This document shows positions 1-64,000 of a stretch of 64,000 bases of DNA, in pieces. This DNA comes from Zygnema cylindricum (lineage: Eukaryota > Streptophyta > Zygnematophyceae > Zygnematales > Zygnemataceae): assembly GCA_037447655.1 (NCBI GenBank), contig JBBHKE010001808.1:1-64000 (forward strand), written 5' to 3'. The notes under the pieces were generated by a model. The model was given only the letters and a program-made list of their open reading frames with translations. It did no database searches and was not told the origin of the DNA. The stretch's first letter is position 1, and every line of letters starts with the position of its first letter. The translations under genes and the position numbers were made by a program.

Positions 1-169
1 AAACAGTAACAAAAGAAAAAAACATAACAAATAGGAAAAAAAAAGAATAACAAAAAGAAAAATAAAAGCATAACAAAAATAAAAAAAAAGAATAACAAAA
101 AAAAAAAGAAACAATAATAACAATAAAAAAAATTGTTACCTGTAAGCTCTAAAAAAAAAAAAAACACCA

Positions 170-223
<54 letters not shown>

Positions 224-338
224 AAAATAAAAAAAAAAAAAAAAAAAAAAAAAACTAACCAAAAAAAAAAAAAAAATAATAATAAAAAATTGAATAAACA
301 AAATAAAAACAAAAAGAATAAATTAAAAGATAAAAAAA
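1..338. repeat. A-rich low-complexity tract
   Basis: Nearly pure poly-A with scattered T, C and G. Reading frames here only spell phenylalanine or lysine runs. No gene is seen. Confidence 0.9.
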
Positions 339-806
339 TATAAGTCACCAGGATATCACAACAGTTTAATAGTATTTTTTCAGGGAATAATTATTTGCCA
401 CGAGTTACAAAAAGTGCCCAATATATATTATATATTATACATGATATACATATTTATATATTAAATTTAATATACATAAAATAAATAATTATTTGCCACA
501 AGCAACACATGAATTTTTTTGACATCACTTAATAAGAAAATCAAAAAAGTGAAAAAAAAAAAGTATAATTAAGAGCAGCTCGTGACTTACTGATGAAGCT
601 GTAGTAAAACTAAAAACAGACACTATTAAGATATAACGATAGTTAAAACAGAAAAATCCCTTTGAGAACGTTAAAAAAAAAAAAAGTTAATAAATAAATA
701 ACATCTAAGCTACTTCAGCGGAGGTGAAGAAAATCCCCTCAGACAGGCCTTGAGGGAGGGAGGGGTTTAGAGGAAGTAGGAGGGCTTCAAGGAGGGAGGG
801 ATCTAG
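339..806 (-). repeat. Left arm of a distant inverted duplication (gene 3' end plus 3' flank)
   Basis: Read on the minus strand, this block follows 13730-14102 step by step: proline-rich coding end, stop codon, the CTCCGCTGAAGTAGCTTAGATG segment, a poly-T run, then a shared AT-rich 3' flank ending near the TTAAACTGTTGTGATAT motif. The left arm has an extra AT-rich insert of about 90 bp near 421-512. The two arms are about 13 kb apart and in opposite orientation. Confidence 0.85.
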
Positions 807-812
807 AGCGAG
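739..812 (-). pseudogene. Broken 3' end of a proline-rich wall-protein paralogue
   Basis: On the minus strand this is the last ~22 codons of the gene that ends at 13795. The final residues, KPLPPSRPV then stop (739-741), match RPLPPSRPV in the intact gene. An in-frame TGA at 787-789 replaces a CGA arginine codon, so the fragment is not functional. Similarity stops at about 806-812 and no cysteine-rich module is found upstream. It looks like the leftover end of an inverted gene duplicate whose body was lost. It could instead be a transposed gene fragment. Confidence 0.75.
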
Positions 813-1685
813 GAGGAGGAAAAAATATACTTTATCTGCACTAAATTCGGCTTTGGCTTCGTCAAAAATAGCAAGGCAAACAGAGAGTAAATATCTCGAT
901 TATCCCGGTACAAAAAGGACCTTTTGGGTTTTGATCAACAAATTGGGATCGTTAATGTGGCCTAAGTGAGTGGCCAACAGAATCCAATCGTCCCCTAAAC
1001 GTATCTGCATAAGGGAGAGTGAAGGGATTGTGTGAGTGAACCAATCAGCTCGTGGGGGAATGATGATGACTGGCACCGCTCATCACCGCTATTAATTATC
1101 CAGTTGTGTTATAAATAGTGTGAGTGTAAAATCTATACCCGGGTGAAAAGCGAATACCTAGACCGGCGGAGGCGAGATTCTCCTAGCCTAATTCTGGTGC
1201 TGGAGGAGTTCCGTTGGGACTAGCGGAAGCGAGAGGAGGATTGGTTGAAAAGAATTGGAGAGGAGAGTGGCTGGCCAATGAGAATGAAAGGATTTGTATT
1301 GGGCAGCCTGTAAAGGAGGAGAATGTGGGGGATGATTGAGGCAGAGGGAGGTAAAGATAACCGTAGAGAAAATTTGTTGAAAAAACAGGTTGGGAAAAGT
1401 TGGATTGGTGGAGGGTGGGGTAAGTGGATTGGGCGTTGGGAACACCTGAGCCCTTTTTGCGTCACCACCGGATTTTGCGGAAATTTGTTGCTTCTACAGA
1501 CCTTTTTTTTGCGGCATCTTGCGGCATTCGTTTGCCGTGTGACCTTGTTTTTTGCAATAATTATTTAATAATCGTTTTTTTTTTTAATAATAATAATAAT
1601 ATAGTGACAGATTGCAGCAATTTTGTGTAGAGAGCATGAAAATGAATGGAAGTATCTAGATTATCAACCTAATAGAGTGCAAAAC
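813..1685. other. No gene recognised
   Basis: Mixed-composition sequence with short overlapping open frames on both strands, for example around 1323-1568. None shows a family motif, splice context or codon bias. I see nothing I can name. Confidence 0.6.
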
Positions 1686-1687
1686 AT

Positions 1688-2000
1688 TCTTTCTCTCCCC
1701 CTCATTCCTTCCCTCTCTTCCTCTTGCGCTCCCTCTTTTCCTCCCCCTCTCGTTCCTTCCCACTCTATCCCTCTTCCCGCCATCCTTCCGTCACTCCTCC
1801 CATCCTTCGCTCACTCTCTCTTCCCTCCCCCTTACCTACCCCTCGCCCCATCCCTCCCTTCGCCCTCCTTTTTCTTTTCCCATTTTCTGTCTATCTCCCT
1901 CTCTCGCTCTCTCGCTCTCTCCCTCTCTCTATCCCTCCCTCCCTCCCTTTCTCCCTCCCTCCTCTGTCCCTCCCTCCTTCCACGCTTTCTCTGTACGCAA
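1688..2000. repeat. Pyrimidine-rich (CCCTCTCT)n tract
   Basis: About 300 bp of C and T on the plus strand with degenerate CTCCCT and CTCTCG repeats. Open frames through it are compositional. On the minus strand this is a purine tract lying upstream of the gene fragment at 739-812, which mirrors the purine tract upstream of the intact gene at 10787. Confidence 0.85.
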
Positions 2001-2930
2001 TATTTTGTTCTTTAATCCGTGCGTTATTTCGTGTGTTATTCCGTGCGTATTATTGGGTAACTTGTCTCTGTCGGGCCTAAAGTTTTAATTTGTCAAAAAA
2101 TGAAATCATGTCTCATGTCTTTTATCAGTATTTTATGTTCGATGCTTGTTTTGTCTACTATAAGTATTCATTTTCATTTTTGTTCCTATGTACTTGTGTT
2201 ATTTTTACAGTGAATGATTTTTTTTCTTTTATTTGTTGTGAATTGTAGGTCCATACTCTTTCCTTTTGTTTGGGTGTTGTGATTTTCTACGCACTCTATC
2301 TATTGTGTTTAACGATTTTGTCATAGTAGAGTCCTCAAACAAAATTGAAAAACGAGTAAAACAATAAAAAAAATAAAAATGACAACGATAACAAATAATC
2401 GTACTAAATGATAATGATAATAAATATTCATACTTATCTGTAATAAGAATGACAAACATTGTTGATCATCGATGGCTTTAGACGAAAACCCATAGTCACC
2501 ACATTAGTTAAAGAAATATTTCGGTATGGGAAGTATCATGCAATGATATTTGGTAATGTAAGAAACCCTACTCATTTCCCACATTAAGTTGTAGTATTAT
2601 ACACTCTTAGATGAAACAAAATCACTTACAATTTTCAGTGACAAAAATCTTACAAGATTATGTTAAAATGTTGTTCCACCACACCCTGATTATTTATCTC
2701 ATAATTCCAAACGATTAAAACACAAAAATAAAAAAAGAAATCACAAAAATCATATGTTATTTTAATGTCAAGGCAATATGCTGCCGAGGAACTGAATTTA
2801 TATCATGGAACGATTTTTTTTGACCTACTAACAATCGATAAATTGTTAAGGGGTATCACTAAAGAAATTATTACGACATTATGATAAAAAAATATTGCGA
2901 TATTTGTACAATACACACATACGATGATGG
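2001..2930. other. AT-rich intergenic DNA, no gene recognised
   Basis: AT-rich sequence with only short frames. No motif, RNA gene or terminal repeat was found. Confidence 0.6.
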
Positions 2931-2939
2931 ATCGTATAA

Positions 2940-3278
2940 TTAAGAACACTAAGTGCAAATGCAAGCGGAAGCATATAAGATACAACACACACAAGAGAAA
3001 GATAACCCCAAGGAAGCAAATATATTCCAAGGAGAAATTTTCTTACATAATTCCCTCACACCCTCAAAACACTCTCACTTTTAACTCCTCTTTATAATCT
3101 AGAAGACAATTTTCACTAACCTCCTCTAACTCCTCAATAAACTCCACTAAGCTATCAAACTCATTTAACTCCTCGAACTCCTCAAACTCCTCGATAATCT
3201 ACAAGGATGATCAACTCTACCTCTTTCTCCCTACGCCTCAAATATACTCCTTCCAAACGTCACGTAACAAAGCCAAAC
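2940..3278 (-). mobile_element. Possible antisense copia LTR remnant
   Basis: The string GCGGAAGCATA at 2964 and the following layout (AT-rich, CT-rich, then a TATA-like stretch) resemble part of the E-family LTRs at 17535-18116 and 61929-62518. A degenerate AACTCCTC repeat follows at about 3125-3195. No LTR ends or coding sequence can be defined. This is a weak call. Confidence 0.2.
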
Positions 3279-3281
3279 TAA

Positions 3282-3977
3282 GGGTGTGTCCCCATGTAAC
3301 CGATATTTTGAAACGTTATTTTGGAATTTAGCGCTGATTTTACGGTGTACTTTTCAAAGTGTGCCTATGTGAATCCTTACTTGCGCGTTCATTATTTTGA
3401 ATATGTGGCAGCTGTACACGTCGCTAATACTTGCAAAACCCAAACTGCTAACATTTGTAGACGCCAACGGTCTCGGAACAAACTGCGGACATTTGTACGC
3501 CGCAAAGAGCTCCTGACATACTGGGACAATTGTCGACGCCAACTGTCATTTGTTGACGCCCACACGTGAACGACATAAGCAATCGCCTACGTCTACAAAA
3601 TGACATTTGTAGACGCCCACAAGTGAAAAACATAAGCAAACGCACAAACAAATTTGTTTTCGTGTATTCTCCCAACTGCAAAAAAACAAATGAAAACTTT
3701 TGACGCGTGCAACCCAAGATTTCTATTCGTCAATAGGGTAGTATTTTGATTAAAAGCAGGTCGCGATTTGATTTCATTACACGTGTGAAGATGAGCTGGA
3801 AGTGGGTCGCGATGATAATACTGCCAAATCGCCGTACCTTTCAAGTTCCAAGATGACGCAAAATGTATTTGAGTTTTTGCCCATTTTTCGTACGGCGTAA
3901 TATTTTCAAGTAGGAAGTCCCATTTTCTGTGGAAACGACGGAAAAAAACCCTTACTTGAACACATGGGGACACACCC
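3282..3977. mobile_element. PIF/Harbinger-like nonautonomous element, copy 1
   Basis: The ends are perfect 16-bp inverted repeats: GGGTGTGTCCCCATGT at 3282-3297 and its complement at 3962-3977. They are flanked by TAA at 3279-3281 and 3978-3980, the 3-bp TAA/TTA target duplication typical of PIF/Harbinger elements. The 696-bp element has no transposase. Its right half (GAAGATGAGCTGGA near 3788, then a GACGCAAA region) aligns with 7021-7963 and with the reverse of 63261-64000. Confidence 0.8.
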
Positions 3978-3980
3978 TAA

Positions 3981-4397
3981 CCCTACATGAAATACGCAGT
4001 AAGCTCTTACCAATGAGACTGCATCATTACGTCAAACAACAAAGTACACGAAGGTACACTTCAAACATATTCAACAACTGTAAACTTGACCGACGCCAAA
4101 CAGAATCTGAATAAGTATCATTCGCGCGGAATGCGCACGTCAGACAACAAACGTACAAAGAATCACACGGGATTGAGTACGTAGTCACCTCGAAACATAA
4201 TTGCTCTCCGTACACGATCAAAAAGTACGTAATCGAACGTCAACCAAAACCACAGGACAAAGTAAAACGATATCGTCCTACAAATGTAAACCGCAACCCA
4301 AAGGACAAACCTCCACACCGAAGCGAAATAAAATCGTGCGTCGCGAAGCGAAACATCGTCAATTCTCGCCGACACCCGATTCACTCAAATGAAACCT
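3981..4397. other. No gene recognised
   Basis: Short conflicting frames on both strands, and no motif. I see nothing I can name here. Confidence 0.55.
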
Positions 4398-4600
4398 CAA
4401 GACCTCAAACGAATTGCAAGTACCTAAAGTACAAATGAACCAATAAGGCGCAAGACCTCAATTGAACCGCAGATACCTAAGTACAAATGAAACAAATTGA
4501 CGCAAGACCTCAGTTGAACAGGTACCTAAGTACAAATGAACCAATAAGACGCAAGACCTTAATTGAACCGCAAGGACCTAAGTACAAATTAACCAATCAG
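4398..4600. repeat. Four tandem copies of a ~51-bp repeat
   Basis: Units begin with CAAGACCTCA or CAAGACCTTA at about 4398, 4451, 4503 and 4552. Each runs through a TGAACCGCA region, ACCTAAGTACAAATGAA and AACCAATAAG. Units differ by substitutions and 1-4 bp indels, so the array is a degenerate minisatellite. No unique spacers are present. Confidence 0.85.
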
Positions 4601-5397
4601 TAGCGGCGCGCGAAATGCGCGCCGGTAACGTACTACGGAAGAGTACAACCAGGTTGTTCAAATCGTGCGATTTTTTCAAATTTTACGATTGAAACGTGTA
4701 ATTCGTGACAATTTTGAAAATCGCAAAAAAACGTCCACTGTAAATTGAAACTGACAATTTACGGGAAAAGTACAACATTTTCCGTAATATGTAGGGTTTT
4801 TTTACGGAAATGTACGGAATAAGAGGAAAAGATACGTCGTAGTCATTGGTACTTTCGGTTCAGTGAACTGCACAGAAATATCACGGAACTTGTACGTCGC
4901 TTCATCAAAAATGTACGGACATTCTCGAAAAGAGACGATGAAACGTCACACTATTTTCGCGCGGTAAGTTTGAAAATTTTACGGGCGTCTTCTTCAAATT
5001 TTTTTGAAAGAAGCCGCCATGAAAAATTGAAAACGAAACCGCAAAATCACGGAAATTAATAAAAATGTGCCCTTACGGACGTTCGAACCTGGGTGCGATA
5101 GAGTTCTAGCATAGATCAATTTACATTCCCTGCTACCAGTTGATGAAGGAATTCCCGACGCTTAAATGGAATGTCATTTTTATTGAAATAATAATGATTT
5201 TTAAGCGCTCATTTAACAGAAGACTTACAAACTACGCTGTATGTAAAAAAAAAATGTTTTAATTGTACGGAATTGTACAGATGAAATTCATTAACTATTT
5301 TTTACGATTTGTTCAAAAGGTTCAATGCGTTTGTTACGTATAATTCGTTGCGATTGAAACATTCGCACTAATCGCTATGAACAACTATGAGTACAAC
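4601..5397. other. No gene recognised
   Basis: AT-rich sequence with frequent TTTTACGG and GTACGG words and no coding frame longer than expected by chance. Nothing identifiable was seen. Confidence 0.55.
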
Positions 5398-5843
5398 CCA
5401 TAGTTCAAATGTAGGCGTTTCTATTGTAGGCCTTTTGTAGGCGCCTTTATCATAAGTTGTGTTATGGGCTTTTCATGTGATCTTCTTAAATCGCTACTTT
5501 GATCAGCGACCGTCCGATCGTCCAAATTTGACGATAGTTCTATCGTAAGTTATGTTATGGGCTTTTCATGTGATCTTCTTAGATGGCTACTTTGATCAGC
5601 GACCGTCCGATCGTCCAAATCTGACGATTTAAATAAAAATTACCTCAAAACTCTCAGAAAAATATTTGTTTGTCCAAATAATTTTCAAAATTTAGACATG
5701 ACGTTTAATTCTCTATCGATCGATGTGCAACTATTATTTTTCATTTTGCGACCAATACAATATAGGTCTTAAGGTTATATTGTATGGTTTGCGTACAATA
5801 GGCATATTGTATGGGCCCACTTTCACCTACTTTTGAACTATGG
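5398..5843. mobile_element. Inverted-repeat DNA element T1 (CCATAGTTCAAA ends)
   Basis: The termini CCATAGTTCAAATGTAGG (5398) and CCTACTTTTGAACTATGG (ending 5843) are inverted repeats. The flanks TACAAC (5392-5397) and CACAAC (5844-5849) match at 5 of 6 bases, a possible target duplication. The 446-bp element has no coding capacity. It aligns in reverse orientation with 8169-8733. The superfamily is unclear: a 6-bp duplication is unusual, and TA inside the shared CCATA end could instead point to a mariner-type target. Confidence 0.75.
5461..5627. repeat. 93-bp-period duplication inside element T1
   Basis: The segment starting GTTATGGGCTTTTCATGTGA at 5461 recurs at 5554, including the GATCAGCGACCGTCCGATCG core. 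The sister element at 8169-8733 has a single reverse-oriented copy, so the duplication arose in T1 or its line. Confidence 0.85.
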
Positions 5844-5959
5844 CACAACCCCATAACAATGACCACTGCGATCACTACGACACAAAACCCGTACAGTGAC
5901 GGAGACCCTCCATACAAACAATTAAATAGGACAGGACACAAATTACACTAACGCACAAA

Positions 5960-6062
5960 ATCCTCACTTTAACCAAGCGTACAATAATTGCTAAAGCGTC
6001 AACCGACGCAAAGACAAATTCCACAATGCAAAAACCTAACAATCCCCTTCTCAATGTGGGAA
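5960..6062 (-). mobile_element. Possible antisense copia LTR end with polypurine tract
   Basis: On the minus strand, CACATTGAGAAGGGGAT is followed at once by TGTTAGGTTTTTGC. This is the arrangement of polypurine tract then LTR start seen in copia elements, and it closely resembles 15160-15180. No coding remnant or second LTR end could be placed, so only a fragment can be proposed. Confidence 0.35.
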
Positions 6063-7017
6063 TTGTCAAACCGCAACTTCAACTCAAAAATAACTTAAAA
6101 AAACTAAACGGCCTTACGTCACACACGCGACGGCGGATTACAGATTTGATTCAACATACCACTCGTATGTTTTATTCTTATATTTTTTGTTTTATAAATA
6201 CAATTTGTTTTGACGTAGTTTGTATTATAGTTCATATTATACACTTACAAAGTACGGACGGAATTGTGATACCCATACCCCTTGGCCCCAACATATACAT
6301 CGGCGATAGCAAATTAGTTGGCCTTCGAGCTATATAGCGGGCTCTTTTCCTATTCGATATCATATAATAATTGTTAATTGAAATATCGTGATAGGACATG
6401 TACGATACACAACACTAGTAGAATAAACTATTCCACCCATTATTATTAATGTTAAGGATTTAATTATTTTAATCTGAAATTAGAAATAATAATAATAGTT
6501 TAATGCAATAGGATGTGACAAATTGTAGTACACAAGATTAAATAGTGTTGTTAACACTATTTTGCATTTCTTGACCGACCGAAATTAATATGGCCAGCTC
6601 TAATAAAAATGGGCAACATAGTAGTTGACTATAGGTGACGTCACCCAATAAATATTGTCGACATATTTCGAACATCGCATGTGTGATTAAGATGGATATG
6701 CTTTACAATAGACGCCACATTTTGTACGATTGACAACTACACTGTAAGGTCAACGTTGTAAATTGAATGATCAACGTTATGAATTGTTACTTCAACGTTA
6801 TGATCTATACATAAACTTTCTAAATTTTTATGGCCAACAACTTAAACCATAAGATTAACATTCTAAAATGTGCCATCGAAGTAACATTCAATAACCTAAT
6901 AGTACAAAACACAAAATATTATAAAAGAGCAGCGTGCCACTCATGAAAAGATACAAAATCTCCACGGAGTGTGACAAAACTCTCTATTTGAGTTCGTCGT
7001 CGTTTGATTCCATTGAC
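6063..7017. other. No gene recognised; short TCAACGTT repeats
   Basis: AT-rich DNA. TCAACGTT-type words recur near 6750-6800. Frames are short, and no family motif was seen. Confidence 0.55.
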
Positions 7018-7020
7018 TTA

Positions 7021-7963
7021 GGGCACTTTCCTATGTAACTGAAATTAAGTCTTGTTACTTTATTTTTTAGCGAAGATTTTCCGTACTACTTCCGAAGCGT
7101 TCCGCTGTAGCGCAATGGAATCGTTACTTTAAATTGTGACGGACGTAGAAGTGGGTGTCATTTGTGACGACTGTAGACGACTACAAAACTTGCGAATTCA
7201 TGATGTTTACAAATAGCGACGGTTGTAGACGTCTAGTTTCTTGAAACATTGTAGATGTTTAGGGTTTATAACGTTTTGGTGTCACGCTCACTAATGATAG
7301 CGTTGACTTCACTAATATAAAAATATCCGCCATAGTTTTCCGATTTTGTATTTTTTTCCTTTCTCACTATACTTGTCAGCAAAATACACCCAAAGATAGT
7401 CAAAAGTAATCTTCAAAGATCTTTCATTTGATACCATTATTGTCGTTTTTCATTGCAATAATTGTGAGATAGACAAGGTAAAGGGAGAGGGAGAGAGAAG
7501 GTGGTGCCTTCACGGACTTCGCTTTCATGAATGGCGTCCGTTGGTTGAGACCCCTCCACGGCCCGTATACGAAATAATGTGCACGGAAAAAAGTACGCAC
7601 AGGCTGTAAATGTACAGTGGGGTTTTTTTTTTTTGGTACTCCGCGGTGAAAAGTTTTTAAAAACCTTCGACCCGTGCGACAACGTCTCCCCATTCGTTCA
7701 CATCATGAAAACTTAGAAACTTTAGTTAAAATCACCTCACGAGGTAATTTGGGTAGAAGTTTGAAGATGAGCTGGAGGGACACGAAAGTGGGTCGAAACG
7801 CGTTAGATGACAAACAACCGTACATTTGAATTTTCAAAGTGACGCAAATTGTACTGTGGTAATTTCATTTTTTTGGTACGGCTGCGGGTTTTCTAGTTGC
7901 GGGCTAAGTTTTGGAGGAAAAAGACAGAAAAAAATCCTTACTTTATCACATGAGAAAGTGTTG
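7021..7963. mobile_element. PIF/Harbinger-like nonautonomous element, copy 2
   Basis: The left end GGGCACTTTCCTATGT (7021) and right end ACATGAGAAAGTGTTG (ending 7963) form an imperfect inverted repeat. TTA lies on both sides (7018-7020 and 7964-7966), the target duplication of PIF/Harbinger elements. At 943 bp it is longer than copy 1 and lacks a transposase. It aligns over most of its length with the reverse complement of 63261-64000, including a near-palindrome around 7727-7750 and a CT-rich stretch near 7480. Confidence 0.8.
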
Positions 7964-7966
7964 TTA

Positions 7967-8168
7967 CTCAATTTTATTGGTCACCCATTTAAAATTAGTT
8001 GTTGCTCAATTATTCGTTAGGCCACGAATCCATTAGGCGATGCCATTAATTGTAAGAACAGGTTTATTGTCATAAATCTTTCAAAATCCTTCAATAATTC
8101 GTGCTGGTAAAAAAACCTTTCATCTAAGAGCTTTATTCCAATTGGTACCACGTAGGTTTGTGTTCAAA
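7967..8168. other. Spacer between two DNA elements
   Basis: About 200 bp between the Harbinger-like element and element T2. No feature was seen. Confidence 0.6.
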
Positions 8169-8733
8169 CCATAGTTCAAAAGTAGGTGACAGTACACCCA
8201 TACAATATGCCTATTGTACGTAAATTTTACAATACTACCTTAAGACCCATATTGTATTGGCCGCAAAATGAAATATAATAGTAACAGGGTTGAGTTGCAC
8301 ATGGTTCGATAGAGAATTAAACGTCATGTCTAAATTTGAAAAAAAAAAAATTCTGTGAGTTTTGAGCGACTTTTTATTTGAACCGTCAGATTTGGACGAT
8401 CTGACGGTCGTTGATGAAAGTAATGATCTAAGAAGATCACATGAAAAGCCCATAACACAACTTACGACCGGACTATCGTCAGATTCGTCCGCGGGTTTTT
8501 TTTTTTTTCCCGGTTTTTTTTCCGGCGCAATGTCATCCTACGCCGTGTCAGTTCGCTAAAAAATTTCGTTCGGCGGCGTGCGCTGTACTATGAGCATACG
8601 TCAGATTCGTACGTTCGTACAGGGGTGTGCACAGCACACACACATACAGTATGCCTACGTTGCGCGAGTTTTGTGCCAAGTTTTGTGCGCCTACCAAAGG
8701 CCTACCATAAAAACGCCTACTTTTGAACTATGG
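8169..8733. mobile_element. Inverted-repeat DNA element T2 (CCATAGTTCAAA ends)
   Basis: The ends CCATAGTTCAAAAGTAGG (8169) and CCTACTTTTGAACTATGG (ending 8733) are perfect inverted repeats over 18 bp. They are flanked by identical TTCAAA at 8163-8168 and 8734-8739. The interior aligns in reverse with T1 for the ACAATATGCCTATTGTACG block and the GATCACATGAAAAGCCCATAAC block. The part at about 8480-8690 is unique to T2. There is no transposase. Confidence 0.8.
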
Positions 8734-8739
8734 TTCAAA

Positions 8740-9270
8740 CATTAAAAATAGTCAAAGATTATTAAAGTGCAAAATTTGAATAAGATATCTGTACGGGCGA
8801 AAGACAATTAAGATTTGTAAATGTGTACACAAATGTCAGATTTGTACGTGTGTACTATATCATTGTACTTCTCCGATGGAAGTCCGGCCGTATCCTTCAA
8901 TATAATATACTACAGTAGTCAAATGTCATCCTGTTCAATGTCACGTCACGTTTGACGTGACGTTTAAGGATTTTGGCGTGGAGTCCCCGTATCCGCGTTT
9001 CACGTGCGATTCAAATTGCCTCGGCATTCCGCAAACGTGCGCTTACAAACGCGACACATTCCTCGTGCGGTGTACCTTCATCATATTCCACTTGCGGGGT
9101 GGCCTGCGTCGTAATGCACGTGCAGGTACCTCGCGACGCATTCACACGTGCGAGTTCGCCTTTGCGAGTCGCGTGCACTCGGGCGGTAAAGTTGCCGTAC
9201 GACTTTCAAAATGTTGTTGACCTTGCTTAATAAGTTAAGATCGCTGGCTCAAAACGTCGAAACTATTACT
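8740..9270. other. ACGTG-rich, GC-richer segment, no gene recognised
   Basis: About 8930-9200 is clearly richer in GC than its surroundings and dense in CACGTG and ACGTGCG words. It contains a perfect inverted repeat, GTCACGTCA at 8940-8948 and its complement at 8953-8961. Two overlapping frames of 85-87 codons cross it, but neither resembles a known protein. It could be regulatory DNA or an old repeat. Confidence 0.4.
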
Positions 9271-9273
9271 TTG

Positions 9274-9334
9274 GAAGGGAAGGGAAGGGAAGGGAAAGGA
9301 AGGGAAAGGAAGGGAAGGGAAAGGAAGGGAAGGG
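9274..9334. repeat. (GGGAA)n microsatellite
   Basis: About 60 bp of GGGAA/GGAAA units, all purine on the plus strand. Confidence 0.9.
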
Positions 9335-9784
9335 CTTACCACAGCTTTCTTCGTCTCCCTCTCCATCTCCCCCCCCCCCTTGCAAGACGACCACCACATT
9401 GTATCCGGATCCACATTCGCCAAATAGTAATAATAATACGACAAATAATAATAATAATATATTTTAGGATTTTTTGATGATGTATAATTAAAGAAAATAT
9501 AAATAAAAGTAATAGCACAAATATAGTATATGTATATGCTTGTTTCTCTCTCACATTTTTTTTCCTATTCTTTTTCTCTTTCATCTTTCTATCCCTCGTG
9601 AGTATTACGCCATTGCTTCTTTTTCAAACGAAAGAAAGAAACTTTCTTCATCAAAAAAAGATTCTAGGATGGGATTCTAAAATATTTGTGATCCACACTA
9701 ATTCTGGTGACAGTTGTCACACGAGTGCAAGAGAACGAATCGGGGATCGAATCGAAAATTTCAAAAATTCGAAACCACCGCTAG

Positions 9785-10690
9785 TACGGACGGAGGTAAG
9801 AATAGACGAGAGGAGGGGAGGAGGAAGAGGAGGGAGAGAGAGGGAGAGAGAGGGATAGGAGGGAGGGGAGGGAGAGGAGGGAGGAGGGAGAGGAGGGAGG
9901 GGAGGGAGAGGAGGGAGAGGAGGGAGAGGAGGGAGAGGAGGGAGAGGAGGGAGAGGAGGGAGAGGAGCCATAGGGAACGAGATAAAACCATCATAAAGTT
10001 AAAAAACATAGAAACCATTAAAAAGAGAGGGGAAAAGAAAATGAGAAAACGGGTTATAAGGTTCAAAGTTTGGGGGGAGGGAGAGGAAGGAAATGTGCGA
10101 GAAAGGAGAGAGAGGGGGACGACATGGAAATAAAAAGTGGTAATATATGAGACTGAGAAACTGGTAAGGAACTGGAGAAAGAGGAGAGAAGGGAGACAGA
10201 GGGGGAGAGAGAGGGATAGGGAGACGAAGAGGGAGAAGGAGAAGGAGGGGAAGAGGGAGAGGGAGGAGAGGACTGTGAGGGAGAGGAGGGACAGGGACAG
10301 GGACAGGGAGAGGGAGAGGGAGAGGGAGAGGGAGAGGGAGAGGGAGAGGGAGAAGGTGAGGGAGAGGGAGAGGGTGGCGGGAGGGAGGGAAAGAGGGAGG
10401 AAGGGAGGGAGGGGGGAAGGGAGGGAAGAAAAGGTCGATGGCGGTGGCAAAGGCTAGCTTGAAGGAGAGAGAGAGGAGAAGGATGGAGGGAAGGAGAAAG
10501 GGAGAAAAGGGCGAGGGTGAGTACGAGGTTGACAAGGAGAGGGGGAGAAGGGGAGACAAGGAGAGGGGGGCAAAAAGAAGAAGAAGAAGAAGAAGAAGAA
10601 GAATAAGAAGAAGAAGAAGAGGAAGAGGGAGAGGGGGCCAAAAGAGAGGTACAAGGGGAATTAGATGGGAGAAAGGGAATAGAGAGAATG
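9785..10690 (+). repeat. ~900-bp polypurine tract upstream of the wall-protein gene
   Basis: The plus strand is almost all G and A: GGGAGAGGA repeats (9835-9965), GGGACA/GGGAGA hexamers (10285-10360), GGGAGGGA runs and an AAG repeat (10575-10625). Long frames on both strands (up to 253 codons) consist of Arg/Glu/Gly or Pro/Ser/Leu and reflect composition. The tract ends about 100 bp before the proposed start codon at 10787. Such mirror-repeat purine DNA can form triplex (H-DNA). Confidence 0.9.
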
Positions 10691-10786
10691 ACAGGGAGCG
10701 GGAAGGCACTCGTAAAAAAATTACATAATTCTTTAAAGGGAATTTTGTTTCTTTTCTCAATATTAAGAGCTAACATTATTTTGAAG

Positions 10787-13700
10787 ATGCTTTTGATTTT
10801 TTTTTCTTTGTTGTTAGTTGGCTGCTATGGAGACGAAGGAGGACCTTATTGTCCATCGCAAGAAAGGAAACCAAACGCTGGGATGGAGTTCAATATTCTC
10901 CTTTTTCTTTTCATTTTTTTTTAATTTTCAATCGGTCCAAGGTCAAACAAAATTTTGTCCCTTCTCTTTTTTGAAATTTTGAGAAATATTAAGTTTATGT
11001 ATGTCGATTCAACAATGTATACGGAACTTTGTTATCTTAATGTCTTTTATAGCGTCCTACTGAACTTACAATTTTGATTAGCAATTGATTATTTCAACGA
11101 TTTTCTTTTCACAAGCATTAACATATTGGGATGTACTATATTGTAGGCAAAGGTGACTGATCTCTCTTTCCATCTCTCCCCCACCCTCCTCCTCTACCTC
11201 TACCCTTTACCAGGTGGTTGCTGGTTGTCTCCGAACAGTACTTCTCCACCAAACTACTATGTCTACGGCTACGCTTTCACTGGAAATGTCTCTTCTGGTT
11301 GGTGGGTTTCAAGAGCCCAAGATTGCCACAATAATTGTCTCACCTACGGATACGGTTTCTTATTGAATCAACAAAGTGAAAATGTTGCCTGTTTTTGTTA
11401 CACGGACCAAATTACATATGGAGTCAAAGATCTGGGCTGGTACAACACACTATCATACGTTACTCTTTGTCCTCCTACCCCCTCCATTCTAGTGCCTCCA
11501 CCCCCAAGACCACGGCCCCGTCCTCCACCAAGGCGTCTCCCTCCTCAAAGTTCTTCACCACGCTCTCCACCCTCTCCTCCTCGCGCACCTCCTCCAAGAC
11601 TACCTCCTCTCCCACCCAGTCCACCTCCCCCAAAACCTCCACCTCCTTCCCCAAGATCTCCTCCCAGACTCCCTCCTCCGATTCCCTCGAAAGGTGATTT
11701 CATTCAAATATTTACCGACCCGTCAATTTATCATTTTCCCATTTTCCATTTGCTAGTTATTCGCATTTTATTTTGGAGAAGGGGACGTGAGAGAGGATTG
11801 CAAGACAGAAATTGGCAAGAGAGGGAGAGACACGAGGTGAAAGGGAGTCTTAGGTTGTTTATATAAGCCGATTGTAAATTATATGGGGAGAGGGAGAGGG
11901 GGGTTTAGGGGCGAAAAGGGTGAGAGATGGAGTGTTGTATTTCAATCATTTTAAGTCCATTGCCATTTCTCGCGTTCTTTCCTTTGTCTTTTCTTGTCCG
12001 TCTGTTTTGTTCTGACTGTCAATGCTTTTTCTGTTGCCTTGTCATGTTTTCTTCTTTTCGCTTTCCTTTCTTTGACATTTGTTACATAATGACATTCCTC
12101 CTGTCTTTTGATGATCTTATTTTCTCATTTTTTTAGGTCTCCAATGATCTTTCCTAGTTGTAATTTACATGCTGCTTTTTTTTATTTTTCCAATAATCTC
12201 ATTCTTTTACGTTCACCTTTGACTCGTGCTATCGCTATTTTTTTCTTTTTTTTTTAGTGTCTTCTTTAAGTCCCACGTTATTGTTTCCTTGTCTTTTTTT
12301 TGCAAAACATTCTTTCTTTTTTTCCGCTAATTTGCTTGTCTTCCTTCTTTCTACTCTTTGTATACTCCCTCGTAACTAACTCTCTACCCCCCACCACTCT
12401 CGACCCCCCTTCCTTCTCTCACTGTCTCCCTCTATCTCTCACTCAATCTCTCTTTCCCTCTATCCTTCCCTCCTTTCAGGTCCTTGTTGGTTGTCCCCTA
12501 ACAGTACTTCCCCACCAAACTACTACGTCTACGACTACGCTTTCGCTGGATATGCCTCTTCTGGCTGGTGGGTTTCGACGGCCCAAGATTGTCACGACAA
12601 TTGTGTGAGCATCGGATTTGGATTCTTACTACAACTACAAGGTGGAAGTTTGGCTTGTTTTTGTTACATGAGCCAAATTACTTATGGAGTCGAAAATTGG
12701 AACTTGGGAAACACAATTTCATATGTTACTCTTTGTCCCAATGTGCCTTCTCCTCCACCCCCTCCTCGTTCCCCACTTCCACCTCCTCCTCCTTGTTGGA
12801 TCCAACCAAATAGTACAAATCCGTCCAATTTCTACCAATACCCATATTACTATTCAAATGCTTACGACGGCGATTGGGGAAAGGACATTAGTGCAACAGG
12901 CACTGTTGGATGTGCTCGAGACTGTGAAAAACTCGGGTATGGATTTTTTGTTCAAGTACAAGAGTTTACCCCATACTGTTATTGCTATGTTCGAGAAGTA
13001 AATTATAGCTCTGCCCTCTCTGTCGATACCCCAACAGTGTCATATATTTACACGTGTCCTCCAGTAGATTATGGCCCATCCCCCTCTCCCTATTTTCCAT
13101 CTTGTAGTATCCCAAAAAATAGTACAAATCCCTCCGGATTTTTTTCTTACACTTACGGTTTCGACACATCCGACTACTTTAATTATGGCCCAATTTCAAG
13201 TTCCGTGGATTGCATGAATGGATGTCTGTTTCCATTTGGGTTTATGACATATTTAAGACGCGGTAGTCTAATTTGTGCTTGTTTTACGAGAAAAGTTGAT
13301 TATTCGAACGTATTTTACTGGCCAGATCTTACTTCATATGTGCCAAATTGTCCAGTAAAAACTGCCTTACCACCTCCCTCCCCTCGCAGTCTTCCTCGCC
13401 CTCCTCCTCTCATCTCCCCTTTACCAACAATTCATCCTCCTCCTCCTAAACATGCCCCCCCTCCAAGATTAAAGCCTCCGTCTCCTGCAAGGACCCCGCC
13501 TTCTCCTCCTCCCTCACCTCCTCTCTCTCCTCCTCCTCCCTCTCCTCTTCACTTTTCGCCTCGTGCTCCTCCTCGATTTCCTCCACCCTCTCCTCCTCGC
13601 TCTCCGCGTCGTGCTCCTCCTCGCTTTCCTCCACCCTCTCCTCCTCGCTCTCCGCCTCATGCTCCTAATCGCTTTCCTCCACCCTCTCCTCTTAGATTCA

Positions 13701-13795
13701 ACCCCCCTCCAAGGCCAAGGTCTCCTCCTAGGACCCTCCCTCCTCGAAGCCCTCCTCCTCCCTCTAGACCCCTCCCTCCCTCAAGGCCCGTCTGA
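10787..13795 (+). CDS. Secreted cysteine-module / proline-rich (extensin-like) protein, three exons
   Basis: Predicted extracellular or wall protein. Proposed exons are 10787-10850, 11214-11693 and 12480-13795 (stop TGA 13793-13795). Exon 1 gives a hydrophobic signal-peptide candidate (MLLIFFSLLLVGC). Its only phase-compatible donor, at 10850/10851, is weak. The other sites are good: acceptors CAG at 11211-11213 and 12477-12479 after long pyrimidine runs, and donor AAG/GTGATT at 11693/11694. Both introns are phase 1. Four ~85-residue modules begin CWLSPNST, CWLSPNST, CWIQPNST and CSIPKNST. Each has six cysteines in the order CW, DC, C, then ACFC-type (two), then a final C. This spacing recalls WSC-like carbohydrate-binding modules but is not a clear member. 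Proline-rich SPPP/PPR spacers separate the modules and form a tail of about 140 residues, as in hydroxyproline-rich wall proteins of green algae and plants. NST motifs offer N-glycosylation sites. Exons 2 and 3 are well supported; exon 1 is tentative. Confidence 0.75.
11694..12479 (+). other. Intron 2 of the wall-protein gene
   Basis: GT at 11694 and AG at 12478-12479, phase 1 on both sides. Joining K-G-P-C-W keeps the frame and places the second module directly after the first proline spacer. The last ~100 bp are strongly pyrimidine-rich and resemble the end of the preceding intron (11155-11213), consistent with duplication of exon plus intron end. Confidence 0.75.
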
Positions 13796-14102
13796 AGGTA
13801 TTTTCTTCACCTCCGCTGAAGTAGCTTAGATGTTTTTTTTTTTTTTTTTTTAACGTTCTCAAAGGAATCTTTCCTTTTTAAGTATCTTAATATCTTTAGA
13901 GTGTCTTTTTTTAATTTTACTACAGCTTCATCAGTAAGTCACGAGCCGCTCTTAATTAATTTTTCTTTTTTTTACTGTTTTGATTTTCTTGTGAAGAGAT
14001 GTCAAAAAAGTTTTTATGTTGGGTACTTTTTCTAGCTTCTGGAAAATAATTATTACCTGAAAAGATATCATTAAACTGTTGTGATATTCTGGTTACTTAT
14101 AT
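13730..14102 (+). repeat. Right arm of the inverted duplication (gene end and 3' UTR)
   Basis: Contains the last codons, the stop and about 300 bp of 3' flank, matching the reverse complement of 339-806. Shared landmarks are the CTCCGCTGAAGTAGCTTAGATG block, the poly-T run at 13831-13850, TACTACAGCTTCATCAGTAAG and TTAAACTGTTGTGATATTC. Confidence 0.85.
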
Positions 14103-14198
14103 TTGATGCTTCTTCTCTTTATTTTTCGCAATTTTTGTTTTTGTTTGTAAACTTGACAGGAGTTACAGACTATACTTGCAGTTCCTTATGCTTTTTCG

Positions 14199-14204
14199 AA
14201 TAAA
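14199..14204 (+). promoter_or_regulatory. Candidate polyadenylation signal AATAAA
   Basis: AATAAA lies about 400 bp after the stop codon of the wall-protein gene. This fits a 3' end beyond the duplicated 3' flank. It is a motif match only. Confidence 0.35.
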
Positions 14205-14699
14205 TTTATAACCCAGCACTGAAATGATCTTGCTTTTCAATCTGCGTTATTCTTTTATGTCTCAAAATTTGGCCGTCATCTTTCTGTTTCATTGTTCTTT
14301 TCATTTTTTGGATAAATATTACAGTATACTTTAAGGTCCGTTTTTGAGTTGTAATATGTTGAGAGTGCAAAATCTTTATTAGTCTCTATCTGGCAGTATC
14401 ATCGTTGTCTGTCGATGTTTTGTGTGTTTGTGCGTCCTACTGGATATAATACAATGCGAAATTGTTGATTTCACTTTAATTGATTTCATTTATTTTAATA
14501 TTATACTAGAAACATTTCAATTTTATCTTTTTAAACAAAAAAAATCCATCCATGTGAAAAAAATTAAATTCATGTAATTTTCACATTTTGTGCTTATCTT
14601 TCCTCTTGGAACCTCTTTCATCCTGATCAAGAAGTGCTTTGATTTAAGAGATGAGCGCAGAACATATACAATGAGGGAGCACACTCGAAAACTAAAATC
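14205..14699. other. No gene recognised
   Basis: AT-rich sequence downstream of the wall-protein gene with no motif found. Confidence 0.55.
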
Positions 14700-15159
14700 A
14701 ACATACCTCATGATAGGATCGCTAGGCACCAACCAGATTGTGCAGAATAAACAATACTCAAGCCGAAGCACAAGACATAACACTCACACAACGTTCACCA
14801 AGGTACACAGGTTTCAGCACAATATCAAAATATTCGATCGAAGGCTTTTCTCTCACTCACTTCCTTCCTGCAGATTCTTCCTACACAAAAACTAACAACC
14901 TATCTGACTATACAAAAGTAACTACCTATTTGACTATACAAGGCACAATGGCGTGGAGACGTTCTCCACTACTTCACAAAACACACTCAAACACCGGACA
15001 CAAACAACAGTACAAGAAAACGACAACGCCAAGGACACAATTCTTCCCAAAGGTAATTGTACGTTAACAAGAGACACGATACCAAGTATTATGTACGAAA
15101 TAGCATGCACACATTCTAAACAAATAGATATGAAACAACAAACTGTACGATATACAAAA
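14700..15159 (-). mobile_element. Probable antisense copia LTR (left boundary unknown)
   Basis: The right edge is defined on the minus strand by a polypurine tract (AATGAGAGGGGGAA) followed by TGTTTTGTATATC, an LTR start. The region to the left has LTR-like composition, but its other end was not located. It accompanies the RNase H remnant at 15160-15420. Confidence 0.35.
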
Positions 15160-15420
15160 CATTCCCCCTCTCATTGTGAAAATCCTTTGCACCTGTCACA
15201 TCCGGCCTAACTTTGGTCCCCTCTGGTGAACACACGACAAGTGTCATATGATCCTCTATTGACTTCACTGCCGAAGTGTAACTAAACTATGATTCTTAAT
15301 CGTGACCGAATTTCGAGTAACATGCCAGTAAATGCAAATGTGTTTCATGTGTTTGTGAAACACAAGATTTTTGACAAGTGTCATAAAACTCATACTCTCC
15401 AAGTAAACTCGCATGCATCC
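15160..15420 (-). pseudogene. Copia RNase H C-terminal remnant
   Basis: Minus-strand translation gives LVKNLVFHKHMKHICIYWHV, the end of a Ty1/copia RNase H (compare LVKNLVFHMRMKHIRIQWHF in the 18117-18592 copy). It is followed by stops and then a polypurine tract. Everything upstream of this is missing, so it is a truncated relic. Confidence 0.65.
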
Positions 15421-17534
15421 AACTAATCCCCCAAACGTAACTCTCTCCGCCCGCTCTCATATTCGGCATCAAACTTTGTGTTTTTTTTCCGTCCCACTAC
15501 CATTTTCACCATCTATCACACATGGTTCCTTTTCCTCTGCCACGTTTTCTCTTCCTCACACTCTATCAATTCCCATGGCTTCTTTGACTTATTGACCATG
15601 TCCAAAAGCACTTCTTTTCCCTTTCTCCCTCCGGTACCTCCACCCAAACCTCGTAAACAAACCTTTACGCGTTTGAAATGTCATGGGTGTCATAACCATT
15701 TTGCAGCCAATGTCAGTACGCACATCGTACACGTCATACACGGAGTTGTCGACATTGTGTGGCCCTTGGTGGTCTTTTGTCTAGCACCTCTCCTCAACCA
15801 TCTTCGACCACACTTCTACCCGGCCTCACATATGCGAACTAGGATTTTGTTTGTGACTTAGATGTCTTAGGGGCCTATGATTTGGGATCCCCCTGCGACT
15901 TTACATCTGTATCCCTATCGCTTTGCGGATAGTAGTACATGATGCCCTCAAACTCCCCTTGTCCCACACTTCTTCCAATCCGACGGACATCGCTCCTTGG
16001 CACCTTCTTCTTTTGTTATATCTCTAGGTCAGAGTCCTTCTAAGTCACGGTCTTAGTCTTTATCGGTCACGAAGGTAGCAATGGGGCTAGAGAGATTATG
16101 GCGCGTTGTCCTCGATTCCTTTATGGTGACTGGAAGGCCCTCCACGTCGAGCATGAGGATTGGGTGGCAAGTGCCTTTTTCACACCGCGTGTCCATCTAA
16201 GCCATCGGATGTTCTAACCCCTTATCGTCGAGCTATTCATTTGGGTAGTGTTGGTGAGCTGCGAGCAGTTTGGGCCCTCTAGCCAATCACCCATGCTCCC
16301 CAGTATTCTTCCACCATTGTGGTCATTCGAGCTCTAAAGAAGGTCAATTTTTATCTTTAAAATGACTAAGGTAAATAACCCATTTCAAACCAACTTTTGT
16401 TTAGTAAGGAGGTGCACTTGATTGACAAGGAAAGACTAATGACTACACCCCTATCTCTTATTAGAATGACTTCCAATCCCTTTGCGAAAAGCGTTGAAAC
16501 CTAGCCTTGTCTTACGAGCACCACGTGCTCTCCCCGAAGGTTGCAGATGTAATAGCCCAGATGGACAGCTGGATATTAGGTGTCAAGCTACGTCTTTAGT
16601 ATTATCCTCAGGCAATAAGGCCAAAGAAGGCCTAAAGCTTTTTGGATAAGTTTTTGATGGGTGGATGAGTATATAACCTTGACGAGGTTAATTAGTAAGT
16701 AAAACCAAAGAACATTAAGGCGTCTAATGAATTACCGGTCACTCAAAGATGGTTGTAAGCGTATGGAGTTTGGAGTTAAATTTCCATTATCAAGCGTTAG
16801 AATACTGAATTTGACCCTCAAACATGCTTTGAAATTTCTTAGCAAATTTGCTCCCACAACATACAAATATGCGCACCCCAGTGCAAGGCACACTAGATGG
16901 ACTTGTATTTGCGCTTTGGTTGGCCCAATTTTCAAATTTGGAGGTGTCTTGGGGTAGCGGATGGGATATGAAATTTTCAATGTTGCCCGGAAACTTGCGA
17001 GGTCGAAATAAATAGATCACCATGAAGAGACCAGGGTCGTAATGGTGGTCGTTGTGAAAGAGAGTTAAAACGGTTAAATTTGAGGAATTTTCCTAAGATG
17101 TGGGGGTGGTTAGGGACCTATATAGAAAGGTAAACCTTTTTGCTTGAATACAAGGATAAGAGAACAACGTGGAATAGTGAAAAGTTATTTCTTTAAGTTA
17201 GGATGGAATAGAGGCTTGCTGATTGCGTGCCTACGTGAATGCTTGCGCTTGCATTTGTATTTATATCCGTCCATGGCTTTTTGCTTTGATTTTTGTTGTG
17301 TCAAAGCGACAAACGGTGGAAAGTCCTGATTTTTCATATAGTTGGCCACATGGCATCTAGTTGGCATTACATTGCTCATCATTATTAGTGTTAAGGTTTG
17401 TTTTCGACTTACAACATCTGTACTTCTTTCACACTTAAAAAAATGTTCCAAAGGCTTTTTCGAACCAGTCTCTACAATATTTTTCAGTACCTATTTTCCG
17501 TTCATTGGTTATTATTGTGTGGTGTCACAATGGT
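15421..17534. other. 2.1 kb with no gene recognised
   Basis: Several open frames of 60-127 codons occur, the longest at 15478-15861 on the plus strand with a KCHGCHNHF string. None shows a family signature or a partner elsewhere in the window. Terminal repeats were not found. It may be old intergenic DNA or decayed repeats. Confidence 0.5.
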
Positions 17535-18116
17535 TGTAGCATAGTACTGTTTTTGGCGAAAATATTCTCTAGCACCAAGTAGTCGGTGATAAAAATGAAG
17601 CACGGCTGAAAACATTTCAGAACATTACGTCAACTTAGAAAGCATGCAGAAGCATACAAACATGTTAGGAGCCTGGAGATTTCCCTAACTAAAGATATTT
17701 ATTTAGAGATATATTTAATCAAAGATTTTTTTCACAACATATTTTATTCTTTAACTTCTAATATAAAAACTACTCAACTCTCTTCCACTAAAATACTCTT
17801 GTTTAACTGACCAAAAACTACCACTAATACTTAGTGGAAAAATGCAAATTACGATGTGACAAACGAAGGCGAACGTGCGCCTAATCAGGCTACGTGTGCC
17901 GAAACTGAATGGCGCGCACAAAAACAAACGAAAACATTATGGCGCACTAAATTACATCAAACACTGCACCGGACAATACGCAACGGACGATGGCCAAAAC
18001 AAAATAATCCGAAAAAAGGCAAACTAAAACTAAAAAAAATATCAAGACCAAAACTTGAAACTGAAACAAAAAATTAGAACGTTACATAACACATATTTCC
18101 ACAGCGAACCATAACA
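17535..18116 (-). mobile_element. E-family copia LTR (3' LTR, minus strand)
   Basis: Begins TGTAGC and ends ATAACA on the plus strand, giving the TG...CA ends expected of an LTR. It aligns along its length with 61929-62518, sharing GCATACAA, TAGTGGAAAA, CCGAAACTGAATGGCGCGCA and ATTACATCAAACAC blocks. A polypurine tract (AAAAAAGGGGGA on the minus strand) abuts its right side, so in minus orientation it is a 3' LTR. Length 582 bp. Confidence 0.75.
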
Positions 18117-18592
18117 ATCCCCCTTTTTTCGATCTAGAAAACTAAAAGCATAAATTTCACGCTAACCCTAACTTTCGATGACCCCTAAAAACACATCATA
18201 GGTAGCCGCCTCAGTAAGTAAATCCGCGGTTTCTTCTATAGTTCACACGTACACAAACTCCACTTCTTTTGAGGTGACCAAAAACCGAACAAAATGCCAC
18301 TGAATACGAATGTGCTTCATACGCATGTGAAATACTAGATTTTTAACAAGCAACATATACCTTATGCTATCTGTAAAAATATGCAAACAACCAATAAAAA
18401 TCTTCAATTCACCAATAATCTTTTTAATCCAAATTGATAATTTAGCCGCATTGCAAGCCGCCATACATTCAACCTCCGTCGAACTTAATGCAATTGTCGC
18501 TTGAGGACGCGAACTCCACAAATTGTCGCATCGCTGAACACAAATGCGTATCCTGAGGTCGACTTTCCGGAGTCAAAATCACTAGCCCAATC
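18117..18592 (-). pseudogene. E-family copia RNase H fragment
   Basis: The minus strand encodes DWASDFDSGKSTSGYAFVF, then WSSRPQATIALSSTEVECMA and a HIRIQWHFVR-type end: the Ty1/copia RNase H with its conserved second half. It contains frameshifts and stops. It is cut at 18592 exactly where a B-family LTR starts, so RT and upstream parts are absent here. Confidence 0.8.
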
Positions 18593-19680
18593 TGTTGAAA
18601 TTGAAATCTTTAGTTTTCAGTAGATGGAGCTATGAAAGAAGATTAAAGACTTCGAATATTTTAAAGAATGTGATATTGTAATTTTTACTTCTAATAGTGT
18701 TATAGTGACAAAATGGCAAGTAAGTCTACTGTACGTCTACAAGGACACGCGTCGGCAAAGGAATGGCAAGTAAGTGTATTGTACGTATACAAGGACACGC
18801 GTCGGCAAAGTAATGGCAAGTAAGTGTATTGTACGTCTACAAGGACACGCGTCGGCAAAGGAGGGACTATGCAAGTTTTATGGAGTAGCGTCGTTGACCA
18901 CTTAGACGCGTTGTGCATTTTACGAGCCGATTAACAAAATAGGACGAAGAGAATATAAACCACGTATCTAGGAATGTATGGTACAGTGAGCTATAGTGAT
19001 CGTTGATTGGCATCTTGTTGACGCACGTGATTTATGTGGGATCACAAGTGACGAAGCACACTCGTATGGACTCAGGTGCTTCGTCCTACACGACTACAGT
19101 CAGCAGGACACTAGAGACCACTACTGACTAAGCACCTGAAATATATATTGTACGGTCCTCTATTTTTAAATATTTCAAAAACAATGTTTTGTAGTTTTGC
19201 TATTAGAAAATAGTGTCACACTATTCAAATTACTAGAGAGTTGCAATTGGGTTTTTGGAAGTACTCACGGTAAAATGAAGTACAGTTTGATTACTTTGTT
19301 GTGGCATAGATTAGTACTGTAGGACAGTCACCAAAATTTGTGTGACCAATAGATACTTAATATGAGTACATAGTTTAGGACTTTGTCAAATTTGTATTAT
19401 TCAAGTCTTCGGATTATAGTAATCAAAGGCAAATTTTGTGAAATCTGTAGAGACTATCTTATTATTGACTTGGTCATTTGACGTACAACTTTAGGAACTG
19501 TTACTATAATGTGTATTCTGCTTGTGTGCTGAATTTGATTATGTTTAGACTTTTTTGTCACATTTTATCTCATCTGGAAGTTGGTTATTAAATAATGTGC
19601 TTCATAGCTTCTTTTGAGTAGATGTCAACTTCCACTACTACTGTTGGGTCTCCTCCTACAAGTGTGGTTGTACAACAACA
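18593..19680 (+). mobile_element. B-family copia LTR B1 with mismatched flanks
   Basis: Starts TGTTGAAATTGAAATC and ends ACAACAACA. Length 1088 bp, against 988-989 bp for the LTRs at 35527 and 46659; most of the excess is an internal triple repeat. The last ~60 bp carry an ATG (19622) opening MSTSTTTVGSPPTSVVVQQQ, the Gag N-terminus. The left flank CAATC is E-family RNase H and the right flank AAAAC is C-family RNase H, so no target duplication is present. Confidence 0.8.
18712..18861. repeat. Three tandem 50-bp repeats in LTR B1
   Basis: Units start AATGGCAAGTAAG at 18712, 18762 and 18812 and end in ACACGCGTCGGCAAAG. The other B LTRs (about 35647 and 46778) have one copy. The position is in the U3 part of the LTR, where promoter repeats occur in many retrotransposons. 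Confidence 0.9.
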
Positions 19681-20168
19681 AAAACATAGAGTGATGCAAG
19701 CTATGGCGACTTGCCAAGCCGAATGTCCACTACTGGATTTGTTTTGCAAATTGGAAACAAGACTTGATGTTGGAGCAACCAGCTTCATAAGGTCACGGCA
19801 CAATCTACAATAGAGTCAGAATACATAGCAACAAGTTTCGCTCTAAAGGAACTCTTATGGGTAAAGTCGTTGCTGGAAGAGTTAGGATTCATGCAGGTTG
19901 GTCCCCAAGTAATTTGGTGTTACAACCAGGCTTCCATTGCCATTGCCTCTAACCCTAGTCACCCCTTCAAAAGTAAGCACATGGATGTACGGTTACACTT
20001 TGTAAGAGAAAAAGTGTTTTCCAAAGTCATTAAATTATGTTATTTGTAATTTGCCAGATGCAAAAATGATTGCTAATATATTGACTAAAGCACTCCATGC
20101 CCCTAAATTAAAGTTTTCAAAGATGCACCAGGGCTAAGTGATTAGCAACGTCTAAAGCTTTAGGGGAG
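19681..20168 (+). pseudogene. C-family copia RNase H end (left unit)
   Basis: Encodes the RNase H end: SDASYGD-type start, WSNQLHKVTAQ, IESEYIATSFALKELLWVKS, a QVIWCYNQASIAIASNPSHP region where the catalytic CDN is changed to CYN, and a KALHAPKLK end. A polypurine tract, TTTAGGGGAG, abuts the next LTR. Stops and frameshifts are present. Sequence and breakpoint match 47647-48128. Confidence 0.8.
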
Positions 20169-21116
20169 TGTTGATTTGGAAAGCTATTAGCCTTAGGAAA
20201 TAGAGGTATGAGAGGGAGTTTCGGACTTAGAATATATTTTGGCCAAAGTCCTTTAATACTTACCTCTAATAGTATGACAGTAGCGAAAGTACGTGGGAGT
20301 GTATAGTACGGTAAAATAACACGTGTCGTCACTTCATCAATGCACAATTTTTTTGTAGAAACACATGGACAAACTGTTCCACGTGTCATATACCGAACGG
20401 ACGAAATCGAATGATCTAACGAATAAAGAGAAAGGCGGCTATTTGAGAAATGGTCTTGTATAGGACAACACATTTAAGGGTGATATGAATAACGTCAACG
20501 AACGAGATTCATCAAGGGACCACAAGTGACTAGACTGGCAAGTGCTTTGTGACAGTCGCATGGACGCATCCGGGCATTACTGATTCAGCAAGCGGCGAAT
20601 ATTTGTACGGTCGCTATTTGAAGATATCTGAGTAATATAGGTTGTACGATAGCTAATTTTTTTATAGTGTTACCAAACATATATAGTTTCTGGTGTTAGT
20701 AGGTTTTTCGACGTACCACTTAGGTACACATGTACAGTACCACTGTTTTCAGATAGTAATTTGTAATAAGACAATTATTTAGTAATACTCACTGTGGTTA
20801 AAAGACTAAGGAATTAGAATACTTCTTGTATCAAAACTTCTAGGTAGGAAAACTACAAACAATTGTTGGGAAAATTTTGATAGTGATTTGTGAAGTTTTG
20901 TTGGGTCAATTGTGTTGAAACTTTTTGGGAGCTGTCTGAGTTTGTGATACTCTATACTGCGATAGAGTTTTGTGGAATTTTGGTGTTTGTATCAGATTTG
21001 GTAAGCATTTGAAAACAACTGTTTGTTAGGATTCTTGATAGCTTCTGAGAGCATATCATGTCTACTTCTACTACTACTGCTGCTCCACCACCTGCATCGA
21101 TGGTTGTAAAATAACA
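20169..21116 (+). mobile_element. C-family copia LTR C1
   Basis: Starts TGTTGATTTGGAAAGC after a polypurine tract and ends AATAACA before the primer-site relic CGTTATGAGATTGTC. It therefore serves as 3' LTR for the RNase H on its left and 5' LTR for the gag-pol on its right: a tandem arrangement sharing one LTR. It carries the LTR-encoded Gag start at 21058 (MSTSTTTAAPPPA). Length 948 bp; partner LTR 48129-49054. Confidence 0.8.
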
Positions 21117-23107
21117 CGTTATGAGATTGTCATTAAGAATCCTTATCTTCTCATGGGAAAAATATGTTTATTGGGCGGATATGGTAAAGACTTACTTCAT
21201 GAATGTTAACCTTTTGGATATTTTGGATGGTTTCCTAAATGAATCAGATCCATCTTGGTCTAAGAACAATACACAGCCTCGGTGTATTCTAAAATTCTAT
21301 ATATATTTGAGGACTTGGCTATGTCTCGGATCAAAATGAAAAAGGCAATAGACATCTGGAAATCTCTTAAAAATGAGTATGAAAAATATAATTTCCAAGA
21401 AAAACTTCTATTGGTTGGAAAGAGTTGGGACTATAAGTACACTGGCGGCACAATAGCTGAGTATGGTAACAAGTTTCGTATTCTTATCGATGCACATGCT
21501 TGTGTAGGTGGCACATTTCCTTTTTTCGACAAGCTACATTGCTAATGAGAGGTCTCCCTAGTAGTATGAAAGGAGCTTATACCATGGTCAAACAAAAAGA
21601 TAAGGCTAGCTGGACTTTATAGTTAGCAATTAGTATTTTACTAGAGGAGGAAACTACGTCTAAAATTCTCACTTCTGAGAAAGTACAAGCTTACAATACA
21701 GACTTTGAGACAAAGGGTCAATTAATCAACAAAGAAATCAGTTTAATAAATAGAAAAACCATTTTAAACAATTTAATCAAGGAGGAAAGTGACTGTCTTA
21801 TAAGAATTGTTTGTATTGTAATGAAAGTGGTCAAGGATATAAGTACTTTTATAAGTTGAAAAATGTTAATGAAACAGGTTTATACAGGCCGGGATGTCAG
21901 CAAAGCCAATTTACCCAAAGCTTCACGAGACATGCACCTCGAGGAAATGCACTATTTTCTGCATTTTCATCAAACCAGGTGGAGTCCCTAAATCTTTCCG
22001 AGGAGGAAGAGGCGGATTTTTTTGTTATGTCTGCGGCAATGGACGACCCAAATGATACTGGTTGGATAATGGATACAGGAGCGTTAGCTTATATGTTTTA
22101 GAACAAGGCAATCTTTAAAAATCTGAAACTAATACATGAGATAAATATTTACTATGCATGTGGAATGAGTGTATAGACTTGTTATATAGGTGATGTATCC
22201 TTACCAGCTGACATAGATGGCCAGCAGTTCAAAGGACTCTTCGTAATGTCATATTTGTCCGAGAATTTAAGAAAAATTTGTTTTCTACTTCTTTGGTAGA
22301 AAGTAAATGCTTTGAGGTTAATTTGAAACATGGTCATTAGGTTGTTAGCAAAAATGGCAAAGTCGGAGTCACACGCATTAGAGATGACAACAAAATATAC
22401 TGTATGGATTCTGTTGACAATAAGAAAAATGACGTTCTGTATTCTAGTGCTTTGCATTCAGATGATTTGTGGCATAAAAGATTAGGCCATGTAATTTATG
22501 ATAGCTTGAGAAAGATGGTACATGCTGGCAAAATAGCAAGTGTCTCTATAACAAATCAGCTGGTTAAAACGTGTGATGGCTATGCATTAGGAAAAATACA
22601 TAGATTGACGTTCCCCAATGAGTTTGAACATCGGTCCACTAAACATTTACAACAAATCGGTCCACTAAACATTTACAACAAATTCATTCTGATGTTTTTG
22701 GTCTGCAAAGATACCATCTGTCGAGGGGATGAAATATATGGTCACTCTTAAAGATGATTTTTCTCGGTTTACAAAGGTATATTTCATGAAGGAAAATAGT
22801 GAAGTGTTTGGTCACTTCAAACACTATAAAGTTTCGGTTGACAACTACATAATCTGCCGATTTTACAACTCAGATCGGACAACGGTGGGGAATATACATC
22901 GAAGAAATTAGAAAACTTTTTACTCCAAGAAGGTATTACACATAAGTTGACTGTTTCTTATTCCCCGAAACAGAATGGAGTATCAAAGATATTAAATAGA
23001 ACCCGCACAGAGAGCTCTAAGTCAATGCTTGCTAATAAAGATGTGGATCCGAAATTTTGGGCTAAGGCCCTAAATTGGGCTGTCTATATTACGAATAGAT
23101 TAAGGTC
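21117..23107 (+). pseudogene. C-family copia gag, protease and integrase (decayed)
   Basis: The Gag region has YVYWADMV, NLLDILDG and IKMKKAIDIWKSL blocks in shifting frames. A nucleocapsid knuckle near 21811 reads YCNESGQGYKYF, with the zinc-binding His changed to Tyr. The protease motif is WIMDTGALAYM (22064-22097). A GAG-pre-integrase block (DLWHKRLGHVIYDSLRKMVH) and integrase follow, ending MLANKDVDPKFWAKALNWAV. A 26-bp unit is tandemly duplicated at 22631-22682. Integrase is interrupted at 23112 by a solo LTR and resumes at 24331. Many stops: not functional. Confidence 0.85.
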
Positions 23108-23112
23108 AAGAT

Positions 23113-24330
23113 TGAAATTCGATGGGTTCTATTCCCTCACAAAATTCGCAGATCCAAAGAACCTTATCTAGATAGTGTCGAATCCAAGTTGTTTCAAACC
23201 CAAATGACTAACACCTTGACAGTTAAAACCCCAAAGAAACTTCACCTTTGTGACACCTCAGTGAAATAACACTTTATGTGTGCTCAGTTCCACCTTAGAA
23301 TACAAAGTTAGAATATGAGTTTTGGATAACATTTCCAACTTTGAATTTCCCTTAAAAATGCAACCACCCTGGCAGGAAAAAACTCTCACCGACTACACCC
23401 TTTTGTAGCTTGGAATCCCTTGAGTAGGTAGTAAAAAGAATCACTGAAAATGTTTTACTGAATTAATAGTTATGGCTGGCCAAAATTTGGCTTTTATATA
23501 AGATGCTCTATGGGAGAGGCGGCTACCCACTAGAAATATTCTAAGTCCTAAAAGTCCTCGTAAGCCCTCTAGTACTGAGGTACAAACAAATCACAAGAGT
23601 GTACTGTACAAGAAAGTATAGGTGCGTGAGTACTTTTTGTACGGTCGATGTACCACATCCCAATAATGCGACCTTTGTCACATCCGGATTTCTTGTCTTG
23701 CGCTCCAAAGATTTCGTGAACCCGTATGAAGTTAACACGTGTCATCCGGAGTGGCGGCGTCCGCAAACCACCAAATTGTCTTTTCTACGAAGGCGGTGCT
23801 AACAACGGCCGTCCAATTGAATCGACTTTTAATACGAACCCTCGAAACAAATGTCATTAGCATTTGTTCCGTTGGATACTTAAAGTACATTTGTTTTTAT
23901 GCCCTACAAACGGTAATGTTGTTAAATGGAAATCCTACAAGTAATCATATAAATATCTATCAAACCCGATACATCGTAGCATTGGTCTTAGACCCAACGG
24001 CTAAAGCTATCGGCTATAGGTGGTTTGACAAAAGGTAGGTAGCAGGATAAAATCTTGGGTCCGTCAAATATCATTTTGGTAAAACTATCATTATCTACTT
24101 CTATATCTTTGGAGAGCCCAGGCAACCATGACTCTAGCTCTCTTTCCACCCTTTAGTGACTACAACACGTGCGGGGGCTTTGAGAAGGGGGCTTCGAGAA
24201 GGGGGTTAGAGGCAGACTGTCTTCGCTCTTTTTCTACAAGTGTGGGGGTTGGGAGAACGGAGTAAGAGGCAGAGTGTCTTTGCTCTTTTTCTATCCTAAT
24301 ATATGCCTAGAAAATACTGAAATATCAACA
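23113..24330 (-). mobile_element. D-related solo LTR inserted in C integrase
   Basis: Begins TGAAATTC and ends ATATCAACA, 1218 bp. It is flanked by perfect 5-bp duplications AAGAT (23108-23112 and 24331-24335). Removing it rejoins the integrase sequence. It shares the GGGAGAGGCGGCTACC block and layout with the D LTRs, in the same minus orientation. No internal domain remains, so it is a solo LTR left by LTR-LTR recombination. Confidence 0.85.
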
Positions 24331-25251
24331 AAGATCAGTAGAGACTACACCAAATGAAGTTTAGACTGACAAGAAACCTGATGTTAGTCATTATAAAGTC
24401 TTTAGTAGTAAATGCTTCATTTTAGATAATTTAAAAGGTAGATGGAAAATGGATCCTAAAGGTTTACCGGGTATTCTGCTAGGATATGATGATCACTCTA
24501 AAGGATATCAGGTCTATGTTCTTCAAAAGTAATGGATAGTTGTGGCTCGAAATAACGTTGTGAAAGATGAACTTGATTTGGTAGATTTATTCACACTGAT
24601 AGAAGTACACAAAAAGGAAAAAGAAACAGGAAAAATTACAGGAATATAGGAACGGACGGAACCACAGACAAGGAAAGAATGCGAGGGATGCTTCGATCTC
24701 AGCCTAGAAAATTCCAGGGAAAAAAAAGATCCAGTAGTTTACTACAAGCAAGTAATCACTCTGCCTACTCGATAGCCTCAAGGGAGCCTCTAACTATCCA
24801 GGAGGCCTTCTCATCACGGGAGCGGAATCACTGGATTAATGCAACAAGCAATGAAATGACGTTAATGATGGAAGCTCAGACATGGTAGCTTGTGGATCTT
24901 CCTCATGAACAAAAATCAATTGGCACCAAATGGGTATTCAAGGTGAAGTTAAACCCTGATAATACTATTGAACGATAAAAGGCTAAACTTGGGGCAAAAG
25001 GGTAAAATTAAAAAGAAGGAATTGATTTTGAAGAAACATTTTCTCCAGTTGTAAGATTTCTTATATTTACGATTTTGTTGTCCGTAGCTGCTGGAGAAGA
25101 TATGGAAATACATCAAACGGATGTAAAAATGGCCTTTTTGCATGGAGAATTAGAAGAGAATATTTATATACAACAGCCTGAGATGCATGCGGAACTAGAA
25201 AAAGAGCATTTGGTGTGCAAACTGCTAAAATCTTTGTATGGCGTGAGATGT
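24331..25251 (+). pseudogene. C-family integrase end and reverse transcriptase (N part)
   Basis: Resumes after the solo LTR with VETTPNEV and VSHYKVFSSKCFILDN, then GILLGYDDHSKGYQVYV. RT starts with REPLTIQEAFSSRERNHW, followed by TKWVFKVKLNPDNTIE and MEIHQTDVKMAFLHGELEEN. It stops after KLLKSLYG, where the TRIM element begins (25252). In-frame stops occur. RT of this element appears to continue at 34673 beyond the A-family array. Confidence 0.85.
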
Positions 25252-25303
25252 TGTTGATTTCCAAGAAATCCGAGATTCGGCATGTCTCACACTTAGGAAA
25301 ATT

Positions 25304-25374
25304 GAGCCGGCCAGGGTTCAAACCTGGGACCTTTCACAATAGCTGCGAACGCACTACCACTGTGCCACCAGCTC
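25304..25374 (-). tRNA. tRNA-like cloverleaf in the TRIM LTR (left copy)
   Basis: On the minus strand the 71 nt fold as a 7-bp acceptor stem (GAGCTGG with CCGGCTC), D stem GCAC/GTGC, anticodon stem TTCGC/GTGAA, five-base variable region and T stem CCAGG/CCTGG with a 7-nt loop. The A box is TGGCACAGTGGTAG and the B box GGTTTGAACCC. Position 33 is G rather than U and no CCA is encoded, so it is probably not a translating tRNA. A TTTT run lies 3 nt downstream, a Pol III terminator. Confidence 0.55.
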
Positions 25375-25587
25375 GATGTAGAGACTGGCGGGTCCGTACC
25401 CTTTTCTTACGGGCGGCTCGAGTATGTATATTCCATATTCTACCCCGTATTGAACCGGCTTCACGTGCCAATCCAACACCCCCCCTCACAGAAAAGCCGG
25501 TCAAACCATCCGATATCCGGCTGGCTCCGATATCATGTTGATTTACAAGAAATCTGGGATTCGGCATGTCCCACACTTGGGAAAATT

Positions 25588-25658
25588 GAGCCGCCCAGGG
25601 TTCGAACATGGGACCTTTCACTTCAGCTGTGAACCCACTACCACTGTGCCACCAGCTT
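25588..25658 (-). tRNA. tRNA-like cloverleaf in the TRIM LTR (right copy)
   Basis: Same 71-nt unit in the other LTR. B box GGTTCGAAC is intact in the loop, and the anticodon stem is TTCAC/GTGAA, fully paired. The acceptor stem has two mismatches and the T stem one. This copy has decayed more than the left copy and the solo LTR at 43620. Confidence 0.45.
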
Positions 25659-25762
25659 GATGTAGAGACTGGCGGGTCCGTACCCTTTTCTTACGGGCGG
25701 CTCGAGTATGGATATTCCATATTCTACCCCGTATTGAACCGGCGTCACGTGCCAATCCAATA

Positions 25763-28515
25763 GGTTTATGAAACTTTTGCAACTCATTCATTCTGATGTT
25801 TTTGGCCGTGCAAAGGTACCATCTGTCGAGGGGATGAAATATATAGTTACGTTTACACATGTTTTTTCAAGGTTTACTAAGGTCTACTTCAGGAAAGAAA
25901 AGAGTGAAGTCTTCACTCATTTTCAACACTACAAAGTGTGGGCGGAGAAACTACACGGTCTGCCAATTTTGGAGCTCAGATCGGACAATGGCGGGGAATA
26001 TACGTCAAAAGAGTTTGAAAACTTCTTAATCAAGGAAGGTATCAGTCACAAACAAATTGTTCCATACTCACCGTAGCAGAATGGGGTCTCAAAAAGACTA
26101 AATAGAACCATCACGGAAAGCTCTAGGTCCATGCTTGCAGATAAAAACGTAGATCCGAAATTATGGGCTGAAGCATTAAATTGTGACTTTATATCAAAAA
26201 TAGGATAGGTTCAAGATCAGTAGAAACCACTCCGTATGAAATCTGGACGGGTAGAAAGGCGGATGTCAGTCATTTCAGAGTCTTTGGAAGTAAATGCTTT
26301 ATTTTGGATACGTCGAATGATAGATGGAAAATGGAACCTAAGGGATTGCCGGGCATTTTATTAGGATACGATGATCACTCTAAAGGTTATAGAGTATTTG
26401 TTTTTGAGAGATAGAAAATCATTGTAGCAAGGAACATCGTTGTCAAAGATGAACTAGACTCGATAGACCTATTTAAAATGACAGAGCAGCAGAAGAAGCA
26501 AAAAATACAGAAATATGTCATTTTAGATAGCATCCATAATATAGTCCCATAGATGCAAAATTCACCAGTGGTAACGCCAACATCGTAGCATAATCGAGTT
26601 CCACAACAAGTTCGTTTCGAAGCGCAACAACAACAGTCACTGCCTACGGATCACAACCAGCACAATAAGCGCAATGCACGAGATCCAACAATTTCTGCCT
26701 CAGAATTTCCGGGGGGAAAAATATCTAGTAGCCGCCTGCAAGCAAGTTCTCACTTTGCCTACTCAGCATCCTCAAGGGAGCCTTTGACCATCCGGGAAGC
26801 CTTCTCCTCACCGGAGCGGCATCACTGGATTGAGGCGGCAAACGCTGAAATGCAGTCGATCATGGAGGCTCAAACATGGGAGCTTGTGGACCTTCCTCCG
26901 GATCAAAAAGCGATCGGCAACAAATGGGTATTCAAGGTGAAGTTAAATCCAGATAATACCATTGAACGATACAAGGCAAGACTTGTGGCAAAGGGATATA
27001 ATCAAAAAGGAAGGAATTGACTATGAAGAAACATTTTCTCTTGTTGTAAGATTTCCGTCAGTTAGGATTTTGCTATCTCTAGCTGCTATAGGAAATATGG
27101 AAATACATCAGATGGATGTAAAGACGGCCTTTTTGCATGGAGAACTAGAGGAAACCATTTACATGCAACAACCTGAAATATATGCAGAACCAAGAAAATA
27201 GCATTTAGTATGCAAACTGCTAAAATCTTTGTACGGCCTAAAACATGCCCCAAGGCAATAGAATCTAAAACTTGATGACCTTAACTGGCTTAGGATTTAA
27301 AAGATAAGTTCTGATAACTCTGTCTTTGTAATAAAGAGTGAGGATAGAATGGTGTATATAGCGGTATACGTAGATGATTTATTATTAGTTAGCAGATCAA
27401 TGGCTGAAATTAACAAAATTAAAAATGCTTTAAAATCACGGTTCGAGATGAAAGACCTCGGTGAGGCAAAATATATTTTGGGTATCCAAGTAGAGAAGGA
27501 CAAGAAAAACAGATTGATGAAATTGACTCAAAATGAGGCTATTGGAAACATGTTAGATGAATATGGAATGTGGGGGGCAAAAGGATGTCTAACTCCAATG
27601 GAATTTCGGCATAAGTTAGAGGGGGAAGAAACACAACCTGGTGTTATTGTCAGTGAAATTTTTGATTCAGGGGAGGATGATTCTATAACACTGATACCTT
27701 ACAGACACATAGTGGGAAGTTTAATATATTTCATGAACTGTACCCGTCGGGATATCGCTGCTGCAGTTGGGGTACTTAGTTAAAGTCTGGAGAATCTGAG
27801 GAAATCTGACCGTGATGCAGCAAGAAGAGTGTTAAGATACTTGGCAAGAATCAAAGACCTCAAACTCACACTAGGCGGAAGAGAAGTGAAGCTGCAAACA
27901 TGGAGTGATGCAAGCTATGGCGATATGCCAAGTCGAAAATCCACCACGGGATTCGTTCTCCAAATTGGGAACGGGACTTGCTGTTGGAGCAGCAAACTTC
28001 AAAAGGTCACGTCACAATCGAGGATGGAGTCAGAATATATGGCAATGAGCTCGGCCCTGAAAGAACTCCTATGGGTGAAATCCATGTTGCAAGAATTGGG
28101 ATACATGCAGGTTGGTCCACAAGTGATCTGGTGTGATAATCAGGCTGCCATTGCCATTGCTTCTAACCCAAGTCACCACTTCAAAAGCAAGCATATAGAT
28201 GTAAGATTACACTTTGTAAAGGAAAAAGTTTTCTCTAGAGTGATTAAATTATGCTATTTGACAGATACAAAAATGGTTGCTAATATGCTCACTAAAGCTC
28301 TTCCTGCTCCTAAGCTGAAGTACTGTAAAGACGCAGTGGGATTAAGTGAATAGGTGAGTTGCTTCACTGCTATATTGCCATGCTGCGCTAGTCCAATAAC
28401 GAGAACGTAGTGGGAAAAAGTGACTTGTTTAAATTGCTACGTTGCTATGCTCTGATGCTGCGCTAATTCGACATCCAAGCTGCGCTAGCATACTGAGTCT
28501 AAAGCTTTAGGGGAG
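25763..28515 (+). pseudogene. A-family copia unit A0: integrase, RT, RNase H
   Basis: Starts within integrase (LIHSDVFG, LRSDNGGEYTSKEFENF); the usual catalytic Glu region reads QNGVSKRLNR, with Glu replaced by Lys after a stop. VSHFRVFGSKCFILD, RT (KAIGNKWVFKVKLNPDNT, MEIHQMDVKTAFLHGELEET, VYIAVYVDDLLLVS) and RNase H (SDASYGDMPSRKS, RMESEYMAMSSALKELLWVK, CDNQAAIAIASN) follow. Stops and shifts interrupt it, although RNase H 27829-28353 is open. It is very similar to 31000-33556. gag and protease were lost at the TRIM junction. It ends in polypurine tract TTTAGGGGAG before LTR A1. Confidence 0.85.
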
Positions 28516-29468
28516 TGTTGTTTTTGGAAAGCTTTAAGTCTCAACAAATTTATAGGACGGCGAAAAAAAGATCTATTGCGACTTGCGTCGTCAATTGAAG
28601 CATAGTGCAGGTTTTTGAATGGTACCGACAACGCAGCTGCAACGCAGATGGAACAAGCGCAGCTGCAGTTATTTTTGATATGGCTTGTACGGACGAACGC
28701 AACTTCCAACGCAATGGGACAAACGCAACTGCGGACATTTTGGTATAAGACAACGCAGTTGCTACGCAACATGACAAACGCAGTTGCGGCAGTTTTCGGT
28801 ATGGGATAGCGCAGCTGCTACGAAGCTGCAGATATTGAATGTGATCAAGAATCAAGCAGCGCTGCTACGGTTGATATGAATCAAGTCAACGAACGAGATT
28901 CATAAGAGAATAATTAAGTAACTCAACAGCCGGATGGACGTACCCAGACAATTGTCACTAAGCTAGGCGACCAGTATTTGAACAAATCACCTGTATAGGA
29001 CTCTCAGTAATATTGTTTGTACAGTTAAAGATTAATTAAAGCGTGATTAGGTGCACTTAGACCTTAGTGGCAGTTTAGTTCTTTTGGACGTATCTTTTAG
29101 GAACACTTATATCGGCGGTACAACACTATATAGTAGGAAAAGAGAGTGAAGAGCGTAAGACTTATGACGTAGAACATTTTATGTATCGAGACTTCGAGAC
29201 TGTGTAATCTGTAGACTGTTTTTGGGAAACTTTTGAGTTGCATATCTTGGTGTTGGATCAATTGAGCTTAAACTTTGGGAGTTGTCAGTCTTTGTTATAT
29301 TCTATATTGTGGTATAGTTTGAAGCAGTTTGGTTCATTGTATCAGATTTGGTGAGCTGTAGAAAACAACTGTTAAAAAGGATTCTTGATAAGCTTCCGTA
29401 AGTGATATTATGTCTACTTCCACTACTACTGCTGATGCTCCACCTGCTCCTGTGGTCGTAGAACAACA
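28516..29468 (+). mobile_element. A-family copia LTR A1 (shared between two units)
   Basis: 953 bp, TGTTGTTTTTGG...GAACAACA. A polypurine tract lies on its left and a primer site relic (GTTTATGAGCCTGTC) on its right, so it joins A0 and A1 as one shared LTR. U3 holds degenerate ~60-bp repeats rich in CGCAGCTGC and ACGCAACTGCGG (28620-28830). A Gag start codon lies at 29410, 59 bp before the LTR end. Confidence 0.85.
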
Positions 29469-30380
29469 GTTTATGAGCCTGTCATCAAGAATTCCTATTT
29501 TCTCGGGAGAAAAATACATGTATTGGGCGGATATGGTGGAAACACACTTCGAAAATGTTAATCTTTTGGATATTTTGGATGGTTCACTCGCGGAATTGGA
29601 TCCGTCTTGGTCAAAGAAAAATTCGCAAGCTCGATCAATTTTGAAATTCTGTATTTCAGAAGAATTGGCTATATCACAATAAAAATGAAAAAGGCGATCG
29701 ATATCTGGAAATCTCTCAACGATGATTTTGAAAAGGCTAATGTTCAGGAAAAACTATTTTTGGCTGGACGAATTTGGGACTACAAATACACAAGTGGCAC
29801 AATGGCAGAATATTGTAATAAATTTTGAATACTAATAGACTCTCATGCTTGTGCAGGCGGATTTTTTCCTCAGTTTCAGCAGGTTCCTCTACTAATAAGG
29901 GGTCTTCCTAATACTATGAGAGCAGTGTCTGATAGGGTGAAACAAAAAGATAAAGCTAGCTGGACACTACAGTTAGCTATTAATTTGATATTGCAAGAGG
30001 AGGCAGATTCTAAAATTCTTAATGGTGAAAAACAAGTAGAAGCATTTAGCACAGAATTTGACAAAAAAAATCAGTTTAATCACAATTAGGATCAATTTAG
30101 ACAGTTTATTCAAGAGGAAATAGACAATCAGTCAATGCTTGTTTTTACTGTAATGAAAAAGGTCATGGATACAAATTCTGTCCTAAGCTTAAGAGAGCTA
30201 ATGAAACAGGTCTATATAGGCCTAGATGGCAGCAGAGCCAGTTTCATCAAGGCTTCACGGGATCATCACGACGAGGAAATGCCCTATTCTCGGCGTCTTC
30301 ATCTCATCACGACGAGTCTCTTTCACTCTCTAATGAGGAGGATGATGATCTATTTGCTATGGCGGCAGCGATGGAGGGCG
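29410..30380 (+). pseudogene. A1 copia Gag, start codon inside the LTR
   Basis: The frame from 29410 reads MSTSTTTADAPPAPVVVEQQ inside the LTR and continues through the primer site into SRIPIFSGEKYMYWADMVET and NLLDILDGSLAELDPSW. It stops at 29682 after a frameshift and continues in other frames (MKKAIDIWKSL, KLFLAGRIWDYKYTSGTMAE). The nucleocapsid knuckle CFYCNEKGHGYKFC (about 30139-30180) has perfect CX2CX4HX4C spacing. Gag packages the RNA in virus-like particles; this copy is broken by at least two shifts. Confidence 0.85.
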
Positions 30381-31800
30381 GGAAAGACAATGGATGGATA
30401 ATGGACACGGGAGCGTCGGCCAACATGTGTTGGAACAAGGCAGCTTTCAAAATTCTGAAATCAACACAAGAGAAAAATATCTATTATGCATGATGAATGA
30501 GTGTTCAAACGCAGGCTTTAGGTGATGTCTCCTTACTAGTTGATGTAGGGGGAAAGGCTGTTGAGAGAACTCTTCATAATGTTCTCTATGTTCTAGATTT
30601 TAAGAAAAATCTCTTCTCCACTTCTTTGGTAGAAAGTAAAGGGTTTGAGGTCAATTTGAAACATGGCAGGCAAGTTGTTAGCAAAAATGGGAAAATTGCA
30701 GTTACGGGAACAAGAAATGCCAGCAAAATGTATCGAATGAATTTGCCCGATAATAAAGAAAATGATGTTTTGTATTCCGGTGCACTATCCTCAGATGAGC
30801 TGTGGCATAAAAGGTTAGGCCATGTGAGTTATGATAGTATGAAAAAGATGGTTACTGCTGGTAAAATAGAAGGAGTCACATTGTCAAACCAGTCACCTAA
30901 AACGTGTGATGGGTGTGCACTAGGAAAAATACACAAATTACCGTTTCCTCAGGAGTTTGAACATAGGTCTATGAAACTTTTTCAACTCATTCATTCTGAT
31001 GTTTTCGGCCCTACAAAGGTTCCATCTGCCGTGGGGATGAAATATATGGTTACGTTTACCAATGATTTTTCAAGGTTTACTAAGATCTACTTCATGAAAG
31101 AAAAGAGTGAAGTCTTCACTCATTTTCAACACTACAAAGCGTGTGCGGAGAAACTACATGGTCTCCCAATTCTGGAGCTCAGATCGAACAATAGCGGAGA
31201 ATATACGTCAAAAGAGTTTGAAAACTTCTTACTCAAGGAAGGTATCAGTGAATAACTCATTGCTTCATACTCTCCGGAGCAGACTGGGGTCTCAGAAAGA
31301 CTAAATAGAACCATCACGGAAAGCTCTAAGTCCATGCTTGCAGATAAAAACGTAGATCCGAAATTATGGGCTGAAGCATTAAATTGTGACTTTATATCAA
31401 AAATAGGATAGGTTCAAGATCGGTAGAAATGACTCCGTATGAAATCTGGACGGGTAGAAAGGCGGATGTCAGTCATTTCAGAGTCTTTGGAAGTAAATGC
31501 TTTATTTTGGATACGTCGAATGATAGATGGAAAATGGAACCTAAGGGATTGCCGGGCATTTTATTAGGATACAAGATCACTCTAAAGGTTATAGAGTATT
31601 TGTTTTTGAGAGACAGAAAATCATTGTAGCAAGGAACATCGTTGTCAAAGATGAACTAGACTCGATAGACCTATTTAAAATGACAGAGCAGCAGAAGAAG
31701 CAAAAAATACAGGAATATGTCATTTTAGATAGCATCCATAATATAGTCCCATAGATGCAAAATTCACCAGTGGTAACGCCAACATCGGAGCATAATCGAG
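30381..31800 (+). pseudogene. A1 copia protease and integrase
   Basis: Protease motif WIMDTGASANMC at about 30393-30430. A 252-codon open frame from 30497 covers DVGGKAVERTLHNVLYVLD, the GAG-pre-integrase DELWHKRLGHVSYDSMKKMV, the CDGCALGK zinc-binding pair and the integrase core start LIHSDVFGPTK. The second catalytic Asp lies in LRSNNSGEYTS, where Asp has become Asn, and the frame stops at 31255. PEQTGVSERLNRTI keeps the catalytic Glu. The integrase C-terminal region (VSHFRVFGSKCFILDTSNDR) follows at about 31460. Inactive as it stands. Confidence 0.85.
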
Positions 31801-32735
31801 TTCCCCAATAAGTTCGTTTGGAAGCGCAACAACAACAGTCACTGCCTACGGATCGCAACCAACGCAACAACCGCAATGCACGAGATCCGACAATTCCAGC
31901 CTTAGAATTTCCGGGGGGAAAAATATCTAGTAGCCGCCTGCAAGCAAGTTCTCACTTTGCCTACTCAGCATCCTTAAGGGAGCCTTTGACCATCCGGGAA
32001 GCCTTCTGATCACCGGAGCGAAACCAGTGGATCGAGGCGGCAAACGATGAAATGAAGTCGATCATAGAGGCTCAAACATGGGAGCTTGTGGACCTTCCTC
32101 CGGATCGAAAAGCGATCGGCAGCAAATTGGTAATCAAGGTGAAGTTAAATCTAGATAATACCATTGAACGATACATGGCCAGACTTGTGGCAAAGGGATA
32201 TAATCAAAAGAAAAGAATTGACTTTGAAGAAACATTTTCTCCTGTTGTAAGATTTCTGACAGTTAGGATTTTGCTATCTCTAGCTGCTATAGAAAATATG
32301 GAAATACATCAGATGGATGTAAAGACGGCCTTTTTGCATGGAGAACTAGAGGAAACCATTTACATGCAGCAGCCTGAAATGTATGCAGAACCAGGAAAAG
32401 AGCATTTAGTATGCAAACTGCTAAAATCTTTGTACGGCCTAAAACAGACCCCGAGGCAATGGAATCTAAAACTCGATGAATTCTTAACAGGCTTACGATT
32501 TCAAAGGATAAGGTCTGTTCACTCTGTCTATGTGTTAAAGGGTGAGGATGGAATAGTGTATATAGCGGTATACGTAGATGATTTACTATTAGTTAGCAAA
32601 TCAATGGCTCAAATTAACAAAATTGAAAATGCTTTAAAATCACGGTTCGAGATGAAAGACCTCGGTGAGGCAAAATATATTTTGGGTATCCAAGTAGAGA
32701 GGGACAGGAAAAACAGATTGATAAAATTGACGTAA
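31801..32735 (+). pseudogene. A1 copia reverse transcriptase (long open stretch)
   Basis: A linker with Gln-rich residues, then REPLTIREAF, and a 227-codon frame 32052-32735 containing [77 protein letters not shown] and the catalytic YIAVYVDDLLLVSKS. The YVDD motif of copia RT is intact. A stop at about 32733 separates it from RNase H. One of the best preserved pol stretches in the window. Confidence 0.88.
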
Positions 32736-33556
32736 AAGAAGGCTATTGCAAACATGTTAGATGAATATAGAATGCGGGGGGCAAAAGGATGTCTAACTCC
32801 AATGGAATTTGGCATAAGTTAGACGGGGTAGAAACACAACCTGGTGTTATTGTCAATGAAATTTTTGAGTTAGGGGAGGATGATCCTATGACATTGATAC
32901 CTTACAGACAGATAGTGGGAAGTTTAATATATTTCATGAACTGTACCCGTCCGGATATTGCTACTGCAGTTGGGGTACTTAGCAGAAGTCTAGAGAATCT
33001 GAGGAAATCTGATCGTGATGCAGCAAGAAGAGTGTTAAGATACTTGGCAGGAACCAAAGACCTGAAACTCACACTAGGCAGAAGAAAAGTGAAGCTGCAA
33101 ACATGGAGTGATGCAACCTATTGCGATATGCCAAGTCGAAAATCCACCACGAGATTCGTTCTACAAATTAGGAACGGGAATTGCTGTTGGAGCAGCAAAC
33201 TTCAAAAGGTCACGGCACAAGCGACGATGGAGTCAGAATATATGGCAGCGAGCTCAGCCCTCAAAGAACTCCTATGGGTGAAACCCATGTTGCAAGAATT
33301 GGGATACATGCAGGTTGGTCCACAGGTGATCTGGTGTGATAATCAGGCTGTCATTGCCATTCCTTCTAACCTAAGTCACCACTTCAAAAGCAAGCTCATG
33401 GATGTAAGATTAAACTTTGTAAGGGAAAAAGTTTTCTCTAGAGTGATTAAATTATGCTATTTGCCAGATACAAAAATGGTTAATGATATGCTCACTAAAG
33501 CTCTTCCTGCTCATAAGCAAAAGTACTGTAGAGACGTAGTGGGATTAAGTGAATAG
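32736..33556 (+). pseudogene. A1 copia RNase H (open from 32789)
   Basis: A frame of 255 codons, 32789-33556. It has SLIYFMNCTRPDIATAVGVLSR, KRVLRYL-type AARRVLRYLAGTKDL, SDATYCDMPSRKS, MESEYMAASSALKELLWVKP, VIWCDNQAVIAIPSN and DMLTKALPAHKQKYC. The acidic RNase H residues D, E, D and D are visible in these blocks. It degrades the RNA strand during reverse transcription. Polypurine tract TTTAGGGGAG follows at 33709-33718. Confidence 0.88.
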
Positions 33557-33718
33557 CTGAGTTGCTGCACTGCTATACTGCCATGCTGCGCTAGTCCAAT
33601 AACGAGAACGTAGTGGGAAAAAGTGACTTGTTTAAATTGCTACGTTGCTATGCTGCGATGCAGCGCTAGTTCGACATCCAAGCTGTGCTGGCATACTGAG
33701 TCTAAAGCTTTAGGGGAG

Positions 33719-34672
33719 TGTTTTTTTGGAAAGCTTTAAGTCTCAGCAAATTTATACGATGGCAAAAAATAGATCTATAGGGACACGCGTCGTCACTTGA
33801 AGCACAGTGCAGGTTTTCGAATGGTACTGACAAGCAGCTGCGACGCAGATGGAACAAGCGCATCTGCGGTTATTTTTGATATGGCTTGTACGGACGAACG
33901 CAACCTCCGACGCAACGCGACAAACGCAACTGCGGACATTTTGGTATAAGACAACGCAGGTGATACGCAACATGACAAACGCAGTTGCGGCAGTTTTCGG
34001 TATGGGATAGCGCAGCTGCTACGAAGCTGCAGGTATTTGAATGTGATCAGGAATCAAGCTGTGCTGCTACGGTTGATATGAATCAAGTCAACGGACGAGA
34101 TTTCATAAGAGAATAATTAAGTAACTCAACAGCCGGATGGACGTACCAAGACAATTGTCACTAAGCCAGGCGACAAGTATTTGAACAAATCACCTGTATA
34201 GGACTCTCAGTAATATTGATTGTACAATGATAGATTAGTTTTAGCGTGATTAGCAGCACTTAGACCTTAGTGGCAGTTTAGTTTTTTTGGACGTATCTTT
34301 TAGGAACACTTGTATCGGCGGTACAACACTATGTAGTAGGACAAGTGAGTGAAGAGTATAAGACTTAGGTTGTAGAACATTTTTTATGTATCCAGACTTC
34401 CAGACTGTGTAATCTGCAGACTATTTTGGGGAAACATTTGAGTTGCATATCTTGGTGTTGGATCAATTGAGCTGAAAATTTGGGAGTTGTCAGTCTTTTA
34501 TATATTTTATATTGTGGTATAGTTTGAAGCAGTTTGGTTTATTGTATCAAATTTGGTAACTGTAGAAAACAAGTGTTTAATAGGATTCTTGATAAGCTTC
34601 CGTAAGTGAGATTATGTCTACTTCCACTACTATTGCTGATGCTCCAACTGCTCCTGTGGCCGTAGAACAACA
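33719..34672 (+). mobile_element. A-family copia LTR A2 (3' LTR)
   Basis: 954 bp, TGTTTTTTTGG...GAACAACA, close to A1 along its whole length, including the CGCAGCTGC repeats and the Gag start at 34614. Right flank GATGT (34673-34677) is C-family RT. GATGT also lies directly left of the TRIM at 25247-25251, possibly the original target duplication of the A array. Confidence 0.85.
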
Positions 34673-35526
34673 GATGTATGCGGAACTAGGAAAAATTGCA
34701 TTTGGTGTGCAAACTGCTAAAATCTTTGAATGGCCTAAAACATTTGAATGGCCTAAAACAGGCCCCAGATAATGGAATGTGAAGCTTGATGAATTTCTAA
34801 CCAACTTAGGATTTAAGAGGATAAGTGATGATCACTCTGTTTACGTTATAAAAGGTGAGGATGGGATAGCTTACATAACAGTGTATATAGAAGATTTGTT
34901 ACTAATTAGTAAATCAATGGCTGAAATCAATAAAATAATTAAAGCAGATTTAAATTCAAGGTTTGAGATGAAAGATCCCGGTGAGGCGAAATAATTTTGG
35001 GCATTGAGGTAGAGAAAGAGATTAAAAGAAAAATATAGTAAAAATAACTCAGAAAGAGGCTATTGGAAACATTTTAGATGAGTATGAACTGCGGGGGGTA
35101 AAAGGAAATGTAACTCTAATGGAGCTCCAACATAAATTAGAGGGTGATGAGACCTAGACGGGAGTCATCGTTAATGAATATCTAGAGTCAAGGGAGGATG
35201 ATCCTATGACAGTGATACCTTACAAAGAGATAGTGGGAAGCTTAACATATTTAATGAATTGCACCCATCCAGATATTGCTGCAGTAGTTGAGGTACTTAG
35301 TAAGAGCTTGGAAAATCCGAGAAAATTTGACCGTGATGCAGCAAAGCTTAACATATTTCTTAAATTGCACCCGTCCAGATATTGTTGTAGCAGTTGAGGT
35401 ACTTAGTAGGAGCTTGGAAAATCCGAGAAAATCTGACCGCGATGCAGCAAAAAGAGTCGTGAGATATTTGGCATGAACTAAAGATCTCAAATTTACCCTA
35501 GGGGGAGAAGAAGTAAAGCTACAAAT
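34673..35526 (+). pseudogene. C-family RT and start of RNase H (middle piece)
   Basis: RT resumes after the A array: KLDEFLTNLGFKRISDDHSV, IAYITVYIEDLLLISKS (YVDD changed to YIED), SRFEMKDPGEAK. RNase H begins with TYLMNCTHPDIAAVVEVLSK. An 18-bp unit is duplicated at 34725-34760 and a 106-bp unit at 35240-35451. The sequence is cut at 35526 by the B element and resumes at 47647. Confidence 0.8.
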
Positions 35527-36515
35527 TGTTGAAATTGAAATATTTAATTTTCAGTAGATGAAGCAGTGAGGGAAGATTAAAGACTTATAATATTTCAAGG
35601 AATGTTATGTTGTAATACTTACCTTTAATATTATTAAAGTGATAAAATGGCAAGTAATTGTATTGTACGTTTACAAGGACACGCGTCGGCAAAGGAAGGA
35701 ATATGCAAGTTTTTCGGAGTACCGCCGAGGACCACTTACACGCGTCGTGCATTTTACAAGCGGATTGACAAAATCGGACGGACAGAATATAAACCACATA
35801 TTTCGGAATGTATCGTACGGTGAGGTTTAGTGATCGTTGATTGGCATCTTGTTGACGGACGAGATTTATGTGGGACCACAAATGACGAAACACACTCGTA
35901 CAGACTCAGGTGCTTCATATTACAAGACTACAATCAGCTAGACATAGCGACCACTGCTGAGTAAGCAACAGCAATATTTATTGTACGGTCCTCTTTTTTT
36001 AAATATTTGAATAACAATGTTTTGTAGTTTTTCTATTAGAAAATAGAGTTGCACTATTCAAATTACTAGAGAGTTGCAATTGGGTTTTTTGAAGTACTCA
36101 AGGTATAGTGAAGTATAGTTTGAGTACTTTATCGTGGAATAGAATAATATTGTAGGAAAGTCACCACAATTAGTGTGATCTTTAGATACTCAGTGTGAGT
36201 ATATAGATTAAGACGTTGTCAAATTTGTATTATTCAAGTCTTAGAATTATAGTAATCGAATGCAGTTTTTGTGAAATCTACAGAAACTATATCTTATAGT
36301 TGACTTGGTCATTTGAGCTGCAACTTTGGGAACTGTTACTATATTGTGTATTTTTCTTCAGTGTTGAATTTGAGATTGTTTAGACTTTTGTGTCATATTC
36401 TGTCTCATATGGAAGCTAGCTATTGAAGAAGGTGCTTGATAGCTTCTGTTGAGTAGATGTCTACTTCCACTACTACTGCTGGGTCTCCTCTTTCAACTGT
36501 GGTTGTAAAATTACA
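35527..36515 (+). mobile_element. B-family copia 5' LTR
   Basis: 989 bp, TGTTGAAATTGAAAT...AAATTACA. It is followed by GGTTATGGGCCTTTC, which matches the half-tRNA-iMet primer site of Drosophila copia over its first 11 bases. Gag start at 36457. The left flank CAAAT corresponds to AAAAC at the right end of the element; host comparison suggests the target was CAAAC. Confidence 0.85.
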
Positions 36516-38434
36516 GGTTATGGGCCTTTCGTCAAGAATTCAAATCTTCAATGGCCAAAAGTATGCGTATTGGGCGATGATGGTTTAATCTTCTTTTGAA
36601 TCTACGGATTTGTTGGGGGTGTTAGATGACTCTCTTGCTGAAACATATCCAAGTTGGGCGAAAAAGAATTCACCGGCTTGGAACAATCATATTCTCTGTA
36701 TTTCAGAGAATTTGGTCATGTCTCAACTGAAAATTGAAAAGGCGAGCGAGATGTGGAAGTCACCAAAATCTGCATTTGAGAAATCCAATGTTCAAGAGGA
36801 GCTCTTGGTGGCTAGAAAAATTTGGGACTACAAGTACTCAAGAGGGAATATGGTGGAGTATTGCAATAATTTTTGTGCTCTCATTGATGCACACTCTACT
36901 GCTAGTGGCTCTTTTCCAGAAGTTTAGCAGGCATCATTTCTTGTCAAAGATCCTGTTAGTAATAGGAAAGGAGTGTTTGCTTAGTTAAAGAGTCATGATA
37001 AGTCTAGCTAGTCATTTCAGTAAGCATATAATCTTATATTGGAAAAGGAATCAACAACTAAAATACTTAATGGAGAAAGAAAATTTGAAGCATTAAGCAC
37101 AAACTTTGAGAAAATAAAACAACTTAGTAAGAACTTAAATCAGAACTAGAATTATTTTAACCAGAATCAGACTCAGTTCAATAAGTTCAATAACGAGCAG
37201 TATAGGCAATTTTTAACAACATATTTTTATTGCTCAGAAAAAATATTCAACAACATATTTTTATTGCTCAGAAAAAAAACATGGATACAGGCACTGCGTC
37301 AAACTGAAAAAAACTAATGAAACAGGATTTTTCATACTATGCTGGCAGCAGAGTCCATATCATAAGGGGTTTTTGGCAATCCATCAAGTGGAAGTGCTCT
37401 CTTCTCAACTTTTGCAATCGATGGTGATGATTCCTCGAGCGTTGATGATCAAGAGGAGGCGGATTTATTTGCTATGGCAACTTCCATGGAAGGATTAAAA
37501 GATGATAGATGGATTATAGACACCGGAGCATTGTCACACATGTGCTGGAACAAAGCAATTTTGTCGAATCTCACAACGACTCCTGCGAAAAATTTCTACT
37601 ATGCATTTAGCATGAGTGTTGAAACTTCAGCTCAGGGTGATGTATCTTTGATAAAAGATGTGGGGGGAAATCTGTTAAAAAAACTCTCCACAATGTCAAA
37701 TATGTACCAGACTTGAAAAACAATATTTTCTCTACTTCTTTGGTAGAAAGTAAGGGATTTCACAAAGTTCCTAATGGAGGGAGGCACGTTGTCAACAAAC
37801 TAGGTAAAGTTGCAGTGACATGCACTAGAGATGCAAGCAAGATGTATCGGATAGATATGGTTAAACATAAAAAAAATGATGTTTTCTATTCCAGTGTTAA
37901 ATTTGTAAATGAGTTGTGGCATAAGAGATTATGACATATTAACTATGATAGCTTTAACAAAATGGTAACTGCACGAAAAGTTGATGGCGTTTGTCTTACA
38001 GCTCAACCCGTTAAAACATGTAATAAATGCTCCTTATGCAAGATCCACATATTATTGTTTCCACAACAATTTGACAACAGGTTAGAAAAAATTATGCAAC
38101 TAATCCACTAGAATATTCTCGATACTTCTCAACTGGCATCAGCTGGATTTGTCCACTATATGGTCACATTTACTGATGACTACTCTCAGTACACTAAAGC
38201 TTATTTCATGCAGCACAAGAATGATGTCATGACCCACTTCAAACACTATAAAGCATGGGCGGAGAAACTCCATGAAGTTTTGATCTTGGCATTGAGGTCC
38301 GACAACAGAGGCAAATATATTTCAAATGATTTCGAGCAGTTTCTTCTCCTATAAGGTATTAGTCATAATTTGACAAGTCCATATACACCAGAACAAAATG
38401 ATTATCAAAAAGGATGAACATAATAGTGACAAAG
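36516..38434 (+). pseudogene. B-family copia gag, protease and integrase core
   Basis: Gag blocks GLSSRIQIFNGQKYAYWAMMV, LLGVLDDSLAETYPSWAKKN and EELLVARKIWDYKYS. A nucleocapsid knuckle region CSEKKHGYRHC lies near 37270, where a 34-bp unit is duplicated (37215-37282). Protease RWIIDTGALSHMC (37507-37545). GAG-pre-integrase NELWHKRL, zinc-binding CNKCSLCKIH, and integrase MVTFTDDYSQYTKAYFMQ with LALRSDNRGKYIS. Stops throughout. The D element interrupts integrase at 38439. Confidence 0.85.
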
Positions 38435-38439
38435 AGTGC

Positions 38440-39423
38440 TGCAATTTTGTGTACCCCATTAGAGTACAGAATTCAAGCAACCTGTAAGAAGTTTTTCACT
38501 AACCACCTTTCAACTAGGACAACTGCTACACAAGGAAAAAAAAAGACAATCTGACTGCACTATTGTGCAATATGGACTCTTTTGAGCCCACAACAAAAAG
38601 AATCATTGAAAACGCCCAACTAGGCGTTTAATTATCAAGTGGCAAAGATGCCAATATTTATACAAGCTCATTGGGAGAGAGGCGGCTACCTCCCCAATCC
38701 TCTAAGTCCTAAACCCCTCTCACGAACCCTATCTACTGATGTACGAACTATTCAGAGGAATGTACTGTTAAAAAAGGTACTATGGCCAATGTTCTTTCGA
38801 TACGGCGTGTGTATGATAGGGCCTTGGAGCGAACATCTGTCTCTTTCATACTTGTTCTAGTGTTCTCTGTGATTCCCGATTTTTAATTCTATCGTGCCAC
38901 GTGGCGCTAGGTCATGTCACGCCCAAAAACCACCAAAGCAGCCATTTCGAGATCTCGACGATGATGCGTGCCGTCGGATCGAAACCGACATTTAATATTA
39001 GGCGTTTTAAACAAATGTCCGGTACATTTGTTTTGTGCAAACTTTAGTTTGCACTATATTACACCTAGTCTCTATGTTCTTTTATCCGTAATTTCAATAA
39101 TCGAATTAATGTCGATAACACTGTTTAAATAGAAATGAAACCCTATGTACTCTAACGAATTTCTACAACAGACCGGTTAGAGCCAAAGGCTACGCCTCGC
39201 TCTCCCGGTCGGAGGTTCGAGTCTTGCCGACTCAACCTTTTTGTTAAGAGTGACTTATGTCACTCTAAAGTCTTGCCAGTGTAGTAAAGGCAAACATGGC
39301 TCCACCACTCTCTCTCTCTTTCATTGAATCGAACAAGTATAAGGGATAGAGAGAGAAGGTGGAGGCAAGCTGTTTAATCTATCCAGACATAGAAAATACC
39401 CCCTAAATCTAGTGATTTCAACA
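38440..39423 (-). mobile_element. D 3' LTR
   Basis: TGCAATTTTGTG...TTTCAACA on the plus strand, 984 bp. It contains GGGAGAGGCGGCTACC and, at 39171-39242, a segment with A-box-like and B-box-like words and a T5 run on the plus strand. Confidence 0.85.
39171..39242 (+). other. Pol III A/B-box-like segment in D LTR
   Basis: GGTTAGAGCC (39175) resembles a tRNA D arm and GGTTCGAGTCT (39214-39224) a B box. TTTTT at 39238-39242 could terminate Pol III. A GAGTC/GACTC hairpin lies between them. A convincing cloverleaf could not be drawn. The same segment is kept in the other D LTR at 42741-42816. Confidence 0.35.
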
Positions 39424-41105
39424 CTCCCCTTATTTTATAGTCTAGTTTTATTTTTTCTTTTAATCCACACCTTTCTCTACAATATTTTAACTTAGGAGAT
39501 GGCACAAGTTTGGTCATCATATCTGCCACCATTTCCCAATCACTTTTATACACAAGATTCACAATTTTGATTTGAATCTTTTCTTTTACATAACTTAATC
39601 TAATGTCCATAAGTTTAGCCTTGAAATGTTGTTTTATATTGGCGGCAATTAGAATGTCAGCCTAATTATCACAAAACACTTCATGTACTCCCTCCTTGAT
39701 ATACCCCAATTCTTGCAATAATGACTTAACCCACATTTGCTTTTTCACTGCAGAACAGGATGCCATATATTCAGCCTCCATAGTGGATTGAGCAACCACT
39801 TTTTGTTGCTTGCTACTCCAACAGCAAGCTCATTTCCCCACATACATCACATATCCAGTAGTGCATCTTCTCATAGGTGCATCCCCATAACAGACATCAC
39901 TCCAAGTAGTGATTTGAGTGTGCTCCCCTCCAAAATGCAACCATAAATCCCTTGTTCCCACCAGATATCTCATGACTCTCTTGGCTTTCTCCCAATCTCT
40001 CTTCCTACGATCATTTAGACTCCTACTGAGGACTCCAACTGTTGTTGATATGTCCGGCCTAGTACAATTCAAAAAGTAAATTAAGCTTGCTACGTAGTAC
40101 AATTCAAAAAGTAAATTAAGCTTGCTACAACCTGTCTGTAAGGAATAGACTTCTTAAATTGTCTCTTTTTTGGACTCATTCTATATTCTAAGATCATCAC
40201 TCCTCCTTCTACACTCCCATTACTTTATTTCTCCAAGTCCATGGAGTGTTACAACTATTTGCCTTTTCTATTTGAAAATTTTCAACCATATTCCCTATAG
40301 CTTCTTTTTGAGTAAGTCTGATAATCTTCTTCCCCTTTATCTCTCTCCATTTGGATTCTCATAATGTATCTTGCCTCCCCTAAATCCTTTACCTCAAACT
40401 TGCTTCTAAGATCCTTATTTTACGATTTGATCTTTTCAATAGACTTACTTAACACCAGCAAATCATCCACATATATTGCAATAAACATAACACCATTCTC
40501 ATCCTCAAACATATAAATCGAATTTTTAAAACTGATCTGGATATATCTTTGACTAGTGAGAAACTCATTTTGTTTATTATTCCATTGTTTCGGGGCCTGC
40601 TTCAATCCATATAAGGACTTTATTAGTCGGCAAACTTTACTCTCTTCTCCTTTCTCTAAAAATCCCCCAGGTTGCCGCATGAAGATTTCGTCCTCTAGCT
40701 CACTATTTGGATTCTCATAATGTATCTTCCCTCCCCTAAATCCTTTACATCAAACTAGCTTCTAAGATCCTTCTTTAACGATTTGATCTTTTCCATAAAC
40801 TTACTTATTACCCGGAAGTCATCCACATAAATTGCAATGAAAATAACATCATTCTCATCCTTAAACATATAAATCGAATTTTTATAACTGATCCGGATAT
40901 ATCCCAGACTGGTGAGAAACTCATCTTGTTTATTATTCCACTGTCTGGGAGCCTGCTTCAGTCCATATAAGAACTTTATGAGTCGGCAGACTTTACTCTC
41001 CTCTCTTTCCTCTACAAACCCATCAGTCTGCTGTATGAAGATTTTTTCCTCTAGCTCTCTATCGAGGAAGGCGGTCTTAATATCCATCTGGTGTATTTCC
41101 ATTTC
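39424..41105 (-). pseudogene. D RNase H and RT, with an internal duplication
   Basis: Minus strand. RT: MEIHQMDIKTAFLDRELEEK, CRLIKFLYGLKQAPRQWNNK, MFKDENDVIFIAIYVDDFRV. A 356-bp stretch of RT is tandemly repeated (40351-40706 and 40707-41060), so the LYGLKQAP to YVDD block occurs twice, the second time as FIAIYVDDLLVLSKS. RNase H: LIYFLNCTRPDISTTVGVLS, KRVMRYLVGTRDLWL, SDVCYGDAPMRR, and a VADMMTKLVPSPKLKYC end. A 35-bp duplication lies at about 40061-40130. Not functional. Confidence 0.85.
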
Positions 41106-41990
41106 TTCCGCTGCCTCTAAAATGCAATCCGATATGAAGTGTCCCGACTCTTTCCAAAAATGACAAAGACCCTTTCGGGGCCTTGGTCCTCTTGAATGAT
41201 CTCTCTATCCTTTGAAGCTACTGTGCGGCTTCCTCGAATCCTTCCCCTACCTGTCCGTTTCAGTAGCTAGAGCTTGAACGCACTTTCCTCCGCTCGGAAT
41301 CTCAATAGTGTTTTCTTATAAAAGTATCATCTTGACCATTGTGTTCCATTTCTAAGGACAGTCATCCATTTCTTCAACCCAGTACATTATGTTTTCATAT
41401 TCATTGGGCAATTTCATGATGAGAGTGTTCACTTTCATCTTCATTGTACCGTTCCACACGACACTTTCCATCTCTATAATCAAGCAAAAGATATCATTAC
41501 AATAGTCTAACATTTTTCCCCCTTTGTAAGTGTAATCTCCTAGCGTTTACTCGGCGAGTTAGAGCTCCTGAATGGTACCCGCTCCATAGATCTCCACTAA
41601 ATTCTCCCAAAACTCCTAGGCCTTGAAAGGTGAAGATAAGAGGTTCCCAGAGCTTGGGTAAGGTGTCTCAGAATGAAATGTTCGGCACTCATGTTTGTGT
41701 CTTCCCACATATGAATATTGTTTTTTTTTGTCTTTACGGCTGCCACTAAGGGTGCCGTGGCGATAGTAGTGAGAGGTGTCTCCTTCCTATTCCCCTTTTC
41801 AAACACACTGTTTTCCTCATCGTCTTCGTCATCCGATTGAGCAGATGCTGCTGCAGAAAAACCTCACTCCACCAAACCCTAGTGGGATTCCAAAGGTGGA
41901 CGTTTCACTTGTCCACTATCAATACCCCAGTATCGTCTTCCAAAAAAAGCCCCTTTCATCATGGCTTCCAAATAAATGAACCCATATCCG
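41106..41990 (-). pseudogene. D Gag fused to RT by deletion
   Basis: Minus strand. The N-terminal frame MMKGAFFGRRYWGIDSG starts near 41962. Internal Gag has TYKGGKMLDYCNDIFCLIIE and MKMKVNTLIMKLPNEYEN. The nucleocapsid knuckle reads CHFWKESGHFISDC, with Trp at the second Cys. It runs in frame into AAEEMEIHQMD of RT at about 41110, so everything between knuckle and RT palm is deleted. Stops occur upstream. Confidence 0.75.
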
Positions 41991-42015
41991 CACCCTAGAG
42001 GGTGGGCCTATAACC

Positions 42016-43008
42016 TGCAATTTTGTGTCCCCCAATAGATACAAAATTTAGGAAGGTTCTAGGTATTTTTTCACTACCCCCCTTTCAACTAGAACAAGTG
42101 CTACATAAGAAGAAAAACAGACAGTTAGATTGCATCCTTGTGCAGTGTGAACTCCTCTGAGCCCATAACAAAAAGAATCATTGAAAACGCCCAACCAAGC
42201 GATTAATTATAAAGTGGCAAAGATGCCAATATTTATACAAGCTCATTGGGAGAGAGGCGGCTACCTCCCCAATCCTCTATGTCCTAAACCCCTCTGACAA
42301 CCCCTATCTTCTAATCTACAAACCAATTAGAGGAATGTATAGTTAGAAAGGTACTATGGTCGATGTCCTTTCTGTACGTCATGTGTACGATAGGGCCATG
42401 GAGTAACGTTTGTCTCCATCTAACTTATTCTCATGTTCTCTGTGATTCTCGCTTTCCAAATCTATCATGCCACGTGGCACCAGGTCTTGTCAAGACTGAA
42501 AACCGCCAAAACAACCATTCTAAGATCTAGGCGATGATGTGTGGCGTTGGATCCAAACCAACATTTAATATTAGCCGTTTAAAACAAATGTCCAGTACAT
42601 TTATTTCGTGCGGACTTTTGTTTGCACTATATTACACCTAGTCTTTATGTGTTTTTATCCGTAATTTTGTTAATTGGATTAATGTCGCTAACACTTTTTA
42701 AATAGAAATGAAACCTTATGTACTTTAACGAACATCTACGACAAACTAGTTAGAGCTGACGACTACGCCTCGCTTTGCCCGTCGGAGGTTCGAGTCTTGC
42801 CGGACTCAAGCTTTTTGGTGAGAGGGACTTATGTCACTCTAGAGTCTTGCTAGTGTAGCAAAGGCAGCCATGGCTCGACCACTCTCTCTCTCCTTCACTG
42901 ACTACAACAACTATGGGGGATAGAGTTAAAAGGTGGAGGCAAGCTGCCTACGCAATTGTTTAATCTTTTCAGACCTAGAAAATACCCCTGAATCTAGTGA
43001 TTTCAATA
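42016..43008 (-). mobile_element. D 5' LTR
   Basis: 993 bp, TGCAATTTTGTG...TTTCAATA (the terminal CA is mutated to TA). It matches 38440-39423 along its length. The primer site GGTTATAGGCCCACC abuts its left edge on the minus strand. Confidence 0.85.
42741..42816 (+). other. Pol III A/B-box-like segment in the second D LTR
   Basis: TAGTTAGAGCTGACG, then GGTTCGAGTCT at 42787-42797, a GAGTC/GACTC hairpin and TTTTT at 42812-42816. Same layout as 39171-39242, with substitutions between the boxes. Confidence 0.35.
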
Positions 43009-43619
43009 AGTGCTTGATCAATGGGTGAATACAAAGGTCTAGATTTGAAAATCTGGGCTGAAGCCCTTAACAATGCTGTTTATATTAAAAACAAGATTGT
43101 CTCAAGGACTGTTAACACTACACCTTATGAGCTGTGGACACGTAAAAAAATTTATGTTAGTCACTTTAAAGTCTTTGGCAACAAGTTTTTTGTTATGGAT
43201 AGTTCACAGGATAGATGGAAAATGGAGGCAAAGAGCTTAGCAAGGATACTTATGGGATATGATGAGCATGCCAAAGGTTACAAAGTTTATCAATTAGTTT
43301 AACAGAAAGTAATTATATCCAAAAATATATAGATTAAAGATGAATACGATTCAATTGATCTTTTCAAGGATTCAAACAAATCGCAGAAATAGCAATTGCA
43401 AGAGTATGTCATCTTTCATCACATACAACCTGTTCTCTTTCCATTACAATCACCTCTCCTAGATGCCTCAAATTAAATACCTACTCGGATAGATCAAGCT
43501 GTTCCCGCTTGAGATTCGCAGGATGCCGACAATTACAGCCTCAAAATTTCCGTGGGGAAGGAGATCTGGCAGCCGTCTTCAAGCAAGTTCTCATTTTGCT
43601 TTCTCTAACAAGTTCTCAT
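43009..43619 (+). pseudogene. B-family integrase C-terminal part and start of RT
   Basis: Picks up where 38434 stopped: LDLKIWAEALNNAVYIKNKI, TPYELWTRKKIYVSHFKVFG, DRWKMEAKSLARILMGYDEH, then stops and a linker. RT N-terminal region begins near 43555 (GSRLQASSHFAF). Interrupted by the small solo LTR at 43620. Confidence 0.8.
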
Positions 43620-43848
43620 TGTTAGATTTCCTAGAAATCCGGGATACGGCATGTCCCACACTTGGGAAAATTGAGCCGGCCAGGGTTCGAACCTGGGACC
43701 TTTCACTTCACCTGCGAACGCACTACCACTGTGCCACCAGCTCGATGTTGAGACTGGCGGGTCCGTACCCATTTATTACGGGCGGCTCGAGTATGGATAT
43801 TTTCATATTCTACCCCGTATTGGACCGGCTTCACGTGCCAATCCAACA
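43620..43848 (-). mobile_element. Solo LTR of the tRNA-like TRIM family
   Basis: 229 bp, TGTTAGATTTCC...CCAATCCAACA on the plus strand, flanked by perfect CTCAT duplications (43615-43619 and 43849-43853). It is close to the two LTRs of 25252-25762 along its length. This places the family among LTR retrotransposons and shows it moves as one. It carries an intact 71-nt tRNA-like cloverleaf. Confidence 0.88.
43673..43743 (-). tRNA. tRNA-like cloverleaf in the solo TRIM LTR
   Basis: All stems pair: acceptor GAGCTGG/CCGGCTC (7 bp, one G-U), D GCAC/GTGC, anticodon TTCGC/GTGAA (one G-U), T CCAGG/CCTGG with loop TTCGAAC. The 7-nt anticodon loop AGGTGAA would give UGA at 34-36 but lacks U33. TTTT follows three bases after the 3' end. 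Probably a Pol III promoter module or pseudo-tRNA rather than a decoding tRNA. Confidence 0.55.
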
Positions 43849-44561
43849 CTCATTTTGCTTTCTTTACGGCTACAGAAGATCCTCCAACAATTCTGTAGGT
43901 TATCTTCTCACTGGAGAGAAACCACTGGATTGAAGCGGTAAACAACAAAATGATGTCAATTATGAAGGCACAGGCGTGGGAGCTGGTGGATCTTCCTCCG
44001 GGTAGAAAAGCCATTGGGGGTAAATTGGTGTTCAAGGTGAAACAAAACCCAGACAACACCATTGGAGGGTATAAAGCCAGACTTGTGGCAAAGGGGTACA
44101 ATCAAAAAAAAGGTATTGATTTTGAGGAAACCTTTTCTCCAGTTGTCAAATTTCATACTGTTAGAATTGAATTCTACTAAGTCTAGCTGCTATAGAGATT
44201 ATGGAGGTCCATCAAATGGACGTTAAAACTATTTTTTTGCATGGAGAATTAGAGGAAACCATTTAAATGAAACAACCAAAAACGTATGAAGTGAAAGGAA
44301 AAGATGAACTAGTTTGTAAACTGATAAAATCTGTGTATGGGATGACACAAGCCCCTATGCAGTGAAATCTCAAGCTAGATGAATTTTTAACTGGACTAAG
44401 CTTCAAAAGACTTAGTTCAGATCATTCTTTATATGTCCTATAAAGGGAGGATATGATACTTTACATTGCTGTATATGTTGATGACTAACCACTACTAAAA
44501 AAGTCAATGAATGAAATAAACCGGCTTTAAGTTCATGATATGAGATGAAGGACCTAGGTGA
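43849..44561 (+). pseudogene. B-family RT
   Basis: After the solo LTR, RT continues: [72 protein letters not shown], then VCKLIKSVYGMTQAPMQ and LYIAVYVDD followed by a stop. Cut at 44561 in the DLG/EAK region by solo LTR B2. Confidence 0.85.
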
Positions 44562-45699
44562 TGATGAATTTTGAAATCTTTATCTCAGTAGATAGGGCAA
44601 TGAGAAGAGATTAAAGACTTAGAATATTTTATAAAATCTTTTGCTGTAACACTTACCAGTATTAATGTTACAGTTGCAAAATTAGAATAAATGTATTGTA
44701 CTTTTACAGGTATACGTGTCGGCAAGAGAATTTAGTGCAGGTATTCCGGAATGGCGCCGACATCCACATACGCGTGTCAAAATTCATATAGACGCGATCA
44801 AAGAAGGGACCACAATGACTGATGCGCCGTACGCACTCAGAACGATCGTACCATTGAATCAACATTCATCTAGACTTTTACGGCTAATGTTGACTAAGCA
44901 TCGACAACATTAATTATTTTACGAAATGGCGCTGACAATCCGATTACACGCGTCATAAATTGAAAGAGTGGATTCAATGATCGAACAAACGAAATCTTGA
45001 CCAGATATTTCAGAGATCTACAGTACAAACCATCATTACAATCGAATCTTGTCGATGCACGCGATTCACGTGGGACCACAAGTGATGAAGCAAATCGTAC
45101 GCACTCAGGTGGTTGTACGACACAACAACAGTCGGTTGGACTTTAGCGACTATCGCTGACTAAGCACCTGGAACATTTATTGTACGGCACACTATCTGAA
45201 AAATATTTGTAGAGCATTGTTTTGTAGTTTAGTGTAACAAAAAAGTACTGTTACATTAATTAGATTTTTGGAAAATTATAATTAGGTTTTTGGAGGTACT
45301 TATAGTACAGTAAAGTACAATCTGGATACTTTGTTGTAAATTAGGATAGTTTTGTAGTACGGTTACCCGAATTAGTGTGACCAGTACATACTCACCTTGA
45401 GTACAAATTTTGTATCATCCAGTTTTGGGATTATGACATTTTAAGGGCAATTTTTTAGAAACTTCCTGAAGTCATATCTTATGGTTTAATTAGTCATTTG
45501 GGCTGCAATTTTGGGAATTTTCAGTTTACTCTGTTGTGTATCATTGTAGCAATCTGAGGCATATTGGATTTTTGAGTCATATTTTGTGTAAGTTGAAAGC
45601 TGACAGTTGAGTAGATACTTGATTGCTTTTGCTGTTTTCCATGTCCACTTCCACTACTACTGCTGGTTCTCCTCCTACAACGGTGGTTGTAGAACAACA
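44562..45699 (+). mobile_element. B-like solo LTR B2 inside B RT
   Basis: TGATGAATTTTGAAATC...AGAACAACA, 1138 bp, flanked by perfect GGTGA (44557-44561, 45700-45704). Removing it rejoins RT at GEAK. It carries the Gag start at 45641. Its similarity to the host element's own LTRs is partial, so it belongs to a related subfamily. Confidence 0.85.
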
Positions 45700-46658
45700 G
45701 GTGAGGCTAAAGAAATTTAAGGCATACAGGAAGAACGGAACAAAAAAAAAAATCTGATTATGTTGACACACAAAGAAGGTTTAAGCAACCTGTTAGAAAA
45801 TTTTGAAATGAAGGATGCGAAAGGGTCTTTAACTCCCATGGAATATAGACAAAAGTTGGATGGTAGTGAGTTAGACTTAGGTATAATGGTTAGTGAGAGC
45901 TTAGAGTTAGGGGAGGAAGAGTTCATGGTTACAAAGCCATACATATAGGTAGTCGGAATACTTATATATTTTATGAACTGTACAAAACCTGATATTGCGA
46001 CAGTCGTGGGAATTTTGAGCAGAGTCTCCAAAATCCTGAAAGTGGGAGTTTTGAGCAAAAGTCTCCAAAATCAAAAAACGGCAAGGGCAGATTGGGAAAC
46101 AGCAAAAAGAGTTTTGAGATATCTTGCAGGTTCTCAAAATCTCAAGCTTATACTCGGAGGCGGAGAGGAGAAATTACAGACGTGGAGCGACGCTAGCAAT
46201 GGAGATATGCCAAGCCGCAAATCTACAACCGGTTTTGTTTTAAAGATTGGAGATGGAAATTGTTGTTGAAGGAGCAAGCTAAAAAAAGTTACAGCACAAT
46301 ATACAATGGAATCAGGATACATGGTAACAACTTCTGCCCTCAAGGAACTCCTATGGGTCAAGTCCATTTTACAAGAACTTGGATACATGCAAACAGGTCC
46401 TCAAGTTATCTCATGTGACAACCAAGTAGCCATTGCTATTGCCTCTAACCCCAGTCACCACTTCAAGAGCAAACACATAGATGTCAGACTTCATTTTGTT
46501 AGGGAAAATGTAATAGCAAAAGTCATAAAATTGTGTTAATTACTGGATGAGAAAATGGTGGCTGACATGCTAACTAAGCCTCTTCTTGCTCCTAAGTTAA
46601 AATATTGTAGAAATGCTATTGGGTAAGGTAAGTGACTGAGTCTAAAGATTTAGGGGAG
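45700..46658 (+). pseudogene. B-family RT end and RNase H
   Basis: GEAKEI, a stop-broken IQEE region, SLTPMEYRQKLDGSE, IYFMNCTKPDIATVVGILSR (then a short internal duplication of the LSR..SK block), KRVLRYLAGSQNLKLILGGG, SDASNGDMPSRKSTTGF, MESGYMVTTSALKELLWVKS, CDNQVAIAIASNPSHHFKSK, and DMLTKPLLAPKLKYC. The polypurine tract GATTTAGGGGAG abuts the 3' LTR. Several stops. Confidence 0.85.
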
Positions 46659-47646
46659 TGTTGAAATTTAAATCTTTAGGTTTTAGTAGATAGAGTTGTG
46701 AAGGAAGATTAAAGACTTTGAATATTTTAAGAAATGTTATGTTGTGATACTTACATCTAGAAGTGTTACAGCAACAAAATGGCAAGTAAGTGTACTCTAC
46801 ATCTACAAGGACACGATCGGCAAAGGAAAGACTATATAGGTTTTACGGAGTAGCGCCACGGACCACTTACACGAGTCATGCATTTTATAAGCCGATTGAC
46901 AAAATCGGACGAACAGAATATAAACCACATATGTAGGAATGTATGGTACAGTGAGCTATAGTGATTGTTGATTGGCAATTGTGGACAGACGCGATTTATA
47001 TGGGACCACAAGTCACGAAGCACACTCGTATGGACTCAGGTGCTTCGTACTACACGAGTACGGTCAGCTGGACAATAAAGACCACTACTGACTAAGCACC
47101 TGAAATATGTATTATACGGTCCTCTATTTTTAAATATTTAAAAAACAATGTTTTGTATTTTTGCTATTAGAAAATAGTGTCGCACTATTCAAATTACTAG
47201 AGAGTTACAATTGGGTTTTTGGAAGTACTCACAGTATAGTGAAGTACAGTTTGAGTACTTTGTCTTGGCATTGAACAGTACTGTAGGATAGTCACCAAAA
47301 TAAGTGTGACCAGTAGATACTCAATATAAGTACATAGTTTAGGACTTAGTCAAATTTGTATTATTCAAGTCTTAGAATTATAGTAATCAAAGGCAGATTT
47401 TGTGAAATATGCAGAGACTATATCTTATTATTGACTTAGTCATTTGACCTACAACTTTAAGAACTGTTACTATAATGTGTATTCTGCTTGTGTGCTGAAT
47501 TTGATTATGTTTAGACTTTTTTGTCACATTTTGTCTCATCTGGAAGTTGGCTATTGAAGAATGTGCTTCATAGCTTCTTTTTTGTAGATATCAACTTCCA
47601 CTACTACTGCTGGGTCTCCTCTTACAAGTGTGGTTATACAACAACA
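46659..47646 (+). mobile_element. B-family copia 3' LTR
   Basis: 988 bp, TGTTGAAATTTAAATC...ATACAACAACA, near full-length match to 35527-36515. Single copy of the 50-bp unit that is tripled in B1. The right flank AAAAC opens into C RNase H, the continuation of 35526. Confidence 0.85.
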
Positions 47647-48128
47647 AAAACATGGAGTGATGCAAGCTACGGCTACTTGCCAAGCCGAATGTCCACTACT
47701 GGATTTGTTTTGCAAATCGGAAATGGGACTTAATGTTGGAGCAACAAGCTTCATAAGGTCACGGCACAGTCTAGGATGGATTAAGAATACATGGCAGCAA
47801 GTTTCGCTCTAAAGGAACTCTTATGGGTAAAGTCTATACTGGAAGAGTTACGATTCATGCAGGTTGCTCCCTAAGTAATTTGGTGTGACAACAAGGCTTC
47901 CATTGCCATTGCCTCTAACCCCAGTCACCACTTCAAAAGTAAGTTCATGGATGTAAGGTTACAATTTGTAAGAGAAAAAGTGTTTTCCAGAGTAATTAAA
48001 TTATGTAATTTACCAGATGCAAAAATGATTGCTGATATGTTGACTAAAGCACTTCATGCCCCTAAGTTGAAGTTCTTCAAAGATGCACTATGACTAAGTG
48101 ATTAGTTGAGTCTAGAGCTTTGGGGGAG
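47647..48128 (+). pseudogene. C-family RNase H end (right unit)
   Basis: Starts at the TWSDAS motif (ACATGGAGTGATGCAAGC) and runs through SFALKELLWVKS, VIWCDNKASIAIASNPSHHF (the CDN motif is intact here), ADMLTKALHAPKLK and a stop. A purine tract with GGGGGAG precedes LTR C2. Same fusion point with a B LTR as at 19680/19681. Confidence 0.8.
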
Positions 48129-49054
48129 TGTTGATTTGGAAAACTATTAGCCTTAGAAAATTGAGGTATGAGAGGGAGTTTTGGACTTAGAATATATTTT
48201 GGCCAAAGTCGTTTAATACCTACCTCTAATAGTATAACAGTAGCCCAAGTACAGGGGAGTGTATAGTACGGTAAAATAACACGCGTCGTCACTTCATCTA
48301 TGCACAAATTCTGTAGAAATACATGGACAAACTGTTCCACATGTCACATACCGAACGGACAAAATCGAATGATCTAACGAATGAGGAGAAGGGCGGCTAT
48401 TTGGGAAATGGTCTTGTACAAGACAACACATTTATGGGTGATATGAATAACGTCAACGAACGAGATTCATCAAGGGACCACAAGTGACTAGACTGGCAAT
48501 TGCTTTGTGACATTCGGATGGACGCATTCGGGCATTATTGACTCAGCAAGCGGCGAATATTTGTACGGTCGCTATTTGAAGATATTTGAGCAATATAGGT
48601 TGTAAGATAGCTAATTAATTTGTAGTGTTACCAAACATATATAGTTTTCGGTGTTAGTAGGTTTTGGACGTACCTCTTTGGTACACTTGTACAGTACTTT
48701 GTAATAAGACAATTATTTAGTAATACTCACTGTGATTAAAAGACTTAGGACTTAGAATACTTCTTGTATCCAGATTTCCAAGTAGTAAAACTACAAACAA
48801 TTGTTGGGAAACTTCGTATTGTGATTTCTTGAGTTTTGTTGGGTCAATTGTGCTGAAACTTTTTGGGAGTTGTCTGTGTTTGTGATACTCTATAGTGCAA
48901 TAGAGTTTTGTGGAATTTTGGTGTTTGTATCAGATTTGGTGACTATTAGAAATTAGTTGTTTGGTAGGATTCTTGATAGCTTTTGAGAGGATATCATGTC
49001 TAGTTCTATTACTATTGCTGCTCCACCACCTGCACTGGTGGTTGTAAAACAACA
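48129..49054 (+). mobile_element. C-family copia LTR C2 (3' LTR)
   Basis: TGTTGATTTGGAAAAC...AAAACAACA, 926 bp, aligning with LTR C1 at 20169-21116. Gag start codon at 48996. Right flank AGTTT belongs to AT-rich DNA upstream of the hAT transposase. Confidence 0.82.
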
Positions 49055-49270
49055 AGTTTTAATGTATACATCATTATAACTTGTTTTGTTGATAAATTTG
49101 TTATCTTGAGCTTCCTCACCATATTTTTTTCTGTAATTTATATTCGTACGCTTTTTTTAATTTTTTAATTATTATTTGGTTTGTCATGATCTTGTTTTGG
49201 TATAAACCTTATTTTTTTGATCATGGTTAGTAATTGTATGATATTTTCTTATTGTTTTTTTTTCCCCCAG
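49055..49270. other. AT-rich DNA ending in a splice acceptor
   Basis: T-rich stretch closing with TTTTTTTTTCCCCCAG at 49255-49270, a strong 3' splice site directly before the first hAT coding segment. It is probably the end of a transposase intron, with the C element inserted upstream. Confidence 0.5.
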
Positions 49271-50844
49271 GTTTTTAAGCATTTTGTCAAGAATTGCTTG
49301 ATGTTGGTGTTTCGTCCAACAAAAGTGTTGACATCGACCAATTACTCCCGTTCGTCAATAAGGTAAAAAACTATATTATATCTTATGCCAAAGATATTCG
49401 TAGTTTGACCATCCCAAAATTTAAAGAAAATATTGATAACAATTAAAATGTCGTGTTTATTACATATCTTTGGACCGAGACAAAAGAACCTCACTTATGT
49501 CAGTAACCGCTCATTTTATTGACAAAGAATTTAAACTTCATGCACGGACGCTTCAAGTCAATCATTTTTTGGAGGAAAAACATATCGCGGAAAATATTTC
49601 AACGGCTTTCAAAAATTGTTTGGCCAATTTTGAAATTTCAAATTTTTATGTTTTAGAAAATCGTTCTGTTGTTGTGACCGACAGTGGCTCTAACATGAGT
49701 GCGGCAAAAGGTATACCGAGTATGTTTGGATACCTTGCGTAGATCATAAACTTCCTACAATTGCGACAACGATTTTGAACAAGAGCGAAACTTCTAAAAA
49801 ATACAAATACGATGTGGAAGTTCATGAATTGTTTGATCTAATTGACGCGTGTAAATCGTTGGTCACTTTTGTCAAACAAGAATAATTTCCAAAATCTTTT
49901 GAAAAACACTTTAAAAAAATAAAGCGCAACACGGTGGACTCTTTTGCACTGAATGATTAAGAGTATCTACTATGCATTCAATGAGAAAAGACCAATCGCT
50001 CAAGCAAAAAATAAATTGATACGTTTTGCTTGTATCGATAAGACTCACCTTATCGAACTTATACGATTTTTGGAAAAGTTTCAAGAAGCGCCCCTAAAGC
50101 TGAAAAATTCAAAGAACGAACTTTACAGTTGGTTTCGATTGAACTGTCGTCTCTACATAACCATTGTAAGATAAGAAAAACATCTTACAATGACGGTGAA
50201 AAAAAATGCCCGGCCGATTCCTCAAACTTGCAAAAATTGAAAGAACTTTTTATGAAATTTGCACTACCGAAGTGGGGCTTTTATGAGTATCATATTGTCG
50301 CGGCGCTCTTAGATCCCCGACAAAAACAAAATCTTGAAATAATTGGGGCATCAAAAACCGAAATTGAAAGTGAGGGTCAAACTTCGAGAACTTGCAAACG
50401 ACCTCGGTGATGACGTTGATTTCGGTAGTCCTCAACGTATCACAAAAAAACAAAAAACATCCCAAAGTATGGACGGTTTCCACAATTTTTTTGGTGAGAG
50501 CGATGACGAAAATGAGATTTTTATTACCACCGACTAAAAAAACGCTCGTTGGTGACAAATTGAAACATTATTCTGATTTAAAACTAACGAACGACGAAAG
50601 ATTGAGCTTTAACATACTTGAATGGTGGAAAAAAAAATCAAATGAACATGCGAAAGATGGAGGATTTCCTATTCTAGCCGGTGTTGTTAGATCTATTCTA
50701 GCTATAACGGCTTCTTGCTCCGTGTCCGAATGCAATTTTTCGGATGCCGGGAACACGATAACAAAGAATAGGAGCTCACTAGTGGCTTCAATTGTTAGTG
50801 ATCTTTTGTGTGTTAGATCCAACCGATATATTTTAAATGCATAG
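49271..50844 (+). pseudogene. hAT-superfamily transposase (broken)
   Basis: Order of blocks: FCQELLDVGVSSNKSVDIDQ (49283), YLWTETKEPHL, SVTAHFIDKEFKLHARTLQV (49498), VVVTDSGSNMSAAKGIPSMF (49668) with the catalytic-region Asp, DHKLPTIATTILNKSE, HIVAALLDPRQK (50291), and the C-terminal dimerisation domain GGFPILAGVVRSILAITASC with ECNFSDAGNTITKNRSSLVA (50660-50800). hAT enzymes cut and paste DNA with 8-bp target duplications. At least five stops or shifts break this copy. Terminal repeats were not located. Confidence 0.85.
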
Positions 50845-51589
50845 TTTTTTTCTGTTTTGTTTTCTAATCATTGTTATTTTTTCAGTATTAATTATATATA
50901 AATATTGTTTTTGATTTCTTTTTTGTAATTCACAATTTTTCTAGTGTTTATCTTTTTTTTTTTTAAACGGAATGCTTATTTTTACCAAATTACCAAAGCG
51001 CAGGATTTATACCTCATTTAGGTTTATTGATTTTGTGTAATTTTTAAGTTTGGGGTTGAAAATTTGTATAATAAAGTCGAATATAGGACGAGGTTGTGAT
51101 TTGATTATTTGTATATTTGATATTACAAAATATTTTCTGTTTTTTTTTGCTTATCATAATGTTTTTTTGCTAATTGATTTTCTATGTGAAAAAATAAGGT
51201 TTTTTTTTTTACATACATAATTATAACTTTACATTTTTTGCATAATTCATAACATTGTATCATAGTCGAAAGAAAAATCGTCCAAAAATAATAGCGAAAA
51301 AAATAGATTTGTGAGAGAATAAACATTAATATAAAAGTTTAACATTAATACAAGAGTTTAAACATTATTTTAAAAGTTACACGCAAAATTAGGAACAAAT
51401 CTCTTGAGGGAGGTGAGTGTCGAGGAAAAAAAATATTCGTAAAAGGAGATTGCAAAAAGACAAAATATCCGCTGTTACTTATAGCCAAAAATTACAAAAA
51501 ATAGTTAACAACATTATTTAAAGACGCGGAATATAACTTGCCACGTCTCATTGCATGAAATAGTATTATTAATCATAGTTTTCTATTAA
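50845..51589. other. AT-rich DNA downstream of the transposase
   Basis: Very AT-rich, no coding frame of note. It may include the 3' part of the hAT element, but no inverted repeat end was recognised. Confidence 0.5.
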
Positions 51590-52081
51590 CACTACACCGC
51601 GAATCGTAAATAGCGTTATTAACGCTAATTTCGTCACCACGAATTTTGACCCAAAAACCATAAAAAGAGTAAATAACTCTAAATTTTTCTTTACAATATT
51701 TAGCGTACTTTTTGAATCAACGTTAACAACTCTAATATAGTGTAGTTTTAAATAGTTTGGCTTACGGTCGGTGTCTGATCGTGCAAAATTGTATTGTATT
51801 AACGAAAAAACTACAAAAAATGAGGTAATACATGTCATTATGATTTAACTGTGTTTTCACAAACCGCGTAGTGCAAACGTCATAATGACGTGAAATTGTC
51901 CGCTTTTCAGATTCTATATGTGTACCTAAAAGATATTAAAAGCGGATAATTATTACGGAAAGAAACCCAACATAAATTTATTGATAAGCTAGAGTAAAAC
52001 TTTTTTTGAAAAAACAAAAAAATCTTAATTAGAATGAATAACATTAATTATTTATTTACGATAATTACGATTCGCGGTGTA
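51590..52081. mobile_element. Inverted-repeat element with CACTACACCGCGAATCG end
   Basis: The left end CACTACACCGCGAATCG (51590-51606) is answered by CGATTCGCGGTGTA (52068-52081). CACTA at the terminus would fit CACTA elements, but the right end has TGTAATAA instead of TGTAGTG and no 3-bp duplication is evident. No coding sequence. The same end motif occurs at 63118-63133. Confidence 0.45.
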
Positions 52082-54477
52082 ATAAATGCTTAACGCTAAT
52101 AACAAAACCTTTGCACACAACTGTAGCATTGTACTAGATAACTTCTCCAAAATGTCTAGTCTTTTTCTTGAAAACCCACTTCCCATCGATCGCTTTCTTA
52201 CCCTCCGGTAAATCAAATTTCTCAAAAGTTTGATTTTCGACAATTGACTTATATTATTTCTCCCAAGTCGCCTGCCATTTAGACTCCCAATCACCAATTT
52301 TTTTTGTTTCATAATAAGGTCGGGGGTCACCGGCGGAGTTCTCACAAGGTGATTGCTTGTGGAGGAAATCCTCATCCTTAGCCGCCAAAATGAAGAAATA
52401 TGAATTTTCAACATTTCCTTTTGGTCGAAAGTCAATCTTGCCGGTTTTCTCCCCTTAGATTGTCGTGTATACCTCCTTATTTTAACATCTAACTCTTTAA
52501 TTTTATCCATTCGGTTTGACTTGAAAAACATGATTTTGAACTTGTGGAATTCCGAGATTCGGATGACATTCGAGAATTTGAATGTCGCGATTCCATGTCA
52601 ATGTTTTCAATTTCTTTTTTAATGTCCAGTTTTTGTTACTCCCTCTTAACATTGACAGTTGGATCACCCTCAATGTCATCATCTGACTCCCAGCCTCAAT
52701 GTCATCATCCGACTCCGCAATGTCATCATCTGACTCCTCAATGTCTGGGAAATTAGAAATTTTGGCTTCTTCATGAAAATCTAAGTTTCTCCATGATTTT
52801 GCCGATACTTCAATTGCAAATTTTAAGTCCTCGTGGAAATTGAAATTTCGTGAATCAAAAATCGTGTGCCGTGAGGGATCATAAATTCGGTAAAGATTCC
52901 CTCGCAAGCTATATCCTACAAAAATTTTCGTCCTACTTCTCGATTCAAATTTCCCTCACCGATTTTGTGATTTAACATTTACGGTAACACGACATTCTTA
53001 TATCCGCAATCGATGTAGAGTTGGTTTCCGCCCGTACCACAACTCATGAAGTGTTTTATCGCCCAAGATAGAGGTAAGTGGCGGATTCCATATATAATTA
53101 GCGGTAAAGAGTGCATCTCCCCAAAGTGATATAGAACGACCGAATGCATGCACCATAGCTCGGACCACTTTTTAAAGTGTCTGATTTTTGCGTTCAACCA
53201 CTCCATTTAATTCCGGTGAGTAAGATGCCGTATATTGATGTTTTTTCCCCATTCTCGATTATATCTATCAAAAGCAATAAATTCATCACCATTATCCATT
53301 CGAATGGATTTCAATTTTCGCTCGCATTTTCCTTCCGCCATGATGTTCCACTTATTAAACCTCTCTATTTCTTCAGATTTATGTTATAGAAGGATCACCA
53401 AAGAAAATCGTGAGTAATCATAGACAATAACCATGATGTGACGGTTTCCTCCAATACTCTTCGGTTTCATATGTACGCACAAATCGAACTGGATTAATTC
53501 GAGAGTATGGGAGGACCGAAACTTGATATCTTTCAGTGGATGAGGTTTTCGACTTTTCTTCCCTTGAGTACACCCCTCACATCCATTAACCTTTTCGCCC
53601 GAGGCCAAATCTAAGCCCCGGTTTTGATCATCCTCGGTGTGTGGCACATTCGGTGATGCCAAAGACTTAAATCCCCTTTAAATTCTGAAATTTGATTTAA
53701 GATCATATTCGAATGTGAATCAACCTCAGTCCGCCGCCAAACTAATGGACTATGCATATTTTCCGTAACTTCCCTTTCACTATTGATGACTACTTTTTCA
53801 TTAACAATGTGAATTGTCGAATCTCCAAGGAGATGTACATTACCACTTGCGCGTTAGATTTGTAGGACACTCAACAAATTAACTGAACCATTGGGAAAGT
53901 AACGTACATTGACCAAACAGGTCGAGTGGCGCGCTCTCTTCTTTCAAAATTAAATGTGGGGAAACGAATTGTTCCCACATTGATAATATAAATAATTTGA
54001 CCGCTTGCAATCGTAATTTTTTTAGAATTGTCAATTGTCGCAAGTCATCAAAAAGTGACACATCCGTGCAAACATGATGTGATGCTCCCGTATCAATCAC
54101 CCACTCCTTCTCCACCAATTGTGCTGATAGATCAACTAGGAGGTCGAGACGAGTAAAAATTTGAGCACCTTCTTACTCCCCCTCTACATATCAACCATCT
54201 CCAAAGAAATATCCTGGACCGCCAAAACAACCACCACCACGGCCACCACCACGGCCTCCAAAGCGTCCTCCTACTCGGCCACCTTTGTGACTTCCTTAGA
54301 GCCACCATTAAAACCACCACAGCCGCCATTAAATGCACCTCTTCCACCTCCACTTTTGCTTTTCGATTTTGCGTAGCATTGAGAACTTAGGTGCCTCTAT
54401 TTGTAGCAAGAGAAACATAGCCGATGGAGACATGACAACGCTAAGTGTCCAAGTTTGTTGCAATAAAAAGAAGCAAC
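52082..54477 (-). pseudogene. E-family copia: nucleocapsid, protease, integrase, RT start
   Basis: Minus strand, right to left. Two zinc knuckles (YCNKLGHLALSC and CFSCYK-stop-RHLSSQC, 54370-54477), a Gly/Arg-rich GGRGGGRGGGCFGG region, protease EWVIDTGASHHVC (about 54063-54102), pre-integrase CEGCTQGKKSRKPHP, integrase VYDYSRFS and WGDALFTANYIWNPP, the integrase tail GNLYRIYDPSRHTIFDSRNF, and RT start KAIDGKWVFKKK (about 52150). RT breaks off near 52100. Stops and shifts are common. Gag and LTR of this element lie beyond the A-type insertion, at 60752-62518. Confidence 0.82.
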
Positions 54478-55377
54478 TGTTGATTTTGGAAATCTTTGCG
54501 TCTCACAAAATTAGTGTGACGGCAGAAAGATAGTAAAATATAGCGTATAAAAAACATGCGACGTCACTTAAGAACCGAACAAGTATATTTGGGACAAAGC
54601 AACTACGACGCAAATGGGAGAAAACAACTGCGATAAAGACGAGACAATGCAGCTGCTGTTATTTGGAATATAATCCGGTACAGATAAACGCAGCGGCGAC
54701 GAAGCTAAGGTGACATTGAATATGGTACGAACGATACATCGCAGCTGCGGTTAATATAAACTGATTCAACGAACGAGATTCACAAAGGGAACATAAAGTG
54801 GTTTGATGGCACGTGTTTTCCTAACATCTGAATGGATGTATTCAGAAACTTATAACTAAGCTAGCGGCAATTAATTGTACAATCACTAAGTATTGATCTC
54901 TAAGTAATATTGATTGTACAGTAATATATTAACTTTAGCGTGATTAAGAGTACTTAGATCTTAGTGGCGGTTTAGTTCTTGGACATATCTCTTAAGAACA
55001 CTTATATCGGAGGAACAACACTATCTAATAGGACAACTAGGAGTAGGAATTCACTAGGAGTATAAGACTTAAGACATAGAACATTTTTTGTATCCTGACT
55101 TCCACACTGTGTAATCTGCAAACAGTTTTTGGGAAACTTATGAGTTGCATATCTTGGTGTATGTTGGATGAATTTGGCTTAAACTTTGGGAGTTATCAAA
55201 CTTTGTGATATACTATACTGTGTAAAAGTTTGAAGCAGTTCGAATTTGTGCGTCAACTTTGGTGAGCTGTAGAAAACAGCTGTTTGATAGGATTCTTGAT
55301 TAGCTTTTGTGAGTGAATTATGTCTATTCTACTACTACTGCTGCTGCTCCACCTGCTCAAGTGGTTGTAGAACAACA
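54478..55377 (+). mobile_element. A' 5' LTR
   Basis: 900 bp, TGTTGATTTTGGAAATC...GAACAACA. U3 has the CGCAGCTGC-type repeats. The LTR-encoded Gag start at 55320 is shifted out of frame here by a small deletion, unlike in its partner. Confidence 0.85.
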
Positions 55378-56340
55378 GGTTATGGGCATGTCATCAAGAA
55401 TTTCTATTTTCCTATTTTCTCGGGGGAAAAATATGTTTATTGGGTAGATATGGTGGAAACACACTTCGAAAATGTGAATCTTTTGGATATTTTGGATGGT
55501 TCACTAGCGAAATCGGATCCGTCTTAGTCGAAGAAAAACTCGCAAGCTTGATCTATTCTAAAATTTTGTATCTTGGAAGAATTGGCTATGTCTTGGATAA
55601 AAATGAAATAGGCGATCAATATCTGGAAGTCTCTCAAGGATAATTACAAAATGGCTAATGTCCTAGAAGAGTTATTTTTGGCTAGACAAATTTGGGACTA
55701 TAAATACACGGGCGGCACAATGGTTGAATATGGTAACTCTTTTCCTCAGTTTCAGCAGGTTGCATTACTAATGAGGGGTCTTCCTAATACTATGAAAACA
55801 GCGTCTGATAGGCTGAAAAAAAGATAAAGCTAGTTGGACTTTAAAGTTAGCTGTTTATTTGATAGTAGAAGAGGAAGCTGATTCTAAAATTCTTAGTGGA
55901 GAAAATAAGGTAGAGGCATTTAATGCAAATTTTGACAGAAAAGCACAGTTTAAACTGCAGAGAAATCAGTTTAATCAGAACCAGATTCAGTTTAAACAAT
56001 TTAATGAGAGAGGTTTAAGATAGTCTTTCACAACTTTTTTTATTGTAATGAAAAAGGTCACAGATATAAGTTTTGTCCTAAGCTTAGGAAAGCTAACAAA
56101 ACAGGTTTGTACAGGCCTGGATGGCAACAAAGCCGGTTTAATCAAGGCTTCACAAGATCTACGTATCGAGGAAATGCACTATTATCATCATCTTCATCTT
56201 ACCAAGATGAGTCTTTCACACTCTCTGACGAGGGAGAAGAAGACTTATTCGCTATGGCGGCAACAATGGAGGGTGAAAATAACACTCGATGAAGACTTAT
56301 TCGCTATGGCGGTAACAATGGAGGGTGAAAATAACACTCG
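55378..56340 (+). pseudogene. A' Gag
   Basis: Blocks SRISIFLFSRGKNMFI-like in shifted frames, YWVDMVETHFENVNLLDILD, LFLARQIWDYKYTGGTMVE, and the knuckle YCNEKGHRYKFCPKL near 56042 with the first Cys lost. GLYRPGWQQSRFNQGFTRST follows, then an acidic stretch. A 52-bp unit is duplicated at 56239-56342. Broken by many stops. Confidence 0.82.
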
Positions 56341-57830
56341 ATGAATAATGGACACAGGAGGGTCGGCACACATATGCTAGAACAAGGCAATTTTCAAAAA
56401 TTTGAAATCCAAACCTGAGAAAAATATCTACTATGCTTGTGGTATGAGTGTATAGACACGTTTTGTAGGTGATGTCTCCTTGCTATTTGATATAGAAGGA
56501 AAGGCAGTTGAGAGAACTCTTCACAATGTCCTATTTGTCCCGGATTTCAGGAAAAATTTGTTTTCAACTTCTTTGGTAGAAAAGAAAGGGTTTAAAGTCA
56601 ATTTGAAACATGGTCGGCATGTTGTTAGCGAGAATGGAAAGATTGGGGTCAAAGGCACTTAAGATGCCAGCAAAATGTATCCAATGGATATGCGCGATAA
56701 TAAAGAAAATGATGTTTTGTAAGCCGGTGCATTATCTTCCGATGAGCTATGGCATAAGAGGTTAGGCCATGTGAACTTTGACAATCTAAAAAAAATGTTG
56801 CATGTTGGTAAATTAGAAGGAGTCACTCTTTCAGATCAGTTAGCTAAAACGTGCGATGGATGCGCACTAGGAAAAATACACAAGTTACTGTTTCCTCAAG
56901 AATTGGAACACAGTACCACTAAACTTTTGCAACTAATCCATTCTGATGTCATCGGTCCTGCAAAGGTATCATCTGCCAGGGGGGGTGCCGGGGGGATGAA
57001 ATATATGGTTACTTTTCCAAATGATTTTTCAAGGTTTACTAAAGTCTACTTCATGAAAGACAAGAGTGAATTCTTTAGCCACTTCCAACACTACAAAGCA
57101 TGGGCGGAGAAACTACATGGTCTTCCGATTTTGGAACTCTGATTGGACAATGGCGGCGAATATACGTCAAAAGAGTTTGAAAAATTCATACTTAATGAGG
57201 GCATTAGTCATCAGCTAACTGTTCCATATTCACCGGAACAAAATGGGGTTTCAGAAAACTAAATAGAATCATCACAAAGAGCTCTAGGTCCATGCTTGCA
57301 GATAAAAATGTGGATCCGAATTTATGGGCTAAAGCATTGAATTGTGCTGGTTATATAAAGAATAAAATAGGGTCAAGATCGGTAGAGACTACACCTTACG
57401 AGGTATGGACTGGTAGAAAACCAAATGTTAGTCACATCAAAGTCTTTGGTGGCAAATGCTTTAATTTGGATACCTCTAAAGACAGATGGAAAATGGAACC
57501 ATAAGGATTACCAGGTATTTTGCTGGGATATGATGATCACTCCAAAGGATATAGAGTCTTTGTATTTGAGAAACAAAAATACTTGTAGCAAGGTATATTA
57601 TTGTAAAAGACGAGCTTGATTTGATCGATCTCTTTACCATGACAGAATAAGAAAGGCTGCAAAAAGTATAGGAATATGTCAGTTTTGATTGCAAACAAGA
57701 GATTGTCACATAGGTGCAAAAGCCTTCTGTGGTGACACCCGTGTCTGATATTAACCAAGTTCTTCAACAAGTTCAACTCAGTAACCAGAATTCGAATCCT
57801 ACGGATTCCACACAAAGGCAAAAGAGAAAT
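56341..57830 (+). pseudogene. A' protease and integrase
   Basis: IMDTGGSAHIC protease motif (Ala to Gly after DTG), AVERTLHNVLFVPDFRKNLF, pre-integrase block with MNFDNLKKMLHVGKLEGV, zinc-binding CDGCALGKIHKLLFPQ, integrase LIHSDVIGPAK and MVTFPNDFSRFTKVYFM, DNGGEYTSKEFEKF after a stop, and the C-terminal VSHIKVFGGKCFNLDTSKDR. An insertion of GGAGG-like bases adds residues after SSAR near 56985. Not functional. Confidence 0.85.
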
Positions 57831-59640
57831 GCGAGGGATCCGAAAATTTCAGCCTCAGAATTTCCCAAAGGATGTCGATCCAGTAGCAAGCTGCAAACAA
57901 ATTCCCACTTTGCCTACTTTGCGGCCTCATTCCCACTTTGCCTACTTTGCGGCCTCAGACAAATTCCCACTTTGCCTACTTTGCAGCCTCAAGGGAGCCT
58001 GTGACTTTTCAGGAGGCCTTTTCAACACCAGAAAGACATCACTTTGCCTACTCTGCAGCCTCGGGGAGCCTCTGACCATTCGGGAGGCCTTTTCAACACC
58101 AGAAAGACATTAGTGGATCGAAGCAGGTAACGACAAAATGAAGTTAACCATGGAAGCTCAAAAATGAGAGCTTGTGGATCTTCCTCCAGACCGAAAAGCT
58201 ATTGGTAGCAAAATGGTATTCAAGGTGAATTTAAATCCCTATAATACCATTGTACGATACAAGGCTAGGCTTGTGGCAAAAGGGTATAATCAAAAGGAAG
58301 GAATTGATTTGAAGAAACTTTTTCTCCGGTTGTAAGATTCACGACAGTTAGGATTTTGCTGTCTCTACCTGCTATAGAAGATATGAAAATTAAGTAGATA
58401 GATGTAAAAACAGCCTTCCTCCATGGAGACCTAGAAAAGACCATTTACATGCAGCAGCTCGAAATGTATGTAGAGCTAGGAAAAGCGCACTTAGTGTGCA
58501 AATTGTTAAAATCTATGTACGGCCTTAAATAGCCCCCCAGGCAATGGAATCTAAAGCTTCATGAATTCTTAACTAGCCTAGGATTTCAAACGATAAGCTG
58601 CGATCATTCGGTCTATGTTCTAAAGGGTGAGGATGGGATAGTGTATATAGCGGTATATGTAGATGGTTTACTATTAATTAGTAAGTCAATTGCTGGAATT
58701 AATAAAATCAAAACTGCCTTAAATTCACGGTTGGAGATGAAAGACCTCGATGAGGCGAAATATATTTTGGGTATTCAGGTAGAAAGGGATAAAAGTAAGA
58801 GATTAATAAAATTAACTCAAAGGGAGGCTATTGGAAACATGTTAGATCAGTATGGAATGCCGGGGCAAAGGGTGTGTAACTCCAATGGAGTTTCGGCAGA
58901 AGTTAGAGGGGGAAGAGACAAAGCCTAGTGTTATTGTAACTGAGTATTTAGAGTCAAGGGAAGATGATCATATGACACTATTACCTTACAAACAAGTAGT
59001 ACGATGTTTAATATTTTTCATGAATTGTACCTGCCTTGACATTGCTGCAGCAGTTGGGGTACTGAGCAGAATTCTAGAAAATCCGTGAAAATCTGACCCT
59101 AATGCAGCAAGGAGAGTCTTAAGATATTTGGGAGGAACGAAAGACCTCAAACTCACACTAGGCGGAAGAGAAGTGAAGATGCAAACATGGAGTGATGCAA
59201 GCTATGGCGACATGCCAAGCCGGAAATCCACCACGGGATTTGTGTTGAAAATTGGGAACAGGACTTGCTGCTAGAGTAGCAAGCTTCAAAAAATCACGGC
59301 ATAGTCGACAATGGAGTTAGAATACATGGCAGCGTGCTTGGCCCTCAAAAAGCTCTTATGGGTAAAATCTATGTTGTAGGAACTAGGATACATGCAGGTT
59401 GGACCACAAGTGATCTGGTTTGATAACCTGGTTGCCATTGCCATTGCCTCTAACCCGAGTCACCATTTCAAGAGGAAGCATATGGATGTAAGGTTACTCT
59501 TTCTAAGAGAAAAAGTGTTTTCGAGGGTGATTGAGTTATGTTATTTGCCATATGCAAAAATGATTGTTGATATGCTCGCTAAAGCTCTCCCCGCTCCTAA
59601 GCTGAAGTATTGTAGGGATGCAGTGGGACTAGGTGACTAG
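57831..59640 (+). pseudogene. A' reverse transcriptase and RNase H
   Basis: A tandem triplication of an ATTCCCACTTTGCCTAC unit (57899-57992) and a second duplication (to 58110) lie at the RT N-terminus. RT: LVDLPPDRKAIGSKMVFKVN, AFLHGDLEKT, CKLLKSMYGLK-stop, VYIAVYVDGLLLISKS (YVDD changed to YVDG). RNase H: FMNCT, SDASYGDMPSRKSTTGFV, LEYMAACLALKKLLWVKS, VIWFDNLVAIAIASN (CDNQ changed to FDNL), KALPAPKLKYC. Polypurine tract at 59862-59871. Confidence 0.85.
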
Positions 59641-59871
59641 CTAAAGTTGCTTCGCTGCCATACTGCACTAGTCTAGCATCAAGATGTAGTGAGCCTAAGT
59701 GACTTTCTAAAATTGTGGCATTGCTATAATGCCATGCTGCGCTATATTGGAATTCAGTGGGACTATTTAAACATGCTAATTTGCTACGTTGTTATGATGC
59801 TATACTGCGCTGCTAGACATCGCAGCTGCGCTGATATACTAAGTCTAAAGCTTTAGGGGAGTGTTGATTTT

Positions 59872-60751
59872 GGAAAGCTTTGCATCTCAGTAAATTAGTG
59901 TGACGGCAGAAAGATAGTAAAATATAGCGTATAAAAGACACGTGGCGTTACTTAAGAACCGAACAAGTATTTTTGGGACAAAGCAGCTGCGACGCAAATG
60001 GGACAAAGCAACTGCGATACAGGCAGGAAAAAGCAGCTGTGGTTATTTGGAATATAATCCGGTACAGAACGACACAAGACGAAAGACATTGAATATGGTA
60101 CGAACGAGACATCGCAGCTGCGGTTAATATCAATCGAGTCAACAGACGAGATTCACAAAGGGATCACAAAGTGGTTTGATGGCACGTGTTTTCCCAACAT
60201 CTCGATAGATGTATTTAGACACTTATAACTAAGCCAACGGCAATTAATTGTACAATCACTTAGTGTTGATATCTCAGTAATATTGATTGTACAATAATAT
60301 ATTAACTTTAGTGTGATTAGGAGTACTTAGATCTTAGTGGCGGTTTAGTTCTTGGACATATCTCTTAAGAACACTTATATCGGAGGAACAACACTATGTA
60401 ATAGGACAACTAGGAGTAGGAACTCACTACGAGTATAAGACTTAGGACATAGAACATTTTTTGTATCCAAACTTCCACACAGTGTAATCTGTAAACTATT
60501 TTTGGGAATCTTATGAGTTGCATATCTTGGTGTATGTTGGATCAATTGGGCTGAAACTTTGGGAGTTGTTAAACTTTGTGATATAATATACTGTGGAGTA
60601 ATTTGAAGCAGTTCGGACTTGTGTGTCAATTTTGGGGAGCTGTAGAAAATAGCTGTTTGATAGGATTCATGGTTAGCTTTTGTGAGTGAATTATGTCTAC
60701 TTCTACTTCTACTGCTGCTGCTCCACCTGCTCAAGTGGTCGTATAACAACA
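59872..60751 (+). mobile_element. A' 3' LTR
   Basis: 880 bp, TGTTGATTTTGGAAAGC...ATAACAACA, pairing with 54478-55377. The LTR-encoded Gag start at 60693 reads MSTSTSTAAAPPAQVVV then a stop. Its end meets minus-strand E Gag. Confidence 0.85.
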
Positions 60752-61928
60752 GCGACATAATTCTGATCGAGGGCCTACGGAAATGGCTTTAGATTTTCGT
60801 TCTTCATTTGTCCCCTTCCTCTACCTCTCGGGTCTCCTCCTCTTCCTCCCCCACTTCCATCACCACGGAGATAAGATTTGTTGACGGAATTAGAATTGGA
60901 AGCATTTAAAGAAGCGGAGGGAGGAGTATTACGAAAAGAACTCACTCGATTATCTTTGTTATCTTTCAAATATGATAAAATGAATGCATAAATTAAACTC
61001 TTTTTCACTCTTAAAATTTTATTTGAGATAGACAAACTTATCCAGCAAGGCATTCAAAAACCGGTTACTTTATTCGCCTCAATAACATACCGACCGGTAG
61101 CCGCCATTTTTCCACAATAATATTCAACCGTTTCGACGCATCTCCAATCGACTTATTCGAATTTCTTTTTGAAATTTTAAAATTCTGTCACGCATGTTGG
61201 CCGAGGTTTTGAATTCCTTTTTCGAATTCGTTTTCAATGGCCCGCCAACATTCATGTGCAAAATCATGTGTCAGAAAATATTCATGAACTGCGGGCGTAC
61301 AAGTTTGCATTAATCCGGTGAAGGCGACAACGTTCCGAATTCTCCATCTATTTCGAGCCTTTCGATCACAAATTGCCATGTCCTCCTCTTTAGTAACAAT
61401 TTTCCAAAGACGCTGGAGTTCAAACTGTCATTGAATGTATCTATTCCAGGTGTAACAATTCGTTCCATTGAAGGTAACGACTTTGCCGAGCAACAATTTC
61501 TCATCTTCCTCATCTTTGTCCTCCTCGAAATCTCCAAACCAGACTCATCTTTTGCCTCAAATTTCCCTTTCCGAATTCTTTCTATTTTTTCAACATTGGT
61601 TTCTCCTTCAACATGTCCGTTACCTCTTTTGACAATTTGTTGCTTGCCCTCCTAAGGGGCAGCTGAGAGCACACTTTGAAGAACTCTAGTCAATAATGTG
61701 TGAAGTCTCTCCTTTGTGAGAAACACCCCTGCTGCTTCCTTCTACTGTACGAAATTATCTGTATCTTCTTCTTCTTCAAATTGGGCAACACTGAAGCCCC
61801 CGCGACTCGGCCCTGGAGTATCAAATTTTACAGTATCAAACTGTTCAGGAGCAGACGGTGGAGTTGCAGCCTTCTACTTCCTTCCCATAGTAACAATTAC
61901 TTATTCCAATTACTTCTTTCCTAATTAC
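60752..61928 (-). pseudogene. E-family copia Gag
   Basis: Minus strand. The start near 61888 reads MGRK then a stop, then KAATPPSAPEQFDTVKFDTP. The Gag core has MAICDRKARNRWRIRNVVAF and HDFAHECWRAIENEFEK (61188-61379), typical of copia Gag, then ISNKILRVKKSLIYAFILSY and an RGG-type basic tail (GGGRGGDPRGRGRGQ). It ends NYVA at the A' junction and continues at 54477 into the zinc knuckles. Several stops. Confidence 0.8.
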
Positions 61929-62518
61929 TGCTAGATTGGTGATAACAAATACTAAAGACTTCTACTTGCTCCAATACCTATTGATAAAAATGGAGCACAG
62001 CTAAAAATTTTGCTGTAAATTACATAAACTCATAATGGATGCGGAAGCATACAACCATGATAGGAGCCTAGAGATTTCCCTAACCAAAGATATTAGTTGA
62101 ATCCGAGATTTTTCTCAGAACATATGTTATTTCTTTCTCTTCTGATATAAAATCTACTCAACTCTCTTCTACTAAAATACTCTTGCTTAACCGACCAAAA
62201 ACTACCACTAACACTTAGTGGAAAATTGGAAATTACGACGTGACAAAGGAAGACGAGCGTACGCCTAATCAAACAGTGTGCGCCGAAACTGAATGGCGCG
62301 CATTGAAACGAACGAAACCCTTACTACGCACTAAATTACATCAAGCGCACTAAATTACATCAAACACCGTACCGGACAATACGCAACGAACGAACAACGA
62401 AACAAAACAATCCACACGACGCCTAACTGGAACTAAACAAAGAACCAAAAACAAAACCTGAAACTGGTACAAAATGCTAGACGTGACATAACACTTATTT
62501 CCGCAGTGAACCAAAACA
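61929..62518 (-). mobile_element. E-family copia 5' LTR
   Basis: 590 bp, TGCTAGATTGG...CCAAAACA on the plus strand, aligned with 17535-18116. Lies directly upstream (minus sense) of E Gag, hence the 5' LTR. An 18-bp stretch, ACTAAATTACATCAA, is duplicated near 62329-62362. No clear tRNA-complementary primer site was recognised next to it. Confidence 0.78.
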
Positions 62519-62928
62519 GTCGGTTCAGTTCGCCTGTAAGAAAACAGTGATGTGTATCGGTAGCTATTTGCCAATATTTCGATATGTACCTTTTTTATTA
62601 TCAACCGATAATCGATATATTGGTTTGATACATCCGTAACGCAATCGTCACGATAAATTCTTGATATATGCGGGGAATTACTGTTAATTTTCGGGCTAAT
62701 AACTATGTATGATAACTGCATATTGTGGTACGAAATGGATTGTGAAAAAAAAAATCAAAAGCCCCCCCACCACTTGTTGCGATAATTACGTACTCATTTC
62801 GCACTTAATTTTTCGTACCATAATTTCGTACTTTTGGTACAAACCACGCCAACAAACCGATAATTATCGGCGATAATTTTTGGTGGTTTCATAGCCATAT
62901 ATCGGGACCCTCGCCGTTCAATAACCGA
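62519..62928. other. No gene recognised; short inverted CGATAAT words
   Basis: AT-rich, with several CGATAATTATCG-type palindromic words and two GTACGAAAT strings in opposite orientation. No coding frame. Confidence 0.5.
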
Positions 62929-63133
62929 TACACCACGAATAGCTATGAGCGTAAAGAAATTATTAGATTAAAGAAAAAATCAACGTCATTCATTCTAATT
63001 TAGTGCTAAGAGACGTGGTAGATTATGGTCCACGTCCTTAAATAGTGTGATTTATTCTATTTAAGGTATCAATGTCAAAATTTTGGGGCATCGAATTAGC
63101 GTGATGAACTCTAATAGCGATTCGCGGTGTAGT
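62929..63133. mobile_element. Possible ~205-bp miniature element
   Basis: ACACCACGAATAGCTAT at the left and ATAGCGATTCGCGGTGTAGT at the right form an imperfect inverted repeat. The right end equals that of the element at 51590-52081. Target duplication not clear. Confidence 0.35.
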
Positions 63134-63257
63134 TTCCGTTATCGGTTTCATCGCGATTAGTTTTTTCCCGATACACAACACTACGGAAAAATGATACTAG
63201 TGGGACGTCACGTGGCAAACCGTATCATAAAGTTGTAAAGTACACCGTGTATCGCTA
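63134..63257. other. Spacer, no feature seen
   Basis: About 120 bp between the possible miniature element and the last Harbinger-like element. Confidence 0.5.
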
Positions 63258-63260
63258 TTA

Positions 63261-64000
63261 GGGCACTTTCCCGTGTGTTAAAGATACAGTTATTTTCTGT
63301 CGTTTTCCTTTATAACTTGGAAAAAAAGGAAAAAAATTGCAGCCGTACCAAAAAATTCAAATTACCACCGTATAAGTTGCGTTCCATTAAAACTTTAGTT
63401 GTACCACAGTTTGTCGTCTATCGCGATGCAGTTTATCGTTTAGCGAGTTTCGACCCACTTTCGCGTCCTTCCAGATTATCTTCAAACATTATATAAAATC
63501 ACCTCGCGAGGTGATTTTAAATAAAGTTCCACGACATGGGCGAATATGCATATGATTTCGCACGCGTCGGAGGTTTTTGACAAAATTTTCCTCAGAAAAA
63601 AAAACCCACTGCACGTTTACAACTTGTACGTACTTTTTTCCGTGTACCTTTTTCCGTACAGAGGAAGTGGAGGGGTCTCGACCAATGGACGCTATTTCGC
63701 AAAAGCGAAGTTTGTGAAAGCGCCTCTCTCTCTCCCCCTCTCCCACTACCGCATCTATCTCACAATTTTTGCAACGAAAAATGTGTATAATGGTATCAAA
63801 TGAAAGATCTATGAAAACGATTTCTTTTGACTATCTTTGAGCGTATTTTGATGGCAAGTAGAGTAGGAAAAGACAAAAAACAACAATCGGAAAATCATGG
63901 CGGGAAGTTTTAGAAGTTGTGACGTGGGCGCTGTCATAGTTAAGCGTGACGCGCGTGACGTCACAATGTCACAAACCATAAACATCTGCAACACCTCCAC
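63261..64000. mobile_element. PIF/Harbinger-like nonautonomous element, copy 3 (runs off window)
   Basis: Starts GGGCACTTTCCCGTGTGT after TTA (63258-63260). Aligns in reverse orientation with 7963 down to about 7280: matching blocks include the TTCGACCCACTTTCG region, a perfect 26-bp palindrome (63494-63519, centred on TCGCGA), the CTCTCTCTCCCCCTCTCC tract and the TCAAATGAAAGATCT region. The other end lies beyond the window. Confidence 0.75.

Follow-up and report, generated by a model that had tools for sequence, protein, structure and literature searches.

The locus at 25252-25762 raises the question of what kind of mobile element can be only 511 bp long and yet carry, within its LTRs, sequence that resembles a tRNA gene, and of how such an element might replicate. 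The window, by which we mean the whole 64-kb stretch of DNA analysed here, had earlier been read from its letters alone, and this sequence-only reading had proposed a miniature LTR retrotransposon (TRIM) in which each LTR includes a Pol III unit resembling a tRNA. Our answer, which taken as a whole we hold with good confidence, is that the locus contains a 511-bp Helenus-type TRIM that would be mobilised by proteins of probable Copia type and copied through a Pol III cycle, and that this particular copy has most likely been altered by a nested deletion.

Anatomy of the element and its solo LTR

The features of the two-LTR element, and of the solo LTR that belongs to the same family, are as follows.

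25252-25762, minus strand: TRIM element, 511 bp, without protein-coding capacity
25536-25762, minus strand: 5' LTR (sense), 227 bp, first bases TA and not TG
25522-25535, minus strand: PBS-like sequence TGATATCGGAGCCA, following the sense 5' LTR with zero spacing
25479-25535, minus strand: internal region, 57 bp
25479-25489, minus strand: polypurine tract GTGAGGGGGGG, abutting the start of the 3' LTR
25252-25478, minus strand: 3' LTR (sense), 227 bp, TG...CA ends
43620-43848, minus strand: solo LTR of the TRIM family, 229 bp, TG...CA ends, within a Copia relic
43615-43619: target duplication CTCAT, first copy, adjoining the solo LTR
43849-43853: target duplication CTCAT, second copy, adjoining the solo LTR at its opposite edge

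Repeat comparison bears out the coordinates and lengths given previously for two 227-bp direct repeats around 57 bp; the two LTRs differ at 17 of 227 positions (92.5% identity). The polypurine tract is likewise where it was said to be, immediately 5' of the 3' LTR in the sense orientation. The proposed primer site of tRNA-iMet type also holds, in that TGATATCGGAGCCA, at the LTR edge, agrees in 12 of 14 positions with the complement of the initiator-tRNA 3' end. Two more 12/14 matches to this motif occur elsewhere in the 64-kb window, and so the weight of the site comes from its exact position, while its two mismatches count against the proposal of iMet priming. Self-priming by the element's own tRNA-like unit was also considered and rejected, the PBS fitting iMet better as judged from the PBS sequence only.

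The family is represented in the window by one two-LTR copy and one solo LTR (a profile of the three LTRs matches only those three in 64 kb), and within the same 64 kb there is no additional copy of the 57-bp internal region. Exact stretches of the LTR or of its tRNA-like unit gave no match in viral contigs, and one exact stretch gave none in genome contigs, both being mainly viral and prokaryotic DNA.

The solo LTR shows 16 and 17 differences per 227 from the two LTRs at 25252-25762. The sequence-only reading had staked its case on TG/CA ends, 5-bp duplications and cloverleaf stems that pair, and the solo LTR has all of these; at the two-LTR copy it fares worse, since the flanks read GATGT and GGTTT (plus orientation) and the sense 5' LTR starts with TA. 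Two Copia relatives have a single CTCAC at the place that matches the solo-LTR insertion. Some caution is due over the CTCAT duplication, as TTCTCAT is present a second time in the left flank of the solo LTR, within a local duplication. Together, the anatomy and this second copy with its 5-bp duplication support a TRIM with a tRNA-like unit in its LTRs.

The tRNA-like unit: promoter, passenger or accident

The tRNA-like units and the T-runs beside those of the two-LTR element are located as follows.

25303-25374, minus strand: tRNA-like unit of the 3' LTR, 21/21 cloverleaf pairs, CTA at the anticodon position, Rfam tRNA 49.1 bits, called by ARAGORN
25298-25301, minus strand: TTTT of the 3' LTR just past the tRNA-like unit, candidate Pol III terminator
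25587-25658, minus strand: tRNA-like unit of the 5' LTR, degenerate, 17/21 cloverleaf pairs
25582-25585, minus strand: TTTT of the 5' LTR, just past the tRNA-like unit
43672-43743, minus strand: tRNA-like unit of the solo LTR, 21/21 pairs, GTG at the anticodon position, Rfam tRNA 54.5 bits, called by ARAGORN

It had been claimed that each LTR of the element folds into a cloverleaf. This is right for the 3' LTR, with its full set of pairs, its ARAGORN call and its Rfam score, and wrong for the 5' LTR, where 17/21 pairs, the lack of an ARAGORN call or of any Rfam match at E<=10, and a minimum-energy fold that is not a cloverleaf mean that the structure is not found in each LTR of the two-LTR element. 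The dimensions given earlier, 71 nt with a TTTT run 3 nt past the end, need correcting, as the called unit is 72 nt long and in all three LTRs the T-run starts after one further nucleotide. The A box, B box and TTTT attributed to each LTR are indeed present in all three, the solo LTR included. The A box TGGCACAGTGG is identical throughout and departs at one position from the 12-base pattern used; the B box reads GGTTCGAACCC in the solo LTR and is one base off in the other two. Scored against the pattern GGTTCGAANCC, the B box has no mismatch or a single one in every LTR, and against GGTTCGANTCC the solo LTR shows a single mismatch, with no match within one base in the 5' and 3' LTRs.

Across the whole 64 kb ARAGORN calls two tRNAs, at 25303-25374 and 43672-43743; each lies on the minus strand, within an LTR of this family. 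Local scans with Rfam RF00005 match the same two units with E-values of 1.8e-09 and 3.5e-11 respectively; the whole-window scan at the gathering threshold reported 43672-43743 and not 25303-25374. The minimum-energy fold of the solo LTR unit is a cloverleaf, and that of the 3' LTR unit is not a plain one. A tRNA-like fold that arose by chance in an ordinary TRIM might account for a 5' LTR unit without a cloverleaf fold and for modest folding-energy z-scores (3' LTR unit -2.25, 5' LTR unit +0.47, solo LTR unit -1.00), but such E-values speak against it, as does the absence of any ARAGORN tRNA call among 4000 dinucleotide shuffles of the two intact LTRs, and we give this explanation practically no credence.

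A tRNA-derived SINE, present as a dimer or tandem repeat in place of an LTR element, would also supply A and B boxes, since SINEs of this kind (SINE2) share the tRNA-like promoter. However, they are without LTRs, PBS or PPT and are moved by non-LTR retrotransposons, whereas here we find TG/CA ends, a PBS and a PPT exactly at the LTR edges, and a solo LTR with a 5-bp duplication. A SINE has its tRNA head at the 5' end, but the unit described here begins at base 105 of the 227-bp LTR; the SINE interpretation is highly improbable.

A stronger alternative, though still on the unlikely side, is that the unit is a passenger, derived from a SINE or tRNA that inserted into the LTR of a TRIM driven by Pol II from U3. 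The three pairwise comparisons of LTRs give 9/72 differences in the unit vs 8/155 in the rest of the LTR, 6/72 vs 11/155, and 5/72 vs 11/155; the unit is thus no better conserved than its surroundings in any pair, and selection on it is not apparent in these copies. A passenger would also be consistent with the TTTT directly after the unit and with the CACGTG near the start of all three LTRs, readable as a Pol II element. Set against this are an A box unchanged in all three LTRs, a cloverleaf intact in two of them, and the absence of TATAA or TATAT from the sense strand of all three; moreover, Helenus elements recur across many lineages with conserved A and B boxes (PMC10886601).

Helenus and related elements

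The element and its solo LTR fit Helenus, a known kind, an assignment set by anatomy against the description in PMC10886601. The earlier suggestion that a tRNA-like TRIM is not a standard described class must consequently be given up, since Helenus was defined by Kojima in 2024 and grouped with Cassandra and Ajax as TRIMp3 (PMC10886601). The companion idea of a hybrid between a TRIM and a SINE has fared better, as the same origin, SINE insertion into a TRIM LTR, is proposed for Helenus in that paper, which also warns against concluding that Helenus has Pol III function before experiments validate it.

Helenus combines a tRNA-derived unit in TRIM LTRs with a short internal region that holds a PBS and PPT, and with solo LTRs (PMC10886601). 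All these features recur here: tRNA-derived sequence is a full cloverleaf with an Rfam match in two of the three LTRs, and homologous if degenerate in the third; a PBS and PPT lie between the LTRs; and 511 bp of non-coding sequence with a 57-bp internal region falls within the limit of <1000 bp used in the screen of PMC10886601. Fungal and plant Helenus families have 5-bp duplications (PMC10886601), which we see as CTCAT/CTCAT at the solo LTR (with TTCTCAT repeated in the left flank), and not at the two-LTR copy (GATGT/GGTTT), where the left flank looks deleted. Two further likenesses are with the fungal families, in which iMet priming is mostly by the anticodon loop and in some by the 3' end, and some of which yield tRNA-Sup-CTA or His predictions (PMC10886601). 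The only plant family in that paper, Helenus-1_SMo, differs in its proportions, with 120-bp LTRs and an 85-bp internal region against 227 and 57 bp here.

Cassandra is similar in having the Pol III promoter and terminator of a small-RNA gene in each LTR, and the PBS given for it in PMC7215508, TGGTATCAGAGC, equals the first 12 letters of the iMet motif used here. However, the LTRs of Cassandra contain 5S rRNA, whereas those described here are tRNA-like; whole-window and local Rfam scans found no 5S rRNA match in them, the tRNA family being the only one matched. Ajax shares the TRIMp3 design and 5-bp duplications, but is derived from (partial) 5S and known from two nemerteans (PMC10886601). The accessible main text of a TRIM survey of 48 plant genomes (PMC4717578) contains no word beginning with tRNA, and among the matches listed (titles and abstract starts) PMC10886601 was the only literature on tRNA-like units in TRIM LTRs.

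Probable nesting of Copia elements and a proposed replication cycle

The two-LTR copy is embedded in Copia sequence, and in explaining its structure we need to account for the missing target duplication and the aberrant 5' LTR terminus. The relevant features are these.

21524-25242, plus strand: left flank, formed by Copia relic A as far as the reverse-transcriptase region, matching other Copia copies in pieces
25247-25251: GATGT immediately left of the block 25252-34672, a candidate for the target duplication of Copia B
25763-34672, plus strand: right flank, made up of tandem Copia B sequence, with B1 present from the integrase region onwards and followed by B2 with its 3' LTR
34673-34677: GATGT at the right edge of the block, where Copia reverse-transcriptase sequence like that of relic A resumes
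54478-60752: Copia C, with LTRs of 0.9 kb at 54478-55378 and 59862-60752, 89% identical

Relic A has piecewise matches to other Copia copies, mostly at 65-82%, which reach 25242, and 25763-29469 is 93% identical to about 30963-34673. The 3' LTR of Copia B ends at 34672, and the sequence that resumes beyond it aligns with 25182-25242 over 62 bp at 92% identity. With 76 occurrences of GATGT in the 63,996 positions of the window, a chance match at a given place has a probability of about 0.1%. The TRIM edge has TGTTG in common with the start of the Copia B LTR (28516), and TGTTGATTT in common with the Copia C LTR. The last three plus-strand bases of the right LTR (ATA) are also present in a Copia relative, which means that the TA in place of TG at the 5' LTR may be flank and not mutation.

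The most likely account is that Copia B, nested in Copia A, held the two-LTR copy, and that a deletion from the start of the B 5' LTR to the TRIM edge took one flank. Copia B would have inserted into Copia A, duplicating GATGT, with the TRIM sitting in Copia B; a deletion between the TGTTG at the start of the B 5' LTR and that of the TRIM edge would then have removed the 5' part of B along with one TRIM flank. Given the 62-bp overlap, this account needs a short tandem duplication to have existed already in Copia A. Under it, the 7.5% divergence of the LTRs could be an age, on which we do not rely.

Recombination between family members lying in two separate Copia copies would also dispose of the duplication, and is in keeping with flanks that come from different Copia copies and with LTRs that are as far from one another (17/227) as from the solo LTR (17 and 16/227). 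We nevertheless think it unlikely, and rank nested insertion and deletion above it, because GATGT at both edges of 25252-34672 and the resumption of Copia A-like sequence fit nested insertion. An assembly error at the junction is less probable again; the surroundings are very repetitive, but the GATGT edges of the block match.

Other repeats and genes in the window were noted in passing. Copia 3' halves with LTRs form a 3.7-kb direct duplication (93%), 5.2 kb apart and in tandem, in 25760-34673 with GATGT on both sides; a 2.3-kb dispersed repeat (18812-21120 and 46778-49058, 89% identical) overlaps Copia 3' sequence; and a 356-bp unit is present in two tandem copies (87% matches) at 40349-41062, in a region with a minus-strand Copia-like frame. 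Copia C has outer flanks of GCAAC and GCGAC (4/5 alike), and its internal region begins with GGTTATGGGC, resembling an anticodon-loop iMet primer site; Copia C would then prime differently from the TRIM. Matches to the Copia reverse-transcriptase protein were at most 55% identical among the matches listed (120 of 7862), with plants and Phytophthora among the names given. At 50374-50841 Pfam recognises the C-terminal dimerisation domain of a hAT transposase (Dimer_Tnp_hAT). Open frames at 11147-11863 and 12380-13792 encode Cys/Tyr-containing repeats followed by long Pro/Ser-rich stretches, reminiscent of extracellular wall proteins; neither gave a convincing Pfam match, 12380-13792 yielding nothing beyond a sub-threshold motif, and the latter frame, which has a proline-rich tail, had no match in the protein database or PDB.

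Returning to the TRIM, we propose a replication cycle built on its layout. Pol III would start at the A/B-box unit of the 5' LTR. The TTTT just past this unit is expected to stop many transcripts in the same LTR, and an element-length RNA would therefore need Pol III to read through it on occasion and to terminate at the T-run that the 3' LTR carries. Such a transcript would be about 361 nt long (25658 to 25298) and have a tRNA-like unit at each end, making the unit the R repeat that is needed for strand transfer. The 3' end of an initiator tRNA would prime the minus strand at the PBS, the G-rich tract would prime the plus strand, and integration would leave a 5-bp duplication. The proteins that copy this non-coding TRIM of about 0.5 kb would come from an autonomous element, probably of Copia type; the 64-kb window yielded no such partner. 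Each of these steps, from Pol III initiation to iMet priming and Copia-type mobilisation, is predicted from sequence. That the tRNA fold serves as both promoter and R region, with Pol III making the genomic RNA from the 5' LTR unit to the 3' LTR's T-run, and that this happens in a host lineage without earlier reports of Helenus, is a conjunction that we advance tentatively.

Since the two tRNAs that ARAGORN calls in the 64 kb both turn out to be LTRs of this family, tRNA prediction in such genomes needs transposon masking. The layout of the element offers a testable proposal for how a Pol III-driven LTR element could obtain repeated RNA ends, and with this locus Helenus gains a compact family, which may come from a lineage outside the published list.
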